Source: Micromonospora pallida (GTDB taxonomy: Bacteria; Actinomycetota; Actinomycetes; Mycobacteriales; Micromonosporaceae). From it: a stretch of 64,000 bases of DNA. Location of the stretch: positions 806,001 to 870,000 of the forward strand of contig NZ_FMHW01000002.1 of NCBI RefSeq assembly GCF_900090325.1. Reading direction: 5' to 3'. The first letter of the stretch is position 1; the number at the start of each line of letters is the position of its first letter. A program made the position numbers and the translations under genes. Below the pieces are notes generated by a model. It was not told the origin of the DNA. It did not search any database and saw nothing but the letters and a program-made list of their open reading frames with translations. This document shows positions 1 through 64,000 of this stretch, piece after piece.

Positions 1-939
1 TTCCCCGACGGGCAGGTTTTCGTCGACCTGGACAAGCGGACCTCGGTGAACCCAGGGGAGGTGCTGGCTCGGGTGCTACGCGCGCTCGGTGTCGCCCCCG
101 CGGATGTGCCGGAGGACGTCGATGAGCGGGCCGGCTGGTTCCGGTCGCTGGTCGCCGACCGGCGGTTGCTGCTGGTGGTGGACGGGGTCACCCGGTCCGC
201 CCAGGTCCGCGCGTTGCTGCCGGCCGGGCCTGGTCCGGCTCTGGTCGTGGTCGGGCAGCGTCGGCTGGGCAGCCTGGATGGGGTACGGCATGTGACGTTG
301 CGTTCGCTCGCCGCCATCGGTGCGCGTGAGCTGCTGGAGGCGCTGGTCGACCGCGGGCGGCTGGCCGTCGACCCGGCGGCCATGGGCGAGCTGGTACGTC
401 TCTGCGCGGGGTCGGTGCTGGCCCTGCGGGTCGCCGGCACGCGCCTGGCCGCCTACCCGGCCATGTCCGTGGCGGCCCTCGTCGCTCAGCTCGGCGACGG
501 GCGGGAACGGCTGGACCTGCTGGACTACGAGGACCTGTCGGTACGGCGCAGCCTCGACAGCGTGGTGGCCGCCGTCCGTGCCGAGGACGAGGTGGCCGGG
601 CGGCTCCTCGTCCTGCTCGGCGCGGCGCCCGATGCCCTGCTGCAGCCCGAGCGGGTCACCCGGCAGCTCGGGATCTCTTCCGCTCGGTTGCGCCGCACCC
701 TCGACGGTCTGGCCGATGCGCATCTGGTGCAGCCAGACGAGTCCGGGGGCTGCCGGTTGCCGGCGCTGGTCCGGGAGTACGCCGCCGAGTTGGCCGCCGC
801 GTCCACCGTCGCCGCTCACCCTCGTGACTGGAAGGCGCGTCGTCCGGTTGGCTGCCTGATGGGTCGCGGCGACCTGTCTGGACCAGGACCGATCGGCTCT
901 CATGGGGACAGTCCGACGAGCGTGAGAGCAGGGTCGTGA
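1..939 (+). CDS. NB-ARC-type ATPase/regulator (AfsR/SARP-like), C-terminal part, 5' end outside window
   Basis: The frame is open from base 1 and already reads protein-like (FPDGQVFVDL), so the GTG at 46 is internal and the real start lies before the window. FPDGQ followed by VLARVLRALGV and a hydrophobic RLLLVVDGV (kinase-2/Walker B-like) is the pattern of the NB-ARC domain in AfsR/SARP-type actinobacterial regulators; the P-loop would be upstream. A winged-helix-like stretch follows (TRQLGISSARLRRTLDGL). After REYAAELAAA the usual TPR or superhelical region is missing and the last ~45 residues look like read-through of unrelated sequence. I infer a 3'-truncated and perhaps dead gene. Confidence 0.6.
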   Translation, partial: FPDGQVFVDLDKRTSVNPGEVLARVLRALGVAPADVPEDVDERAGWFRSLVADRRLLLVVDGVTRSAQVRALLPAGPGPALVVVGQRRLGSLDGVRHVTLRSLAAIGARELLEALVDRGRLAVDPAAMGELVRLCAGSVLALRVAGTRLAAYPAMSVAALVAQLGDGRERLDLLDYEDLSVRRSLDSVVAAVRAEDEVAGRLLVLLGAAPDALLQPERVTRQLGISSARLRRTLDGLADAHLVQPDESGGCRLPALVREYAAELAAASTVAAHPRDWKARRPVGCLMGRGDLSGPGPIGSHGDSPTSVRAGS

Positions 940-1184
940 CAGTCCGGCCCTAGCCAGCGCTACGGAGGCGCATCCGGCATCGTCGAACACCCCGGTGGGT
1001 CGGCGACCACCACTGTGTCTGCGGATCTCACGCCCGAGTGCCCGCCCGGATGGAGTTACCGCTGCCCGTGGTCTATTCGCCTGAAGCTGCCCAGGTCAAG
1101 GACGGAATGTATTTGGGCGATAGCTCTGTGTATATCGACGATCATTAGCATGCACCCGTCGTGTCTTTGGTGGAGCGGAGGGTG

Positions 1185-4100
1185 ATGGTGAAGGGTCGAT
1201 CACGGGGCCTCCTGGTCGGGGGGCTGGTCGTGGCCTTGGTGGCCACACTGGGCGGGATGGAGGCCGTGACGGGCCGCGATCCCGGCCGCACCGACCAGGC
1301 TGCGCACAGCGCAAAGGATGACGAGGGCGGTCTGCTGTCGCGGCTGGGTGACGCCGCACGTGGGCTGGTCGACGGCGGGCCCGACCGGGCGCGGCCGGAG
1401 GCGATCAGCGCGGGGCTGTTCCGGTCCGAGAAGGCCTTGCCGGGGAAGGAATGGCCGGCGCAGAAGCGGGTGCGCGAGCTGACCGGCAAGCGCACCGCGA
1501 ACGGTCGGGTCTATCAACTGGCGGATGGCCGGACGCAGGCGGAGATCTCGGCGGAGCCGGTGCACTACCGGGACGCGAAGGGCCGGTGGCAGGCCATCGA
1601 CACCACCGTGCGTCCCACTTCGGAGAAGGGGTATGTGCAGGGCAACCGCACGAACACCTTCACCAGCCTGTTCGGTGACACCTCGAAGGATCTGGTCCGG
1701 TTCGAGGCCGAAGGCAGGAGCATCGAGCTGGGCCTGACGGGTGCCGCGAAGAGCGTGACGCCGACGGTGTCCGGGTCGACGGTTACCTACCCGGGAGTGG
1801 CCGGGGGCGCGGACGTGGTCTACGACGTGTCCAGCACCGCCCTGAAGGAAATGATCGTGTTGCGGAAGGCACCGACCGGGCCGGTGTCGTACACGTTCAC
1901 CCTCGATACTGCTGGTCTGACCGCTCGGCAGCGGGCGGACGGGTCGATCGCGTTCGTGCGTCCGTCCGGTGGTGAGCCGGTGTTCGTGATGCCTGCGCCG
2001 TTCATGTACGACGCGAAGGACGACAAGTCCTCTCCGCTGGGCAAGGTGTGGTCGGACAAGGTCTCCCAGCGGGTGCAGCAAATGTACGGGCAGACCACCG
2101 TCACCGTGTCGGCGGACGCGGCGTGGCTGGCGGACCCGGCGCGGGTGTATCCGGTGGTCATCGACCCGACCATCAAGATTCAGCCGGTGCCGGCCGACGC
2201 GCAGGACACGCAGATCTACTCGGCTGACCCAAACCACGCCTACGGGGAGGATCCGGTCACGTGGCCGCTGAGCGTGGGCACCACGTCGACGGGTGCGTGG
2301 CGGTCGTTGCTGAAGTTCAACCTGGACTCGATTCCGCAGAACACGCCGATCGATGACGCCCAGTTGCAGTTGTACTACTCGCAGACGCACACCGACTACA
2401 AGTACGACGTGCCGATGGAGGCGCGTCGGATCACTGAGGACTGGAACGAGGACACGGCGACGTGGACCAGCATTAACGCCGATATCGCTGCGGCGGCGGG
2501 CAACGTGGTGATCAAGGACGACGGGGACTCCGGGACGTCGATGGTCGGGTCCTGGCCGTTCTCCACGGGCACGCTGGCGCCGAAGGGCTTCGGCGGGGAC
2601 TACCGCTACCACGGGAGTTCCAGCGCTTCGGACACCCACACCTGGGTGCCGACGATCACCGAGGCGGGTGACTACCAAGTCGAGGTGCACTACGTGGGTT
2701 CCCCGGTCGACCGGCCGGACAACGCCCCGTACACCGTGCACTACTCGGGCGGCTCGAAGACCCACACCGTCGACCAGACGGAGCCTGCCAGCCTGGGCAC
2801 GTGGTACACGTTGGGCACGTATCCGTTCGTGGCGGGCACCACCGGCAGGGTGGTGCTCAACGGTGTGCCGGGCACTTCGGCGATCGCTGACGCGGTGCGG
2901 TTCACCAAGGCCGGCGCGGTGAAGAAGGACAGCAAGTCGAGTGTGTGGAACTCGTTCCCGGTACGCAACCTCGTGCAGGACTGGGTCAACGACACGTACG
3001 ACAATCACGGGTTCATGGTCAAGGCCTTGGACGAGGCGACAAAGGGTCGGGGTGGCCCGATCTACGAGGCGTCGGAGTACTCGTACAACAACGACCGCCG
3101 GGACTTCAACCTGCCAAAGCTGGTCGTCACCTACGGCCGTCCGGGTGTGGCGGTGAACCCGCCGACCACGATCACCGCGACCGGTGCGGTGCTGGACTGG
3201 CCGGCGTATCCGGGTTCGGACATCGTCGAGTACCAGGTCCACCGGAGCGTCCACCAGAACTTCGTCCCGTCGGCGGCAACGCTGATCGCTCCGGTTTCCA
3301 GCGGGACGCTGACGTATCAGGACACGACGGCGGTGCCCACAGACGCGGACAACACCGACCCGATGGCGCGGCAGTTCTACTACTACATGGTCGCGGTAAA
3401 GACCAGCGACGGGCAGCTCGTCGGCGGGCCGACCCAGCCGGCGATGCTGCCGAAGGCGGGCCAGATCACCCGCATCTACCGCACCGCGGCGACCAATGCG
3501 ACCGGCACGGACGGTGTCATCGACACCACCCTCTCCGCCGCGCGGCCGACGCAGAACGTGGACGTCTACGACGGTGACCCCTACGTCAGCGCCGGCAACA
3601 ACTCGACCGTCTACGGCGACACCCGCGGCCTCGTCAAGTTCCCCGCCCTGACCGGCATCCCGGCCGACGCGAAGATCGTCGGCGCCGAGCTGCGGATGTT
3701 CAACACCTACCTGTACGACGGCCTGGACCAGGACGAATACGTCGACGTCTACAAACTCAAGCGCGCGGGCACCGTCGGTACCGGCGTCTTCAACGAGACG
3801 AAGGCGACGTGGAACACCTACGACGGGGTGAACGCGTGGACCACGGCGGGCGGTGACTACGACACCACCTGGAAGGCCGGCTTCAACGGCTTCACCAACG
3901 ACCCGGAGTGGGCGACCTGGGACGTCAGCCCGGCCGTGGACGGCTGGCTGAAGAACCCGACCACCAACTACGGTCTGCTGCTGCGCCAACGCGACGAGGT
4001 CGCCCAGACCGCCCGGCCCATGCTGCTGTCCTCCGAGGGCGAAGAGCGGCTGCTGCGGCCGACCCTCGAGGTTACCTACCTCGAGCAGACCGCCGAATCG

Positions 4101-7100
4101 ACCTACTACGCGGCCTCCACCCCGCAGCTTGCGACGCCGAACGCCACCTACACGGTGCCGGTGACCCTGTCCAACCCCACCCTGACCGCCTGGAACCCCA
4201 GCGACTGGGAACTGGGCTACGACTGGAAGCGCGCCGACGGCACCACCGACGGCGCGGACCCCACCTTCGAGGTGGTCACACCACTCCCCAAGAGCGTCCC
4301 CGCCGGCGGCACCGTCGACGTCAACGCGCAGGTGAAGACCCCGCCGTCGTCGACGGAGGGCAACAAACGCACCAACTACGTGATCCACTGGGACCTACGC
4401 AACAAACTGACCCGCAAGAAACTGTCCGAAAGCGTCCAAGCGATCCAGCCATTGCCGCAGAACGTGACGGTGGAGGAGCCGACCTCCGACCAGCTCGGTC
4501 TGGAGAAGTTCTACTCGTACGCGGGGAAGAACACCGGCGCTGGCGGCACTCTGATGAACAACCTGTACGCCGGTAACACCGTGTGGTCGTACAACGCGTT
4601 CAGTAACCCGTCGCGGGGCCTGTCGACGTTCGTCCGGCTGGCGTACAACTCGCTCGACACCACCGACAGCGTCGCCGGGTACGGCTGGTCGCTCCAGGCC
4701 TCGTCGATGATGCGGCTGGGTACTCCGCTGGACTTCCACCCCAACCCGAACCCCACCAAGGTCACCCTGACCGACGGCGACGGCACCAGCCACTGGTTCA
4801 CCTGGGACACCGCGGCCTCGGAGTGGAAGGCCCCGAAGGGGGTGCACCTGCACCTGCAGCGGCTTGTCGTCTGCGACAACAAGTCGCAGGAGCGGAAGGC
4901 CTGGGTGCTCACCCGCCCGGACCGTACCCGCTTTTTCTACGACTGTGAGGGCTTCCTCTCCAGCATCGTCGACAACAACGACAACGAGATGCTCTTCACC
5001 TACGAGGAGCGCAAGTCCAACAACAAGCCGACCAAGTTTCTGCGGTACCTCACCGACCCGGCCGGCCGGCGGACGCTGACCATCGACTACTACGCCAAGG
5101 GCCAGAACTACCAGTTCGTCGACGACACCAGCTGGACGCGGCAGTCGGCGACGAACCTGACCGAGCCGCACATCATCGACCACGTCTCGCAGATCACCGA
5201 CATCTCCGGCCGCAAGCTCACCTTCACGTACACCAAAAAGGGCCTGCTGGCCGAGCTGGTCGACGGTGAGGGATCCAGCGGCACGATGGGTGCGCCGAAG
5301 CTGTTCAAGTTCGCCTACGACATGACGCAGGGGAACAAGAACGTCAAGCTGGTCAAGGTCACCGACCCGCGCGGCCATGACACCGACCTGGTCTACAACT
5401 TCCCGCAGGCCGGCGACGACTCGAAGTGGCACTGGACCACCAAGTCCTACACCGACCGGCTCGACCACCCCACCCAGTTCGCCTACGTGGACCCGGACGG
5501 GCCGCAGGGCAACACGATCCACACGACGGTCACGGACGCGGAGAACCACGCCACCCTGTACCAGATGGATGGCTACGGCCGTCCGGTCCAGACCACCAAC
5601 GCGAAGAACGAAACGACCACGCTCGAGTGGGACGACGACCACAACGTCACCAACCTCACCGAGGCCAACGGTGCCGTCTCCACCTGGCAGTACGACCAGA
5701 AGACCGGCTACCCGACGGAGATCAGGGACGCGGAGGCCGTCGAGAACAACACGGCGGGCACGGTCCTGACGTACCAGCGGCAGCTCAACGGCTACGTCGC
5801 TGACATGGTCGAGAAGACCAGCCCCGAGGGGCGGAAGTGGACCTTCGGCTACGAGAGCGACGGTGACCTCGCCTCGGTCACGGACCCGGTGGGTAGCACC
5901 ACCACCGACACCGACGACTACACGACCCACTACACGTACGACGCGTGGGGTCAGATGCTGACGGCGACCGACGCCAACGGCAACGTCACCGCTTACAACG
6001 GGTTCGACGACAACGGTTATCCGGAGACCATCACTGACGCGAAGCAGAAGTCGACGACCTTCACGTACGACGTGCGTGGGCAGGTCAAGACGGTGACCGA
6101 CGCGTACCAGAAGGTGACCCGGCAGAACTACGACACGTTCGGTCGTCCGCTGGACAACATCGTTCCCGTCAAGCAGGCCGAAGGCCGGTTCGTCACCACC
6201 CCCGCACCGACATACGACGAGAACGACAACGTCCTCGAGGCGTTCGCCCCCAATGGTGCGGTGAGCAGCGCTGTGTACGACGAGGCCGACCAGGTGGAGT
6301 ACACCCTCGCCCCGGTCGACGTCGCGGGTGACCCGCAGCGGAAGACGTCGTTCACCTACGACAAGGTCGGCAACCTGGTCACCACCACCGAGCCGAAGGG
6401 CAACCTGACGCCCGATGACGGTGACTACGTCACCACCAACCACTACGACGAGATCTACCAGCTCACCAGCGTCGTCAACGCCGAGGGCGACACGCTCAGC
6501 TACGAGTACGACAACGTCGGCAACGTGGTGACGGTGATCGACCCGCGGAAGAACGCGACCGCCGACACCACCGACTACAGCACCAAGATGGAGTACGACC
6601 GGGCGCACCGGCTCACCAAGGCGACCGACGCGCTCGGCAAGTCCATCACCAGCACCTACGACCTTGACGGATTGGTCACGGCTACCACCGACCAGCTCGG
6701 CAACACCACCGAGGTCACCCTCAACCCGGTTGGCCAGCCGACTGAGGTGAAGGTGCCGCACGTCGACAACGCCGGCACCATCACCTACCGGACGACCAGG
6801 TACGAGTACGACGAGGTCGGGAACCAGACGAAGGTGATCAGCCCGCGTGGCGTGGCGACCACCAACGACCCGACCGACTTCACCACGGTCACCGTCTACG
6901 ACGAGCTGAACCAGGTGAAGGAGACGCACACCGCGTACGACGAGGGCGACACCCGTTACACCACGGCGGACGTCACCACCTACTCGTACGACGATGTGGG
7001 CAGGCTGGCGAAGACGAGCATGCCGCCGTCGTCCGGTGAGACGGTGCGCAACGACACGACCTACACCTACTTCGACAACGGCTGGGCCGAAACCAGCACC

Positions 7101-10100
7101 GACCCGTGGGACCTCCTGACCACCTACGACTACAACGACCTGGGCGCCCAGACCGAGCGGACGGTGACCTCGGCGGGTGGTTCGTCGAACCGGACGATGA
7201 CCTGGACCTACTACCTGGACGGCAAGCTGAAGACCCGCGCGGACGACGGCGTGCCGGTCGGCAAGCAGGTGGTGCTGGTCGACAACTCCGACTTCAACAA
7301 CACCGCCGCGACCGGATTGTGGACGGGCGCGGCGACGCCGGACACCGGGACTTACGGCCACAACTACGCCACCCGCCCGGCGGGCACTGGTGCGAACGTT
7401 TTCACGTGGCAGTTGAACGTGCCGCAGGCCGGCACGTATGAGGTGTTCGCCCGCTACCCACAGGTCGCCGGCGCGGCCACCAACGCGAAGTACACCGTCG
7501 CGCACAGCGGCGGCAACACCGACCGGACGGTCAACCAGGCCACCAACACCGGCACCTGGGTCAGCCTCGGCTCGTACAGCTTCGCCGAAGGCAACACCCA
7601 CAAGGTGTCCCTGTCCGACCAGGCCGGCGGCACGGTCGTCGCGGACGCGGTGAAGCTGGTCCGCAACAACGCGGGCGAGGCCGACAACGAGCAAACCGAC
7701 TACGCCTACGAGTACGACCCGAACGGCAACCTGAAGACCATCACCGACTCGTCCCCGAACGCCCGCGTCGACAGCTACACCGTCGAGTACACCGGGCTGA
7801 ACCAGGTCGACAGGGTGACCGAAAGCGATGGTGGGACGGTCCGGAACACCACCGAGTTCACCTACAACGAGAACGGCGCCCCGCTGACCACCGAGCACGA
7901 CCGGCAGTGGTCCAGCTACGGCTACGACCCACGCGACCTGGTCTCGACGGTGGTCAACGGCAAGTCCGAGGCCGACCCGGACAAGAAGACCACCACCTTC
8001 ACCTACACCGACCGGGGTGAGAAGGCCACCGAGGTCAAGGGCAACGGCAACACCGTCGAGTACACGTACTTCCTCGACGGGCTGCTCAAGACCCAGGTCG
8101 AGAGGAAACCGAACGCGACGCTCGTCTCGCAGCACACCTACACCTACGATCCGAACGGCAACCGCACCCGGGACGTCGCGAAGAAGATGAACGCCGACAA
8201 CCACGCGGCGTACCTGAACACCACCAGCGACTACACCTACGACCCCCGCGACCGCCTGTCCAGGCTGGTCAAGACCGGTGACGGCGCCGACACGGAAACC
8301 TACGTGCACGACGCCAACAACAACGTCATCGACCAGACCGTCAAGAACGTCACGACGACGTTCAACTACGACCGCAACCGCCTGCTCACCGCCTCCATAG
8401 GTGGAGTGACGGCGTCGTACAACTACGACCCGTTCGGCCGGCTTGACACGGTGACCTCGGCGGGCACCGTGATCGAGCGGAACGTCTACGACGGCTTCGA
8501 CCACGTCATCGAGAACCGCAAGGGCACCGGGGCGAGCGCGTCGACCACGAGGTATACCTACGACCCGCTCGACCGCACCACCACAAAGACCACCGACGCC
8601 GATGCGGCGGACGAGAAGACCACCACGTTCAACTACCTCGGTCTGTCTAACGAGATCCTGAACGAGGAGGTCGCCGGAGAGCTGACCAAGTCGTACCAGT
8701 ACTCCCCGTGGGGTCAGCGCCTGTCGCAGGTCACCCACAAGGACGACGGCAGCGAAGAGGACGCCTACTACGGCTACAACCCGCACACCGACGTCGAAAC
8801 ACTGACCGACGAAACCGGCAACACCAAGGCCACCTACGGCTACACCGCCTACGGCAACAACGACGACGCCCACTTCACCGGCATCGACAAGCCGGACGCC
8901 GCGAACCCGACCAAGGAGCCCTACAACGCCTACCGGTTCAACGCGAAGCGCTGGGACCAGGGCTCCGGCACCTACGACATGGGCTTCCGCGACTACAGCC
9001 CGGGCCTGAACCGCTTCCTGTCGCGCGACAGCTACAACGGTGCCCTGGATGACATGGCCCTCAGTCTCGACCCGTGGACGGGTAGTCGTTACGGGTTTGG
9101 CGGCGGCAACCCGATTAGTGCTATCGAAATTGATGGCCACAACTTCTTAACTGATGTCTGGAATGGCGTGAAGGAGGGGGCCAAGGATTTCGGAAGCAGC
9201 CTCTGGGGTGGAGTCAAAGGCGGAGCCACCTATATCAAGGATAACTACGTAGAAGCTGGTCGGGCTGTCGAAGATGCCGCAAATGGCGACTGGGGCAGTG
9301 CCGCGAAGCGCGGCGGTGGTGTCCTCCTCAACACGGTCACGGCGCCCTACAAGGCGGCGTGGGGGATGGTGTCTGACGTTGGCTCCACCTGGTGGAGCGG
9401 GGTGCAGGCGGCAAGCGAAGGAGATGTTGAGGGCGTAGTGCGCGCGGGCACCAAGAACGCGCTGACCATCGGCACAAGCGTTACCGGTGTCCGAGGGGCC
9501 AAGGCCGGTAATTTGGGCCGTAAATCGCCTGGCTGTAACAGCTTCACCGCTGGGACGCCCGTGCTCATGGCGGACGGTTCTAGCAGGGCCATCGAGGATA
9601 TCCGGATCGGGGACCAGGTCCTCGCAACGGACCCGGAAACGGGACGCACCGAGGCTCGTCGAGTCGAAGCCCTGATCGTGGGCGATGGGCTGAAGGCCCT
9701 CGTGGAGGTGACAGTCGACACCGACAGCGAAAAGGGCAGCGGGAAGGGCAGCGTCGTCGCCACCGGCGGCCACCCCTTCTGGGTCGAAGATGAGGGTCGA
9801 TGGATTGATGCCGAGGACCTTCGCGCCGGCAACTGGCTCCGCATGGAGGACGGACGGGCCGTCCAAGTCCTGGCGGTAACCCATTGGACGTCGCCAGCCC
9901 GTGCTCACAACCTTACTATTTCCGGCATCCACACGTACTATGTAATCGCCGGCAACACGCCGGTCCTCGTGCACAACTGTGATCCGGGATCTGCGGAGAA
10001 GTTGAGAAATGCTCTAAATGCTGCTGGTGACCTGGAACCAAGCACGCCGCACTCCCCGCACCATATCGTTGCCGGCAACTCACCAAAGGCCACTCCTGCG

Positions 10101-10334
10101 AGGGCGCAGCTCCACCGGTTCGGTATTGGGGTGAACGACGCCGAGAATGGTGTTTGGCTGCCGCGTAGTAGCTCGTCGCCCAATCCTACGGGTGCATCGG
10201 TGCACTCCCGGATCCATACCAATGAGTACTACAATTACGTTAACGACCTCATGGGAGGCGCCAGGAACAGGAGTGAGGCACTGGACGTGATCAACCACGT
10301 TAGAAGGCAGCTCCAAGGCGGCTTCTGGCCGTAG
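1185..10334 (+). CDS. Secreted RHS/YD-repeat polymorphic toxin with Hint and AHH/HNH-type nuclease tip
   Basis: The product has 3049 residues. ATG 1185 is preferred over GTG 1161 because a GGAG/CGGAGG site lies just upstream. A hydrophobic stretch near the N-terminus (GLLVGGLVVALVATLGG) is a signal or anchor. In order by base position: DNRLRE domain (~2190-3140) with a golvesin-like domain inserted (~2540-2910); Fn3-like linker; second DNRLRE (~3470-4080); RHS N-region (~4480-5050); dozens of YD repeats (~5050-8900) with a second golvesin-like domain (~7250-7660); the RHS core end (RFNAKRWDQGSGTYDMGFRD, then FLSRDSYNG); Hint domain from Cys at 9534 (CNSFTAGTPVLMADGSSR, GGHPFWV, ending VLVHNC); and a C-terminal AHH-type nuclease with SPHHIV, FGIGVNDAENGVWLP and VHSRIHTNEYY. 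Known RHS proteins encapsulate their toxin tip; export and Hint self-cleavage are inferred. The tip has visibly lower GC than the shell. Confidence 0.93.
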   Translation: MVKGRSRGLLVGGLVVALVATLGGMEAVTGRDPGRTDQAAHSAKDDEGGLLSRLGDAARGLVDGGPDRARPEAISAGLFRSEKALPGKEWPAQKRVRELTGKRTANGRVYQLADGRTQAEISAEPVHYRDAKGRWQAIDTTVRPTSEKGYVQGNRTNTFTSLFGDTSKDLVRFEAEGRSIELGLTGAAKSVTPTVSGSTVTYPGVAGGADVVYDVSSTALKEMIVLRKAPTGPVSYTFTLDTAGLTARQRADGSIAFVRPSGGEPVFVMPAPFMYDAKDDKSSPLGKVWSDKVSQRVQQMYGQTTVTVSADAAWLADPARVYPVVIDPTIKIQPVPADAQDTQIYSADPNHAYGEDPVTWPLSVGTTSTGAWRSLLKFNLDSIPQNTPIDDAQLQLYYSQTHTDYKYDVPMEARRITEDWNEDTATWTSINADIAAAAGNVVIKDDGDSGTSMVGSWPFSTGTLAPKGFGGDYRYHGSSSASDTHTWVPTITEAGDYQVEVHYVGSPVDRPDNAPYTVHYSGGSKTHTVDQTEPASLGTWYTLGTYPFVAGTTGRVVLNGVPGTSAIADAVRFTKAGAVKKDSKSSVWNSFPVRNLVQDWVNDTYDNHGFMVKALDEATKGRGGPIYEASEYSYNNDRRDFNLPKLVVTYGRPGVAVNPPTTITATGAVLDWPAYPGSDIVEYQVHRSVHQNFVPSAATLIAPVSSGTLTYQDTTAVPTDADNTDPMARQFYYYMVAVKTSDGQLVGGPTQPAMLPKAGQITRIYRTAATNATGTDGVIDTTLSAARPTQNVDVYDGDPYVSAGNNSTVYGDTRGLVKFPALTGIPADAKIVGAELRMFNTYLYDGLDQDEYVDVYKLKRAGTVGTGVFNETKATWNTYDGVNAWTTAGGDYDTTWKAGFNGFTNDPEWATWDVSPAVDGWLKNPTTNYGLLLRQRDEVAQTARPMLLSSEGEERLLRPTLEVTYLEQTAESTYYAASTPQLATPNATYTVPVTLSNPTLTAWNPSDWELGYDWKRADGTTDGADPTFEVVTPLPKSVPAGGTVDVNAQVKTPPSSTEGNKRTNYVIHWDLRNKLTRKKLSESVQAIQPLPQNVTVEEPTSDQLGLEKFYSYAGKNTGAGGTLMNNLYAGNTVWSYNAFSNPSRGLSTFVRLAYNSLDTTDSVAGYGWSLQASSMMRLGTPLDFHPNPNPTKVTLTDGDGTSHWFTWDTAASEWKAPKGVHLHLQRLVVCDNKSQERKAWVLTRPDRTRFFYDCEGFLSSIVDNNDNEMLFTYEERKSNNKPTKFLRYLTDPAGRRTLTIDYYAKGQNYQFVDDTSWTRQSATNLTEPHIIDHVSQITDISGRKLTFTYTKKGLLAELVDGEGSSGTMGAPKLFKFAYDMTQGNKNVKLVKVTDPRGHDTDLVYNFPQAGDDSKWHWTTKSYTDRLDHPTQFAYVDPDGPQGNTIHTTVTDAENHATLYQMDGYGRPVQTTNAKNETTTLEWDDDHNVTNLTEANGAVSTWQYDQKTGYPTEIRDAEAVENNTAGTVLTYQRQLNGYVADMVEKTSPEGRKWTFGYESDGDLASVTDPVGSTTTDTDDYTTHYTYDAWGQMLTATDANGNVTAYNGFDDNGYPETITDAKQKSTTFTYDVRGQVKTVTDAYQKVTRQNYDTFGRPLDNIVPVKQAEGRFVTTPAPTYDENDNVLEAFAPNGAVSSAVYDEADQVEYTLAPVDVAGDPQRKTSFTYDKVGNLVTTTEPKGNLTPDDGDYVTTNHYDEIYQLTSVVNAEGDTLSYEYDNVGNVVTVIDPRKNATADTTDYSTKMEYDRAHRLTKATDALGKSITSTYDLDGLVTATTDQLGNTTEVTLNPVGQPTEVKVPHVDNAGTITYRTTRYEYDEVGNQTKVISPRGVATTNDPTDFTTVTVYDELNQVKETHTAYDEGDTRYTTADVTTYSYDDVGRLAKTSMPPSSGETVRNDTTYTYFDNGWAETSTDPWDLLTTYDYNDLGAQTERTVTSAGGSSNRTMTWTYYLDGKLKTRADDGVPVGKQVVLVDNSDFNNTAATGLWTGAATPDTGTYGHNYATRPAGTGANVFTWQLNVPQAGTYEVFARYPQVAGAATNAKYTVAHSGGNTDRTVNQATNTGTWVSLGSYSFAEGNTHKVSLSDQAGGTVVADAVKLVRNNAGEADNEQTDYAYEYDPNGNLKTITDSSPNARVDSYTVEYTGLNQVDRVTESDGGTVRNTTEFTYNENGAPLTTEHDRQWSSYGYDPRDLVSTVVNGKSEADPDKKTTTFTYTDRGEKATEVKGNGNTVEYTYFLDGLLKTQVERKPNATLVSQHTYTYDPNGNRTRDVAKKMNADNHAAYLNTTSDYTYDPRDRLSRLVKTGDGADTETYVHDANNNVIDQTVKNVTTTFNYDRNRLLTASIGGVTASYNYDPFGRLDTVTSAGTVIERNVYDGFDHVIENRKGTGASASTTRYTYDPLDRTTTKTTDADAADEKTTTFNYLGLSNEILNEEVAGELTKSYQYSPWGQRLSQVTHKDDGSEEDAYYGYNPHTDVETLTDETGNTKATYGYTAYGNNDDAHFTGIDKPDAANPTKEPYNAYRFNAKRWDQGSGTYDMGFRDYSPGLNRFLSRDSYNGALDDMALSLDPWTGSRYGFGGGNPISAIEIDGHNFLTDVWNGVKEGAKDFGSSLWGGVKGGATYIKDNYVEAGRAVEDAANGDWGSAAKRGGGVLLNTVTAPYKAAWGMVSDVGSTWWSGVQAASEGDVEGVVRAGTKNALTIGTSVTGVRGAKAGNLGRKSPGCNSFTAGTPVLMADGSSRAIEDIRIGDQVLATDPETGRTEARRVEALIVGDGLKALVEVTVDTDSEKGSGKGSVVATGGHPFWVEDEGRWIDAEDLRAGNWLRMEDGRAVQVLAVTHWTSPARAHNLTISGIHTYYVIAGNTPVLVHNCDPGSAEKLRNALNAAGDLEPSTPHSPHHIVAGNSPKATPARAQLHRFGIGVNDAENGVWLPRSSSSPNPTGASVHSRIHTNEYYNYVNDLMGGARNRSEALDVINHVRRQLQGGFWP

Positions 10335-10344
10335 CAACTGCTAT

Positions 10345-10381
10345 GTCCGCCCCTGTCGTACGATGATGCGGAGGGGCGGAC
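10345..10381 (+). terminator. Hairpin between toxin and immunity genes
   Basis: Perfect 10-bp inverted repeat (GTCCGCCCCT and AGGGGCGGAC) with a 17-base loop, placed between the toxin stop and the next start. A C-run rather than a T-run follows, so it is either a weak terminator/attenuator or an mRNA-stabilising structure. Confidence 0.5.
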
Positions 10382-10417
10382 CCCCCCAACTTGTTGGCAT
10401 CGCACACGGAGGTTCGA

Positions 10418-10879
10418 GTGTCGAACAAACGTCAGGTGGGCGAGGCGGTCGACATCGCTCGCGACCTTGTCGGCGATGAAGTCCCTGCTGGCCCGCCTGT
10501 CCCGGCACTGACAGAGTTCGCCCGGAGGTTCGCCGCGACGGAGTTCGATGTCCCCGGTGGCCAGGACTCGGACGGATATCTCTTTCAGTACGGGGAGGTA
10601 AACTGGTTTCCAGAGCCTACCTTCGTTCTGAGTGTGGTGCGACAACTAGAAGTTGTTGACACAAACGGAGAGCACGAGTCCTATGTCCAGGTGCAGTTTG
10701 AGTATAGGTATTTGCTGGATAGCGAACTCAAAATGGCGGGGAACCATTCGGAGTGGTGGTTCCCAGGCGATGGAACGCCTCTCGATTCTTGGTTGGATTC
10801 CGTGTCAAGGTCGGCGATCGGCGACCTTCTCAGGTTAAAGGAACCACAAGAATTCCTGGTCTGGATGGATCAATCCTGA
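10418..10879 (+). CDS. Probable immunity protein for the RHS nuclease tip
   Basis: The protein has 153 residues and starts at GTG 10418, five bases after a CGGAGG site; the upstream TTG at 10391 has no such site. It is acidic and aromatic-rich (LFQYGEVNWFPEP, SEWWFPGDGTPLDSW), with no signal peptide and no catalytic motif that I can see. Its position directly 3' of the toxin tip, its small size, its acidity and its lower GC are all typical of cognate immunity genes in polymorphic toxin loci. The immunity role is inferred from context. I do not recognise the family. Confidence 0.65.
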   Translation: MSNKRQVGEAVDIARDLVGDEVPAGPPVPALTEFARRFAATEFDVPGGQDSDGYLFQYGEVNWFPEPTFVLSVVRQLEVVDTNGEHESYVQVQFEYRYLLDSELKMAGNHSEWWFPGDGTPLDSWLDSVSRSAIGDLLRLKEPQEFLVWMDQS

Positions 10880-11408
10880 ACGCGCTCGGATGATGGCGAG
10901 CACGCGAGCTTCATGTGGTCTGTTGTGGTCCCGTTGGGTCGAGCGATCGTGCTGCTTTCCCGGGCGACGGGCGTGAATTCGCCATCAAATCGGTGGTGGC
11001 GCTGGGTAGCGACTGGTTGGCGATGTGTGTCGACCGACGCTGCGGTCTGCCTGTGTTGCCGTCACGGTTGCCGTCAAATACTTATAGCCAATGCCGATGT
11101 ATCGATGTAAGGCGCCTGGGATGCTGTAGCACGACCACGAGTTGAGGCCCGGCCGATGACGGTCGGGCCTCATCCCTACGTGAACAGCCTCCACCCTTCG
11201 GAGACCCGTCGCCGTCGGTCACCTTGATGGCGGTCTCGTCGTCGATGCCGGCCGCTTGCCCTGCCGGAGCGATTCCGGTGCGGTGACCGCCCGATGAAGA
11301 GCCAGGTAATCGCGCCCAAAGAACCCGAGCAGTCGTTTACGCTCTGTATTGAGCTATCCTTAATCGCATGAGCACCCATTTTTGCGTCTGGGTGCTACGC
11401 GTGGGGGT
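10880..11408. other. Intergenic stretch without a supported gene
   Basis: About 530 bases with only short, atypical open frames. It holds two terminator-like hairpin regions, listed separately, and marks the border between the toxin locus and the mobile-element zone. Confidence 0.6.
11144..11171. terminator. GC-rich hairpin, possible terminator
   Basis: Arms GAGGCCCGGCC and GGTCGGGCCTC pair at 10 of 11 positions around a 6-base loop. There is no T-tract, so termination is only possible, not shown. Confidence 0.4.
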
Positions 11409-11419
11409 TTATTTCCCCC
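11371..11419. terminator. Double hairpin at the 3' end of the recombinase gene
   Basis: AGCACCCA pairs with TGGGTGCT (11371-11396), and GGGGG pairs with CCCCC (11403-11419). The second overlaps the last codons and stop of the minus-strand recombinase frame. Probably a transcription end for that gene. Confidence 0.45.
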
Positions 11420-13088
11420 CTCGGACACGATCCATACACCCACGGTCCGCGTTGAGTTTCACTTCAGCGCGGGCCGTTTGTGTTTCTGGATGGTAGATGA
11501 GGCGGAGGCCGAGTTGTCGGTAGACCTTGGCCTTGTCGGCGGGGTCGGCGTCGCGGAGCACGGTGGTGATGTCGCCCAGGGCGTGGACCAGGTTGGTGAT
11601 CTCTGTTCGGCTCATGGGGCGCGGTCCGGTCGTTTGAAGCGTCTGTAGGTGGGCTTCTGCTCGGGTTCGTTCGGCTTGTGTCTGGGCTATCCATCCGGTG
11701 ACCACTGCGGGGTCCGCTCCGGAGTCGAGGGCGGCTCGGTAGCGTTCGAGTTTCGCGTCGCAGTCGGCGATTGCGGCGCGGGTGGCGGCGGTGGCTGTGG
11801 GGTTGTGGTCCGGCTCGGTGTTGGCCATCGCGGTGATGGTGTCCTCGAGGCGGTCGGGGGTGAAGGCGGTGGCGAGCCAGGTGTCGAGTGGTGCGATGAG
11901 GGCGTCTTCGCGGAGGTAGACGTTGCGGGGGTGGTCGACGTTGTTGGCGAGGGCGTATTCCTGGGGGAACCGGCAGCGGTAGTAGGCGTCGCCGTGGTTG
12001 TGTTGGCCCTGCATGCGGCGTTGGCAGGCGGCGCATTAGACGAGTCCGCGGAACATGTACGGGTTGCGGGCGCGTCGGAGCCGTTGGTTGCCGGATTCTC
12101 GTCGCGCGCGTTGGCCGAGGAGGGTCTGTGCCTGTTCGAAGGTGGTGTCGTCGATGAGGGGTGGGTGGACGATCTCTTTGGAGGTGATCCACTTGTCGCG
12201 TTTGTTCCAGCGCATGACGCCGGTGTGGCCGAGGGCGACGTCGTCGACGTCGAGGAGTACCTCGTCGGTGCGTTGTTTGTTCCAGACTTGCCGTCCGGTG
12301 TAGCGGGGGTTGGTGAGGATTACGCGGATGGCGCTCTTGGACCAGGCGATGCCGCTGCGGTGTGGGTTGCGGGCGCGGTCGTGTGCTGAGGGGCACGGGA
12401 CGTGGTTGGCGGTCAGTCCTTCGGCGATGGCGAAGAGTCCGTAGCCGGCGAGGAACTCGTCGAAGATCCGGCGGACGATCGGTGCGGTGTCGGGGTCTGG
12501 GGTGAGCGCGCGTAGGCGTTTGCCGTCGGCGGCTTTGGCGGCGTTGGGGTGAGGGCCGAGGTCGCGGAGGGTGTAGCCGTATGGTGGGCGGCCGCCGAGG
12601 TAGCGGCCTTCGAGGAGGGTTTGGGCGGCCATGGCGGTGCGGACGCGGAGCTTGATGCGGTTGCGCTCGCCCTTGCTCATGCCGCCGAAGACGGACATGA
12701 CGAGTTCGTGGGCCTCGTTGTCGGGGTCGATGGGGCCGCCGATCTCGGGTACCCAGAGTTCGACGCCGTAGTGGGCGAACAGTGGCACGGTGAGGCCGAA
12801 CTGGTTGCCGTAGAAGGCTCGATGGGGTTCGCCGACGACGACGGCGGTGAATCCTCGTTGCGGGGTGCGTAGCGCGGTGAGGAGTTGGCTGGCCTGGACG
12901 CGGCGTTGCCATGGTAGGGAGCGGCTCTGGCCGATGTCGAAGTACTCGGCGACGATGCGGCCGCCGTGGGGTTGGATGAGTGCGGTCGCCCGGCTGAGTT
13001 GCCAGCTTCGGGACGATTCGGGGTCCTGGTTGTCCTCCGTCGACACACGGCCGTAGAAGGCGAAGAGTTTTGGTCGAGGGGTGGTCAT
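11409..13088 (-). pseudogene. Large serine recombinase interrupted by one in-frame TAA
   Basis: The start is ATG at 13088 after an AGGAG site. The N-terminal resolvase domain has FYGRVSTEDNQDP with the nucleophilic Ser and the MSKGERNRIKLRVRTAM helix. The recombinase domain follows (GGRPPYGY, then NPRYTGRQVWNKQ). Translation stops at TAA 12036-12038, exactly before the zinc-ribbon cysteines. The same frame then continues with CAACQRRMQG, YYRC and a coiled-coil and C-terminal region to the natural stop at 11409. Full length would be about 558 residues, usual for phage- or ICE-type large serine recombinases. One base change explains the break. A sequencing error or stop read-through are alternatives. 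The truncated product (350 residues) would lack most DNA-binding parts. Confidence 0.8.
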
Positions 13089-13351
13089 TGGTTCTCCTGG
13101 TCGGTGGTGTTGGTGCGGCGGTCGTTGACTCGTTTGAGCAGGTTCAGTAGGGCGGCGGCTGCCCTGGGGTGCAGTTCGGCTGGTTCGCTGGGTGTCACCA
13201 CGGAGGTGACCCCGTTGGTTGTGGTGTGGTCGTCGTTGCCGACCGTCCATGAACCGGTGTCTTCGGTCTTCTGGTCAAGTCGCTTGTCGTGTGCCGCGGC
13301 CGTTGCCGGACTGGCCTGCCTGGGATGTTGATGTTTGGGAGGCGTACTCAT
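13085..13351 (-). CDS. Small protein of unknown function upstream of the recombinase
   Basis: The 88-residue protein starts at ATG 13351 behind GGAGG (5-base spacing). Its stop TGA overlaps the recombinase ATG as ATGA, which points to translational coupling. It is hydrophilic, rich in Thr, Asp and Asn, with one amphipathic helix near the C-terminus (LHPRAAAALLNLLKRVNDRR). I do not recognise a family. Its position suggests an accessory or regulatory partner of the recombinase; that is inference. Confidence 0.55.
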   Translation of the reverse strand: MSTPPKHQHPRQASPATAAAHDKRLDQKTEDTGSWTVGNDDHTTTNGVTSVVTPSEPAELHPRAAAALLNLLKRVNDRRTNTTDQENQ

Positions 13352-13530
13352 GCGCCTCCATCCGGCGGTTGACCCAGTCGGGAGGCAGGTCGGTGGTTGT
13401 GCGTGTTTCGCTCCTGGGTCTCTGCTGTCTCGGTGGGCGGGATGTTGGCGCCGGTGCCGCGATCGGGCGAGGCGGCGAGGCTGTCTGATGCGTCGGCGAG
13501 TCGTGCCGTAGCGGATTGGTGGGTTGCCAT
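13348..13530 (-). CDS. Very small hydrophilic protein, first gene of the recombinase operon
   Basis: The 60-residue frame starts at ATG 13530, about 10 bases after CGGAGG, and its TGA overlaps the ATG of the 88-residue gene as ATGA. The sequence (SATARLADASDSLAASPDRG and on) is low-complexity and probably disordered. The second stop-start overlap in a row supports it as a real gene. Function unknown. Confidence 0.45.
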   Translation of the reverse strand: MATHQSATARLADASDSLAASPDRGTGANIPPTETAETQERNTHNHRPASRLGQPPDGGA

Positions 13531-13587
13531 TGGTGGATGTCCTCCGAGAGTTGGCCGTGTGCCGGTCGTTCTGGCGGGCAAAGAGAA

Positions 13588-13615
13588 GTGGCCAGTGCCG
13601 TAAGGCACTGGCCAC
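13588..13615 (-). terminator. Strong 12-bp hairpin upstream of the small-gene operon
   Basis: Perfect stem GTGGCCAGTGCC / GGCACTGGCCAC with a 4-base loop. On the minus strand it is followed by TTCTCTTT, so it looks like a Rho-independent terminator for transcripts coming from the intron side. Confidence 0.6.
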
Positions 13616-13688
13616 TCGTTGAGCAGGGCACGTTGGACCGCCGGTTGTTGAGAGGTCCCTTGCTGTTGGGGCATCTGACTAGTTGAGT

Positions 13689-13777
13689 CGGCCTGGAGCG
13701 CGGTGCCGCGTTGCCGCTGGTCCGTTTCTCCAGGCCGCTCGCCGAACCCGCCGTGCGCGTCTCCGCGCAACGGGCTC
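13689..13777 (-). ncRNA. Group II intron domains V and VI
   Basis: Domain V is exactly 34 nt (13777-13744 on minus): a lower stem from GAGCCCG to CGGGTTC, an upper stem GCGCG closed by GAGA with CGCGC, and the usual 2-nt bulge. Domain VI follows as a long hairpin with arms CGGCCTGGAG and CTCCAGGCCG (13737-13689). These form the catalytic and branch-point regions; the exact bulged A cannot be fixed by eye. Confidence 0.85.
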
Positions 13778-13793
13778 TCCACGGTTGCTGTCG

Positions 13794-15263
13794 TCAGGCG
13801 TTGTCGAGTGCAGGCCAGGGGCTGGGGATCGAGCGTTGCCGGTAGCGGGTCACCGGGGTGGCCGCGATCGGCTGGTGCTCGGTCCCGTCCGCGGTGATGG
13901 GCAGCCACCGGCCGGTTGGCGTGGTGAACTGTCTGCGGACGGCCTTCCAGTTCCAGCGGTGTCGGTGCATGAGCATCCTGATCAGCCGTTGCCAGGCGAA
14001 CCGGTCCAGGGTGTGGAAGGTGTGCTTGGCGACGGCGTGCCGGAAGTAGTTGGCCCAGCCGTGCGTGACCTGGTTGAGCCTGGTCAGCACGGACCGGAGG
14101 TCCTGCTGTGATGTCCTGCGGGTCAGTGCTCGGATCTTCGCTTTCAGCGACCTGGTCGGTCGTTGGGCGATGAACGTGTACACGTGCCACCGGTTCGATC
14201 CTCGCTTGCGCTGCCACTGGATGTGGAAGCCGAGGAAGTCGAACCCGTCGCTCATGTGCACGATCCGCGTCTTGGCCGGCGACAGGCGCAGGCCCAGCGG
14301 AGCGAGTACGGCGGCGACGTCCTCGCGCACTGCGGCCGTGTGGTCCTGGGTTCCGTGGACCAGGACCACGAAGTCGTCGGCGTAGCGCACGAGGCGCCAC
14401 GTCGGCAACCCTCGGCTGCGCCGGTAGTTACGGCGGCCGCTGGTCGACATAGTCTCGCCCAGCTTCCACGGCGCCGTCAGGTGCTCGTCGAGCGCCGACA
14501 GCGCGATGTTGGCCAGCAGCGGAGACAGGATGCCGCCCTGCGGCGTGCCGGTGTGGGTGTTCTGCCGGTCACCGAGTTCGGTGAGGATCCCGGCTTTGAG
14601 GAACGCCTTCACCAGTGCCAGCACGCGTTTGTCCTTCACCCTGGCTCGGACGCGGTCCATCAACGCGGTGTGGTTGATGGAGTCGAAGCACGCTTCGATG
14701 TCCGCGTCGAGCACCCACTGGTACCCGTTGGTGCCGTAGAGGTGGATGTCGGCGATCGCGTCCTGGGCCCGCCGCTTGGGCCGGAACCCGTAGGAGACCG
14801 GCTCGAAGTCGACCTCGAAGATCGGTTCCAGCAGCAGCTTCAACGCCGCCTGCACGACCCGGTCCGTCACGGTCGGAATACCGAGGCGGCGGACCTTGCC
14901 CGACCCGCCGGGCTTCGGGATCTTGCGCTCCCGCACCGGCAGCGGCCGGAACGTGCCCGCCTTCAACTGGGCACGCAGGTCGGCCAGGAACCCGGGGACG
15001 CCGATCGACTCCTCGACATGGTCGACGGTCAGGCCGTCGACGCCAGGAGTGTGTGCGCCCCGGTTACCGGCGACCCGGTCGAACGCCATGACCAGCGTCG
15101 CCGGGTCGTGCACGAGGTTGAACAGGTCATCGAACCGGCGGCCGGGATCGGCCGCCGCCCAACGATGAAGTTTGGCCTGCATCTCCGCTACCCGCCGAAC
15201 CGGACTCGCGTCCGGTCGGGCGTCGCCGTTCGGCGGCGCGTCTTGCGGCATTGCAGCATCCAT
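13794..15263 (-). CDS. ltrA: Group II intron-encoded reverse transcriptase/maturase
   Basis: The protein has 489 residues. Reverse-transcriptase blocks are in order: GVDGLTVDHV, IPTVTDRVVQAALKLLLEPI, SYGFRPKRRAQDAI, the polymerase DADIEACFDSI, GTPQGGILSPLLANI, the catalytic YADD (YADDFVVLV), and a maturase/X-domain region (RLNQVTHGWANYFRHAV). There is no C-terminal HNH endonuclease, which is common in several bacterial classes. The polymerase motifs are all present, so the protein is likely active in splicing and retrotransposition of the surrounding intron. The start ATG 15263 is right after GAAGGG; ATG 15251, four codons in, is an alternative. Confidence 0.93.
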   Translation of the reverse strand: MDAAMPQDAPPNGDARPDASPVRRVAEMQAKLHRWAAADPGRRFDDLFNLVHDPATLVMAFDRVAGNRGAHTPGVDGLTVDHVEESIGVPGFLADLRAQLKAGTFRPLPVRERKIPKPGGSGKVRRLGIPTVTDRVVQAALKLLLEPIFEVDFEPVSYGFRPKRRAQDAIADIHLYGTNGYQWVLDADIEACFDSINHTALMDRVRARVKDKRVLALVKAFLKAGILTELGDRQNTHTGTPQGGILSPLLANIALSALDEHLTAPWKLGETMSTSGRRNYRRSRGLPTWRLVRYADDFVVLVHGTQDHTAAVREDVAAVLAPLGLRLSPAKTRIVHMSDGFDFLGFHIQWQRKRGSNRWHVYTFIAQRPTRSLKAKIRALTRRTSQQDLRSVLTRLNQVTHGWANYFRHAVAKHTFHTLDRFAWQRLIRMLMHRHRWNWKAVRRQFTTPTGRWLPITADGTEHQPIAATPVTRYRQRSIPSPWPALDNA

Positions 15264-15845
15264 CCCTTCGCGTAACCGCTGCCGCCCTTCCCCATGTGCA
15301 CGGGCTTTCCCCGGCTCGGAGTACTACGGCGGCTCCGCCCCACCCGGCCCGTTCGGCGGTCGGTGCGCCTATCCCAGACCGTCCGTTGGATACGGGCGGC
15401 ACCGGGAGCTGTGGTCGGGTGGTTCCCGTGTTCACTGCTGCTCGTTCGTCGAAGGAGGAGCCCGACTTTGCCCCTGCGGCCTTGCCATGGGTACGCCGCA
15501 GACCTTCCCCATGGCCTCCCGGACCGGCGATCCTGTCCGGCCCGGAAGCTCCCCGACCACGCATGCGACCGGGGAAACACCGCCATCCGGCCCCTATCCA
15601 CCAGGTTCGAGCCGGTAACCCATTAAGGGACGTAATGACGCCGGTTCCTCGCGTACTCCTCTTCGTCTCGCTCGCCGGGCCCGCACCATCTGGTAGTGCT
15701 GGCACGTCCCGGCTTTGTCAGGGCCGCTTCCCACCCGTCCCGGCACCACCCAGAACAGGCTGCCCTCAGCTACGCCCACCTGCTGCGACAGGAAGACGGT
15801 GGCGGTCTCTCACCTCCACTCGAACAACAGCGCCTCACGGCGCAC

Positions 15846-15884
15846 CGGATCAGAAGGTTAGGGGTTCGAGTCCCTTCGGGCGCG
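15846..15884 (+). other. 3' half of a tRNA-Arg gene: attachment-site scar
   Basis: The segment matches the actinobacterial tRNA-Arg(ACG) from the anticodon (CG of ACG) through the anticodon stem GATCAG, the T-arm (GGGGTTCGAGTCCC) and the acceptor strand CGGGCGC plus discriminator G. The D-arm and 5' acceptor strand are absent; the upstream sequence is unrelated. Such 3' tRNA halves are left where integrative elements insert into a tRNA gene. The intact tRNA would be at the other end of the element, outside this window. Confidence 0.75.
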
Positions 15885-15893
15885 CAAGATCAC

Positions 15894-15932
15894 AAGGGGT
15901 CTGACCTGCTGGAACAGCGGTCGGGCCCCTTT
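15894..15932 (+). terminator. Terminator just after the tRNA remnant
   Basis: AAGGGGTCTGACC pairs with GGTCGGGCCCCTT (one mismatch and one wobble) around a 12-base loop, followed by TGCTTTT. Its position right after the tRNA 3' end suggests it is the original tRNA terminator. Confidence 0.65.
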
Positions 15933-16082
15933 GCTTTTCCATCCCTTGTGGACGTTTGGGTGCTCGGTGGGTGCTCGTGCGACGAGCATTTCCTACGTCC
16001 CGTCCTGTCTGGTGGTGTTCGGGCGCGTCCGTGGGGGTTGGCGAGGGTGGCTGGTGACGCAGCGGCCTGCTGGTGGGAGTCC

Positions 16083-16271
16083 ACCAACAGTTCGTGGCTC
16101 AACCGGATCGAGGCCCAGTTCACCGCCCTGCGCTACTTCGCCTTGGACGGCACCGATCACACCAGCCACAGAGAGCAGGGCAGCATGATCCGCTGCTGCA
16201 TCATCTGGCGGAACAAGCACGCCGCCGACGAACGCCTACGTCAGGTAGTCAACAGGGCGAACGTTGCCTGA
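16083..16271 (+). pseudogene. IS630-family transposase, C-terminal remnant
   Basis: About 62 residues beginning TNSSWLNRIEAQFTALRYFA and ending NRANVA match the typical end of actinobacterial IS630 transposases, including the Glu of the DDE triad in NRIEAQF. The frame upstream is unrelated, so the N-terminal two thirds are lost. A dead fragment next to the tRNA scar. Confidence 0.8.
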
Positions 16272-16351
16272 TGCGGGCAGTAGATACCGGTGCCGTAGTA
16301 AATCCGTACGCGAGCGATCGCACTCGACGTCCGCTGCGGAGGGAACTGCGT

Positions 16352-17077
16352 CTACGCCGTGCCGGAGGCGGTCCGGCTGAACAACGCGGGCGGGGCGCCC
16401 ATCGCCCGTGAGAGCAGGATCGCCTGCTTGGAGACCGCTGCCCCGAAGGAGGCAATCTCGTCGTCGGTGGTGCGGAATTGCGGGGAGTTCACGCTGATCG
16501 CCCCGATTACCTCGCCGTGGGCGCTGTAGATCGCCGAAGCGATCGCAACGACGTCGCTGTCGGTGCGATGGGAGACGTGCGCCGTGCCGGGTTCTGCGTG
16601 TCCGTCGAGTGCGGCCCCGAGGGCGGTGCCCTCGCGGGGGATGGTCCGGCCGGTCCATACCTTGGTCTGTACCTGCCGGTCGGACGCGGCCTGGCGCAGG
16701 TAGAGCACCGCGCCCGGCTCGGCGGCGATCCCGAGGCTGGCGGTTTCGCCGGTTTCCGCGGCGAGTTGGGCGAGGTGCGGTCCGCTGGCTTCGTAGAGCG
16801 GGTCGTCGCGCAGCGCCTCGGCCGCGATCTGTTTCATCCGGACGCCGGTCCGGTAGCGGCCGTCGGTGTCGCGGCTGACCAGGCCGTGGGTGGACAGGGT
16901 GGCCAGCAGCCGGGAGGCGGTGCTCGGTGACAGTTCGGTCGCCCGGGCGATGCCGGAGAGGGTGGTGTCTTGCGCCTCCGGTTCGAGTACCGCGATGAGC
17001 ACGCGCAGGGCGCGATCGACGCTGCGGGTTGCGCCGCCCCCGGATTCTGGGTCGGACCCCTTCTCGAACTCGTTCAT
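16352..17077 (-). CDS. IclR-family transcriptional regulator
   Basis: The protein has 241 residues from ATG 17077; AAAGG lies 6 bases before it, whereas the ATG two codons upstream directly abuts that site. The N-terminal winged helix is about residues 18-75 (RALRVLIAVLEP, then LSPSTASRLLATLSTHGLVSRD). The C-terminal IclR effector domain follows (GETASLGIAAEPGAVLYLRQ, ... ISVNSPQFRTTDDEIASFG). It is transcribed away from the importer operon at 17275 with a shared intergenic region that contains an IclR-like operator, so it probably controls that operon and itself. Effector unknown, perhaps the imported compound. Confidence 0.9.
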   Translation of the reverse strand: MNEFEKGSDPESGGGATRSVDRALRVLIAVLEPEAQDTTLSGIARATELSPSTASRLLATLSTHGLVSRDTDGRYRTGVRMKQIAAEALRDDPLYEASGPHLAQLAAETGETASLGIAAEPGAVLYLRQAASDRQVQTKVWTGRTIPREGTALGAALDGHAEPGTAHVSHRTDSDVVAIASAIYSAHGEVIGAISVNSPQFRTTDDEIASFGAAVSKQAILLSRAMGAPPALFSRTASGTA

Positions 17078-17142
17078 GACCATCCTTTCGTGGGTTCGCT
17101 GACGCGCGGACCTCTGCTGGCAATGACCCTATTGTCATCAGG

Positions 17143-17180
17143 TGGAAAATAGTTTCACGGCCGTTACCATCACATGAAAC
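17143..17180. promoter_or_regulatory. Candidate IclR operator region
   Basis: TGGAAAATAGTTTCA at 17143-17157 is an imperfect palindrome of the IclR-site type, and a matching TGAAAC lies at 17175-17180, giving GTTTCA ... TGAAAC. It is between the divergent regulator and the importer operon. Assigned by pattern only. Confidence 0.45.
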
Positions 17181-17274
17181 TCGTTGGCACCTAGTGAGAA
17201 TCTAGCGGACTCGCGTCTAGCCTCCTGACATCGGGCCGGTGATCACCACCGCGCCTCAACTGGATGGAGGCCAC

Positions 17275-17835
17275 GTGACAGCACGCGCAGAACTACGAAC
17301 GGAAGTTGCCTCGGTCGAGGACGTGATCGACCAGATTAACGCCGCACGCGACGACATCTGGGAGCTCCCGCCGGCCGAGGTGCTCGCCCTCGGGCGTGGT
17401 CAGGTCCCGATGGGGACCGGGGCCAAGAACAACTACCTCTCCACGTTGATCTTCGCCGAGAACGAACTGCGCACGCTCACCGACGAGATCCTCTGGTTCG
17501 CCTGGGTCACCGCGACCCGTAACCCGAAGGCCGACCTGGCCACGCTCGTCTTGTACATGGACGAGATGGGTCAGTACAAGGCGAACATGAACGACTACGT
17601 CGGCCTGCCCGAGGGCTGCCGGATTCTCAAGTTGTACGTCGGCGGCATCCGCCTCGCGTCCTCGCTGGACGATTTCGCCCGGCTCACCGAGTCGGCGATG
17701 ACGTACTTCAACCGCCTTCACGGCTGGGTGGACATCGTCTTCCCGTGGGGGATCGTCAACGGCTTCCAGCGGACCAACCCGTTGGAGCGGCTCCTCGAGC
17801 GCGCCCAGGGCGCGGGACAGGCGGTGGCGTCGTGA
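17275..17835 (+). CDS. Helical protein, possibly related to the cucumopine-synthase helical bundle
   Basis: The protein has 186 residues from GTG 17275, which follows GGAGG by four bases; the earlier GTG at 17239 has no ribosome site. It is predicted all-helical, with a conserved-looking core (WELPPAEVLALGRGQVPMGT) and an aromatic C-terminal segment (TYFNRLHGWVDIVFPWGI). It has no signal peptide. It overlaps the next gene by GTGA. From memory it resembles the helical-bundle domain of cucumopine synthase, an opine-forming enzyme that also carries a cyclophilin-like barrel. The neighbouring gene supplies such a barrel and the rest of the operon is an importer of the opine/peptide type. The assignment is tentative; it could be a subunit of another enzyme. 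Confidence 0.45.
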   Translation: MTARAELRTEVASVEDVIDQINAARDDIWELPPAEVLALGRGQVPMGTGAKNNYLSTLIFAENELRTLTDEILWFAWVTATRNPKADLATLVLYMDEMGQYKANMNDYVGLPEGCRILKLYVGGIRLASSLDDFARLTESAMTYFNRLHGWVDIVFPWGIVNGFQRTNPLERLLERAQGAGQAVAS

Positions 17836-18278
17836 AGCTCGCGTTCAACCTGGACGGCGAGCAGGCCGCCGTCATCGAGATCTGGGAGGACAAGGTCCCC
17901 CAGCTCGCCGAGAAGATCCGGGAAGCACTCCCGTTCACCACCTACCTGCAGCACGGGAAGCTGACCGGCGACTTGCTGCTGATGCAGACGAAGATCCTGG
18001 CGGACTGGGAGAACATGTTCTACCCGGAGGACCTGGCCGCGCAGGTCACCGCCGACAACACCGAGATCCGGGGCGCGGTGTCCTACTACGGCCCGCGCCA
18101 GCAGATCTCGATCATGTACGGCAACGACATCCCGCCGGAGCCGCTGCCCGTGTCCGCGATCGGGTGGGTCGTCGAGGGCGCCGACCAGCTGGAGCTGATC
18201 GGGCTGCGCGCCTGGCTCCAGCCGGGCGCGAAGGTGGAACTGTCGCTGCTCGAGGAGCACGCCGAGGCGGCGTCGTGA
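17832..18278 (+). CDS. Cyclophilin-like (DUF3830-like) protein
   Basis: The protein has 148 residues from GTG 17832 and overlaps both neighbours by GTGA. Beta-rich, with the pattern of small cyclophilin-like barrels (LPFTTYLQHGKLTGDLLLMQ, GAVSYYGPRQQISIMYGND, PVSAIGWVVEGADQLELIG). DUF3830-like proteins often sit beside ABC importers of organic acids or opines. Stop-start coupling with the helical 186-residue gene suggests the two work as one complex, as the two domains of cucumopine synthase do in a single chain. Reaction unknown. Confidence 0.5.
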   Translation: MKLAFNLDGEQAAVIEIWEDKVPQLAEKIREALPFTTYLQHGKLTGDLLLMQTKILADWENMFYPEDLAAQVTADNTEIRGAVSYYGPRQQISIMYGNDIPPEPLPVSAIGWVVEGADQLELIGLRAWLQPGAKVELSLLEEHAEAAS

Positions 18279-19840
18279 CAGCCCGGCGCCTCGGCGCGGG
18301 GCTGGCGGTTCTCGCCATCGCCACGCCGCTGGCCGCGTGTACGTCCGGTTCGGGCGGCGAGCCCCTCACGACCAGATCCTCGGCGACCGCGGCGATCGCC
18401 GACTACACCGACCGCAGCATGCGTGTCGGCATCGCCTCGCTGTCCACGAGCGACACCCTGGACCCGGCGAAGATCACCACGTCCGGCGGCTACGCGATCG
18501 CCTCGCAGCTTTACGACACCCTCACCGTGTTCTCCAAGACCGGCGCGGTCGAGCCGAGCCTGGCCACGTCGGTCGAGGCCGGGGACAACGCCGCCACCTG
18601 GACCGTCACGCTTCGCGACGACGCGAAATGGCAGGACGGCTCGCCGGTGACGGCCGACGACGTGCTCTTCACCCTCGACCGCATCTTCGACAAGAAGCTG
18701 CCGCCGGCGTCGAGCCTGCCGTTCGTCGACCCCAAGAGGATCGACAAGGTTGACGACCACACGCTGACCTTCCACCTCAAGTACCCGACCTCGGTCTTCG
18801 CGGAGGCCTTCGCGACGCCGACGCTGAGCATCGTGCCGAAGACCTTCGACGCGGCGAAGCCGATCGGCTCGGGGCCGTTCAAGCTCGGCGACTACACCGC
18901 CGGCAACCGGGTCACCTTCACCGCCAACCAGGATTACTGGGGCGACGGGCCGCACACCTCGGGCCTGGAACTGATCAGCTTCGCCGACGCCGCCGCCGAG
19001 GCCAAGGCGCTCATCGGTGGCCAGATCGACGTGGCCTCCGGCATCGACGCGACCCAGGCGAAGGTCATCCACGCCGCTGGCGGTGGGCTCAACGTCCAGT
19101 CGTACGCGACCAGCGGCACGCTCACCTGGGTGATGAACGTCAAGCAGAAGCCGTTCGACAACCCGGTCGCCCGTCAGGCGCTGCGGCTCGCCGTCGACCG
19201 TCAGCAGCTCATCGACCAGGTGTACGACGGGTACGCGACGATCGGCAACGACTACTTCTCGCCGTTCGACCCGCTCTATAACAAGGACCTGCCGCAGCGT
19301 ACGCCCGACGCGGTCCAGGCGAAGTCGATGCTCGAGAAGGCCGGCTTCACTCTCCCGGTGAAGGTGGAGCTGGTCGGAGCGCCGACGACGGCCTGGTCGA
19401 ACGCGGCCAACGAGTTGCTGGTCCAGCAGGGCAAGGCGGCGGGCTTCGATATCACGTTCAAGAAGGTGGACGAGTCGACGTTCTACGGGGATGGCTACGG
19501 GACGTACCCGCTGTCGCTCTCCTACTGGGGTTTTCTGGGGATCTTCAACCAGGCTGCCTTCACCGTCACCAAGGACGCGCCGTACAACAGCTCGCACTGG
19601 CAGGACGACGAGTTCAACACGGCGTACGACAAGGCGGTGCGGTCGGTCGATCCGGCCGAGCAGAAGACTCTGGTCGCCCAGATGCAGAAGATCGAGTACG
19701 ACCGGGGCGCCTACCTCGTGCCCGCCTTCCTCGACAGCATCAGCGCGTACGCCGCCGACGTCTCGGGCTACTCCACCTGGCCGAACACCGACGGCGGTAA
19801 CGGCTACCACTTCGCCGGCCTGGGCTTCATCGCCAAATGA
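18275..19840 (+). CDS. ABC transporter substrate-binding lipoprotein, peptide/opine family (SBP family 5)
   Basis: The protein has 521 residues from GTG 18275, overlapping the previous stop by GTGA. The N-terminal signal ends in a lipobox (TPLAAC, Cys about residue 20), so it is anchored outside the membrane. Family-5 features follow: LATSVEAGDNAATWTVTLRD, KWQDGSPVTADDVLFTLDRI, then VARQALRLAVDRQQLIDQVY. These proteins bind oligopeptides, nickel chelates, opines or sugars; the partner genes here favour an opine-like or modified amino-acid ligand. It is the first of four importer genes that all overlap by a few bases. Confidence 0.92.
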   Translation: MTARRLGAGLAVLAIATPLAACTSGSGGEPLTTRSSATAAIADYTDRSMRVGIASLSTSDTLDPAKITTSGGYAIASQLYDTLTVFSKTGAVEPSLATSVEAGDNAATWTVTLRDDAKWQDGSPVTADDVLFTLDRIFDKKLPPASSLPFVDPKRIDKVDDHTLTFHLKYPTSVFAEAFATPTLSIVPKTFDAAKPIGSGPFKLGDYTAGNRVTFTANQDYWGDGPHTSGLELISFADAAAEAKALIGGQIDVASGIDATQAKVIHAAGGGLNVQSYATSGTLTWVMNVKQKPFDNPVARQALRLAVDRQQLIDQVYDGYATIGNDYFSPFDPLYNKDLPQRTPDAVQAKSMLEKAGFTLPVKVELVGAPTTAWSNAANELLVQQGKAAGFDITFKKVDESTFYGDGYGTYPLSLSYWGFLGIFNQAAFTVTKDAPYNSSHWQDDEFNTAYDKAVRSVDPAEQKTLVAQMQKIEYDRGAYLVPAFLDSISAYAADVSGYSTWPNTDGGNGYHFAGLGFIAK

Positions 19841-20841
19841 CGTCCCCATCCGCCGAGCTCTTCGCCGGCCGGCGGCGCGGTCACCGGGAGGCGCTCGGGC
19901 GCCTCGCGGTCCGTGCCATTCGCGCCGTCGCGATGCTGTTCATCGTCTCGGCCTTCGTCTTCTTCTTCACCCAGGCGCTGCCGGGTGACGTCGCGCGCTC
20001 GGTGCTCGGGCAGAGTGCCACGCCCGAGCAGATTGCCCGGATCAATGCCGAGCTCGGCCTGGACCAGCCGGTGTGGCAGCAGTACCTCGAGTGGCTCGGC
20101 GGCCTGCTGCGCTTCGACCTCGGCCACTCGCTGACCTCCGGCGAGCCGGTCACCACCCTGGTCGGCGGCGAGCTGCTGCACACCACGCTGCTGGTGCTGA
20201 TGACGGTGTGCATCGTGGTCCCGGCCTCGATCGCGCTCGGGACGGCGGCGGCGTCGCGGCCCGGCGGCGTCCTCGACCACGTCATCTCGGGGACAGTCGC
20301 GGTGGTGCTCTCCATCCCCGAGTTCGTGTTCGGCATCCTCGTGGTGATCGTGCTCGGCATCAACGTGCTGCCGGTGCTGCCGCCGACCTCGATCATCGAC
20401 CCGAACCGGCCGCCTCTCGGCCAGCTCGACGTCTTCGTGCTCCCGGTGCTGACGCTTGCGGTGACCGCGCTGCCCTATCTGGCCGAGTCGGTGAAGTCCG
20501 CCGTCCGCGAGGAGCTCACCCGGGACTACGCCACCTGGGCGGAACTGTCCGGGGTCCGGCGCCGCACGGTCGTGTGGCGGATGGCGTTGCGCAACGCGCT
20601 CGCACCGAGCGTGCAGGTCGTCGCGCTCACCGTGACCTACCTGGTCGGCGGCACCGTCGCGGTCGAGACCGTCTTCTCCTTCCCCGGAGCCGGTTCCGGC
20701 CTCGTCGACGCCGTGGCCAACCGCGACATCCCGGTTGTCCAGGCAATCGCCATGGTCGTCGCGACCGTGTCGCTGGCCGTCTACGTGATCGCCGACCTCG
20801 CCAGCACCCTCCTGATCCCGCGCGAGAGGACTCGTCTGTGA
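19837..20841 (+). CDS. ABC transporter permease, DppB-like
   Basis: The protein has 334 residues, ATG overlapping the previous stop (ATGA). An N-terminal membrane helix (MLFIVSAFVFFFTQAL) is followed by the periplasmic INAELGLDQPVWQQYLEWL motif typical of DppB/OppB, then five membrane segments. The cytoplasmic EAA loop (SGVRRRTVVWRMALRNALAP) contacts the ATPase. It pairs with the next gene to form the membrane channel. Confidence 0.93.
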   Translation: MTSPSAELFAGRRRGHREALGRLAVRAIRAVAMLFIVSAFVFFFTQALPGDVARSVLGQSATPEQIARINAELGLDQPVWQQYLEWLGGLLRFDLGHSLTSGEPVTTLVGGELLHTTLLVLMTVCIVVPASIALGTAAASRPGGVLDHVISGTVAVVLSIPEFVFGILVVIVLGINVLPVLPPTSIIDPNRPPLGQLDVFVLPVLTLAVTALPYLAESVKSAVREELTRDYATWAELSGVRRRTVVWRMALRNALAPSVQVVALTVTYLVGGTVAVETVFSFPGAGSGLVDAVANRDIPVVQAIAMVVATVSLAVYVIADLASTLLIPRERTRL

Positions 20842-21704
20842 TAACCGTGGAGCCACCGACCGCGATCCCGGTCGTCCGGGACGCCGAGTCGCTGTGGTCG
20901 CACCTGCGCTCCGACCGGCGTTTCGTCGTCGGAACGGTCCTTGCCGTACTCGTTGTAGTGCTGGCCGTCCTCGGCCCCTGGCTCGCACCGCACGAGGCGG
21001 GCGAGTACGTCGGCGCGCCCCTGACCCTGCCGGGTTCCGGCCATCCCCTCGGGACGGACTCCGTCGGCCACGACGTCCTGAGTCTCGTCCTGCGCGGCGG
21101 CTGGGCGTTCCTGCTGCAGGGACTGATCGCGACGGCCCTCGGCGTGACCGGCGGTGCCGTCGTCGGCATGCTCCTCGGCGTGAGCGGCCGGCGCGCCCAG
21201 GGGGCGCTCTCGACCGTCAACGACACGGTGATCCTGCTGCCGCAGATCCTGGTCGCACTGCTGGTCATGACCCGCCTGGGCACCGGTCCGGTGATCCTCA
21301 CCCTGGTCGTCGCGTTCGCCCACGTCTTCCACACCTCGCGGGTGGTGCGGGTCGCCACGGCCCGGGTCGCCGGCGAGGACTTCGTGCTCGCCGCGCGCGG
21401 CTCGGGCAGCGGCGGGGCCCGGCTGGTGCTGCGCGAGGTCGTGCCGAACATCGCGGCCGCCGGCCTGGTCGAGTTCGGGCTGCGGTTGTCCGCGTCGTAC
21501 GTCCTCATCGCCTCGCTGGCCTACCTCGGCTTCGGCGGCTCCTCGATCGACTGGGGCCGGATGGTGCAGGAGAACCAGGGTGGCCTTGCCGTCCAGCCGT
21601 GGGCGGTGGTGGTGCCCGTACTCTGCCTGTCGGCGTTCCTGGTCGGGGTCAACCTCGGCCGGGACGCCCTCGCCCGGGCGCTCGCCGTGCGGAGCTCGAT
21701 GTGA
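20838..21704 (+). CDS. ABC transporter permease, DppC-like
   Basis: The protein has 288 residues from GTG 20838, overlapping the DppB-like stop by GTGA; longer upstream starts would run through the DppB gene in another frame. It has a typical DppC N-terminus (FVVGTVLAVLVVVLAVLGPW), HPLGTDSVGHDVLSLVLRGG, and an EAA loop (LAARGSGSGGARLVLREVVP). Second half of the membrane channel. Confidence 0.93.
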   Translation: MITVEPPTAIPVVRDAESLWSHLRSDRRFVVGTVLAVLVVVLAVLGPWLAPHEAGEYVGAPLTLPGSGHPLGTDSVGHDVLSLVLRGGWAFLLQGLIATALGVTGGAVVGMLLGVSGRRAQGALSTVNDTVILLPQILVALLVMTRLGTGPVILTLVVAFAHVFHTSRVVRVATARVAGEDFVLAARGSGSGGARLVLREVVPNIAAAGLVEFGLRLSASYVLIASLAYLGFGGSSIDWGRMVQENQGGLAVQPWAVVVPVLCLSAFLVGVNLGRDALARALAVRSSM

Positions 21705-23269
21705 GCGCCGTGGCCGCGGTCCGCGGCCTGACGGTTGTCACAGCGAGAGCGCGACACCTGCTGTCCGGCGTCGACCTCGAGGTCGGCCGGGGCGAGATCG
21801 TCGGGCTGGCTGGTGAGACCGGCAGCGGCAAGAGCACGCTCGGCCTCTCGCTGCTCGGACGCTGGGCCCGCGGACTCGACGCAACGGCGGAAACGCTGGA
21901 GGTGGCCGGAACCGATCTGCGCAACCCCGCGCCAGGGGTGCTCCGGACACTGCGCGGCCGCGTCATCAGCTACGTGCCACAGGATCCGGCCGGAGCCCTG
22001 GACCCCGGCTCGACCCTGCAAGTGTCGTTTGCGCGGGTCCTCGGCGCCCACGACGCCGGCTCGCCGGCCGAGCAGGCGGCCAGGCGGTCGCGGTTGCTCG
22101 GCGAGGTCGGCCTTCCCACCGACGATGCCTTCGCCACGCGTTACCCGCACCAGCTCTCCGGCGGCCAGCAGCAGCGGGTCGCGATCGCCCTGGCGTTCGC
22201 GGTGGACCCGCAGGTGGTCGTCATGGACGAACCGACGACCGGGCTCGACGTGTCGACGACGCGAAGCGTCATCGCTCTCATCCAGCGGCTGCGCCGCGAG
22301 CACGGCACCGGGATAGTCCTGATCAGCCACGACCTGCGCCTGCTGGCCGAGGTCGCCGACCGGCTGGTGGTACTCAAGGACGGTCGCGTGGTCGAGAGCG
22401 GACCGACGGCCTCCGTGCTGACTCACCCGGAAGCGGACTACACCCGCCACCTCCTCGCGGCCCTGCCCGGCGCGTACCCGCACCCGGCCGCCGTAGCAGC
22501 CCCCGAAGCGGAGGACAAGCCCGGGCTTGTCCTCGACGGGATCACCGCGGCGTACAGCGGCCGGCCGGTCACACACGACTGCTCGCTCACCATCCCGCGC
22601 GGCGGGACCACCGCACTCGTCGGCGAGTCCGGCAGCGGCAAGACCACGCTTGCGCGCTGCGTGGCGGGTTTCCACCCGGAGTACACCGGTGACATCCGCT
22701 GGGCCGGGACGCCCCTGCCCGCCGACGTCCGCCGCCGGACACCCGCGCAGCGACGGGCGGTGCAGTACGTCTTCCAGAACCCGGCAGCCTCCCTGAACCC
22801 GCGACACCCCGTCGGCGTCACGATCGAACTCGCCGTCCGCTCGCTCGTTACCCGCGACCGCCAAGCCGCGTCGGCGCGAGTCGACTCAGTCCTGGACCAG
22901 GTCGGACTCGACGCCGGCTACCGCGGCGCGCTCCCACGACGGCTAAGCGGCGGCCAGCGACAGCGAATCGCGCTCGCCCGGGCACTTGCCGTCGACCCCC
23001 AGATACTCGTCTGCGACGAGGTGACCTCCTCACTTGATGTCTCCGTCCAGGCCGAGATCGTGTCGCTGCTTCGGCGGCTCCAGGAGTCGACCGCGCTCAC
23101 CATGCTGTTCATTACCCACGACCTCGCGCTGGCACATGACCTGTGCCACAACACCGTGGTACTGCGAGCCGGGAAGATCGTCGAGACGGGCGTGACACCC
23201 ACCGTGTTCGCCCGCCCGGCACACCCCTACACCCAAGAATTGGTCGCCGCGGCCACCTTCCGTCGGTGA
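21701..23269 (+). CDS. Fused double ATPase of the importer (DppD-DppF type)
   Basis: The protein has 522 residues from GTG 21701 (GTGA overlap) and carries two complete nucleotide-binding domains in one chain. First half: Walker A GETGSGKST, signature LSGGQQQRVAIAL, Walker B VVVMDEPTTGLD. Second half, from about residue 275: Walker A GESGSGKTT, signature LSGGQRQRIALARAL, Walker B ILVCDEVTSSLD. In many bacteria these are two genes; the fused form is known in actinobacteria and gives a fixed 1:1 ratio. Last gene of the operon. Confidence 0.93.
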   Translation: MSAVAAVRGLTVVTARARHLLSGVDLEVGRGEIVGLAGETGSGKSTLGLSLLGRWARGLDATAETLEVAGTDLRNPAPGVLRTLRGRVISYVPQDPAGALDPGSTLQVSFARVLGAHDAGSPAEQAARRSRLLGEVGLPTDDAFATRYPHQLSGGQQQRVAIALAFAVDPQVVVMDEPTTGLDVSTTRSVIALIQRLRREHGTGIVLISHDLRLLAEVADRLVVLKDGRVVESGPTASVLTHPEADYTRHLLAALPGAYPHPAAVAAPEAEDKPGLVLDGITAAYSGRPVTHDCSLTIPRGGTTALVGESGSGKTTLARCVAGFHPEYTGDIRWAGTPLPADVRRRTPAQRRAVQYVFQNPAASLNPRHPVGVTIELAVRSLVTRDRQAASARVDSVLDQVGLDAGYRGALPRRLSGGQRQRIALARALAVDPQILVCDEVTSSLDVSVQAEIVSLLRRLQESTALTMLFITHDLALAHDLCHNTVVLRAGKIVETGVTPTVFARPAHPYTQELVAAATFRR

Positions 23270-23388
23270 GGCGCCGGAGGAGGCGGCGCTGCGGGAAGCT
23301 CCTCAGATCGGTGGAGATGATCTGCTCAACGAGCCCAGGTGGATCTTTGATCATGGTTGGCCGTGTTGGTGTCGAAGTCCAGCGATGA

Positions 23389-24917
23389 GGGTTGGTTTCC
23401 TGTGCGCTACTGCGGTCCGGCGTTCGTTGTCTACGGCTCAACGTCGGGTTGCTGCGGTGGCTGGCCGAAGTGCAGTTGCGGTACGTCGTGCAGGTCGGGG
23501 TTCGGTAGTCGGTGCATGTCCGGTGAGGTGATCTCGATGATGAGCATCTCGGTGAGGAACTGCGCGGTGGCGTCGAGCAGGTGGCTGGTGTCGTGTTGGT
23601 CGGGCTGGACGACGATCATTCGGGCTTTGGTGAGGAGTTCCAGGCCCATGTAGCGGCGGCCTTCGGTCCACTCGTCGGTCTGTTCGGCGAGGACCGCGCC
23701 GACGAGGCGGATGATCGCTGGCCGGTTGGGGAAGATCCCGACGACGTCGGTGCGGCGGCGGATCTCCTTGTTCAGGCGCTCTTGGGGGTTGTTCGACCAG
23801 ATCTGTCGCCAGATCTCACGGGGGAACCCGGTGAAGGCGAGGAGGTCCTCGCGGGCCGCGTCGAGGTGCTCGGCGGCGGCCGGGAACTTCGCTTCGATCG
23901 TGGTCACGACCCGCGTGTACTGGGCTTTGACGGCGTCGGCGTCGGGCTGGTCGAAGATCGTGCGCACGAGGGTGGCGATCCATGGCTGCGCCGACTTGGG
24001 CACCTTCGTGAGCAGGTTGCGTAGGTAGTGGGTGCGGCAGCGCTGCCACGATGCGCCGGGCAGCGCGGCGCCGATCGCCTGCACGAGGCCGCGGTGGGCG
24101 TCGGAGATGACCAGTTGGACGCCGGTCAGTCCGCGGGCGGTCAGTGATCGTAGGAACGCCAGCCAGCCGGCGCCGTCCTCGTCGGAGGCGACGTCCAGGC
24201 CGAGGACCTCGCGTTGGCCGTCGGCGTTGACGCCGACGGCGATCAGGGCGTGGACGTTGACGGTGCGTCCGTGTTCGCGGACTTTCATCGTTAGCGCGTC
24301 GGTCCAGACGAACGTGTAGTGGGCGGCGTCGAGGGGCCGGTTGCGGAACGCCTCGACCTGGGCGTCCAGATGCTGCGCCATCTCCGACACCTGCGACTTC
24401 GACAGCTGCCGGATGCCGAGCTGTTCGACGAGTTTCTCCACCCGCCTTGTGGAGACTCCGAGCAGGTAGGAGGTCGCCACGACCGAGACCAGGGCCTGCT
24501 CGGCCCGCCGGCGGTGGGTCAGCAGCCAGTCCGGGAAGTACGAGCCGGAACGCAGCTTCGGGATCGCCAGGTCGATCGTCCCGGCGCGGGTGTCCCACTC
24601 CCGGGTCCGGTAGCCGTTACGGGAGTTCACCCGCTCGTCGCTGCGCTGCCCGTAGCCGGCACCGCAGATCGCGTCCGCCTCGGCGGACATCAACGCCTGC
24701 GCGAACGTTTTGATCATCGCCTGCAACACATCCGGCGACGCGCCCTCAAGCTGCTCGCGCAGCAGGTCAACGGGGTTCACACTCTCAGATGCGGCCATCG
24801 CGTCCTCTCTTCCTTCTCTGACTTGGTCGTCTTGAAGGATCGACGCGATGGCCGTCTCTCATCTACGCAACACGCCCATCACGGGCAAGTCGTACACCAC
24901 GTCCGTGGACGCAACCC
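23389..24917 (-). mobile_element. IS256-type insertion sequence
   Basis: About 1.5 kb. The right edge is well placed because the IS30-type frame outside it stops matching exactly where GGGTTGCGTCCACGGACG (read inward) begins. The left edge is tentative at 23389, where GGGTTGGTTTCCTGTGCG matches that end at 11 of 18 positions. I see no clear target duplication. Confidence 0.6.
23431..24798 (-). CDS. IS256-family transposase
   Basis: The protein has 455 residues, full-length for the family. DDE residues are visible: Asp in FVWTDALTMKVRE, Asp in VQLVISDAHRGL, and Glu in NNPQERLNKEIRRR. Other family marks are RSGSYFPDWLLTHRRRAEQAL and RCRTHYLRNLL. The frame is intact, so the element may still be mobile. 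Its insertion destroyed an IS30-type gene. Confidence 0.95.
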   Translation of the reverse strand: MAASESVNPVDLLREQLEGASPDVLQAMIKTFAQALMSAEADAICGAGYGQRSDERVNSRNGYRTREWDTRAGTIDLAIPKLRSGSYFPDWLLTHRRRAEQALVSVVATSYLLGVSTRRVEKLVEQLGIRQLSKSQVSEMAQHLDAQVEAFRNRPLDAAHYTFVWTDALTMKVREHGRTVNVHALIAVGVNADGQREVLGLDVASDEDGAGWLAFLRSLTARGLTGVQLVISDAHRGLVQAIGAALPGASWQRCRTHYLRNLLTKVPKSAQPWIATLVRTIFDQPDADAVKAQYTRVVTTIEAKFPAAAEHLDAAREDLLAFTGFPREIWRQIWSNNPQERLNKEIRRRTDVVGIFPNRPAIIRLVGAVLAEQTDEWTEGRRYMGLELLTKARMIVVQPDQHDTSHLLDATAQFLTEMLIIEITSPDMHRLPNPDLHDVPQLHFGQPPQQPDVEP

Positions 24918-25147
24918 GACACCGTCGGCGGCAAGGCAGGATTCACGCCGCCAGCGTGCCGGAACCACCGAAACCCGACCGGCGACGACACACCCGCCAC
25001 CGCGGCCGCGTCCTCGGTCATCACACCGCGACTGATCGCAGCCCAGAACTTGACCCTGTCCTGACGCCACGCCACCGTCGGTCGCCCCGGCGAAGGGATC
25101 TGACCCCGATACTCCCGAACCCGCTTCTGCCCAGGCCCGTACGCCAT
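24918..25147 (-). pseudogene. IS30-type transposase, N-terminal fragment cut by IS256
   Basis: The start ATG 25147 follows GGTGGAG. About 76 residues (MAYGPGQKRVREYRGQIPSP, then WRQDRVKFWAAISRGVMTED and AAVAGVSSPVGFRWFRHAGG) match the N-terminal helix-turn-helix region of actinobacterial IS30 transposases. The match stops at PPTVS, where the IS256 end begins. The catalytic part is gone. Confidence 0.75.
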
Positions 25148-25194
25148 CGCTCCACCTCTCCGACAAGGTGTTGCGACGACCGGTTGAATCCGTC

Positions 25195-25578
25195 CAGTTC
25201 ACTGTCGTGCGGCAACGGCCGGTGGGCGTGCGTGTCGGTGCGCAGGATGTTGGCCAGCACCACCGCGTCGGCGTGGTCGGATTTCTTGCGTGACACCGAG
25301 TACCGCTCCCGGTAGCGGGCCACCGCCATCGGGTTGATCGAGTACACCTGCCGTCCGCTCGCGCGTAGCGCCGAGACCAGCAGTCCGCGCGGGGTCTCGA
25401 TCGCCACCGGGATCCGGTGGTCGGCGCTGTCGCCGGCGGTGGCCAGCATCTCCACCAGCGTGGTGAATCCGTCCAGGTCGTCACCGATGCGGCCCTTAGC
25501 GACCAGGTGACCGTGCTCGTCGACCAGGGCGATGTCGTGATGCTGTTCCGCCCAGTCGATGCCGCAGTACACCGCCAA
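25195..25578 (-). pseudogene. IS110-family transposase, N-terminal DEDD domain fragment
   Basis: It begins MAVYCGIDWAEQHHDIALVD with the first catalytic Asp (GIDWAE), then AIETPRGLLVSALRASG, and the DHADAVVLANILRTD motif. After residue 128 (PLPHDSEL) homology ends, probably where the IS30-type element inserted. The C-terminal Ser-containing transposase_20 domain is absent. Confidence 0.85.
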
Positions 25579-26291
25579 CTTCAGTCCCTCCCACTCTGCT
25601 CGTACCGGTGCGCAACCCTGGCGGAAACGCGCGGCGCCCTAATGACGAGGCTCTGTGGCCTACCCTCCGATGAGCCGTTCGCGATTCCAGCGACCCGCAC
25701 GGTCCCGGTCTTCGCAGTCAGAGCTCGTAGGCTCCCGGTACGCGAGGTGTTCGCCGTGCGGGCGGGATGCAACCACGATCAACATCTTGCCCAAGGTCGC
25801 GAGGTGGTCCGGCACCACCGAGATCTGCCGGTCTTGCACGAGACCTGCCGCGGTCCAGAGGTGTACAGGCATGTCCCCGGCGAGCCGGACCACCACCTGA
25901 ACGGCTCGCCGAGCCCACGTTGCCGATCTTTTTGGAGACCTCCACAGGCCAGGTAACGGGCAGGCATCCCATGGACCACGGTGAGCCGTCCGGGACTCAT
26001 TAGGTAACGGGGGAGGGGAGGTTTCCGCCTGGCGATCCTCGGCGTAGTGGCGGTGGCCGCGCCGCTGATCGTGACCGTGATCGGCCGGGGGAAGGTGCAC
26101 GCCCCGGCGACCGTGGCGCGGCTGCTGGCCGGCCGCCGGTAGGATCACCAGCGCGGTGCTTCCGGTACCGACCAGCCTCAGCGGCCTTCACTTTCCCCTG
26201 GCGGGAGGGCGGGGGCCGCTTCGTGCAGTAGTTGATGTTCGTCGATTCATCTGTCAAGCTCGGGCTTCGGACCGAAGAGACTGGAGCTCGC
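25579..26291. other. Stretch without a supported gene
   Basis: I find no recognisable gene. A minus-strand open frame (about 25660-25960) reads somewhat protein-like (VVVRLAGDMPVHLW) but has no good start. A short plus-strand stretch ending at 26142 (LAILGVVAVAAPLIVTVIG) looks like a lone membrane-helix tail. Both are probably debris of the insertion-sequence cluster. Confidence 0.5.
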
Positions 26292-26576
26292 ATGCCTGCA
26301 CTTCGTCGGATCGTCGCCACGGCGTTGGCCGGGGCGGTGTCCGCGTCCGTCCTGCTCTCCGGGCCGGCGGTCGCCGTCGAAACCAAGTCCTTTTACGGCA
26401 ACGGAATGAATAACAACTACTTCACGGCGCTGTTCAAGGCCCAGGAAAACGCGCGTTCCCTCGCCAGCGCGGACGGGTTCGAGCCGAGCACGCAGTGCAG
26501 CCCTGGCGGAAGCTACACGACGCAGCCGTGGCCGGGCCTCTACTCTGTGACGGCGCAGATCATCTGCACCCGCTGA
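26292..26576 (+). CDS. Small secreted protein of unknown function
   Basis: The protein has 94 residues from ATG 26292, with GGAG six bases before it. It has a clear signal peptide (MPALRRIVATALAGAVSASV, cleavage likely after PAVA). The mature part is ~65 residues with two cysteines (TQCSP and QIICTR) that could form a disulfide. No domain recognised. It stands alone, followed at once by a strong terminator, so it is a monocistronic exported protein. Confidence 0.75.
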   Translation: MPALRRIVATALAGAVSASVLLSGPAVAVETKSFYGNGMNNNYFTALFKAQENARSLASADGFEPSTQCSPGGSYTTQPWPGLYSVTAQIICTR

Positions 26577-26582
26577 CAACCC

Positions 26583-26616
26583 AGCGCCCCCGCCGCCGCG
26601 AGGCAGCGGGGGCGCT
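26583..26616 (+). terminator. Rho-independent terminator of the small secreted protein gene
   Basis: Perfect 11-bp stem AGCGCCCCCGC / GCGGGGGCGCT starting 6 bases after the stop, followed by TTTG. Confidence 0.8.
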
Positions 26617-26825
26617 TTGCTGCGTCTACGCCGCGGCGGCGGTGCGCTGCTGCGTGTCCGGGCCCGGACGTCGGTGGTCTGCCGACCGGTGCCGCCCCAC
26701 CGCCTTCGGGTGTGGCCGGCGGCTCGGAGGGGGCCGCGCCGACCCGGTCAGCGTGCCGGGTGCCGGGCGGTCCGTCCAGCGGATCCAGGCCGCCTGTGGA
26801 CAGCGGGACTGTGGATAGCCGCCTG

Positions 26826-27040
26826 ATCAAGCTGGCTCAGTCGTACGTTCCGGCGCCGTCCGGAGATCTCCACGGTGAGCAGCCCGCGTCGCTCCAGCGT
26901 GTTTAGGCTGGCCGCACCGGCCAGGTCCACGGCGGCGGCCAACGGGACGAGCTCGCCGAGGCCCGTTCGAGCTTGTCCTGCTCAACCCGCTCGGAAACGG
27001 CGAACTGCTCCCGGAGCAACTCGACGAGCCGGGGTGCCGG
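26826..27040 (-). pseudogene. Frameshifted remnant, possibly of a winged-helix protein
   Basis: On the minus strand one frame reads RLVELLREQFAVSERVEQDK; a +1 or -1 shift near 26960 leads to LGELVPLAAAVDLAGAASLN and LERRGLLTVEISGRRRNVRL, which looks like a recognition helix and wing. No start or stop is convincing. The rest of 26617-27358 holds no gene that I can support. Confidence 0.35.
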
Positions 27041-27358
27041 ACGCAATGGGCCGGTCAACCGCCACCGTACAGGGCATCGGGTGCTTCCCTGCCCGCCCAG
27101 AACGAGCAGGAAGCCTCTCGTTCCTCTCATATGAATCCTTTGATAGCAATGGCCCAAAACCGGCGCGGCATGTGCCGCCGGGCCGATCGGTTCCGGCGCT
27201 GGGGTCGGATGGCGGGGGCGTGAGGGGCCCCGGGGCGGTACCCCGGGTGGGGCTTCGTGTTGCGCGGGGCGCTGCGACGCAAATGGGACCGAGCGCGGCC
27301 TTGCTCTCACGGGAGCGCTAGCTGTTCACCCCAGGGAAACCTTCGTAACACGATTGTA

Positions 27359-27387
27359 TTGACTTCCGACCGACCGGACGGTAGGAC
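27359..27387 (+). promoter_or_regulatory. Promoter with TetR-type operator in the spacer (operon A)
   Basis: -35 TTGACT (27359-27364), exactly 17 bp, then -10 TAGGAC (27382-27387). The spacer holds ACCGACCGGACGGT (27369-27382), an imperfect palindrome. The 19-bp string CCGACCGACCGGACGGTAG recurs at the same register in the promoter at 33332. Repressor binding there would block RNA polymerase; the likely regulator is the TetR protein at 43917. Confidence 0.75.
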
Positions 27388-27421
27388 GTAGGGAGTCAGC
27401 CTTCGTCGGAACGGAGCCGCC

Positions 27422-27883
27422 ATGGACGTGCCCCTGCGCAACGTACGTGTGGTCATCGGATCGATCGGCGACGACATTCACGTCGTCGGTATCACGATCC
27501 TCGGGCACGCGCTGCGCAACGCCGGAGCGGAGGTGATCCAGTTGGGCATCCAGACCCCACCGGCGGAGTTCGTCGCGACCGCGGTGGCGGAAGACGCCGA
27601 TGTGGTGATGGTGTCCTCGTCCAACGGCCACGCCGCCATCTGGTGCGACACCCTCCGCGCCGACCTCGACGCCGCAGGCGGCGAGGGCGTCTTGCTCTAC
27701 GTCGGCGGCAACCTCGCCGTCAGCGCGTTCACCCCGTGGGAGGGAACCGAGGCGAGATTCCTCGACATGGGGTTCGACCGTGCCTTCGGCCCGGCCACCC
27801 AGCCCGCCGAGGCCATCCGGGTTCTTGCCGAGGACCTCCGGGCACGCGACACCGACGAGTTCCGGGAGGCCAGCCGTGCCTGA
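27422..27883 (+). CDS. Glutamate mutase-like B12-binding subunit (methylaspartate mutase S family)
   Basis: The protein has 153 residues from ATG 27422 behind GGAACGGAG. It is a complete cobalamin-binding domain: D-x-H-x-x-G at residues 18-23 (DIHVVG) with the lower-ligand His20, then MVSSSNGHA and LLYVGGNLAV in the places of the family SxL and GG motifs. In glutamate mutase this subunit carries adenosylcobalamin and pairs with the large E subunit, which here is the next gene, overlapping by 8 bases. First gene of operon A. Confidence 0.9.
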   Translation: MDVPLRNVRVVIGSIGDDIHVVGITILGHALRNAGAEVIQLGIQTPPAEFVATAVAEDADVVMVSSSNGHAAIWCDTLRADLDAAGGEGVLLYVGGNLAVSAFTPWEGTEARFLDMGFDRAFGPATQPAEAIRVLAEDLRARDTDEFREASRA

Positions 27884-29360
27884 GCTACCAAGCAACGAAA
27901 AGATCGAACTTGCCGACTTTCTCCGGCGACGCGAGCGGGTCTTCCGGGAGCAGTTGGACCGGGAGCCGTACGACCTGGACGAGTGCACCGCCTGGGCCGT
28001 GCGCAACGCGCAACGCGGCACCATGAGCGGCCTGCTGGCCGATGCCAAGGCCGCCGGGGGAACGGTGGTTGTCCCGCGGGCCGGCGTGGCCACGATGGAC
28101 GGCCAGCGCGCGCTCATGCGGGAACTGGACGAGGCAGGCGCCGGGGTGCTGCCCATCACCGTCGACAGCCTCACCCGCGAACTCAAGTTCGACGAGGCCG
28201 CTCGCCGGCTGGCGGCGAGCACCGCAACCGACTCCCAGCTCAACGGGTTCCCCATCGTGGCACACGGCATCGACGCCACCCGCGAACTCATCGCCAGCTT
28301 CGACAAGCCGGTCATCATCAGAGCCAACGCCGTGGACCTGCGCATCGTCGCCGAGACCGGTCTCGCCGCAGGCGGCACCGCGTTCGTCTCCGGGCCGATG
28401 TACGCCACGCTCGAGTACTCCAAGCACACGAGTCTGGCCGAGTCGATCCCGAAGTGGCAGTACGTGTTCCGGTTGCTCGGCCACTACACGGAGGCCGGGG
28501 TACCCGCCGGCGACGACGCGGTCGGATTCGCCCAGAGCGGCACCTGCTCGGTCCCGTCGCTCATGCTCGTCGGCACCGTAATAGACGCGCTCATCATGGC
28601 AGGGCAGGGCGTGAAGCACATCATGCCGTACGCCATGTTGCAGGGAAACATCGCCCAGGACGTGGCCTGCTGTCTCGCCTCGGAGGCGCTGACCCAGGAG
28701 TATCTGCGCCGGCTCGGCTTCGACGACGTGACAACCTACGTTGCCTCCAGCGACTGGAACGGTGCCTTTCCGCGGCGGACTCCCGACGCCTATGGGCTGA
28801 TCGCCGCCAACATCGTCGCGGCCGCGATCGCCAAAGCCCCGCTGAACTACGTCAAGACGATCGAGGAGGGGATCGGGGTACCGACAGCGGCGGCCAACGC
28901 GGCCAGCATCCGGGTCACCCGATACCTCCTGCGGCTCATCGGTCTGCAGGCCGACTCGCTGCGCTCACCGGACGTGCAGTTCGAATTCGACCTCATCCTC
29001 CTGCAGGCCCGTGCCATCCTCGACGCGGTGCTCGACGCCGGCGACGGTGATCCGGTCCGAGGAGCGGTCCGTGCCCTCGAGCTCGGCGTCCTGGATATCC
29101 CGTTCTCACCCAACATTCACGTCAAGGGCAACGTCCTGCCCATCCGGGACGCCGCCGGAGCGGTCCGCTTCCTCGACCACGGCAACCTGCCCATCCCCGC
29201 GGAGGCGACCCGGTTGGAGGCGGAACGGCTGGCCCGCAGGCGCGGAGACGGACCGGAGCTGTCCTACCAGGACATGATCGACGACCTGCAGTTCCTCGAA
29301 CTGGATCCCCCTCCGGCCACCACACCGGCCGGCCCCACCTCGGCAAGGACACGTGCCTGA
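27876..29360 (+). CDS. Glutamate mutase-like large (E) subunit with altered substrate pocket
   Basis: The protein has 494 residues from GTG 27876 behind GGGAGG; the family is usually ~480. TIM-barrel mutase core: GVLPITVDSLTRELKFDEA, LNGFPIVAHGIDATRELI, KWQYVFRLLGHYTEAGV, GVKHIMPYAMLQGNIAQD, GIGVPTAAANAASIRVT. The pairing with a B12 subunit is that of methylaspartate mutase, which rearranges glutamate to 3-methylaspartate by a radical mechanism. From memory, true GlmE has RHGTPDSR and NEGGGISYN at the substrate site. Here the aligned stretches read RANAVDLR and FVSGPMYAT, so the Glu that contacts the substrate amino group is missing. I infer a different substrate, perhaps one without an amino group. 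Confidence 0.85.
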   Translation: MPELPSNEKIELADFLRRRERVFREQLDREPYDLDECTAWAVRNAQRGTMSGLLADAKAAGGTVVVPRAGVATMDGQRALMRELDEAGAGVLPITVDSLTRELKFDEAARRLAASTATDSQLNGFPIVAHGIDATRELIASFDKPVIIRANAVDLRIVAETGLAAGGTAFVSGPMYATLEYSKHTSLAESIPKWQYVFRLLGHYTEAGVPAGDDAVGFAQSGTCSVPSLMLVGTVIDALIMAGQGVKHIMPYAMLQGNIAQDVACCLASEALTQEYLRRLGFDDVTTYVASSDWNGAFPRRTPDAYGLIAANIVAAAIAKAPLNYVKTIEEGIGVPTAAANAASIRVTRYLLRLIGLQADSLRSPDVQFEFDLILLQARAILDAVLDAGDGDPVRGAVRALELGVLDIPFSPNIHVKGNVLPIRDAAGAVRFLDHGNLPIPAEATRLEAERLARRRGDGPELSYQDMIDDLQFLELDPPPATTPAGPTSARTRA

Positions 29361-30115
29361 TGCCCGACCTGAACTCCTGGGACACCTCCGTCACCGACAT
29401 CGCCCAAGGCGTGATCGCCTATCGCGGCACGCCGATCGGTGAGGTCATCGAGGAAGCCGACCTTGCCGACGCGCTCTGGCTGGTCCTCTTCGGCCACGAG
29501 TCGTCGCCCGGCGGGGTGGACGCGCTCCGCCGGGCGCTGATCGCCGCGCTCGACCACGGGGTGGCGGCACCATCCACCCTGGTATCCCGGGCCACCGCGT
29601 CGACCCGAGGCGCGCTGCCGCTGTCGATCGCGGCCGGGCTCATCGCCTTCGCCGGCCCCGCGCACGGCGGCGCGGCCGAGGCCGCAGCCGAGTTGTTTGT
29701 GCAGATCGCCGACCTGGGCGGCACCGAAACGGCGGTATCGACCGTGGTGTCGGCGGAGCTGACCGCGGGGCGCCGGGTTCCCGGCTACGGACACCCGTAC
29801 CACGATCGGGATCCCCGGGTGCCGGCGCTGATGAACGGCATCGAGCCGACGCGTACGCACCGGGACATCGCGGGTGCGGTGGAGCGGGCCCTTCTGGCCG
29901 AGACCGGCAAACCGCTGTACATGAACGCCGACGCCGCGGTCGGGGCGCTCCTGCTGGACGCGGGACTCGGCGCAGCGGAGGTCACTCTGGTGACAGCGCT
30001 CGGCCGGGCCGTGGGGCTGGCCGCCCACGCGCGGGAGGAACGCCTCAACGAGAAGCCATTCCGGGCACCCGCGCTGACTACCGTGCACTTCCATCCAACC
30101 GCGGAGACGTCGTGA
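29360..30115 (+). CDS. Citryl-CoA lyase-like protein (short citrate synthase family)
   Basis: The protein has 251 residues; ATG 29360 shares bases with the preceding TGA. It has citrate-synthase fold motifs: TSVTDIAQGVIAYRGTPIGE, catalytic-type His in DHGVAAPST (about residue 73), His in GYGHPYHDRDPR (about 137), and an Asp in NADAAVG. It lacks the large N-terminal part of true citrate synthase, as citryl-CoA lyases do. Such enzymes cleave or form a hydroxy-acyl-CoA by retro-Claisen chemistry. With the CoA ligase genes that follow, it recalls the two-step citryl-CoA synthetase plus lyase system. The substrate here need not be citrate. Confidence 0.8.
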   Translation: MPDLNSWDTSVTDIAQGVIAYRGTPIGEVIEEADLADALWLVLFGHESSPGGVDALRRALIAALDHGVAAPSTLVSRATASTRGALPLSIAAGLIAFAGPAHGGAAEAAAELFVQIADLGGTETAVSTVVSAELTAGRRVPGYGHPYHDRDPRVPALMNGIEPTRTHRDIAGAVERALLAETGKPLYMNADAAVGALLLDAGLGAAEVTLVTALGRAVGLAAHAREERLNEKPFRAPALTTVHFHPTAETS

Positions 30116-31305
30116 GCAAACTGTTCGAGCATGAGGTGAAGGAGCTGCTGTCCTGCGTCGGCGTCGCGGTGCCGGAGGGGATGCTGGTCAACCCCGACGG
30201 CGAGCAGGGCGTCATCGATGCCACCGCGCCGGGCCCCTTCTTCGTCAAGGCACAGGTCGCGGTGGGGGACCGGGCCACGGCGGGTGGAGTGCTGCGGGTC
30301 GACACGCTCGCCGAGGCCCGCGCCGCCGCCGCCGACATCCTCGGCCGCCGGATCCGCGGGTCGCTGGTCGAGTGCGTGCTCGTGGAGCGCGCGGTGCTGG
30401 GCGCGTGGTTCGGGTACGCCGCCGTCACCATCGCCGAGGACCCGCCCCGGCGGATGCTGGTCTTCTCCACCACTGGCGGGGGTGGTTTCGACCCGTCCAC
30501 GGCGGAGGTCCAACTGGCCCTCACCGATGGACCGCAGGGCTACCGGATCCGCCGGGAACTACGCCGGATCGGCATCGACTCCGCCCAGTTACCGGCCATC
30601 ACCAGCTACCTGGAAAAGCTGGTCGACTGTGCGCTGCGGTGGTGCGCCTACACGCTGGAGACCAACCCGGTGACGTACGCGGACGGTCGCGTAGTCGCCT
30701 TGGACGCCAAGGCCGAACTGGACGACTACTCCAAGAAGCTGCTCCCGCGACCGGAGTTGCTCAACCGCCCCGAGCAGGATGCGCGGGAGCGGGCGGCCCG
30801 GGACTGCCAGCAGACCGACCATCGGGGGAGCCTGCGATATGTCCAGCTGGTCGCCGAACCCGACCGGGCGGGGCCGGTGCAGGTGGCCTCGCACTCGGTG
30901 GGGGGCGGCGAGTCGATGGTCGTACTCGACGCGCTCGCCGCGGCCAACCTGGTCGCCACCAACTACTGCGACACCTCCGGCTCCCCCTCCGAGGAGAAAG
31001 TGGCCACCGGAGCCGCTCTGGTGGCCGGGCAGTCCCACATCGACGGACTGTTTTTCTCCACCTGCATCGCCAACCAGCCGCTGGCGGTGACGGCCAGAGG
31101 GCTCGTCCGAGGCTGGGAGGACGTGGGCTGGCGCGGCCCCACCGTGGTCCGATTCGCCGGCAACCAGTCGGCGGAGGCCCGCGACATCGTCCAGGACTGG
31201 GCCCGGAGGCGGGGGGTTCCGATCGACACCGTCGGTGAGGAGACCGACGAATGGGAGGCGGCACGGCGGTTGGCCGTCCTGCTCACGAAGGTGGACGCGC
31301 TATGA
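30112..31305 (+). CDS. SucC-like CoA-ligase beta subunit (ATP-grasp)
   Basis: The protein has 397 residues, overlapping the previous gene by GTGA. ATP-grasp features: FFVKAQVAVGDRATAGGVLR, metal-binding LETNPVTYADGRVVALDAKA, and a C-terminal CoA-ligase domain (GGGESMVVLDALAAANLVAT). It diverges clearly from housekeeping SucC, for instance in a long linker around 220-260. It partners the SucD-like protein downstream. Role inferred: NDP-forming activation of a di- or tricarboxylate to its CoA thioester. Confidence 0.85.
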   Translation: MSKLFEHEVKELLSCVGVAVPEGMLVNPDGEQGVIDATAPGPFFVKAQVAVGDRATAGGVLRVDTLAEARAAAADILGRRIRGSLVECVLVERAVLGAWFGYAAVTIAEDPPRRMLVFSTTGGGGFDPSTAEVQLALTDGPQGYRIRRELRRIGIDSAQLPAITSYLEKLVDCALRWCAYTLETNPVTYADGRVVALDAKAELDDYSKKLLPRPELLNRPEQDARERAARDCQQTDHRGSLRYVQLVAEPDRAGPVQVASHSVGGGESMVVLDALAAANLVATNYCDTSGSPSEEKVATGAALVAGQSHIDGLFFSTCIANQPLAVTARGLVRGWEDVGWRGPTVVRFAGNQSAEARDIVQDWARRRGVPIDTVGEETDEWEAARRLAVLLTKVDAL

Positions 31306-32261
31306 CCTTCCTCATCGACCGGGACACCCGGGTGCTGATCCAGGGCATCACCGGCACGCTCGGCCGCTTCGTGGTGTCGATGATGGCCGGGGCCGGACTG
31401 GCGCCGGTGGCCGGAGTCACTCCGGGACGGGGCGGCACCAGCGTGGACGGCGTACCCGTCTTCGACACGATCGACGAGGCCAGGCGGGCCACCGGCGCGG
31501 ACGCGTCGCTTGTCCTCGTTCCGGCCGCCGGTCTGCGCGACGCGGTCCTGGAGGCGATCGACGAGCGGCTGTCGACCGTGGCCCTGATGGTCGACGGTGT
31601 CCCGCTCGGGCTCAGTCTGGACCTGATCTCGGCGGCCGCTGACGCCGGGGTGACCCTGGTCGGGCCGAACAGTCCCGGTGTCATCGCACCCGGCCGATGT
31701 CTGCTCGGAGCGCTGGACCCGCGTCGGTTCACCCCCGGCCGCGTGGCCATCGTCTCCCGCAGCGGCGGCATGATGTCGACGCTGGCGCATACTCTGACCG
31801 CAGCCGGATTCGGCCAGTCAACGTGTGTCGGCATCGGCGGGGACAGCGTGATCGGCCTGGACATGCCGGCCGCGCTGCGCCTCGCCGAGGCGGATCCGGA
31901 CACGGACGCGACCGTGGTGTTCGGCGAGATCGGGACCACGCAGGAGGAGCGGGTCGCGGCGCTGATCGCGGCGGGCCAGCTGACGAAGCCGATCGTGGTC
32001 TACATCGCCGGTCGGGCCGCGCCGCCGGGCATCCGGTACAGCCATGCCGGGGCCCAGTCCGAGGGGAACCGGGGCACGGCCGCGTCGAAGATCGAAACCC
32101 TGCGAACCGCCGGTGCGTTGATCGCCGAGCGCTACACCGACGTGCCCCGGCTGTTGGCCCGTGCCAGGCTGAGCGCCGGAGCCGGCGCGGCCATCGGGTC
32201 CAGCGGAGGCGACGCCACAGCGGGCGGCGCATCCACCGGGTCCACCGCGGGACGTGGGTGA
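31302..32261 (+). CDS. SucD-like CoA-ligase alpha subunit
   Basis: The protein has 319 residues from ATG 31302 (ATGA overlap). It has a CoA-binding Rossmann N-half (RVLIQGITGTLGRFVVSMMA), GPNSPGVIAPG and VAIVSRSGGMMSTLAHTLTA as in SucD, and the phosphohistidine loop as RYSHAGAQSEGNRGTAASKI (His around 247). The tail (GGDATAGGASTGSTAGRG) is a disordered extension. The catalytic His is present, so it should be functional with the SucC-like subunit. Confidence 0.88.
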   Translation: MTFLIDRDTRVLIQGITGTLGRFVVSMMAGAGLAPVAGVTPGRGGTSVDGVPVFDTIDEARRATGADASLVLVPAAGLRDAVLEAIDERLSTVALMVDGVPLGLSLDLISAAADAGVTLVGPNSPGVIAPGRCLLGALDPRRFTPGRVAIVSRSGGMMSTLAHTLTAAGFGQSTCVGIGGDSVIGLDMPAALRLAEADPDTDATVVFGEIGTTQEERVAALIAAGQLTKPIVVYIAGRAAPPGIRYSHAGAQSEGNRGTAASKIETLRTAGALIAERYTDVPRLLARARLSAGAGAAIGSSGGDATAGGASTGSTAGRG

Positions 32262-32264
32262 GCT

Positions 32265-33296
32265 ATGGCACGCGCCCGCCAGCCCAAGACCGACGCGGAC
32301 GTGGCGGCGCTGCTGGATGCCGTCACCACGGGTACGCCATGGGTGGTCGGCAGACTGCTCTCGCTTGCCGAGGATCCGGCCTCGGCGCGTGTTCTGGCCC
32401 GGGCACTGTCAACTGCGGCGGAGGGTCGTGCACCTCCGGCGGAGGGCGCCACACCTGCGGCGGAGGGCGGTGGTCCACACGTCGTCGGGATAACCGGGCC
32501 GCCGGGGGTGGGCAAATCGAGCATTGTCTCCGCGCTGCTGCGGGCGATGCGGCGCGACGGGCTGCGGGTCGCCGTTCTCGCGGTTGATCCGTCCTCTCCG
32601 TACAGTGGCGGCGCGCTGCTCGGCGACCGTACGCGAATGCGCGAGCACGCCACCGATCCGAACGTCTTCATCCGCTCCCTGTCCAGCCAGGGACAGCTCG
32701 GTGGCCTGTCGCGCGCCGCGCCGCTGGCCCTGCGCGTGCTGGGGGTGGCCGGGTTCGACGTGATCATCATCGAGACCGTCGGGGTCGGGCAGTCCGAAGT
32801 GGATGTCGCAGACGCGGCGGACACCGTGGTGGTGGCACTCGCGCCCGGTGCGGGGGACGAACTGCAGGCCGCCAAGGCCGGCGTACTGGAGATCGCCGAC
32901 ATCTTCGTCGTGAACAAGGCCGATCTGCCGGACGCCGCCCGGGTGGTGCGCCAGCTCCGGCGGACAGCGTCGCTGAACGGGACTGACACGGCGCCCGCCG
33001 GATGGCGCCCGATGGTCGTCCGGACGGTTGCGTCGGCCGACGACGTGGCCGAGCTGCGTGCGGCCGTGGCCGCACATCGGACGCATCTCGACAGGTCGGG
33101 AAGCCGCGCGCGGCGACGGGCTCAGCGCACCGCCGCGGCCGTACGCGCGGCAGCGCTGCACCGGTGCGACGAGCTGTTGCGCGGGGACGACGCGGGTGTG
33201 GTGGCCGAGCTTGCCGGGCGGGTGGGCCGCGGCGAACTGGACGTGTACGCCGCGGCTGACCTCCTGGTCGCGCGGCTGAGCACTTCGTTCCGCTGA
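32265..33296 (+). CDS. MeaB/ArgK-type G3E GTPase
   Basis: The protein has 343 residues from ATG 32265, three bases after the SucD-like stop. Walker A GPPGVGKSS (about residue 80), VAVLAVDPSSPYSGGALLGD, TVGVGQSEVDVADAADTVVV and NKADLPD mark the MeaB family, GTPase chaperones that load and protect adenosylcobalamin mutases. The usual partner is methylmalonyl-CoA mutase; here it ends an operon begun by a glutamate-mutase-like pair, which implies that this mutase is the client. Last gene of operon A. Confidence 0.92.
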   Translation: MARARQPKTDADVAALLDAVTTGTPWVVGRLLSLAEDPASARVLARALSTAAEGRAPPAEGATPAAEGGGPHVVGITGPPGVGKSSIVSALLRAMRRDGLRVAVLAVDPSSPYSGGALLGDRTRMREHATDPNVFIRSLSSQGQLGGLSRAAPLALRVLGVAGFDVIIIETVGVGQSEVDVADAADTVVVALAPGAGDELQAAKAGVLEIADIFVVNKADLPDAARVVRQLRRTASLNGTDTAPAGWRPMVVRTVASADDVAELRAAVAAHRTHLDRSGSRARRRAQRTAAAVRAAALHRCDELLRGDDAGVVAELAGRVGRGELDVYAAADLLVARLSTSFR

Positions 33297-33331
33297 AGTT
33301 ACGAAATTATCGCCGCGCTGTTTCCAAACCA

Positions 33332-33360
33332 TTGACAGCCGACCGACCGGACGGTAGACA
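33332..33360 (+). promoter_or_regulatory. Promoter with the same operator in the spacer (operon B)
   Basis: -35 TTGACA (33332-33337), 17 bp, -10 TAGACA (33355-33360). The spacer holds ACCGACCGGACGGT (33342-33355), identical to the site at 27369 and at the same distance from the -35 and -10 boxes. It drives the importer and catabolic genes from 33421. Confidence 0.8.
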
Positions 33361-33420
33361 GATCGCCACGACTGGTCGACAGCACATTCCCCCAGCCCTT
33401 CTGCACGGAGGAGCGGATAA

Positions 33421-34656
33421 ATGACACTGTGTGAAGGCACGTCGGGCCGCTGGTCGGTCCGCGGCCGGACCGGACTTCGGGTCGTGGCCATGGCCGCGGC
33501 CGCCCTGCTCTTCACGGCATGTGGATCGACAGGCGAACCCGCCGGCTCGAACGGCTCAGGCTCCACCTCCGGCCCCATCAAGGTCGGGGTGCTGCAGTCG
33601 ATCACCGGCACGCTGGCGCCGTACGGCATCGCCGAGCAGCGCGCCACCGAGATCGCGATCGACCAGATCAACAAGCAGGGCGGCATCAACGGCCGCCAAC
33701 TCGAAATGGTCTTCTACGACCCGGCCGGCGACACCGCCAAGGCCGTACAGCTGACCCGGCGCCTCATCGACCAGGACAAGGTCGACGTGGTGGTCGGCGG
33801 CGGCACCTCCAGCGGCATCGCCCTGGCGATGAAACCGCTGCTCCAGCAGGCCGGCATCTTCTTCATGTCCACCGAGGCGGCCGAGAACATCGTCGCCCCG
33901 GCGGCCGAGTCCCCGCTGACGTTCGCGACCACGCTCTCCACCAGCATCGTGACCGCGGCGATGTTCAACCACCTGAAGCAGAAGGGCATCACCAAGGCGG
34001 GCATCCTCGGTGACAGCACGGCGTACGGCCAGGCCGGCGTCACCTCGGCCGAGGCCGCCGCGAAGGCTGCCGGCATCGAGTTGGTCAAAGCCACCTACGA
34101 TCCTGCGGCGACCGACCTGACCCCGGACATCAACAAGCTCACCGCGGCCGGCGCCAAGGCGTGGATCAACTGGACCTCCGGCCCGTCCGCGGTCCTGTTC
34201 ATGAAGAACGTGGCGAGCCTGGGGCTGGCCGCGCAGGGGCCGATCATGTGCTCGTTCACCTACTCGAACCCGGCGCTCATGAAGCAGGCGGGTGAGGCGA
34301 GCAAGGGCGTGACCGTGGCGGGCGTCAAGGCGACCGTGCTCGACTCGCTACCGGCGTCGGACCCTCAGAAGGCGCCGCTCGACAAGATGGCCGCCGATCT
34401 GAAGTCGAAATACAACGAGGAAGCCACCATCTACGCCTCGCAGACCTACGACGCGCTCAACGTGACCGCGGAGGCGATCAAGAAGGCCGGCAGCACCAAG
34501 GGCACGGACGTGGCCAAGGCGATGGAGGGCCTCAGCTTCGTCGGCACCCAGGGCACCTACAACTACAGCGCCACCGACCACCGCGGGCTCGACCCGTCCG
34601 TCCCGATCCTGATGATGTGGGACGGAACCACCTTCAAGCTGGAAACGACGAGCTGA
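33421..34656 (+). CDS. livK: Branched-chain-type ABC substrate-binding lipoprotein (importer 1)
   Basis: The protein has 411 residues from ATG 33421 after GGAGGAGCGG. Signal peptide with lipobox (AALLFTAC, Cys near 38), then a Gly/Ser linker and a Leu/Ile/Val-binding-protein fold (IKVGVLQSITGTLAPYGIAE, QGGINGRQLEMVFYDPAGDT, VVVGGGTSSGIALAMKPLLQ). This family binds amino acids, amides, urea and aromatic or aliphatic carboxylates. Co-regulation with the mutase operon suggests it delivers the substrate for that pathway. Confidence 0.9.
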   Translation: MTLCEGTSGRWSVRGRTGLRVVAMAAAALLFTACGSTGEPAGSNGSGSTSGPIKVGVLQSITGTLAPYGIAEQRATEIAIDQINKQGGINGRQLEMVFYDPAGDTAKAVQLTRRLIDQDKVDVVVGGGTSSGIALAMKPLLQQAGIFFMSTEAAENIVAPAAESPLTFATTLSTSIVTAAMFNHLKQKGITKAGILGDSTAYGQAGVTSAEAAAKAAGIELVKATYDPAATDLTPDINKLTAAGAKAWINWTSGPSAVLFMKNVASLGLAAQGPIMCSFTYSNPALMKQAGEASKGVTVAGVKATVLDSLPASDPQKAPLDKMAADLKSKYNEEATIYASQTYDALNVTAEAIKKAGSTKGTDVAKAMEGLSFVGTQGTYNYSATDHRGLDPSVPILMMWDGTTFKLETTS

Positions 34657-34660
34657 CCCG

Positions 34661-35533
34661 ATGGACAAGGTGCTGCAGATCATCGTCACCGGTCTCGGAG
34701 CGGGCGCGATCTACGCCATCATCGGGATGGGCTTCAACGTGGTGTTCAAGGCCACCCGCGTAGTCAACTTCGCGCACGGCCAGTACCTCGTCGTGGCGGG
34801 CGTGCTGGCGTCGACCCTGCAGCGCACCTTGGGCTGGCCACTGATTCCCACGATCCTCGTCGTGCTCGTCGTGGGAACTGTGCTCGGCCTGGCGACCGAC
34901 GCGGTCGCGATCAGGATGTTGCGGCGCCCCGACCCCATCACGGTGACCATCGCAACCGTGGCTGTCGGCATCGTCATCGAGGCGGTCGTCCTCAAGGTGA
35001 CCGCCGGCAAGACGTACGGGTTGGACGAGTGGCCGGGCCTGAGTTTCCCCCTCGGCCCGGTCACCGTCAGCTCACAAACGACCTGGAACATCCTCCTCGC
35101 CGGGGTGCTCGCCTTCCTCGTACACAGCTTCTTCACCCGGACCCGGCGCGGGATCGCGCTCCAGGCCGGTGCCGACGATCCCGCGACCGCGACCCTGTTC
35201 GGCGTCTCCCACTCGACCACCACCTTCTGGACCTTCGGCATCGCCGGCCTGCTGGGCGGGATCGCCGGCCTGGCGATGACACCGGTCACGCTCGTCGCGT
35301 TCAGCACCGGCTTCCTGTTCGCCCTCAAGGGCTTCACCGCCGCCATCCTCGGCGGCCTCGGCAGCACCAAGGGCGCACTGGTCGGCGGCTTGATCATCGG
35401 TCTCACCGAGGCTCTCGTGGCCACCTATTTCAGCAGCACCTACGCACCCGCTGTCGCGTTCGGAGTCCTTCTGGTCGTGCTGGTCTTCCGGCCGTCCGGG
35501 CTGTTCAAGGAGTTGGCCGTTGAACGGGTTTAG
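34661..35533 (+). CDS. livH: LivH-type ABC permease (importer 1)
   Basis: The protein has 290 residues. It is a polytopic membrane protein with family marks: GAIYAIIGMGFNVVFKATRV, NFAHGQYLVVAGV, the cytoplasmic EAA-like loop (RTRRGIALQAGADDPATATL), and the final FRPSGLF. Four bases separate it from the binding-protein stop. Confidence 0.93.
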   Translation: MDKVLQIIVTGLGAGAIYAIIGMGFNVVFKATRVVNFAHGQYLVVAGVLASTLQRTLGWPLIPTILVVLVVGTVLGLATDAVAIRMLRRPDPITVTIATVAVGIVIEAVVLKVTAGKTYGLDEWPGLSFPLGPVTVSSQTTWNILLAGVLAFLVHSFFTRTRRGIALQAGADDPATATLFGVSHSTTTFWTFGIAGLLGGIAGLAMTPVTLVAFSTGFLFALKGFTAAILGGLGSTKGALVGGLIIGLTEALVATYFSSTYAPAVAFGVLLVVLVFRPSGLFKELAVERV

Positions 35534-36554
35534 CAACCTTCTGTCCACCAGCCGGGCCATCGTCGGCGGGCCGTTCGTGGTGGTAGCCGTTCTGCTGGTG
35601 CTGGGCGGCACCGCGGACTCCGGCTATGACTACGGAGCCACATCGACGCTCTGCATCAACCTTGTCGCCCTGATCGGCCTCAACCTCATCGCCGGTCACG
35701 CCGGCCAACTGGTGCTCGGATACGCCGCCCTCATGGCGGTCGGTGCGTACACCGTGGCCGTCGCGGGTACCGACCACGGCCTGTCCGGACCGGTCACGCT
35801 GCTGCTCGCGCCGGCCCTCGGCGCGCTGCTCGCGGTCGTCATCGGCGTCCCGACGCTGCGGCTGCGCGGCCTCTACTTCGGCGTCGGCACCCTGGCCTTC
35901 GCCGTCATCGTCGACTTCTTCAACAACCGGGCGGTTCCGATCACCGGGGGACCGGACGGCAAGTTGGTCGGCCCGCTGACCATCGGGATCCGCAACTACT
36001 CGAACCCGGAGGACTTCTTCTACTTCACCCTCGCCATCACCGCGGCCGTCCTCGTCTTCGAGCGGCTGTTCGTCCGTACCTGGACCGCCTGGGGTCTGAA
36101 GGCGGCACGCACGTCGGAGCCGGCCGCCGCGAGCGCGGGGGTGCCGATCTTCTCCGCCCGGCTCGGCACCTTCGCTCTCTCCGGAGCGATCGCCGGGCTG
36201 GCCGGGGCCCTGCTGGCCTACCAGACGCTCTACGTGAGCCCGTCGAGCTTCACCCTCCACGAGTCCATCGACCTGTTCGTCGTGCTCTTCGTCGGCGGCA
36301 TGGCCACCTTCGTCGGACCGATCGTCGGCGCGGCCATCCTGTACGTCTTCACCCGCTGGCTGGCTCCCTACCCGGAGCTCAAACCGTTACTGCTCGGCAT
36401 GGTGTTCCTGGTGGCGCTGCGGTTCCTGCCCGGCGGCGTCGGTGCGGCCCTCAACAAACTGCGGGCCCTTGTCCGGGCCCGGCGCCGCCCGCCCGGGACC
36501 CCGAACCGCGCGGCGAAGGAATCCGCCTCCGTCCCAGCCGGAGTCAGCTCATGA
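35520..36554 (+). CDS. livM: LivM-type ABC permease (importer 1)
   Basis: The protein has 344 residues from TTG 35520, chosen because AAGGAG lies eight bases before it; it overlaps livH by 14 bases. Membrane protein with LNLIAGHAGQLVLGYAALMA, PTLRLRGLYFGVGTLAFAVI and the coupling loop (WGLKAARTSEPAAASAGVPI). The C-terminal ~30 residues are a basic cytoplasmic tail. Confidence 0.92.
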   Translation: MNGFSNLLSTSRAIVGGPFVVVAVLLVLGGTADSGYDYGATSTLCINLVALIGLNLIAGHAGQLVLGYAALMAVGAYTVAVAGTDHGLSGPVTLLLAPALGALLAVVIGVPTLRLRGLYFGVGTLAFAVIVDFFNNRAVPITGGPDGKLVGPLTIGIRNYSNPEDFFYFTLAITAAVLVFERLFVRTWTAWGLKAARTSEPAAASAGVPIFSARLGTFALSGAIAGLAGALLAYQTLYVSPSSFTLHESIDLFVVLFVGGMATFVGPIVGAAILYVFTRWLAPYPELKPLLLGMVFLVALRFLPGGVGAALNKLRALVRARRRPPGTPNRAAKESASVPAGVSS

Positions 36555-37291
36555 GTCACCTCGAAGTCGTCGACATCCGCAAGCGTTTCGGCGGGCTGGA
36601 AGTACTGCATGGCGTCTCGATGCGGGCGGAGATGGGGCGGGTCACCGCCCTGATCGGGCCCAACGGCGCCGGCAAGAGCACGCTTGCCAACATCATCTCC
36701 GGGTACGTCCGGGCCGACTCCGGCCGGGTCGTCTTCGCCGGGCACGACCTCACCCGCAAACGGGTCCACCAACGGGCCGCGCTCGGTCTCGGTCGTACCT
36801 TCCAGAATCTGGAGCTGTTCCACGGCATGAGCGTTGCGGAGAACGTGACCCTCGGCCGCTACCGGTCGGCCAGGCTGCGCTGGTTCACCGGCCCCGGCCG
36901 GCACGACGCGCCCGCGGTGACCGAGGCGCTGCGCACGCTCACCCTCGCGGACCAGCGGGACCAGGACGTCGGTTCCCTCTCCTTCGGACGGGCGAAGATG
37001 GTCGAGCCGGCCCGGGTCGTCGTGGCCGAGCCGTCCATGATCGTCATGGACGAGCCCGCGGCCGGTCTCACCTCGGCCCGCAAGGCGGCGTTCGGCCACT
37101 GGATACGCGGCCTGCTCAGCCCCACTACCGGCGTGGTCCTCATCGAACACGACATGCAACTGATCATGAGCGTGTCGGACTACATCTACGTCCTCGACCA
37201 CGGCGTCCTGATCGCCGACGGAACACCGGACGAGGTACGCCGCAACGACAAGGTCCGCGAGGCCTACCTGGGCACGGGAGAAGAGGCATGA
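36551..37291 (+). CDS. livG: LivG-type ABC ATPase (importer 1)
   Basis: The protein has 246 residues, ATGA overlap with livM. Walker A GPNGAGKST, Q-loop region GRTFQNLELFHGMSV, a degenerate signature LSFGRAKMVEPARVV (usually L-S-[YG]-G-x-x-[RQ]), Walker B MIVMDEPAAGL, and switch His in LIEHDM. The altered signature still keeps the key Ser and Gly, so activity is likely. Confidence 0.93.
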   Translation: MSHLEVVDIRKRFGGLEVLHGVSMRAEMGRVTALIGPNGAGKSTLANIISGYVRADSGRVVFAGHDLTRKRVHQRAALGLGRTFQNLELFHGMSVAENVTLGRYRSARLRWFTGPGRHDAPAVTEALRTLTLADQRDQDVGSLSFGRAKMVEPARVVVAEPSMIVMDEPAAGLTSARKAAFGHWIRGLLSPTTGVVLIEHDMQLIMSVSDYIYVLDHGVLIADGTPDEVRRNDKVREAYLGTGEEA

Positions 37292-38040
37292 CCGCGCTGC
37301 TCGAGGTCGATGACCTACACGTCCGGTACGGGCGCATCCCGGTCGTACACGGGATCAGCTTCACCGTCCCCGAGGGCCGCGTCGTCGGGCTGCTCGGCGC
37401 CAACGGGGCCGGCAAGAGCACGACGATGCGGGCGATCATGGGCCAGCGCTCGGCAACCGGGCGGGTTCGCTTCGACGGCACGCCGATCGACTCCCTCGCA
37501 CCCCACAAGATCGTGGCTCGGGGGATCGCCCTGGTGCCCGAGGGTCGGCTCGTGTTCAAGACGCTCACCGTGGAGAAGAACCTGCGGATGGGTGCGTACG
37601 CCCTGGGGCGTACCGCCTTCTGGCAGGCCGAGGCTGGCATCGACGAGGTGCTCACCCTCTTTCCCGAGTTGAAGCCGCTGCTGCGGCGGGAGGCCGGGGA
37701 ACTCTCCGGCGGGCTGCAGCAGATGCTGGCCCTCGGTCGGGCCCTGATGGCCCGGCCCCGGCTGCTCGTCCTCGACGAGCCGTCACTCGGCCTCGCCCCC
37801 CTGGTGATCGAGCGCATCTACGAGGCGGTCCTGCTGCTCAAGTCGCGGGGTACCTCGATCCTGCTGGCCGAGCAGAACGCCCGGCTGGCCCTGCGCTCCG
37901 TCGACTACGCCTATGTGCTCCAAACCGGACAGATCGTAGAGCAGGGAGATTCCGAGTTTCTGCGTTCGTCCAGCCGGGTCGAAGAGATCTACCTGGGCGG
38001 CGATGTCGAGTCCTCCACTCCATCGCCCACCGCGTCCTGA
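37288..38040 (+). CDS. livF: LivF-type ABC ATPase (importer 1)
   Basis: The protein has 250 residues from ATG 37288 (ATGA overlap). Walker A GANGAGKST, signature LSGGLQQMLALGRAL, Walker B LLVLDEPSLGLAP, and LLAEQNARLAL in place of the switch His, which is normal for LivF. It completes the first importer. Confidence 0.94.
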   Translation: MTALLEVDDLHVRYGRIPVVHGISFTVPEGRVVGLLGANGAGKSTTMRAIMGQRSATGRVRFDGTPIDSLAPHKIVARGIALVPEGRLVFKTLTVEKNLRMGAYALGRTAFWQAEAGIDEVLTLFPELKPLLRREAGELSGGLQQMLALGRALMARPRLLVLDEPSLGLAPLVIERIYEAVLLLKSRGTSILLAEQNARLALRSVDYAYVLQTGQIVEQGDSEFLRSSSRVEEIYLGGDVESSTPSPTAS

Positions 38041-38060
38041 CCAATGCCGAGGAGGTTCCT

Positions 38061-40766
38061 GTGAACTACATCAAACACCTGGACGATCCGGGCACTCCGG
38101 GACGGGCCGTCGTCGGAGGCAAGGGCGCGGGACTGTCGCGGCTCGCCGCCGCCGGCGTGCCGGTGCCACCCGGGTTCGTGGTCACGACCGAGGCGTACGT
38201 GGCCTTCGTCGAGCTGAACGGACTCAACCAAACCATCGAATCGCTGATCTCCGGCGTCGACTACGACAACCCCGACCAACTCGCCGTCGCCACGGGGCAG
38301 ATCCAGGAACGGATCGTGGCCGGCGAGCTGCCGGCGGGGCTGCACGAGCTGATCGCCAAGGCGTACGCAGGGATCGGGGCGGGCGACAGCTACGTGGCGG
38401 TCCGCTCGTCCGGCACCGCCGAGGACACCGGCGAGGCCTCCTTCGCCGGCCTCTACGACAGCTACCTGGACATCCGGGGTGCCGAGGACGTGGTGAACGC
38501 GGTCCGCCGCTGCTGGGCCTCACTCTGGACCCCGCGCTGCGCGTTCTACCGCAACCGGCTCGGCCTCGACCCGGCCAACGCCGAGGTGGCGGTCGTGGTG
38601 CAGCAGATGGTGGCGGCCGACTGCGCCGGCGTCCTCTTTACCGCCAACCCCGTCAACGAGCGCACCGACGAGATGGTCGTCAACGCCAACTGGGGACTCG
38701 GCGAATCCATCGCCTCCGGCATCGTCACCCCGGACGAACTCGTCCTCGACATGAACACCCTGAAGGTGAAGCGGACCACGCTGGGCACCAAGGAATGGCG
38801 GATCGACCGGGCGGCGAACGGTGCCGGCACCACCAAGACCGAGACCGCAGGCCCCGACCGGAGCCGTTTCTCGCTTAGCCCCGAAGACGCCGCCCGGCTC
38901 GGCCGCATCGGGCTGCAGGTGCTGGAGATGGCCGACGGGATTCCCCAGGACCTTGAGTGGACCCTCGCCGACGGCGAGTTCTCCATCGTCCAGTCGCGCG
39001 ACATCACCGGCGTCGACTTCCAATGGGACGAGGACGTGGAGTCGTGGCAGACCGCCCCAGACCCGGAGGACACGGTCTGGTCCCACACCTGGGCCAAGGC
39101 GTTCTGGACCGGCGGGGTAACCCCGCTGTTCTATTCCCTGCGCGGTCGGGAGTTGCGTAACAGCGACGAACGCCTCTTCGCCCTCTGGGGCTTCGACGAC
39201 CTGGCCAAGATGCGCCGATTCAAGTACCGGCGTTCCACCGTCTACTTCAGCTCCGACGCCGATCTGCTCTACTACCGCTATCTCATGCCGCCGTCGCTGC
39301 GCCAGCATTCGCTGGCGAACCTGCCACCGGACTGGCGCGACGATGCGGCGGTCGCTCCGCTCAACCTCGCCGGGCTGCTGCGCATGCACGCCCGGGTCCG
39401 CGCGCTCACCAAGGACCACGGCCCGTTGCGGACCATCAAATCGGTGTACGCCTTCATCAAGGAACGTACGCCGGAGGCGACCAGCCCGACCGCCGAGGAG
39501 CTGCGCCACTACTCCGACGCGGAGTTGCGCCGTGAACTGACCCGCAAGGCGAAGCTCTTCGAGGACTACCTCACCATTCTTCGCCCGGCCTTCCACGTCT
39601 ACTCGGCCACCGCCTTCGGCATTCTCCGGGAACTGCTCCAATCTTGGTACGACGGGGAGAACGAGTACGCCTTCCAGGACCTCATCAGCGGTCTGCCGAA
39701 GCGGACCGCGATGCTGCAGGAGCAGATCGACCTGTGGGAGCTGGCCGACCTGGTCCGCCGTACGCCCCGGGTGGTCGAGCTGCTCGACTCGTCGGCCGAC
39801 GGCGCGGCGTTCTTCGCAGCGGTGCGGGACGACCCCGCCGCCGCTGAATTCGTGAACCGCTACGACGAGTTTCTCGCGATGCACGGGCACCGGGGTCACC
39901 AGGACCGCGACCTGTGGTACCCCCGCCGGTCGGAGAGCCCGGACATCGACTTCCTGGCGCTGCGCTCGATGGTCGCGGCCAACGCCCCGTCCCCGGTCGA
40001 GAACGAGCACCGCCTGGTGGCCAAGCGCAAGGAGACCACGGCCGAGGTGCTGGAGCGCATCCGGGAGAAGCCGTTCGGCATGATCCGGGTGGAGATCTTC
40101 AAGACGGTGCTGGACTACATCCACCGCTTCCTGATCCTGCGCGACGACGAGCGCCCGTTCGCGGACACCATCACCATGGGCAAGAAGCGGGCCACCACGG
40201 AACTGGGCCGCCGCCTGTACGAGCGCGGCCTCATCGACGCCCCGGACGAGTACTTCTTCCTGGCCGAGTACGAGATCTACGACCTGCTCGACGGGCGGGC
40301 GAAGCGCAAGTTGACCCGGGCGAAGATCCGCAACCGGCGCAAGGTGTTCGAGGCGTTCCTGGCCCGTACCGAGGTTCCACCGGACTACCTGCGGGGCAAC
40401 TCGGTGCTGGAGGTCGATGACGGCACCGACACCGGGCTGGAGGGCGTCTTCCAGGGCGTGGCGATGAGCCGCGGTACGGTGACCGGAACGGCCCGGATCA
40501 TCGGCGACCTGCGCAACATCGGCCGGGTCAACCGGGGCGAGATTCTGGTCTGCAACTCGACCGACCCCGGCTGGACCCCGGTGTTCGGCCTCATCTCGGG
40601 GCTGATCCTCGAGGCCGGCGGCATGCTGTCGCACGGGGCGTGCCTGTCTCGGGAGTACGGCCTGCCCGCGGTGACCCTGCCCAACGCCATGCAGAAGATC
40701 CCAGACGGGGCCACGATCACCGTCAACGGCGATACCGGACGAGTGACGGTGAACATCGATGAGTGA
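38061..40766 (+). CDS. Dikinase of the PEP-synthase/rifampin-phosphotransferase type
   Basis: The protein has 901 residues from GTG 38061 behind GAGGAGG. The N-terminal ATP-binding PPDK domain (GGKGAGLSRLAAAGVPVPPG, VAVRSSGTAEDTGEASFAGL, AGVLFTANPV, WGLGESIASGIVTPDE) is followed by a ~400-residue helical middle domain and a C-terminal swivelling domain with the phosphohistidine in GGMLSHGACLSREYGLPAV. Order and size equal those of rifampin phosphotransferase, where the middle domain holds the acceptor. PEP synthase and phenylphosphate synthase are relatives. It sits inside a catabolic operon, so I infer ATP-driven phosphorylation of a pathway intermediate rather than antibiotic resistance. 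Confidence 0.85.
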   Translation: MNYIKHLDDPGTPGRAVVGGKGAGLSRLAAAGVPVPPGFVVTTEAYVAFVELNGLNQTIESLISGVDYDNPDQLAVATGQIQERIVAGELPAGLHELIAKAYAGIGAGDSYVAVRSSGTAEDTGEASFAGLYDSYLDIRGAEDVVNAVRRCWASLWTPRCAFYRNRLGLDPANAEVAVVVQQMVAADCAGVLFTANPVNERTDEMVVNANWGLGESIASGIVTPDELVLDMNTLKVKRTTLGTKEWRIDRAANGAGTTKTETAGPDRSRFSLSPEDAARLGRIGLQVLEMADGIPQDLEWTLADGEFSIVQSRDITGVDFQWDEDVESWQTAPDPEDTVWSHTWAKAFWTGGVTPLFYSLRGRELRNSDERLFALWGFDDLAKMRRFKYRRSTVYFSSDADLLYYRYLMPPSLRQHSLANLPPDWRDDAAVAPLNLAGLLRMHARVRALTKDHGPLRTIKSVYAFIKERTPEATSPTAEELRHYSDAELRRELTRKAKLFEDYLTILRPAFHVYSATAFGILRELLQSWYDGENEYAFQDLISGLPKRTAMLQEQIDLWELADLVRRTPRVVELLDSSADGAAFFAAVRDDPAAAEFVNRYDEFLAMHGHRGHQDRDLWYPRRSESPDIDFLALRSMVAANAPSPVENEHRLVAKRKETTAEVLERIREKPFGMIRVEIFKTVLDYIHRFLILRDDERPFADTITMGKKRATTELGRRLYERGLIDAPDEYFFLAEYEIYDLLDGRAKRKLTRAKIRNRRKVFEAFLARTEVPPDYLRGNSVLEVDDGTDTGLEGVFQGVAMSRGTVTGTARIIGDLRNIGRVNRGEILVCNSTDPGWTPVFGLISGLILEAGGMLSHGACLSREYGLPAVTLPNAMQKIPDGATITVNGDTGRVTVNIDE

Positions 40767-41544
40767 GCAGACGTTCGAGTTCACCGGCCTCTACAACCTG
40801 CGCGACCTGGGCGGCCTGCGGGCCGGTGACGGGCGACCGATCCGACCCGGCGTGCTCTTCCGCAGCGACAGCCCCCACGAGGCGAGCGAGGCCGATGTCG
40901 ACCACCTGGTGAATACCCTCGGCGTCACCTCGATCGTGGACCTGCGAGCCGAGCGGGAACTGGTCGCGGACGGTACCAACCCGCTCATCCCGCCGGCGGT
41001 CAGGCATCAGCACTTCCCGATCGACGGTGGTCCGGGTGGCGCGATCGAGGGGGCGCCCGAGGGGAGCCGGCTTGCCCTGCGCTACCTCGAATACCTCGAC
41101 CGGCATGCCGACGCGATCGTCGGCGCGGTGCGCGCCGTCGCGCACAGCGACGGGGGCACGATCGTCCACTGCCGGGCCGGGAAGGACCGCACCGGCGTGG
41201 TGATCGCGGTGATCCTCGACGCCCTCGGCGTCGACCCCGTGGAGATCGCGCACGACTACGAACTCACCACCGAGCCGATGAATCGCATCATGGCCCGCCT
41301 GCGGGCCAGCAGGACGTACGCCGCCAACGTGGCCAAGCTTCCCGCCGAGATGTACAGCTCGCGGGCGGCGACGATGACGGACTTCCTCGCCGAGTTGCAC
41401 ACCCGGCACGGCGGGGCGGGGGAGTGGCTGCTTGCCAATGACCTGAGCCGTGCCGACCTGGTCGCCCTGGCCGAGCACCTGCTCGCCGACAGCGAATCAC
41501 CCGGCAACTCCGGAAGCTTCACCGCGCAAGGCGCTGACCGATGA
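40759..41544 (+). CDS. Tyrosine-phosphatase-like phosphatase
   Basis: The protein has 261 residues from ATG 40759, overlapping the dikinase gene by 8 bases. Signature loop HCRAGKDRTG with catalytic Cys138 and Arg; N-terminal LYNLRDLGGLRAGDGRPIRP and RSDSPHEASEADVDHL are those of the bacterial Y_phosphatase3 family. Members act on phosphotyrosine, phosphoinositides or small phosphoesters. Tight coupling to a phosphotransferase suggests a shared phospho-intermediate. Confidence 0.88.
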   Translation: MSEQTFEFTGLYNLRDLGGLRAGDGRPIRPGVLFRSDSPHEASEADVDHLVNTLGVTSIVDLRAERELVADGTNPLIPPAVRHQHFPIDGGPGGAIEGAPEGSRLALRYLEYLDRHADAIVGAVRAVAHSDGGTIVHCRAGKDRTGVVIAVILDALGVDPVEIAHDYELTTEPMNRIMARLRASRTYAANVAKLPAEMYSSRAATMTDFLAELHTRHGGAGEWLLANDLSRADLVALAEHLLADSESPGNSGSFTAQGADR

Positions 41545-41578
41545 TCAAGCCGCTGTTGAAGAAACGAGGCGAGTCGAG

Positions 41579-43069
41579 ATGACAGAGGCGGCAAGCAGGC
41601 GTACGAGCATCAACCTGGTCACGGAGATGACCATCGACGGGGCGGCGATGGCCGGAACCGGTGAGGAGATCACGGTCTGGAACCCGGCGACCGGCGGAGT
41701 CCTCGGCACGGTGGTCGGCGCGTCCGCCGACCAGTTGGAAACGGCCATCGCGGCGGCCCGGCGGGCCTTCGATTCAGGCCCCTGGCCCCGCATGTCGGGG
41801 GCCGAGCGGGCGGCGGCCATGCATCGCATCGCCGACCAGATGGAGAAGCATCGCGACGACCTGGTTGCCGCGATCGTCTCCGAGGCCGGGACGCCGGTGA
41901 CCACCGCGGAGGCGCTGCAGTTCGAGGTGCCGCTGCGAATCCTGCGCTGGAACGCGGACGCGGCCGCGCGGGACCGGCGGGAACATCTCGGGCCGGACTT
42001 CGAGATCCTGCCGAGCGTCAGCTACGTCGACTACCGGCCGATCGGGGTGGTCGGGGCGATTGCGGCCTACAACTACCCGCTGCACCTGATCCTGCTCAAG
42101 ATCGGGGCTGCCCTCGCCGCGGGCTGCACGGTCGTTGCCACGCCCTCCCCCCGTACCCCGTTCGCCACTCTGTTGCTCGGCAAACTCATCCGGGAGGCGG
42201 GTCTGCCACCGGGCGTGGTCAACATCGTTGCTGGCGGGCTCGACGTCAGCCGGACGCTGACCACTCACCCGTCCATCGACAAGGTCAGCTTCACTGGCTC
42301 CGCCGAGGTGGGCAAGCGGGTGATGAGCCAGGCGGCCGAGTCGCTCAAGGACGTGGTCCTGGAACTGGGTGGGAAGTCGCCCAACATCATCCTGCCGGGC
42401 ACCGACCTGACCACCCTGGTCGCACCCGTGCACATGCGGTACTCGCGCAACGCCGGGCAGGGGTGCGCCTCGCCCACCCGGCTGCTGGTGCACGAGAGCC
42501 AACTGGACGAGTTCGTCGAGCGATCGAGCCACATGTGGCCCACCATGAAGGTCGGCGATCCGTGGGAGCGGGACACCCTGGTCGGGCCCCTCATCCGGTC
42601 GGAGCACCGAGATCGAGTCGCGTCCTATGTGGATGACGCGGTGGCCGAGGGTGCCACGGTTCTCGCCGGCGGTGGCCGGCTGGACATCGACGGTGGCTGG
42701 TTTTATTCCCCGACCCTGCTCGGTGGGGTCGACTCGCGGGCCCGGGTGGCCCAGGAGGAGATCTTCGGCCCCGTCGCGGTCCTGCTGAGCTACTCCGACG
42801 TGGACGAGGCGGTACGCCTGGCCAACGACGTGACGTACGGCCTGGCCGCCTACATCTTCGGCCCCCTGCAGGAGGCGCTCGAGGTGGCGCCCCGGCTACA
42901 GGCGGGGATCGTCCAGATCAACGGGGGCGGCAGCATGCGCCCCGACGCCCCGTACGGCGGATTCAAGGCCAGCGGCATCGGCCGCGAGATCGGTGAAGCC
43001 GGGATTCGCGAGTACCTCGAACCACAGCACGTGCAGTTCGCAACGGCCCAACCGGGCCGGGCAGTCTGA
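41579..43069 (+). CDS. NAD(P)-dependent aldehyde dehydrogenase
   Basis: The protein has 496 residues from ATG 41579. Catalytic Cys in NAGQGCASPTR, general-base Glu in LELGGKSPNI, NAD motif FTGSAEVGKRVM, PYGGFKASGIGRE near the end. Normal full length. It oxidises an aldehyde to an acid; substrate not predictable. The 34-base gap to the phosphatase gene suggests the same transcript. Confidence 0.93.
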   Translation: MTEAASRRTSINLVTEMTIDGAAMAGTGEEITVWNPATGGVLGTVVGASADQLETAIAAARRAFDSGPWPRMSGAERAAAMHRIADQMEKHRDDLVAAIVSEAGTPVTTAEALQFEVPLRILRWNADAAARDRREHLGPDFEILPSVSYVDYRPIGVVGAIAAYNYPLHLILLKIGAALAAGCTVVATPSPRTPFATLLLGKLIREAGLPPGVVNIVAGGLDVSRTLTTHPSIDKVSFTGSAEVGKRVMSQAAESLKDVVLELGGKSPNIILPGTDLTTLVAPVHMRYSRNAGQGCASPTRLLVHESQLDEFVERSSHMWPTMKVGDPWERDTLVGPLIRSEHRDRVASYVDDAVAEGATVLAGGGRLDIDGGWFYSPTLLGGVDSRARVAQEEIFGPVAVLLSYSDVDEAVRLANDVTYGLAAYIFGPLQEALEVAPRLQAGIVQINGGGSMRPDAPYGGFKASGIGREIGEAGIREYLEPQHVQFATAQPGRAV

Positions 43070-43089
43070 ACGGAAGGAGCCCCGACGCG

Positions 43090-43860
43090 ATGTTGCTGGA
43101 GAATCGAATCGCACTGATCACCGGTTCCGGATCGGGGATGGGTCGGGCCAGCGCGGTCAAGATGGCCGGCGAGGGCGCGATGGTCGTCGTGGCCGACGTG
43201 AACCTCGACGGTGCCGAGGAAACCGTGGCGCGGATCAAGGACGCCGGTGTGGGCGACGCGGTCGCCTACCGGATCGACGTGAGTGACGTGTCGCAGATCG
43301 ACGGCATGTTCGACTTCGTCGGCCGGGAGTACGGGCGGCTCAACGTGCTCTTCAACCACGTGGGCACCCCCGGGCCGGCCGGACTGAACGTGTCGGAGGC
43401 GGAGTTTGCCCGCACGATCGACCTGAACATGAAGAGCGCCTTCTACTGCACGCGGGCCGGGGAGAAGCTGCTCCGAGCAGCCGCCGGCCAGGCATCGGTG
43501 ATCTTCACGTCGTCCATCAGCGGGATGGTGGGCTCCCTGTTCAGCCCGCTCTATTCCATGGTCAAGGGTGGGATCGTCGGCTTCACCCGGGCGTTGGCGC
43601 TGTCACTGGCCCCGGACATCCGGGTCAACGTGATCTGCCCCGGTGCCGTCGACACCCCGATGCTCAACGGATTCTTCGGGCGGGACCCGGACTCAGACCC
43701 GAAGGCCAACGTGAAGATGTTCATCGAGACGTCGGTGCCGCTGCGTCGTCTGTCCACCGCGGAGGAGATCGCAGACGCGGCCGTGTTCCTGGCGAGCGAC
43801 CGGTCGAGCTTCATCACAGGACTGGCGATGCCGATCGACGGCGGCTATACAGCACGTTGA
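43090..43860 (+). CDS. Short-chain dehydrogenase/reductase
   Basis: The protein has 256 residues, ATG after GAAGGAGCC. TGxxxGxG as ITGSGSGMGRA, VVADVN (Asp favours NAD), catalytic Ser in FTSSISG and Tyr-Lys in YSMVKGG, C-terminal PIDGGYTAR. Likely an alcohol dehydrogenase acting before the aldehyde dehydrogenase or on a hydroxyacyl intermediate. Confidence 0.92.
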   Translation: MLLENRIALITGSGSGMGRASAVKMAGEGAMVVVADVNLDGAEETVARIKDAGVGDAVAYRIDVSDVSQIDGMFDFVGREYGRLNVLFNHVGTPGPAGLNVSEAEFARTIDLNMKSAFYCTRAGEKLLRAAAGQASVIFTSSISGMVGSLFSPLYSMVKGGIVGFTRALALSLAPDIRVNVICPGAVDTPMLNGFFGRDPDSDPKANVKMFIETSVPLRRLSTAEEIADAAVFLASDRSSFITGLAMPIDGGYTAR

Positions 43861-43916
43861 TCATCATCGGCTGGCATGTCGGCCACTAGCTTCCAAGGGC
43901 CACTAAGGTGATAAAT

Positions 43917-44516
43917 ATGAGTACGCAGGCAGGAGACGGCGTTCCCGGACGCCGGGAGGAGATTTTCGGCGTAGCCGCGGAAATCTTCTGGACCAAGGGT
44001 TACCACGCTACGTCGATGAACGACGTCGCGGACGCGATGGGCATGCGCAAGCCCTCGCTCTACCACCACGTCAAGAACAAGGAGACCCTGCTCTACGAGA
44101 TGTCTGTGTCGAGCATGCACCACATCATCGACGCAGCCCTCTCCGCCGCGAATCCCGATCCGGAAACGCACCTGCGCGAGATCATCATCCGGCATGTCGA
44201 GGCGTTGCTGATGGACCGGAGCCGGCACGCGACCGCGCTGGTCGAGTTGCGTTCGCTCTCGCCCGAGCAGCGCCAGCACGTCACCTCGATGCGCCGCAGC
44301 TACGACAAGCTCATCGACGAGGCGATCGGCGCGGTGCAAACCGAATCCGGTCGGTGGTCCGGCATGCCCACCCATACCGTGCGCCTGGCCCTGCTCGGGA
44401 TGCTCAACTGGACTGTCTTCTGGTTCCGGCCCGAGGGACCGGAGACGCCCGAGCACATCGCGCGCGAATTCTGCCGCATCTTCATGCCGGGGGGCTCCGA
44501 AAGGTCATCGCCGTAA
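43917..44516 (+). CDS. TetR-family regulator, candidate repressor of operons A and B
   Basis: The protein has 199 residues from ATG 43917 (AAGG nine bases upstream); GTG 43908 is an alternative without a site. N-terminal helix-turn-helix: EIFGVAAEIFWTKGYHATSM, NDVADAMGMRKPSLYHHVKN. The C-terminal ligand domain resembles regulators of fatty-acid and CoA-ester catabolism. It is embedded in operon B, and is the closest candidate for the two identical operators at 27369 and 33342. Ligand probably an acyl-CoA of the pathway; inference. Confidence 0.9.
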   Translation: MSTQAGDGVPGRREEIFGVAAEIFWTKGYHATSMNDVADAMGMRKPSLYHHVKNKETLLYEMSVSSMHHIIDAALSAANPDPETHLREIIIRHVEALLMDRSRHATALVELRSLSPEQRQHVTSMRRSYDKLIDEAIGAVQTESGRWSGMPTHTVRLALLGMLNWTVFWFRPEGPETPEHIAREFCRIFMPGGSERSSP

Positions 44517-45661
44517 TGCCCAGGAGTATTTTCGAGGCGGACCACGAGGACTTCCGGCAGACCGTCCGCAAGTTCGTGCAGTCGCACGTGATGCCCAACT
44601 ACGCACGCTACTGCGAGCAGCGGCTCATCGATCGGGAGCTGTGGCTGGCCGCGGGCGAGCTCGGCCTGCTCGGGCTGCACGTGCCGGAGGCCTACGGCGG
44701 CAGCGAGGCGGGGGACTGGCGGTTCACCGCGGTCGTCCTGGAGGAGCTGTCGAGCTTCAGCAGCGGTCTGTCGTCGAGCTTCGGGATCCACTGCGACATC
44801 GTGGCGCCCTACCTGTGCGAGCTCACCACGCCCGAGCAGAAGCAGCGGTGGCTGCCCGGGTTCGCCTCCGGTGAGTTGATCAGCGCGATCGCCATGACGG
44901 AGCCGAGCGGCGGCAGCGACCTCGCCAATCTCCGTACCTCGGCCATGCGGACGGACGACGGCTGGATCCTCAACGGGTCGAAGACCTTCATCACCAACGG
45001 TTCCCGGGCGGACCTGGTGGTGGTGGCGGCCCGCACCGGGGTCGGCCGGCCGTCGCAGTGCATCTCCCTGTTCGTCGTCGAACGGGACACACCCGGCTTA
45101 ACCCGCGGGCAAAAGCTCGACAAGGTCGGCCAGGAGGAGTCTGACACGGCCGAACTGTTCTTCGACGACGCGGTGGTCCCGTTGGACAACCTCATCGGTG
45201 AGCCCGGGCGGGGCTTTCCGCACATGATGGAGCGGCTCACCCAGGAGCGGCTCAACTGCGCCGTCTCGAACCTCGCCCACGCTCAGTCCGTGTTCGACCA
45301 GACGCTCGCGTACGTGAAGTCCCGGAAGGCGTTCGGCTCGCCCATCGGCAGCTTCCAGCACAACCGGTTCACCATGGCCGAGATGGCCACCTCGCTGGAC
45401 GTGACCCGCTCGTTCCTGCACGACTGCGTCATGGCGCACGTCGAGGGCGAGTTGACCAACGTGCAGGCGGCCAAGGCGAAGTGGTGGTCGGCCCAGGTGC
45501 AGAACGAGGTGCTCGACCACTGCGTGCAGCTCTTCGGTGGCTACGGCTACATGCGGGAGACACCGGTCGCCCGCGCCTGGCTGGACGGCCGGGTGTCGAA
45601 GATCTGGGCGGGCACGAACGAGATCATGAAGGAGCTTGTTGGCCGTGACCTCGGTCTCTGA
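44516..45661 (+). CDS. Acyl-CoA dehydrogenase
   Basis: The protein has 381 residues; ATG 44516 shares a base with the TetR stop (TAATG). FAD-binding AMTEPSGGSDLANL and FITNGSRADLVVV, C-terminal QLFGGYGYMRETPVARAWLD and WAGTNEIMKEL. The Glu common before GTN is Ala here; instead TQERL around residue 243 offers a Glu at the long-chain/isovaleryl-type position. Electrons go to ETF; EtfAB are encoded at 53119-54878. Confidence 0.93.
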   Translation: MPRSIFEADHEDFRQTVRKFVQSHVMPNYARYCEQRLIDRELWLAAGELGLLGLHVPEAYGGSEAGDWRFTAVVLEELSSFSSGLSSSFGIHCDIVAPYLCELTTPEQKQRWLPGFASGELISAIAMTEPSGGSDLANLRTSAMRTDDGWILNGSKTFITNGSRADLVVVAARTGVGRPSQCISLFVVERDTPGLTRGQKLDKVGQEESDTAELFFDDAVVPLDNLIGEPGRGFPHMMERLTQERLNCAVSNLAHAQSVFDQTLAYVKSRKAFGSPIGSFQHNRFTMAEMATSLDVTRSFLHDCVMAHVEGELTNVQAAKAKWWSAQVQNEVLDHCVQLFGGYGYMRETPVARAWLDGRVSKIWAGTNEIMKELVGRDLGL

Positions 45662-46451
45662 ACCTGCACCGGCGCCCAGCGTCAACGACGCCAGCCGTGC
45701 CGCCGGGGCCTCAGATTTGGGCGGGGCCCGGATCTGGGTCACCGGAGCCAGCCGCGGCCTCGGTCGGGCCATCGCCGTCGACCTGAGCCGCGCTGGAGCC
45801 AAGCTCGCCCTCACCGCCCGCACCGAGGGCGCACTCGACGGGGTCCACGACGAGTGCGGAGCCGACCGCGCGCTGCGGGTGGCGGGCTCGGTCGCCGACG
45901 CGGCTGAGGTCGCTGCCATCACCGAAACGATCCGGCAACGGTGGGGAGGGCTCGATGCCCTCGTGCACTGCGCGGGAATCAGCCCGACCTTCGACCGCGG
46001 TGACGACCTGACCCCGGCGGCCTGGCGGGAGATCGTCGAGGTCAATCTCACCGGCACGTTCCTGGTCTGCCAGGCGGCGGCCACGCTGATGGGCACGGGC
46101 GCGTCCATCGTCACCGTGTCTAGCGTGCACGCCCGCTCGGCGGGTCGGCGCCTCGCGGCCTACAGCGCCACCAAGGGCGGGGTCGAGGCGCTGACCCGGT
46201 CACTTGCGCTCGACTGGGCCCAGCGAGGCATCCGGGTCAACTGCATCGCCCCCGGATACTTCGAAACCGACATGACCAACGACTTGCGCAACAGCGAGTA
46301 CCAGCGCAACCGCCTCCTCGCCCGAATCCCGCTGGGCACCCTCGGCCAGCCGTCCCAGATCGTCGACGTGGTGCGCCTGCTCGTCGGTCCGGGCAGCAGC
46401 TACATCACCGGATCGGTGATCGCCATCGACGGCGGCTGGACCGCCGCTTGA
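45645..46451 (+). CDS. Short-chain dehydrogenase/reductase
   Basis: The protein has 268 residues from GTG 45645, ten bases after AAGGAG; TTG 45639 is also possible. It overlaps the dehydrogenase gene in another frame. WVTGASRGLGRAIAVDLSRA, NAG replaced by HCAGISP, Ser in VSSVHARSAG, YSATKGG, AIDGGWTAA. Typical classical SDR. Confidence 0.9.
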   Translation: MTSVSEPAPAPSVNDASRAAGASDLGGARIWVTGASRGLGRAIAVDLSRAGAKLALTARTEGALDGVHDECGADRALRVAGSVADAAEVAAITETIRQRWGGLDALVHCAGISPTFDRGDDLTPAAWREIVEVNLTGTFLVCQAAATLMGTGASIVTVSSVHARSAGRRLAAYSATKGGVEALTRSLALDWAQRGIRVNCIAPGYFETDMTNDLRNSEYQRNRLLARIPLGTLGQPSQIVDVVRLLVGPGSSYITGSVIAIDGGWTAA

Positions 46452-46513
46452 CGGGAGTCCGGTAGCCCGGATCAGACCCCGCAACTCCGCACTGCCCAGG
46501 AAGGGGGGACGTC

Positions 46514-47731
46514 GTGCCGGAAGCAGTGATCGTCGCCACCGCCCGGTCACCGATCGGGCGCGCAGTCAAAGGGTCGCTGAAGGACATGCGTCCCGACGAC
46601 CTGGTCGTGCAGATGGTGCAGGCCGCTCTGGCCAAGGTCCCGGCCCTACCCGTCGGAGAGATCGAAGACCTGATCGTCGGCTGCGGCCTGCCTGGCGGCG
46701 AGTCCGGTTTCAACCTGGCCCGGGTCGCTGCCGTGCTCGCCGGCATCGACAGTCTGCCGGGAACCACCGTCACCCGCTACTGTGCGTCCAGCCTGCAGAG
46801 CACCCGCATGGCAGCGCATGCCATCAGGGCCGGCGAGGGCGACGTCTTCGTCTCGGCCGGCGTCGAAACCGTCAGCCGACACGCCAGGGGAAGCGCCGAC
46901 GACTGCCCGGACACCCACAACGGGGCGTTCGCCGAGGCCGAGGCACGGACGGAGAAGTTTGCCGCCGGCGGACAGGTGTGGAGTGACCCGCGGGACGATG
47001 GAGCCCTGCCCGACGTCTACATCGCGATGGGGCAGACCGCCGAAAACGTGGCGCAGCAGCTCGGCGTGACCCGGGCCGACCAGGACGCGTTCGGCGTACG
47101 AAGCCAGAACCTGGCCGAGCAGGCGATCGCCAACGGCTTCTGGGCCAGCGACATCACGCCCGTGACCCTGCCCGACGGCGGCACGGTAGCCAAGGACGAC
47201 GGCCCGCGCTCCGGCGTGACCATGGCGGCGGTGGCGGCGCTACGTCCCGTTTTCCGGCCCGACGGCAGCGTCACCGCCGGCAACTGCTGCCCGCTCAACG
47301 ACGGCGCGGCGGCGCTCGTCATCATGTCCGATCGCAGGGCCGTCGAACTCGGGCTGACCCCGCTGGCCCGGGTCGTGGCCACCGGCCTGAGCGCCCTGTC
47401 GCCGGAGATCATGGGCCTGGGTCCGGTCGAGGCATCCCGGCGGGCGCTGCGACGGGCCGGAATGACGATCGACGACATCGACCTGGTCGAGATCAACGAG
47501 GCGTTCGCCGCCCAGGTGATACCGGCGGCCGAGCAGATCGGTGTGGACATCGACAAGCTCAACGTGAACGGCGGGGCCATCGCGGTCGGTCATCCGTTCG
47601 GCATGACCGGCGCCCGCATCACCAGCACCCTTATTAATTCACTGCGATTCCACGACAAGCAGTTCGGCCTCGAGACCATGTGCGTCGGCGGCGGCCAGGG
47701 CATGGCAATGATCATCGAGCGGCTCTCATAG
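46514..47731 (+). CDS. Thiolase (acetyl-CoA C-acyltransferase)
   Basis: The protein has 405 residues from GTG 46514 after AAGGGGGGACGTC. Nucleophilic Cys in RYCASSLQST, GHPFGMTGARI with the active His, acid/base Cys in MCVGGGQGM. It cleaves 3-oxoacyl-CoA with CoA, or condenses in reverse. In this operon thiolysis at the end of a beta-oxidation-like series is more likely. Confidence 0.95.
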   Translation: MPEAVIVATARSPIGRAVKGSLKDMRPDDLVVQMVQAALAKVPALPVGEIEDLIVGCGLPGGESGFNLARVAAVLAGIDSLPGTTVTRYCASSLQSTRMAAHAIRAGEGDVFVSAGVETVSRHARGSADDCPDTHNGAFAEAEARTEKFAAGGQVWSDPRDDGALPDVYIAMGQTAENVAQQLGVTRADQDAFGVRSQNLAEQAIANGFWASDITPVTLPDGGTVAKDDGPRSGVTMAAVAALRPVFRPDGSVTAGNCCPLNDGAAALVIMSDRRAVELGLTPLARVVATGLSALSPEIMGLGPVEASRRALRRAGMTIDDIDLVEINEAFAAQVIPAAEQIGVDIDKLNVNGGAIAVGHPFGMTGARITSTLINSLRFHDKQFGLETMCVGGGQGMAMIIERLS

Positions 47732-47750
47732 GGCATCAGGAGCACATGAC

Positions 47751-48509
47751 ATGAGTACCGAAACCCGTACCGCCGTCGTGACCGGCGCGGCCCGCGGCAT
47801 CGGCGCGGCCGTGGCCCTCCGACTGGCCGCCGACGGCTACCAGGTCGCGGTCGCCGATCTCGACGAGGCCGCGTGTGAACCCGTCGTGACGCGCATCCGG
47901 GGCGACGGCGGAACCGCCGTGGCGGTCGGCGTGGACGTCGGCGACGAAGCCGCCGTCCACCGCGCGGTCGAGCGGGTCGCCACTGCCCTCGGTGACCCGA
48001 CCGTCCTGGTCAACAACGCCGGAGTCACCCGTGACAACCTCCTGTTCCGGATGACCACCGACGACTGGGACGCGGTGATGACCGTGCACCTGCGCGGATC
48101 CTTCCTCATGAGTAGGGCCATCCAGCGGCACATGGTCGACGCCGGATGGGGACGCATCGTCAACCTTTCGAGCACCTCCGCCCTCGGCAACCGTGGCCAG
48201 GCCAACTACGCCGCCGCCAAGGCGGGGCTACAAGGCTTCACCAAGACCCTGGCGATCGAACTGGGCAGGTTCGGGGTCACCGTCAACGCGGTCGCCCCGG
48301 GGTTCATCGAAACCGAGATGACTATCGCGACCGCCCGCCGGATCGGCATGCCGTTCGACGAGTTCAAGGCCGCCGCCGCGGCCGAGATACCGGTCGGACG
48401 CGTCGGGCAGCCGGAGGACATCGCCGCCACCGTCTCCTTCCTCGCCGGGCCCGAGGCCGGATTCGTGTCCGGACAAGTCATTTACGTAGCCGGCGGGCCG
48501 CGGGCATGA
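47751..48509 (+). CDS. FabG-like short-chain dehydrogenase/reductase
   Basis: The protein has 252 residues, ATG behind AGGAGC. VTGAARGIGAAVALRLAADG, VNNAGVTRDNLLFRM (the FabG signature), NLSSTSALGNRGQANYAAAK with Ser, Tyr and Lys, ending VSGQVIYVAGGPRA. It resembles 3-oxoacyl-thioester reductases; with the thiolase it may handle 3-hydroxyacyl-CoA. Confidence 0.92.
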   Translation: MSTETRTAVVTGAARGIGAAVALRLAADGYQVAVADLDEAACEPVVTRIRGDGGTAVAVGVDVGDEAAVHRAVERVATALGDPTVLVNNAGVTRDNLLFRMTTDDWDAVMTVHLRGSFLMSRAIQRHMVDAGWGRIVNLSSTSALGNRGQANYAAAKAGLQGFTKTLAIELGRFGVTVNAVAPGFIETEMTIATARRIGMPFDEFKAAAAAEIPVGRVGQPEDIAATVSFLAGPEAGFVSGQVIYVAGGPRA

Positions 48510-48532
48510 CGAGGAGAGAGGAAGGACCCGCT

Positions 48533-48985
48533 GTGCGTACGTTTCGGAATATCGACGAGTTCGGCACGGCCGTGGGCACGCACCTCGGGTACAGCGCGTG
48601 GCACCTGGTCACCCAGGACCAGATCGACCGTTTCGCCGCAGCCACCGATGACCACCAGTGGATCCACGTGGACCCGGTACGGGCGGCCGGCGGCCCGTTC
48701 GGCACGACGGTGGCCCACGGATACCTCACGCTGTCGCTCGTCCCGAAGTTCCTGAGCGAGATCTACGCCGTCGAGAACGTCCGCCTGGGCATCAACTACG
48801 GCTGCAACCGGGTACGGTTCCCGGCACCTGTCCCGGTCGACTCGAGGATTCGGGCCGGGGCGGAGGTGGTCAGCGTCGAGCAACGGCCAGACGGCGTGCA
48901 GGCCGTCGTGCGGGTCACCGTCGAACGGCACGACGCCACCAAGCCGGTCTGCGTCGCCGAAGTCGTCGTCATGCTGGTGCCCTGA
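48533..48985 (+). CDS. MaoC-family enoyl-CoA hydratase
   Basis: The protein has 150 residues. GTG 48533 is chosen over ATG 48506 because GGAAGGA precedes it and the paralogue at 51930-52382 starts at the same residue. Hydratase-2 motif with Asp/His: AAATDDHQWIHVDPVRA, then FGTTVAHGYLTLSLVP. Single hot-dog domain, acting as a dimer. Converts 2-enoyl-CoA to 3-hydroxyacyl-CoA. Confidence 0.93.
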   Translation: MRTFRNIDEFGTAVGTHLGYSAWHLVTQDQIDRFAAATDDHQWIHVDPVRAAGGPFGTTVAHGYLTLSLVPKFLSEIYAVENVRLGINYGCNRVRFPAPVPVDSRIRAGAEVVSVEQRPDGVQAVVRVTVERHDATKPVCVAEVVVMLVP

Positions 48986-48986
48986 G

Positions 48987-50039
48987 ATGTCATCCCTAGC
49001 CGACCGGAACGGTCCCTTCGTCACCGAGCTGCCCGGTCTGGACCTGGACCGGTTCCGCCGCTACTACGAGCGGCAACGCCCAGGCGACCTGCGCGGGCCA
49101 CTGCGCGGCCGGCTCATCGCCGGCGGCAAGTCGAACCTGACGTACGAGGTGACCGACGGCCACAGCTGGTGGATTGTTCGCCGCCCGCCGCTGGGGCACG
49201 TCCTCGCCACCGCGCACGACATGCGGCGCGAATTCCGCGTGATGACCGCCCTGCGCGACACGGCGGTGCCCGTACCGCGCACCTACGCGCTGTGCGAAGA
49301 CCCGGAGGTGTCGGGCGCGCCGTTCTTCGTCATGCAGCGGGTTATCGGCACTCCCTATCGCGACGCGAGCCAACTCATGCCCCTCGGCGCCGCCCGCACC
49401 AGAGTGATCTCGACCCGGATGATCGACACCCTGCTGGCACTGCACGAAGTGGATCCGGCCGCGGTCCAGCTGACCGATTTCGGGCGCCCGGACGGCTTCC
49501 TGAAGCGGCAGGTACGCCGGTGGCGCCAGCAGTTCGACGCATCGCGCAGCCGGGATCTGCCCGACGCGGAAGAACTGCATCGACGGCTCGTCGAGCGGAC
49601 GCCGCAGCCACAGCCACCCGCGGTTGTGCACGGTGACTACCGCCTCGACAACCTGCTCATCTCCGAGGACCACGTCGCCGCAGTCATCGACTGGGAGATG
49701 GCGACGATCGGCGACCCGCTCACCGACATCGCGTTGCTCATGACCTATCGCCGGATGGCCGAGTTCGGCTCGGCCAGCGCCGTCGCGGATGCAGGAACGG
49801 CACCCGGGTTCCTGACGGACGTCGAGATGCTCCAGCACTACGCCCGATTCAGCAGCCGCGACGTCAACGAGATCGGGTTCTACCTGGGCCTCGCCGCGTT
49901 CAAGCTGGCGGTGGTGCTGGAGGGCATCCACTTCCGCTTCCTTCAGGGACAGACCGTCGGGGCCGGGTTCGAGAATATCGGCGACATCGTCGAACCGCTG
50001 ATCTCGGTCGGTCTCTCATCGATCAAGGAGAATGCCTGA
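48987..50039 (+). CDS. APH-family kinase of the ACAD10/LvaA type
   Basis: The protein has 350 residues from ATG 48987. Nucleotide loop SNLTYEVTDGHSWWIVRRPP, catalytic HGDYRLDNLLI, and metal-binding IDWEMATIGDPLTDIALL. This is the kinase domain that in animal ACAD10/11 is linked to an acyl-CoA dehydrogenase, and in the bacterial levulinate pathway (LvaA) phosphorylates a 4-hydroxyacyl-CoA. Its stop overlaps the start of just such a dehydrogenase. Antibiotic phosphorylation is therefore unlikely. Confidence 0.88.
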   Translation: MSSLADRNGPFVTELPGLDLDRFRRYYERQRPGDLRGPLRGRLIAGGKSNLTYEVTDGHSWWIVRRPPLGHVLATAHDMRREFRVMTALRDTAVPVPRTYALCEDPEVSGAPFFVMQRVIGTPYRDASQLMPLGAARTRVISTRMIDTLLALHEVDPAAVQLTDFGRPDGFLKRQVRRWRQQFDASRSRDLPDAEELHRRLVERTPQPQPPAVVHGDYRLDNLLISEDHVAAVIDWEMATIGDPLTDIALLMTYRRMAEFGSASAVADAGTAPGFLTDVEMLQHYARFSSRDVNEIGFYLGLAAFKLAVVLEGIHFRFLQGQTVGAGFENIGDIVEPLISVGLSSIKENA

Positions 50040-51277
50040 TGGACTTCGCCTTCGACGCCACAACCGAGCGAATGCGGCAGCGCCTGCTCGCCCTCATGGA
50101 GGAAAAGATCTATCCGGCGGAGGCGACCTTCCGTGAGCAACTCGCCGTCCTGGAGAACCAGTGGGCCTGGTCCACCGTCCCGATCCTCCAAGAACTGCGC
50201 GCCGAAGCGCGGGGCGCGGGTTTGTGGAACGCCTTCCTGCCTGGGCAGGAAGGTGCCGGCTTGACGAATCTCCAGTACGCCCCGCTAGCGGAGATCACCG
50301 GGCGTAGTCTCCACCTCGCACCTGCGGCGTTGAATTGCGCCGCACCGGACACCGGAAACATGGAGGTGCTCGCGTCGTTCGGCACCATCGCTCAGCGCGA
50401 GGCCTGGCTGGACCCACTCCTCGCTGGTCGGCTCCGGTCGGCGTTCGCGATGACCGAGCCCGACGTCGCGTCCTCCGACGCCACCAACATCGCCACCCGG
50501 ATCAACCGTATCGGGAACGGCTACGTGGTCAACGGACGCAAATGCTGGATCACCGGCGCGATGAACCCGGAGTGCGCCCTCTTCATCGTGATGGGCAAGA
50601 CCGATCCGGACGCAGACCGACACCGGCAGCAGTCGATGATCCTGGTCCCGCGCGACACCCCTGGCGTGGTCGTCAAGAGAGGCATGGAGGTGTTCGGGTA
50701 CGACGACCACAACCACGGCGGACACGCCGAGATCGTGTTCCACGATGTACGGGTCGATGCGAGCAACCTGATCGGCGCCGAGGGCGACGGCTTCGCGATC
50801 GCGCAGGCCCGGCTGGGCCCGGGACGAATCCACCACTGCATGCGTTCCATCGGTGTAGCCGAGCGGGCCATCGAGCTTATGTGTGACCGGGCCGACGCCC
50901 GGATCGCGTTCGGCCGGCCATTGGCCGACCAGGGCGTCGTTCGCGACTGGATAGCGGAGGCGCGGGTGAGGCTAGAGCAGCTGCGGTTGCTGGTGCTGAA
51001 AACCGCCTGGTTGATGGATACCAAGGGCAACAAGGCGGCGCACAGCGAGATCCAGGCGATCAAGATCGCCACACCGAGGACCGTTGAGTGGATCCTGGAC
51101 AAGGCCATCCAGGTGCATGGTGCGGGCGGGTTGAGCCAGGACTTTCCGCTCGCCGAGTACTTCGCCAACGTCCGGACGCTCCGCATTATTGACGGACCGG
51201 ATGAGGTACACAAGAATGCGTTCGCCCGGGGAGAGCTCAAACGACGCGCAGCGGTCCGACGATTGATGTCGGGGTGA
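50039..51277 (+). CDS. Acyl-CoA dehydrogenase of the ACAD10/11 type
   Basis: The protein has 412 residues; ATG overlaps the kinase stop (TGATG). MTEPDVASSDATNIATRINR, GRKCWITGAMNPECALFIVM, GKTDPDADRHRQQSMILVPR, EVFGYDDHNHGGHAEIVFHD and RLGPGRIHHCMRSIG are the hallmark segments of this subfamily. In ACAD11 and the LvaC counterpart the enzyme removes phosphate from a 4-phosphoacyl-CoA to give an enoyl-CoA. Together with the kinase it would feed 4-hydroxy acids to the MaoC, SDR and thiolase steps. Last gene of operon B. Confidence 0.92.
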   Translation: MDFAFDATTERMRQRLLALMEEKIYPAEATFREQLAVLENQWAWSTVPILQELRAEARGAGLWNAFLPGQEGAGLTNLQYAPLAEITGRSLHLAPAALNCAAPDTGNMEVLASFGTIAQREAWLDPLLAGRLRSAFAMTEPDVASSDATNIATRINRIGNGYVVNGRKCWITGAMNPECALFIVMGKTDPDADRHRQQSMILVPRDTPGVVVKRGMEVFGYDDHNHGGHAEIVFHDVRVDASNLIGAEGDGFAIAQARLGPGRIHHCMRSIGVAERAIELMCDRADARIAFGRPLADQGVVRDWIAEARVRLEQLRLLVLKTAWLMDTKGNKAAHSEIQAIKIATPRTVEWILDKAIQVHGAGGLSQDFPLAEYFANVRTLRIIDGPDEVHKNAFARGELKRRAAVRRLMSG

Positions 51278-51929
51278 TGTGTCCGCCGGCGGCGCAGGTG
51301 GCGATGAGATGGTCGTCCGCCGAGGTGGCGTCCTTGCGTGGTCACCTGGGCTTGCATTGCGGCCTTGGCGCGCAGCGGGCCGCAGGAGCCGTGCTCCTTG
51401 GTGGTGCTGAACGACGCTCGACTGGCCCGGAGTCTGTCGGAGTGAGCCATCCACGTCCGTGTGGTGATGGCCTAGGGATCTTTGCAGCGGTTGAGGCGTC
51501 TCACATCAGCGAGCAGCAATCGAATGAGCCTGTGGCGGCGGCTCCCGGCGTATCGGCGATGCCGTTCGGGGCGTAGTTGTAGTTCGCTCCGGTTGGTGAT
51601 CATGGATTCGTGGTGAAGCTCCGACACAAACCCCACGCGCCGGATGGACGACGGCGGGCGGGCGTCCGTCGTCAACGGTCAGTCGCCGACCCTCACGTGG
51701 GTGTTGATCGCCCGTCGCCGAACCGCCGTGACTGTCATAGCTGGGCCCTGAACTGGGAAAACGCCCCAACACTCCAGGTCAATCAATTCTCGGCCGCCGG
51801 TGCCGTGAGCACCGGACCACTGTCACGGACCCGCCGCCCCTGCCGGTGACATGCTTGACGTTCGAGTGCCGATTCATGAGCCGCTCCAGCTGTGAGCAGT
51901 GCCGCAGGTTGGACTTAGCGCAGTAGTCA
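51278..51929. other. Stretch without an intact gene
   Basis: Short open frames only. One minus-strand piece looks like a serine-recombinase fossil and is listed separately; otherwise nothing recognisable. No clear terminator for operon B is seen. Confidence 0.5.
51295..51399 (-). pseudogene. Possible serine-recombinase fossil
   Basis: About 35 residues, KEHGSCGPLRAKAAMQAQVT followed by TQGRHLGGRPSH, match the region around the GGRPPYGY motif of large serine recombinases, for example the one at 11409-13088. Flanks do not continue the match. Likely a small mobile-element remnant. Confidence 0.4.
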
Positions 51930-52382
51930 TCACGGCACCAGCAAGCTGAGCACTTCTGCTACGCAGGCCGGCTTGTCACTACCTTCCCGGTCGATGGTGA
52001 CGCGGGACGTGAGCCGATGGCCGCTCGTGGTCTGTTGGAGAGCGAGTAGTTCCACGCCGCCGCGGAGCCGCGATCCCACCGGGACCGGGGAGGGGTACCG
52101 CACGCGGTTGGCACCGTAGTTGACTGCCATCGTGGTGTCCTCGATCCGATAGACCTGGTTGAGGAACGATGGCACCAGGGAAAGCGTGAGGTAACCGTGC
52201 GCGATCGTTGAGCCGAAGAGACCTTGTGCTGCCCTCGCGGGATCGACATGGATCCACTGGTGGTCGCCGGTGGCGTCGGCGAATGCATCGATCTGCTCCT
52301 GGTTGATCGTCCGCCAGTCCGAGTAGCCGAGGTGCGTCCCGACGGCACCTTTCAGTTCCTCGATTCCGTGAAAGATCCTCAT
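51930..52382 (-). CDS. MaoC-family enoyl-CoA hydratase, second copy
   Basis: The protein has 150 residues from ATG 52382 behind AGAGGAG. DATGDHQWIHVDPARAAQG and FGSTIAHGYLTLSLVPSFLN hold the hydratase Asp/His motif. It aligns without gaps over its whole length to the hydratase at 48533-48985, so the two are paralogues with diverged ends of the substrate tunnel. It stands alone on the minus strand, at the end of operon B. Confidence 0.93.
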   Translation of the reverse strand: MRIFHGIEELKGAVGTHLGYSDWRTINQEQIDAFADATGDHQWIHVDPARAAQGLFGSTIAHGYLTLSLVPSFLNQVYRIEDTTMAVNYGANRVRYPSPVPVGSRLRGGVELLALQQTTSGHRLTSRVTIDREGSDKPACVAEVLSLLVP

Positions 52383-53118
52383 AGTCTGGTACTCCTCTTG
52401 GTCTTCGATGCCCGGCGGACTCACTTCGTGGGGCTGCGGGTCCACTGGCGATGTAGAGAACCTCGAAACGCGTCCCGCAGGTGGACGACTAGGACGGCGT
52501 CCGAGTTGGCTCGCGGCACTTGAACAACAAGTTGTTCGCGTGGGACGCGAGGTTGTTGGCAAAGAGCGAGGGCGTGTCCCACGTTCGTCTCGAACGCACT
52601 GGTGATGGAGTCTTCGTAGCCCCGATCGGCTCTTGCGGGTGCCCTGCCTTCCGTAGTCGGGCGGTTCGTCGATGACGCCGAGGCGGGCCTTGATGAGCAA
52701 GGTTCGGGCCCAGGCAGCGGCGCAGGTACCGGTGCGCCCTAGGTCGTGTCTCTCGGACGTTCGCTGGCTTGCGGCGGAACCCAGACGACGCCTGGCGGCG
52801 CTGGCCGTCGGTCCGGATACAACACCCGTATCCGGACCGACGGCTGCCTTGCCGGATCGCCGCTTGGGCCTCGTCTCGGCTCGACGAGAACGCGCTGCGC
52901 TAGTGGTTGGTTACCCCAGGTGGGAACTGGAACCCGGTGAGCACCGATCGCGGTGGTAACCAGGGGCGGGGCTGCCTGGCATCTTCACCCTCGCGCCTCC
53001 CGTGCTCATGTCAGCGCTCAATGCAGCAGAGCCCCCAGAACTGCACGTCAACCGATGTGACCCCTAGTTCGCGATCCCGATAAAAATCGCACTCATCACG
53101 CATCCTCGACGGCCTCGG
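52383..53118. other. Stretch without a supported gene
   Basis: No convincing gene. It holds a short palindrome GAACAACAAGTTGTTC (52522-52537), possibly an operator for the MaoC gene, and a strong hairpin at 52804-52844. Confidence 0.5.
52804..52844. repeat. Perfect 17-bp inverted repeat, 7-base loop
   Basis: Arms GCCGTCGGTCCGGATAC and GTATCCGGACCGACGGC. No T-run follows on either strand. It could be a terminator for etfA transcripts coming from the right, or a remnant transposon end. Confidence 0.6.
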
Positions 53119-54081
53119 TCAGTCCTTGCGTTTGCGGATCTCTTCGATCGCCTGCGGTACGACCTTGAACAGGTCGCCCACGACGCCGAAGTCGGCCAGC
53201 TCGAAGATGGGTGCCTCTTCGTCCTTGTTGACCGCGACGATTGTCTTCGATGTCTGCATGCCGGCGCGGTGCTGGATGGCGCCTGAGATACCCAGAGCCA
53301 TGTACAGCTGCGGTGAGACGGTCTTGCCGGTCTGGCCGACCTGGAACTGGTGCGGATAGAAGCCGGAGTCGACGGCGGCGCGGGACGCGCCGACGGCGGC
53401 ACCGAGCAGGTCGGCGATCTCCTCGACGAGCTTGAAGTTGTCGCCGCTGCCCACACCGCGTCCGCCGGAGACCACGATGGAAGCCTCGGTGAGCTCCGGG
53501 CGGGAGCCCTTCTGTTCGGCGACCCGGTGGACTACCTGCGCGAGCTTGTCGTTGTCGGCCACCTCGACGGCAACGTTCTCCACTGCAGGTGATGTCTGCG
53601 CCGGGACCGGGGTGACCGAGTTGGGCAGCAAGGTCACTAGCGGGATTCCCTTGGTCACCTTGGACTTGACGATCACCGAGCCGGCGAACGCAAGCTGCGT
53701 GGCCACACCGGAGCCGTCGAGGCCGACCGCGTCGGTGAGGATGCCGTTGTCGAGCTTGATCGCCAGCCGGCTGGCGATCTCCTTGCCCTCCTGAGTGGAA
53801 GCAAGCAGTACCGCAGCCGGCGATATCGACGTGATCAGGTTGGCCAGCGCGGTGGCCTTCGGGGCGATCAGGTAGGCGTCGATGTCTTCGCTCTCCGCAG
53901 CGTAGATCTTCTGCGCGCCGAACTCGGCGAGCCTGTCCTGGACCGCGGCGGCCGCACCCGGCACGCCGAGCACGACCGCGGACGGCTCACCCCACTCCCG
54001 GGCGATCGTCAGCAGTTCGAGGGTGGCCCTCTTGACGCCGGATGCCTGTGTGGCCTCGACGACGACGAGTACCTCTGCCAT
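53119..54081 (-). CDS. etfA: Electron transfer flavoprotein alpha subunit
   Basis: The protein has 320 residues. The C-terminal FAD domain has [60 protein letters not shown] and [20 protein letters not shown], all diagnostic. It takes electrons from acyl-CoA dehydrogenases and passes them to the ETF-quinone oxidoreductase. Seventeen bases after etfB, same operon. Confidence 0.97.
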
Positions 54082-54098
54082 CTTTGGGAGCCTCTCTG

Positions 54099-54878
54099 TC
54101 AGACGAGCTTCTCGGACGCCAGGAACTCGACGAGCTTCACGCCGCCGTCACCCGAGTCAGTGATCTTGTTGCCGGCCTGCCGCGGCGGCCGCTTGCTGTG
54201 CTCCACCACGGTGCTGGTGGCACCGTCGAAGCCCACGTCGGAGGTTGGTATGCCCAGGTCGGCCAGCGACTTGGTTGCCACGGGCTTCTTTTTGGCGGCC
54301 ATGATGCCCTTGAACGACGGGTACCGTGGCTCGTTGATCGTGTCCCACACGCTCACGACGGCGGGCATGGCGGCCGAGACCACCGCGTAGCCGTCCTCGG
54401 TCTGCCGTTCGATCGTCAGCGTCGACCCGTCCACGGTCAGCGTCCGCGCGCCGGTGAGTGCGGCAATGCCGAGCCGCTCGGCGATCATGTGCGGCATTAC
54501 CTGCACCCGGCCGTCGGTGGACTCTGCGCCGCACATGATCAGATCCGGCTTGATCTGGGAGATTGCCGCCGCCAGGACCTTCGACGTGGCGACCGCGCAG
54601 GAGCCGTGCATCGCCTCGTCGGTTACGTGAACAGCGGAATCGGGCCCCATCGACAGAGCCTTGCGGATCGACTCGCCCGCCCGCTCCGGGCCCACTGTCA
54701 GGACGACGACCTCGCCGCCGGTCTGCTCCTGGACCTGCAGCGCCTCCTCGATGGCGTATTCGTCCATCTCGTTGATCACATTGTTGGCCGACCCGCGGTC
54801 GACGGTGTTGTCGTCGCTACGCAGGTTGCGTTCCGCACCGGAGTCGGGCACCTGCTTGACGAGTACGACGATCTTCAT
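54099..54878 (-). CDS. etfB: Electron transfer flavoprotein beta subunit
   Basis: The protein has 259 residues from ATG 54878; the frame extends upstream, but the family N-terminus MKIVVLVKQVPDSGAERNLR fixes the start. NEMDEYAIEEALQVQEQTGG, VVVLTVGPERAGESIRKALS and MCGAESTDGRVQVMPHMIAE are typical. It binds AMP and forms the dimer with EtfA. Only two bases separate it from the thioesterase gene. Confidence 0.97.
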   Translation of the reverse strand: MKIVVLVKQVPDSGAERNLRSDDNTVDRGSANNVINEMDEYAIEEALQVQEQTGGEVVVLTVGPERAGESIRKALSMGPDSAVHVTDEAMHGSCAVATSKVLAAAISQIKPDLIMCGAESTDGRVQVMPHMIAERLGIAALTGARTLTVDGSTLTIERQTEDGYAVVSAAMPAVVSVWDTINEPRYPSFKGIMAAKKKPVATKSLADLGIPTSDVGFDGATSTVVEHSKRPPRQAGNKITDSGDGGVKLVEFLASEKLV

Positions 54879-54880
54879 GG

Positions 54881-56557
<1,677 letters not shown>

Positions 56558-56563
56558 CTGGCT

Positions 56564-57517
56564 GTGCATCGACTCACAGCCGACGACATCCCCGCCTACG
56601 AAGACCTGCCGGTCATCGAGCGCCTCGGGTATCCCCACGCGTGGGACGTGTTCGGTGCGGATGACCACCTCGGCACGCTGAACTACCTCACGCCCGACGT
56701 CGTGGCCGCCGCACTGTCGGAGGCCTCCCGCGGGGTGGTGGTGGCGCTGAACCTGCCGATCGACCAGCCGGCGCCGCCGTTGTTCGGGCGCGAGCCGACC
56801 AAGCACGACTTCTTCACCCACGACCGGAACACGTGGGACGACCGGCTGGACGCGTACTTCCCGCAAGGGTCGAGCCAGTGGGACGGCTTCCGCCACGTCC
56901 GTGCCCGTGAGTTCGGGTTCTTCGGCGGGGTAACCGCCGACCCGTCGCAGGACAAGTCGTGGCTCGGCATCGACGTCTGGGCCCGCCGGGGCATCGTCGG
57001 GCGCGGGGTGCTGCTTGACGTCGCCGCGTACCTGCTCAGATCCGGCGACGAGCTGCGCTGCGACGCGGAGCGGGCCATCACGCCAGAACTGCTGCGCGAG
57101 GTCGCGTCCGAGCAGGGCGTCGAGGTGCGTCACGGCGACCTGCTGCTCGTGCGCACCGGGTGGCCCCGCAAGTACGCACAGCTAACCGGGGAACGCCGAA
57201 CCGAACTCGCGGAGGCCCCGGCCTTTCCCGGACTGCACGCCGGAGAGGAGACCGCCCGCCTGCTGTGGAACTGGCGCGTTTCCGCACTCATCACTGACGT
57301 CCCCGCAGTCGAGCCCGTCCCCGGCGACCCTGCAGTCGGATCACTGCACCGCCGGCTGCTTCCGCTGCTGGGCATTCCCCTCGGCGAACTCTTCGATCTC
57401 GAAGGGCTCTCCGATCGGTGCCAGGAGTACGGCCGCTACACCTTCCTGTTCACCTCTGCCCCGGTCAACCTCCCCGGCGGGTGTGGTTCCCCCGCAAACG
57501 CGCTCGCCATCTTCTAG
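56564..57517 (+). CDS. Cyclase-family metal hydrolase
   Basis: The protein has 317 residues from GTG 56564. There is no ribosome site, and the start coincides with the predicted transcription start of the promoter at 56528-56556, so the mRNA is probably leaderless. Cyclase (kynurenine-formamidase-like) family: SSQWDGFRHVRAREFGFFGG replaces the HSGTHLD motif in the way of the QWD-type subgroup, then GVLLDVAAYL, GDLLLVRTGW and ALITDVPAVEPVPG. It probably hydrolyses an amide, lactone or ring. First gene of the rightward arm. Confidence 0.85.
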   Translation: MHRLTADDIPAYEDLPVIERLGYPHAWDVFGADDHLGTLNYLTPDVVAAALSEASRGVVVALNLPIDQPAPPLFGREPTKHDFFTHDRNTWDDRLDAYFPQGSSQWDGFRHVRAREFGFFGGVTADPSQDKSWLGIDVWARRGIVGRGVLLDVAAYLLRSGDELRCDAERAITPELLREVASEQGVEVRHGDLLLVRTGWPRKYAQLTGERRTELAEAPAFPGLHAGEETARLLWNWRVSALITDVPAVEPVPGDPAVGSLHRRLLPLLGIPLGELFDLEGLSDRCQEYGRYTFLFTSAPVNLPGGCGSPANALAIF

Positions 57518-57534
57518 AGAGGACCACCACCCCC

Positions 57535-58758
57535 ATGAAACGGTCTTTCAGAACGGTCGTTGCGACGGTCTCGGTCGGGCTGCTGGCCGCCAGCGCGGCG
57601 GCCTGTGGCGGCTCGGACGCCAGTGGTTCCGACTCCGGCGAGATCACCCTCGGCGTTCTGGGCCCCATCTCAGGCGCCCAAGCCCAGATCGGCCAGAACC
57701 AGGTCAACGGCGCCGAGGTCGCCGTCGCCCAGATCAATGCCAAGGGCGGGATCAACGGCCGGAGCGTCAAGCTCGTCACCCAGGACGAGGGTTCCTCACC
57801 CGAGACCGCCGCGGCGGCGATCCGTAAGCTCGCCAACGACGGCGTCTCGCTGCAACTCGGGATGCTCTCCAGCGCCAACTGCTTGGCCACCGCGCCGACG
57901 CTGCCGAGACTCAAGGTCGTGATGGTCGACGCCGGTTGCACGAACGACGGTCTGACCGGCCACGACGGCAAGGACGCACCGCACCCGAACTTCTTCCGCG
58001 TCGGCAACGCCGACACGCTCATGGTGACCAGCCTCGCCAAGGTGATCGCTCAGAAGTTCCCGACCGTCACGGACTACGACGCCTTTGGCTACAACTACGT
58101 CACCGGCACCTCACAGTGGAAGATCTTCCAGGAGACCGTGAAGGAGAACGGGGTCGCGCTGCGGACCCAGAAGGAAACCTTCGTCGCCCTCGGGGAGCAG
58201 AACTTCAAGCCGTACGTCCAGGCGCTAGCCAGCGTCTCCGGCGACCCGAAGACCCGCGGCCTGTACCTCGGCACGTACGGCGCGGGCACCGCGAGCTTCC
58301 TGCAGCAGGCCCAGGACCTCAACCTCGCCTCGAAGTACGCGTTCATCGTTCAGCCGGGCGGCTACTACCCGGTCGCGCGCACCCTCGGTGGCCGGGCTCC
58401 CGAGGTGTGGAATGCGTACGACTACAGCTACGCCGCGTTCGACAGCGAGATGAACGACGCTTTCGTCAAGGACTTCGAGGCGAAGACCGGCAAGAAGCCG
58501 GTGTCGTGGAGCTACGACGCCTACCTCGCCGTGTACGCCTACAAGGCGGCGATCGAGAAGGCCGGCTCGGCGGACTACGACAAGGTCCTCAAGGCGCTGC
58601 CCGGCATCGAGTTTGACTCGCCCGCCGGCAAGCTCACCATCAACGCGAAGACCCACCAGGCCAACACCCCGGTCGTCGTGACGCACAGCGCCGGTGACCC
58701 CAACGCCACCGAGACCGTGAAGATCCTCGAGACACAACTCGTCAAGCCGGAGGACTGA
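57535..58758 (+). CDS. livK: Branched-chain-type ABC substrate-binding lipoprotein (importer 2)
   Basis: The protein has 407 residues from ATG 57535 behind GAGAGGACC. Lipobox ASAAAC (Cys about residue 23). Periplasmic-binding fold: ITLGVLGPISGAQAQIGQNQ, GGINGRSVKLVTQDEGSSPE, DYDAFGYNYVTGTSQWKIFQ. It is only distantly similar to the protein at 33421, so probably binds another ligand, perhaps the substrate of the cyclase. Confidence 0.92.
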   Translation: MKRSFRTVVATVSVGLLAASAAACGGSDASGSDSGEITLGVLGPISGAQAQIGQNQVNGAEVAVAQINAKGGINGRSVKLVTQDEGSSPETAAAAIRKLANDGVSLQLGMLSSANCLATAPTLPRLKVVMVDAGCTNDGLTGHDGKDAPHPNFFRVGNADTLMVTSLAKVIAQKFPTVTDYDAFGYNYVTGTSQWKIFQETVKENGVALRTQKETFVALGEQNFKPYVQALASVSGDPKTRGLYLGTYGAGTASFLQQAQDLNLASKYAFIVQPGGYYPVARTLGGRAPEVWNAYDYSYAAFDSEMNDAFVKDFEAKTGKKPVSWSYDAYLAVYAYKAAIEKAGSADYDKVLKALPGIEFDSPAGKLTINAKTHQANTPVVVTHSAGDPNATETVKILETQLVKPED

Positions 58759-58764
58759 CCGACC

Positions 58765-59649
58765 ATGAGTCAGCTGGTCTCCGTCCTGCTGAGCGGCGTG
58801 GCGTACGGCGTCCCGATCTTCCTGGTCGCCAGTGGGCTCACATTGATCTACGGCGTGATCGGGGTGCTCAACTTCGCGCACGGAGCGTTCTTCGTGCTCG
58901 GCGCGCTCCTGACCGCCAGCCTGCTCGGCGGGGCGACCCCCTCGCTCGTGATGTTCATCCTGGCCGTGCTGGCGGGTGGCCTGCTCGCTGGCGCGGTGGG
59001 GCTGGTCACCGAGATGACCGTCGTGCGTCGCCTATACCGGGCCGACCACATGACGATGCTGCTCGCCACCTACGCGGTCCTGCTGTCCCTCGAAGGCGCG
59101 AGCGAGGTGGTGTGGGGCACGGACAGCCGGTCCCAGCGGCAGCCCGAACTGCTCGCCGGCGACGTGCGCGTCGCCGGCGCGGCGATCACCATGTACGACC
59201 TGGTGCTCGTCGTCGTCGGGATCGTGGTCGCGGTCGGCCTCTGGTTGCTCATCAACAGGACCCGCTCCGGCCGGGCGGTCCGGGCGATTGCCCAGGACGC
59301 CACCATGGCCCAGGCCATCGGCATCAACGCCAAGACCGTCCTGCTGCTGGTCTTCGGGTTCGGCAGCCTGCTCGCCGGTGTCGCGGGCGCCCTGATGGCA
59401 CCCAACGTCGCCATCTCTCCGAGCCTGGGCAACGCGTTCATCCTGCAGTGCTTCGCGGTGGTGATCGTCGGTGGTCTCGGCTCGGTCGAGGGTTCCCTGG
59501 TCGCCTCCGTGCTGGTAGGCATCGCCGAAACGGCAGCGGTCGCATACGCCCCGGTCCTGACCGGGTTCACCTTCTACATCCTCGTCGCCGTCGTCCTCGT
59601 GCTGCGCCCCCAGGGCCTGCTCGGCAACGCACGGGTCAGGAGGGCCTAG
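58765..59649 (+). CDS. livH: LivH-type ABC permease (importer 2)
   Basis: The protein has 294 residues. GVAYGVPIFLVASGLTLIYG, NFAHGAFFVLGALL, TRSGRAVRAIAQDATMAQAI (cytoplasmic loop), LRPQGLLG at the end. Polytopic membrane protein, 6 bases after the binding protein. Confidence 0.94.
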   Translation: MSQLVSVLLSGVAYGVPIFLVASGLTLIYGVIGVLNFAHGAFFVLGALLTASLLGGATPSLVMFILAVLAGGLLAGAVGLVTEMTVVRRLYRADHMTMLLATYAVLLSLEGASEVVWGTDSRSQRQPELLAGDVRVAGAAITMYDLVLVVVGIVVAVGLWLLINRTRSGRAVRAIAQDATMAQAIGINAKTVLLLVFGFGSLLAGVAGALMAPNVAISPSLGNAFILQCFAVVIVGGLGSVEGSLVASVLVGIAETAAVAYAPVLTGFTFYILVAVVLVLRPQGLLGNARVRRA

Positions 59650-59651
59650 CC

Positions 59652-60680
59652 GTGAGGACGCTCAAGAGCCCCGCCGTACTGCTGGCGGCGAAATGGCGGA
59701 CGGCCGCACGACCCCCGGCCGCGAAGACGCCCGGGCGGGCCTGGTCGTCGCTGCGGCCGGTGGCCGAGCCGATCATCTTCGCCGCGGTCACGTCGATCCT
59801 GTACTTCTCGTTCGACCAGAGCCTGCAGTTCGTGCTCATGACCGGTGTCGTGTACGCGCTGCTCACCGCGAGTCTCGGCGTACTGCTCGGTTGGAGCGGT
59901 ATCTACACCTTCGGTCACGCGGCGTTCTTCGGCATCGGCGCCTACACGGCCGGACTGTTGAAGGACCGGGACATGTCCCCACTGCTGTTCCTGCTCGCTG
60001 GGGCCGCCGTGGCAGCCGTCATCGCGCTGGTGGTGGGCCTGTTGGGGGCGCGGATCGTCGCCGTGGAGTTCGCGATGATGACGCTGATCATCGGTCAGGT
60101 CGTCTACCTTCTCACCTTCAAGATCGAGGGCTTGCAAGGTGACAACGGCATCTTCGGCATCCCAAGCGGCACGATCGGGGGCTGGGACATCGCGACCGAG
60201 GACAACCTGTGGTGGTACATCGTCGCCGTCGTCGCCGTCCTGCTCGGGTTGCTGCGCCGGATCCAACTGTCGCCTTACGGCGTCAGCCTGAACGCCGTCC
60301 GTGACGACCCCGTCAAGGCGGCTGCGGTAGGGTTGCCGGTCCGCGCGCTCCGGCTATCCGCCTTCGTGCTCTCCGGGGCGGTCGCCGGGGTCGCCGGGGT
60401 GCTGTACGCGCAGCAGCAGGGCATCGTCACCCCCTCGACACTCTCCTTCACGTTCAGCGGCCAGATCATCATCATGGCGTTGTTCGGTGGTCTGTACCGG
60501 TTCTGGGGCGCGCCGATCGGGGCGATCGTCTTCCTGCTGCTCAACAACCAGATCTTCGGCGAGACGTCGCACGGAACCCTGATTCTCGGGGTGATCCTGC
60601 TGTTCATCGTCGTGCTGATGCCCGGAGGGATCCTCGGCGTCGCCGACTGGATCCGCGACCGAGTCAAGGTGGTGCGCTGA
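59652..60680 (+). CDS. livM: LivM-type ABC permease (importer 2)
   Basis: The protein has 342 residues from GTG 59652, two bases after livH; AGGAGGGCC in the livH tail is the ribosome site. A basic N-terminal tail (~35 residues) precedes the first membrane helix. LLGWSGIYTFGHAAFFGIGA, FAMMTLIIGQVVYLLTFKIE, SPYGVSLNAVRDDPVKAAAV are typical. Confidence 0.93.
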   Translation: MRTLKSPAVLLAAKWRTAARPPAAKTPGRAWSSLRPVAEPIIFAAVTSILYFSFDQSLQFVLMTGVVYALLTASLGVLLGWSGIYTFGHAAFFGIGAYTAGLLKDRDMSPLLFLLAGAAVAAVIALVVGLLGARIVAVEFAMMTLIIGQVVYLLTFKIEGLQGDNGIFGIPSGTIGGWDIATEDNLWWYIVAVVAVLLGLLRRIQLSPYGVSLNAVRDDPVKAAAVGLPVRALRLSAFVLSGAVAGVAGVLYAQQQGIVTPSTLSFTFSGQIIIMALFGGLYRFWGAPIGAIVFLLLNNQIFGETSHGTLILGVILLFIVVLMPGGILGVADWIRDRVKVVR

Positions 60681-61438
60681 TGAGCCTGCTCGCGTTGCAC
60701 GGCGTGCACAAGCACTACGGGGGTCCGCCCGTGGTGCAGGACGTGACCTTGGCGGTCGAGCCGGGCGAGACGGTCGCGATAATCGGCCCGAACGGCGCGG
60801 GCAAGACGACGCTGTTCTCCGTGATGGCCGGCGAGCGCCTCGCCGACCTGGGCCGCGTCGAACTGTTCGGCAAGGACGTGACCCGGGCGGGAGCGCGTCG
60901 ACTGGCCCATGCGGGCGTGGCCCGCACCTTCCAGATCGCGCGGTTCTTTCCAAGCAGGACCGTCGAGGAGAACGTGACGATCGCGCTGCAGAGTACGCAT
61001 CGCCGCTACCGCCGGTTCTGGGCCGGCGCGCCCCGCCCCGACGACCGGGTGGGACGCGCTATCGACGCGACCGGCCTCACGGACCTGCGCTGGGTGCTGG
61101 CCAGCGCCCTGTCGCAGGGCAACCGGAAGAACCTGGAGATCGCGATGGCGCTGGTGCAGCAGCCGAAGCTGCTGCTGCTGGACGAGCCGACGGCGGGCAT
61201 GGGGATGGAAGACCTGCCCCGGACCATCTCCATCCTGAAAGATCTGCGGCAGGCCCGACCCGACCTGGCCATCGTCATCACCGCTCACGACATGGATGTC
61301 GTCTTCGCGCTGGCGGACCGGGTGGTGCTCCTGGCTAACGGGCGGATCGCGATTGACGGCAAGCCCGAGGAGGTCCGCGACGCCCCACAGACGCGGGAGA
61401 TCTACCTCGGTAACTCGTACCGGGGAGGATCCGCATGA
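60680..61438 (+). CDS. livG: LivG-type ABC ATPase (importer 2)
   Basis: The protein has 252 residues, ATG sharing a base with the livM stop. Walker A GPNGAGKTT, ARTFQIARFFPSRTVEEN, signature LSQGNRKNLEIAMAL, Walker B LLLLDEPTAGMG, switch His in ITAHDMD. Intact. Confidence 0.94.
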   Translation: MSLLALHGVHKHYGGPPVVQDVTLAVEPGETVAIIGPNGAGKTTLFSVMAGERLADLGRVELFGKDVTRAGARRLAHAGVARTFQIARFFPSRTVEENVTIALQSTHRRYRRFWAGAPRPDDRVGRAIDATGLTDLRWVLASALSQGNRKNLEIAMALVQQPKLLLLDEPTAGMGMEDLPRTISILKDLRQARPDLAIVITAHDMDVVFALADRVVLLANGRIAIDGKPEEVRDAPQTREIYLGNSYRGGSA

Positions 61439-62154
61439 GCATCCTCAGACTGTCCGACGTCACCGCGTCGTACGGGCTCGCGAAGGCCCTGTTCGGCGTC
61501 AGCCTCACCCTCGAACAAGGCGAGACGGTGGGTTTGCTCGGACGCAACGGGGCTGGCAAGACGACGCTGCTCAAGTCGGTGATCGCCGAACCGTCCGTCA
61601 CCGTGGCCGGCGAGATCGCGATCGACGATCGGGCGCTGCGGGGCCTGCCGACGTACCGGATTAGCCGGCACGGGGTTGCCTGGGTGCCGGACGATCGGCG
61701 GGTGTTCACGGCGCTGAGTGTCCGGGAAAACCTCGAACTGGCGCACACCAAGAACGCTCCTGCTGACCAACTGGCCAAGGTCGTGGCGAGCGTGCCGCTC
61801 GTCGGGCGACTGCTGTCGCGACGCGGTTATGAACTCAGCGGCGGGGAGCAACAGGCAGTGAGCATCGCGCGTGCGCTGATGTCGGCGCCGCGGTTCGTGC
61901 TGATGGACGAGCCGACCGAGGGGTTGGCGCCGCTCATCGTGGAGCAGTTGCAGGAGTCCATTGCGCGACTGCCGAGCGAGTTCGGTGTGGGCATTCTGCT
62001 GGCCGAGCAGAACTTCGCGTTCGTCGCGGCACTCGCGCAGCGTGTCGCGATCGTCAGCACCGGACGGGTGGCGTGGACCGGCAGTACGTCGGAGCTTGAG
62101 AATGGTTCCGACCTGATCGACCGATACCTGTCTGCGGGGGCGAGTCAGCCGTGA
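61435..62154 (+). CDS. livF: LivF-type ABC ATPase (importer 2)
   Basis: The protein has 239 residues, ATGA overlap. Walker A GRNGAGKTT, signature LSGGEQQAVSIARAL, Walker B FVLMDEPTEGLAP, LLAEQNFAF. It completes importer 2. Confidence 0.94.
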   Translation: MSILRLSDVTASYGLAKALFGVSLTLEQGETVGLLGRNGAGKTTLLKSVIAEPSVTVAGEIAIDDRALRGLPTYRISRHGVAWVPDDRRVFTALSVRENLELAHTKNAPADQLAKVVASVPLVGRLLSRRGYELSGGEQQAVSIARALMSAPRFVLMDEPTEGLAPLIVEQLQESIARLPSEFGVGILLAEQNFAFVAALAQRVAIVSTGRVAWTGSTSELENGSDLIDRYLSAGASQP

Positions 62155-62747
62155 CCGATTACAAGCGAAACTCGGCGGAAACCGAGGCCCAGATCTATGC
62201 CGAGGCGCGCCGCCTGTTCAACCTGAAGGGATACGTCGGGATGACCCTGCGGGAGATTGCCGCGGGGGTGGGCATCGAGGCCCAGAGCCTCTACAACTAC
62301 ACCAAGTCCAAGCAGGACCTTGTCGTGGCCCTGATGCGCCAGGGCACCCTCGCCATTCAGGAAGCGGTCGACAAGGCCGTCGCGGAGGCCGACTCGGCAC
62401 CGACCGCGCAACTCTGGGCGGCGACCTTCGCCCACACCGAGCACTACTGCTCGAGCAACAAGGTGGTTCTCGTACGCGAGGGCCTGGTCCACCTCAGTGC
62501 TGACCGCCGCGCAGACATCGTGGGATTGCTCAAGAGGTACGAGGAAACGTTCAAGGACATCTTGCGCTGCGGGATGGAAGCCGGCGAATTCCGTCCGCTC
62601 GACGTGACCCCCACCTGCTTCGCGATCCTCGGTATGGGGGAGTCCGTCGTCAACTGGTTCGACCCCGACCGTCGGCTCGCCGCCGTCGACGTCGCGCGTA
62701 CTTACGCCGACCTCGCCGTGCGGTCGGTCGCCAGGCCCCCAGCATGA
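62151..62747 (+). CDS. TetR-family regulator of the divergon
   Basis: The protein has 198 residues from GTG 62151, overlapping livF by GTGA. Helix-turn-helix: AQIYAEARRLFNLKGYVGMT, LREIAAGVGIEAQSLYNYTK. The C-terminal domain is of the fatty-acid/CoA-responsive type. Its place in the rightward operon and the 34-bp palindrome at 56524 suggest autoregulation plus control of both arms. Ligand unknown. Confidence 0.9.
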   Translation: MTDYKRNSAETEAQIYAEARRLFNLKGYVGMTLREIAAGVGIEAQSLYNYTKSKQDLVVALMRQGTLAIQEAVDKAVAEADSAPTAQLWAATFAHTEHYCSSNKVVLVREGLVHLSADRRADIVGLLKRYEETFKDILRCGMEAGEFRPLDVTPTCFAILGMGESVVNWFDPDRRLAAVDVARTYADLAVRSVARPPA

Positions 62748-62776
62748 CGCACCAACCGTAAGGGATACCTACTCGA

Positions 62777-63904
62777 ATGACAGTCACCAGCTTCAGCGAA
62801 CCTCGCGCAGAGGCCTTCCGCAGGGAGATCCGATCCTGGCTCGAGGCGACCATCCCCGACCGATGGCGGTACGAGCGCGAGCGCCTCACCTCGGAGGAAG
62901 CGCGGCAGTTCCAGCAGCAGTGGGACCACTTGCTGCACAAAGGCGGCTACGCGGGCCTTGCGTGGCCTTCCGAGAACGGTGGCCGTGGTCTCGGCCCGAT
63001 CGAGGAGCTGATCTACTATCAGGAGTCGGCTCGGGCGAACGCTCCCGACGGTTTCGGCCGGATCGGTCGCGTGCTCGCGGGGCCGACGATCATCGCGTGC
63101 GGTACGCCCGAGCAGCAGGCGACCTATCTGCCGCGGATTCTGGACGGCTCTGAAATCTGGTGCCAGGGGTTCTCCGAGCCCGGGGCGGGCTCAGACCTTG
63201 CCGCCGTCAGCACAACTGCCAAGTGGGTCGAGGGTGGCTACCTCGTCAACGGCCAGAAGATCTGGACCAGCTTCGCGCAGTACTCCAGGCGCTGCCTCAT
63301 GCTGGCCCGCAGCTCCGACGGTCCCCGCCACCACAACCTGACGTTCCTGCTGCTCGACATGCAGCAGCCGGGCGTCGACGTCCGCCCTATCAAGCAGATC
63401 TCCGGCGACGAGGAGTTTTCCGAGGTCTTCTTCACCGACGTGTTCGTCCCCGATGCGGACCGGGTCGGCCAGGAGGGCGAAGGCTGGCAGGTCGCCATGA
63501 CCGTGCTGACGAACGAACGCGGCACCACCGAGGCTGGCACCCGGCTGGTCGAGATCACGGCTCAGGTCGACACCCTTACCTCGTGCTGTGCCAATTGCGA
63601 CGAGCACCGGGCCCGCGCCGTGCACCTCCGCGAGCGCAACGACCTGCTCCGCTGGCACGTCCTGCGCGCCACCGAGGAGAAGGCCTCCGGCGAGGACTGG
63701 TTCCGCAGTGGGTCGACGCTCAAGGTGATCTGGAGCGAACTGCTGCAGGCTTGCGGCCGCCTCGGTGTCGAGAGCGGGTGCGCCCGGCATCGCGACTACT
63801 GGCGGCATCACTACCTGAACGCGCGGGCCGCGTCCATCTACTCCGGCACGAACGAAATCCAACGCAACATCATCACCGACCGCGTCCTGAGAGTCCCCAG
63901 GTGA
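62777..63904 (+). CDS. Acyl-CoA dehydrogenase
   Basis: The protein has 375 residues from ATG 62777. GFSEPGAGSDLAAVSTTAKW, NGQKIWTSFAQYSRRCLMLA, IYSGTNEIQRNIITDRVLRV. The residue before GTN is Ser instead of Glu, as in several steroid and branched-substrate dehydrogenases that work as heteromers. The next gene overlaps by 4 bases and also begins like such a dehydrogenase, so a two-chain enzyme is possible. Confidence 0.93.
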   Translation: MTVTSFSEPRAEAFRREIRSWLEATIPDRWRYERERLTSEEARQFQQQWDHLLHKGGYAGLAWPSENGGRGLGPIEELIYYQESARANAPDGFGRIGRVLAGPTIIACGTPEQQATYLPRILDGSEIWCQGFSEPGAGSDLAAVSTTAKWVEGGYLVNGQKIWTSFAQYSRRCLMLARSSDGPRHHNLTFLLLDMQQPGVDVRPIKQISGDEEFSEVFFTDVFVPDADRVGQEGEGWQVAMTVLTNERGTTEAGTRLVEITAQVDTLTSCCANCDEHRARAVHLRERNDLLRWHVLRATEEKASGEDWFRSGSTLKVIWSELLQACGRLGVESGCARHRDYWRHHYLNARAASIYSGTNEIQRNIITDRVLRVPR

Positions 63905-64000
63905 CCGCCATGACAGTCCTCGTCGACGAGATCGGCGCCCTTGCCGCCGAAAACGTAGCGACCATCCTGACCAACGCGCCGGCGCAGGCCTGGCCGAAAC
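63901..64000 (+). CDS. Start of a further gene, probably a second acyl-CoA dehydrogenase chain (cut by window end)
   Basis: GTG 63901 overlaps the previous stop (GTGA). Only 33 residues are visible (VTAMTVLVDEIGALAAENVA and on). Length and position suit the N-terminus of a partner dehydrogenase, but homology cannot be shown from so little. Confidence 0.4.
   Translation, partial: MTAMTVLVDEIGALAAENVATILTNAPAQAWPK

Follow-up and report, generated by a model that had tools for sequence, protein, structure and literature searches.

We find that a six-gene operon in Micromonospora pallida (27422-33296, + strand, of the window, the 64,000-nucleotide stretch of DNA analyzed) encodes a B12-dependent mutase of the glutamate mutase family that, judging by its pocket residues, is very unlikely to use glutamate as its substrate. 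The mutase genes are followed by those of an acyl-CoA ligase and a short citrate-synthase-like lyase, and on balance we consider it probable that the operon belongs to a class of pathways in which a mutase of non-amino hydroxy-diacids feeds CoA activation and retro-Claisen cleavage. Adjacent genes overlap by 1-8 bases or are separated by 3-base gaps, and their profile scores and coordinates agree with the gene order and identities originally predicted:

27422..27883, + strand, mutS-like B12-binding subunit, 153 aa (PF02310 and NF002612 above cut-off)
27876..29360, + strand, mutE-like catalytic subunit, 494 aa (PF06368, 371 bits, cut-off 26.6)
29360..30115, + strand, short citrate-synthase-like (citryl-CoA-lyase-like) acyl-CoA lyase, 251 aa (PF00285, 133.5 bits)
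30112..31305, + strand, sucC-like ATP-grasp subunit of acyl-CoA ligase, 397 aa (PF08442)
31302..32261, + strand, sucD-like subunit of acyl-CoA ligase, 319 aa (PF02629, PF00549)
32265..33296, + strand, MeaB-type GTPase chaperone (TIGR00750, 291 bits, equivalog cut-off 240.75)

Glutamate mutase (methylaspartate mutase, GlmS/GlmE; 1ccw, 1i9c, 6h9e) likewise consists of two subunits and has a B12-binding domain. The MutS-like protein carries the DxHxxG motif as DIHVVG and scores 147.7 bits with NF002612 (methylaspartate mutase subunit S, cut-off 110) and 130.1 bits with TIGR01501, just below the cut-off of 135.8. The MutE-like protein, whose GTG start at 27876 overlaps mutS, matches GlmE over its full length (1.3e-79) but falls below the cut-off of the glutamate-mutase equivalog TIGR01503 (334.6 bits, cut-off 390.1). 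Many such proteins are labeled "methylaspartate mutase" or "citrate synthase" in their sources, and these labels call for caution.

Scanning 84,980 species genomes with two patterns yielded six other loci of the same mutase clade, and the mutS-mutE-lyase-sucC-sucD order recurs in five of them (L014-L018, 55-81% identity), with the mutS-like homologues in the equivalent place. This recurrence is more than chance would give and bears out the coherent operon originally predicted. The sixth locus (L019) lacks the five-gene order; it encodes a clade MutE at 53% identity, but we found no mutS in the 15 kb that represent the locus and no lyase in the genome at E<=1e-15, so the clade mutase may also work without the ligase/lyase pair. 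The MeaB gene recurs in one other clade locus (L015). Of the 64 clade-mutase clusters, 20 share the size of their longest contig with one of the 99 lyase clusters, a rough lower bound on co-occurrence taken from equal sizes. The five-gene set is rare and was probably horizontally acquired.

In glutamate mutase, according to the available portion of PMC9545868, R66 and R149 grip the glycyl part of the substrate, E171 the amine, and R100 and Y177 the acrylate. The MutE-like protein retains the arginine claw R66/R100/R149 and has valine in place of E171. Across the clade alignment, arginine occupies positions 66, 100 and 149 in 64/65, 64/65 and 65/65 sequences (the remainder are gaps), and residue 171 is V in 64/65 and F in 1/65; by contrast, it is E in 120/120 classical MutE sequences (the best 120 listed relatives of one query) and in 12/18 more distant matches. 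The claw, Y181, K326 and E330 are kept in every clade row without a gap there. Six further positions near the claw, invariant in the 120 classical sequences, are replaced in the clade (H150 by A/G, G151 by N, Y177 by A/S, N178 by T/C, L219 by Q, T220 by S/A), Y177 being the sole stated substrate contact among them. The residues around the claw have turned smaller or more apolar (Y177 A/S, H150 A/G, E171 V), and no new positive residue appears among the 21 sites tallied. In a 52-row tree, which included the pocket columns themselves, a single branch (SH-aLRT 99) separates 23/23 E171 rows from 29/29 others, and the V171 clade has a support of 100.

Because the claw is kept and Glu171 is lost, the substrate is in all likelihood a dicarboxylate lacking an alpha-amino group. 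The glutamate-mutase-type label given to this mutase originally thus holds for the family, but glutamate as the substrate is very improbable. Loss of the amine grip with retention of the claw across a whole branch points to a novel substrate; to our knowledge, the glutamate reaction alone has been established for GlmE-type mutases.

In sequence, both ligase subunits match solved succinyl-CoA synthetases (SucC-like 1.3e-21, SucD-like 2.5e-73) better than they match citryl-CoA synthetase (1.7e-12 and 1.3e-38). They share the phospho-histidine motif with the former (GHAGA/SHAGA, 6/6 sequences; SHAGA in the operon SucD-like subunit) but score below the family cut-offs (TIGR01016, 113.6 bits against 375.55; TIGR01019, 284.2 bits against 353.2). 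The FGGI loop of E. coli SucC, which we take to bind succinate, is replaced by STCIAN in 6/6 SucC-like sequences, consistent with the non-succinate ligase that the original scheme implied. At the position of SGTLTYE in E. coli SucD, 6/6 SucD-like sequences have SGGMMST, whose GGM also occurs in citrate-activating enzymes.

The best solved relative of the lyase is citryl-CoA lyase (6hxp, 1.8e-27), and in the citryl-CoA synthetase/lyase system (Ccs/Ccl; 6hxq, 6hxp) the SucC-like, SucD-like and short citrate-synthase-like proteins are likewise separate, although in the operon they are encoded together with a B12 mutase. The lyase nevertheless scores under the cut-off of every citryl-CoA lyase NCBIfam model (143, 125.7, 124.5, 118.5, 60.7 and 56.1 bits against 261, 212, 245, 193, 323 and 409). 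H102, H145, D191, R153, R216 and R235 are kept in 100/100 clade sequences; we take the first three, by analogy with citrate synthase, to be catalytic, and their retention and the closest solved enzyme both agree with the assignment originally made. Where citryl-CoA lyase has R after the catalytic His the operon lyase has P, within GHPYH or GHPVH in 100/100 clade sequences. GHPYH is also present in 3/3 lyases from ammonia-lyase-type relatives, in which the product should be pyruvate, but the motif argues weakly for pyruvate, as GHP is seen in other citrate-synthase-like proteins (L008, L012, L092, P0195, P0201-P0203). The lyase retains every arginine of its oxaloacetate-binding relatives, so oxaloacetate is a possible product as well.

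We propose that the operon serves catabolism and reworks the carbon skeleton of a dicarboxylic acid without an alpha-amino group; the direction, substrate, products and client of MeaB are those we infer. MutS/MutE with adenosylcobalamin would shift a C2 fragment as in glutamate mutase, converting a 2-hydroxy-2-R-glutarate to a 3-methylmalate-type acid; the SucCD-like ligase, with ATP and CoA, would activate the carboxyl adjacent to the new methyl branch; the citrate-synthase-fold lyase would cleave the beta-hydroxyacyl-CoA to propionyl-CoA and a 2-oxo acid; and MeaB would load or repair the cofactor. The class named at the outset includes R = H. Our best single guess, chosen by chemical logic and offered only tentatively, is R = methyl, with 2-hydroxy-2-methylglutarate passing through 2,3-dimethylmalate and 2,3-dimethylmalyl-CoA to pyruvate and propionyl-CoA, a route that would be a detour round a non-oxidizable tertiary alcohol. 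We know of no source of 2-hydroxy-2-methylglutarate.

The original prediction had R = H, from 2-hydroxyglutarate through 3-methylmalate and 3-methylmalyl-CoA to glyoxylate and propionyl-CoA. Operon and residues support its class (mutase, CoA activation, retro-Claisen cleavage), but this particular conversion does not follow from them, and we regard it as an unlikely sub-case. It shares with the whole class the retained claw and lost amine site, and the Marsh group, about 2000, reportedly saw glutamate mutase slowly rearrange 2-hydroxyglutarate to 3-methylmalate. A tertiary hydroxy acid fits better, since 2-hydroxyglutarate can be oxidized directly to 2-oxoglutarate, at far lower cost, and since the known partners of citrate-synthase-fold enzymes are ketones (2-oxo acids), not glyoxylate; the aldehyde-forming malyl-CoA lyases known to us have the CitE/HpcH fold. 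The smaller, more apolar claw surroundings also speak against R = H. In favor of R = H, (S,S)-tartrate, a hydroxy-diacid, occupies the glutamate mutase site according to the accessible text of PMC9545868. Between the two, 2-hydroxy-2-methylglutarate is favored. It is improbable that the substituent is larger (homocitrate to 2-methylcitrate to oxaloacetate and propionyl-CoA) or the substrate unsaturated (2-methyleneglutarate, hydrated later by MaoC or enoyl-CoA hydratase): the retained lyase arginines, two MaoC genes in the window (48530-48982 and 51933-52700) and enoyl-CoA hydratase genes flanking L014 and L015 suit such substrates, but the pocket has gained no positive charge at the tallied sites and the hydratases are not conserved in position among loci. 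Operation in the assimilating direction, with propionyl-CoA and a 2-oxo acid condensed, the CoA ester yielding ATP and the mutase making a straight 2-hydroxyglutarate-type acid, is distinctly unlikely; citrate-synthase-fold enzymes condense readily and every step is reversible in principle, but the adjoining genes appear catabolic and import-related, and the genome already has methylmalonyl-CoA mutase for propionyl-CoA.

The methylaspartate pathway of glutamate fermentation (PMC8473912, PMC4682846, as far as the available portions describe it) likewise begins with the mutase and ends by splitting a C-C bond in a hydroxy acid with a methyl branch, but the proposed scheme needs no deamination or hydration step, and in clostridia the cleavage falls to a citramalate lyase of the CitDEF type, which differs from the operon lyase. 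We consider it very unlikely that the operon serves this ordinary pathway, with ammonia-lyase and mesaconase encoded elsewhere and ligase and lyase acting on citramalate. In G184 just such an arrangement exists, lyase-sucD-sucC adjoining mutS-mutL-mutE-ammonia-lyase, and lyase and mutE co-occur in G324 (single contig) and G207 (two contigs); the ligase/lyase pair therefore also accompanies the classical route, there probably for citramalate. Neighborhoods with ammonia-lyase, which the original prediction would have counted against itself, thus occur, but in another lineage: the ammonia-lyase-linked L065 mutase keeps E171. In the M. pallida genome the only ammonia-lyase match (27.1 bits, cut-off 27, in a 741-aa frame) is probably another enolase-superfamily protein, genuine enzymes scoring 319 and 397 bits; by profile score no convincing ammonia-lyase was found in the genome and none at the locus, as originally stated. 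Across the seven clade genomes, one has a genuine ammonia-lyase (G542, on another contig), two have matches of 27-30 bits and four fall below cut-off or have none. The operon lacks a mesaconase, but, contrary to the absence of mesaconase originally stated, elsewhere the genome encodes a class I fumarase (263.5 bits; present in 6/7 clade genomes), which may be an ordinary fumarase or a mesaconase, an activity that the family can show according to the part of PMC4682846 available. MutL is absent from the operon and present in 2/7 clade genomes (M. pallida and G540), away from the operon; the single M. pallida copy lies inside a lysine 5,6-aminomutase cluster.

There are few carbon-skeleton mutases that depend on AdoCbl. 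There is a real, if somewhat less than even, chance that the operon encodes a new AdoCbl reaction, a 2-hydroxy-2-methylglutarate mutase (or a physiological 2-hydroxyglutarate mutase), opening a dedicated aerobic pathway past a tertiary alcohol, in which the skeleton would be rearranged, activated with CoA at the expense of ATP and then cleaved by an enzyme of the citrate synthase fold. If so, the GlmE family would fall into two halves, one for glutamate, marked by E171, and one for other substrates, still largely unexplored. Confirmation would add a reaction to B12 chemistry and give actinobacteria a route for branched hydroxy-diacids, an undescribed way to degrade branched acids, and MeaB would possibly be shown to assist a mutase that acts on free acids.

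Downstream of the operon lie an importer, which possibly takes up the substrate, and several recurrent partners:

33421..38040, + strand, branched-chain-amino-acid-type ABC importer (binding protein, 2 permeases, 2 ATPases)
41579..43069, + strand, aldehyde dehydrogenase (PF00171; 81% L014, 63% L015, 47% L019)
43090..43860, + strand, short-chain dehydrogenase (PF13561; 78% L014, 62% L015, 42% L019)
44504..45661, + strand, acyl-CoA dehydrogenase (PF00441; 67% L015, 63% L016, 62% L017)

Pfam identified the importer binding protein; both permeases and one ATPase, the first, were recognized because they resemble Liv genes adjoining L016-L018, and the second ATPase from its translated frame only. 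The acyl-CoA dehydrogenase homologue in L018 is internally truncated. Other partners are HydA/HydB (L015, L019), a P450 (L016) and an aminotransferase (L014); the core scheme leaves these and the three dehydrogenases unexplained.

MeaB, not MutL, accompanies the glutamate-mutase-type genes, as originally noted, and scores above the MeaB/MMAA family cut-off despite this GlmE-type company. It is 48% identical to a second full-length MeaB elsewhere in the genome and 56% to the L015 operon MeaB, which is equally near the M. pallida housekeeping MeaB (57%), so the comparison does not set apart a special chaperone line. The second MeaB gene lies next to MM_CoA_mutase, which also adjoins a glyoxalase-family, epimerase-like gene, and M. 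pallida could use propionyl-CoA.

The six genes of the operon lie on the forward strand of the window between 27422 and 33296, where the original prediction had placed them, and clear family matches were obtained for 6/6:

27422-27883, +, mutS (family match)
27876-29360, +, mutE (GTG start; family match)
29360-30115, +, short citrate-synthase-like lyase (family match)
30112-31305, +, sucC-like ligase subunit (family match)
31302-32261, +, sucD-like ligase subunit (family match)
32265-33296, +, meaB (family match)

Neighboring genes overlap by 1-8 bases or are separated by a 3 base gap. MeaB exceeds its NCBIfam cut-off, and the MutS-like subunit exceeds one NCBIfam model and narrowly misses another; the large mutase subunit, the lyase and the two ligase subunits fall short of the curated NCBIfam thresholds for the named enzymes closest to them.

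According to PMC9545868, glutamate mutase grips the glycyl part of its substrate through R66 and R149, with E171 contacting the amine, and the acrylate part through R100 and Y177. Relatives of the window MutE at 50% identity or more (65/83 mutase matches in the protein database) form a clade without Glu at position 171, which is V in 64/65 and F in 1/65. Aligned to the glutamate mutase structure 6h9e, with row xL067 left out for its wrong frame, the clade retains R66 and R100 (64/65 each, the remainder being gaps), R149 and Y181 (65/65 each), and K326 and E330 (63/65 each, two gaps each). Position 171 is E in 120/120 classical MutE proteins (the best 120 among 7962 relatives of a single query, covering the classical side only), and more distant mutase matches have E171 in 12/18 cases and lack it in 6/18. 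Seven further positions that are invariant in the same best 120 of 7962 (H150, G151, T152, Y177, N178, L219 and T220) are replaced in every clade member; Y177 is the only one of these among the substrate contacts given above. All 65 clade members carry Tyr at position 176, one residue earlier, and this residue may partly substitute for Y177.

By its sequence, the window mutase belongs to the GlmE superfamily but is very probably not a glutamate mutase, because a defining residue fails. The plain reading of the pocket is that the clade mutases would act on a dicarboxylate without an amino group; glutamate was set aside as substrate on the loss of E171 and the missing ammonia-lyase. A 52-row tree splits 23 E171 proteins from 29 others by one branch (99) and recovers the clade as one group (100). 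The tree was built by a quick method from 52 hand-picked rows, and we are unsure which non-E171 type is nearest to the clade because long branches meet, with joining of the P0066 type and the clade flagged. Three database proteins of this other kind (P0066, P0067 and P0069) make up a third type of MutE, in which position 171 is Thr and the claw residue R66 is replaced by Leu. In a Bacillota MAG (L020:3348-9655), another GlmE-type protein without E171 occurs in a different, unrelated setting: this distant MutE (34%, Pro at 171) and a MutL have a glycyl radical enzyme and the corresponding activase as neighbors.

The ligase keeps its phospho-His motif and has a replaced succinate loop in 6/6 operons. 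A succinate-specific ligase was set aside on the replaced loop, despite an overall sequence that is closer to succinyl-CoA synthetases than to citryl-CoA synthetase. The best 100 of 120 lyase matches listed (47% identity or more) were taken as the partners of the clade mutases; the fragment P0185, at 51%, may be one of them but was left out. In this set, the His, His, Asp and arginines of citrate-synthase relatives, which serve catalysis and binding in citrate synthase, are kept in 100/100. The lyase motif is GHPYH in 97/100 and GHPVH in 3/100 of this set, GHPYH in 3/3 lyases of the G184 type described below, and GHR in the citryl-CoA lyase structure 6hxp; the GHP motif also occurs in other proteins and is not exclusive to these two groups. 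The ligase and lyase are members of their superfamilies and not of the named families.

In the small-genome actinobacterium G184 (L065:4973-12998), lyase, sucD and sucC genes adjoin mutS, mutL, mutE and methylaspartate ammonia-lyase. The mutase at this locus keeps E171, and its lyase exceeds three citryl-CoA lyase cut-offs, whereas the window lyase exceeds none of them. The lyase is also present in two congeners, on the same contig as mutE in G324 and on a different contig in G207. Most likely, the G184 pair makes and cleaves citramalyl-CoA, and the locus probably encodes a citramalyl-CoA synthetase/lyase variant of glutamate breakdown. In clostridia this cleavage is carried out by a CitDEF-type citramalate lyase (PMC4682846), and the G184 pair would stand in its place. 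Since the pair lies beside classical mutase genes in G184, it resembles a portable tail that cleaves C-C bonds in the products of GlmE-type mutases. In the window clade the locus is without ammonia-lyase and the amine site is gone, and therefore the hydroxyl required by the tail would already have to be on the substrate.

The original prediction of a mutase-fed retro-Claisen route, with conversion of 2-hydroxyglutarate through 3-methylmalate and its CoA ester to glyoxylate and propionyl-CoA as one coherent scheme, is partly supported: the sequence of reactions is retained here with a different preferred substrate. The window system would combine a glutamate-mutase-type rearrangement as its first stage with the type of cleavage used by citryl-CoA synthetase/lyase as its second. 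Abstraction of a hydrogen at C4 of the substrate would be followed by fragmentation into acrylate and a captodatively stabilised 2-hydroxy radical, which would then recombine; the carboxyl adjoining the new methyl branch would be activated with CoA, and retro-Claisen cleavage would release propionyl-CoA and a 2-oxo acid. Propionyl-CoA could then feed the methylmalonyl-CoA mutase route, which is present in the M. pallida genome. We favor the tertiary hydroxy acid 2-hydroxy-2-methylglutarate as substrate, with pyruvate and propionyl-CoA as predicted products, because it is not simply oxidisable, because citrate-synthase-fold enzymes accept ketone partners, and because the surroundings of the claw are now smaller or more apolar. 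Conversion of glutarate to methylsuccinate, a candidate prompted by the acyl-CoA dehydrogenase partner, was rejected, as the migrating radical would be expected to lack stabilisation.

The absence of ammonia-lyase and mesaconase had been used to argue against the classical glutamate route. No ammonia-lyase is present in the clade locus, in agreement with this argument, but M. pallida carries MutL and a class I fumarase elsewhere, which speaks against its plainest form. Across the seven clade genomes, ammonia-lyase is genuine in 1/7, scores barely above the cut-off (27-30 bits) in 2/7, M. pallida included, and has no match above the cut-off in 4/7. Class I fumarase is found in 6/7 and MutL in 2/7 (M. 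pallida and G540), away from the operon; M. pallida has one MutE. The operon MeaB is 48% identical to the other full-length MeaB of its genome and 56% to the MeaB of the clade locus L015, which in turn matches the other M. pallida MeaB equally well (57%), so it is gene position that points to MeaB serving the operon mutase. The M. pallida MutL, a MutL/GlmL-family protein encoded outside the window (L097:5488-9552), stands in a row with 3-aminobutyryl-CoA ammonia-lyase and the subunits of lysine 5,6-aminomutase (692.8 and 353.1 bits, exceeding their cut-offs of 600 and 280), a lysine-fermentation-type set in an actinomycete.

A search of 84,980 species genomes with a profile of 22 mutases and two peptide patterns, which relatives without the patterns could escape, returned seven loci, six of the clade and the distant relative L020. 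The order mutS-mutE-lyase-sucC-sucD on one strand is conserved in 5/6 clade loci, from a Frankiales MAG (L014), an actinobacterial MAG (L015) and three Acrocarpospora (L016-L018). In the sixth, from a Solirubrobacterales MAG (L019), mutE is accompanied by an SDR and an aldehyde dehydrogenase, with no mutS within the 15 kb examined and no lyase in the genome at E<=1e-15. Clade-level matches were found in 1/396 genomes of the phylum (M. pallida itself; 5 more weak), 1/232 of the order of L019, 1/166 of the order of L015 and 3/297 of the family of Acrocarpospora (3 more weak), all at loci already identified. A close lyase homologue was found in 0/90 congeneric genomes (best 4.5e-27, 33%; own gene 6.3e-159). 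The operon is thus rare and patchy, and has therefore probably spread horizontally. Among the papers listed from the open-access literature searched, none gives an account of this system, including those retrieved for dimethylmalate, 2-hydroxy-2-methylglutarate or 3-methylmalate in connection with the mutase and for MeaB or MutL in connection with glutamate mutase.

Downstream of the operon, the same strand encodes a Liv-type importer, a PEP-synthase-like protein, a phosphatase-like protein, an aldehyde dehydrogenase, SDRs, a TetR regulator, acyl-CoA dehydrogenases, a thiolase, a MaoC protein and an APH-like kinase. Aldehyde dehydrogenase and SDR1 recur as partners in L014, L015 and L019, acyl-CoA dehydrogenase in L015-L017, the APH-like kinase in L015, and MeaB lies inside the operon in the window and L015. 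One Acrocarpospora keeps the operon but has an internal truncation in the partner acyl-CoA dehydrogenase (L018:8867-9458). HydA/HydB pairs, 62-63% identical, lie near clade mutases in two lineages (L015:18142-21415 and L019:4237-9014); those of L019 look caprolactamase-like (520 and 237 bits, both below the cut-off of 1000), which hints at a lactam or similar compound as upstream substrate. The L016 neighborhood contains a P450 and a luciferase-like monooxygenase, and that of L014 a class III aminotransferase and an enoyl-CoA hydratase. In the window, an APH-like kinase is followed by an acyl-CoA dehydrogenase at 48987-51277, a pairing known from 4-hydroxyacyl-CoA breakdown, and a second Liv-type set (binding protein, permease and ATPase) lies near the window end (57418-61438). 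Secondary metabolism was set aside, as NRPS and PKS are absent among the window proteins scanned, a subset of ORFs. Upstream of the operon are mobile stretches (12036-15263 and 23431-25578) with a resolvase/recombinase, a group II intron reverse transcriptase, and Mutator and IS110 transposases, and a polymorphic-toxin-like RHS-repeat protein of 3057 aa with Hint and AHH-nuclease domains (1161-10334).
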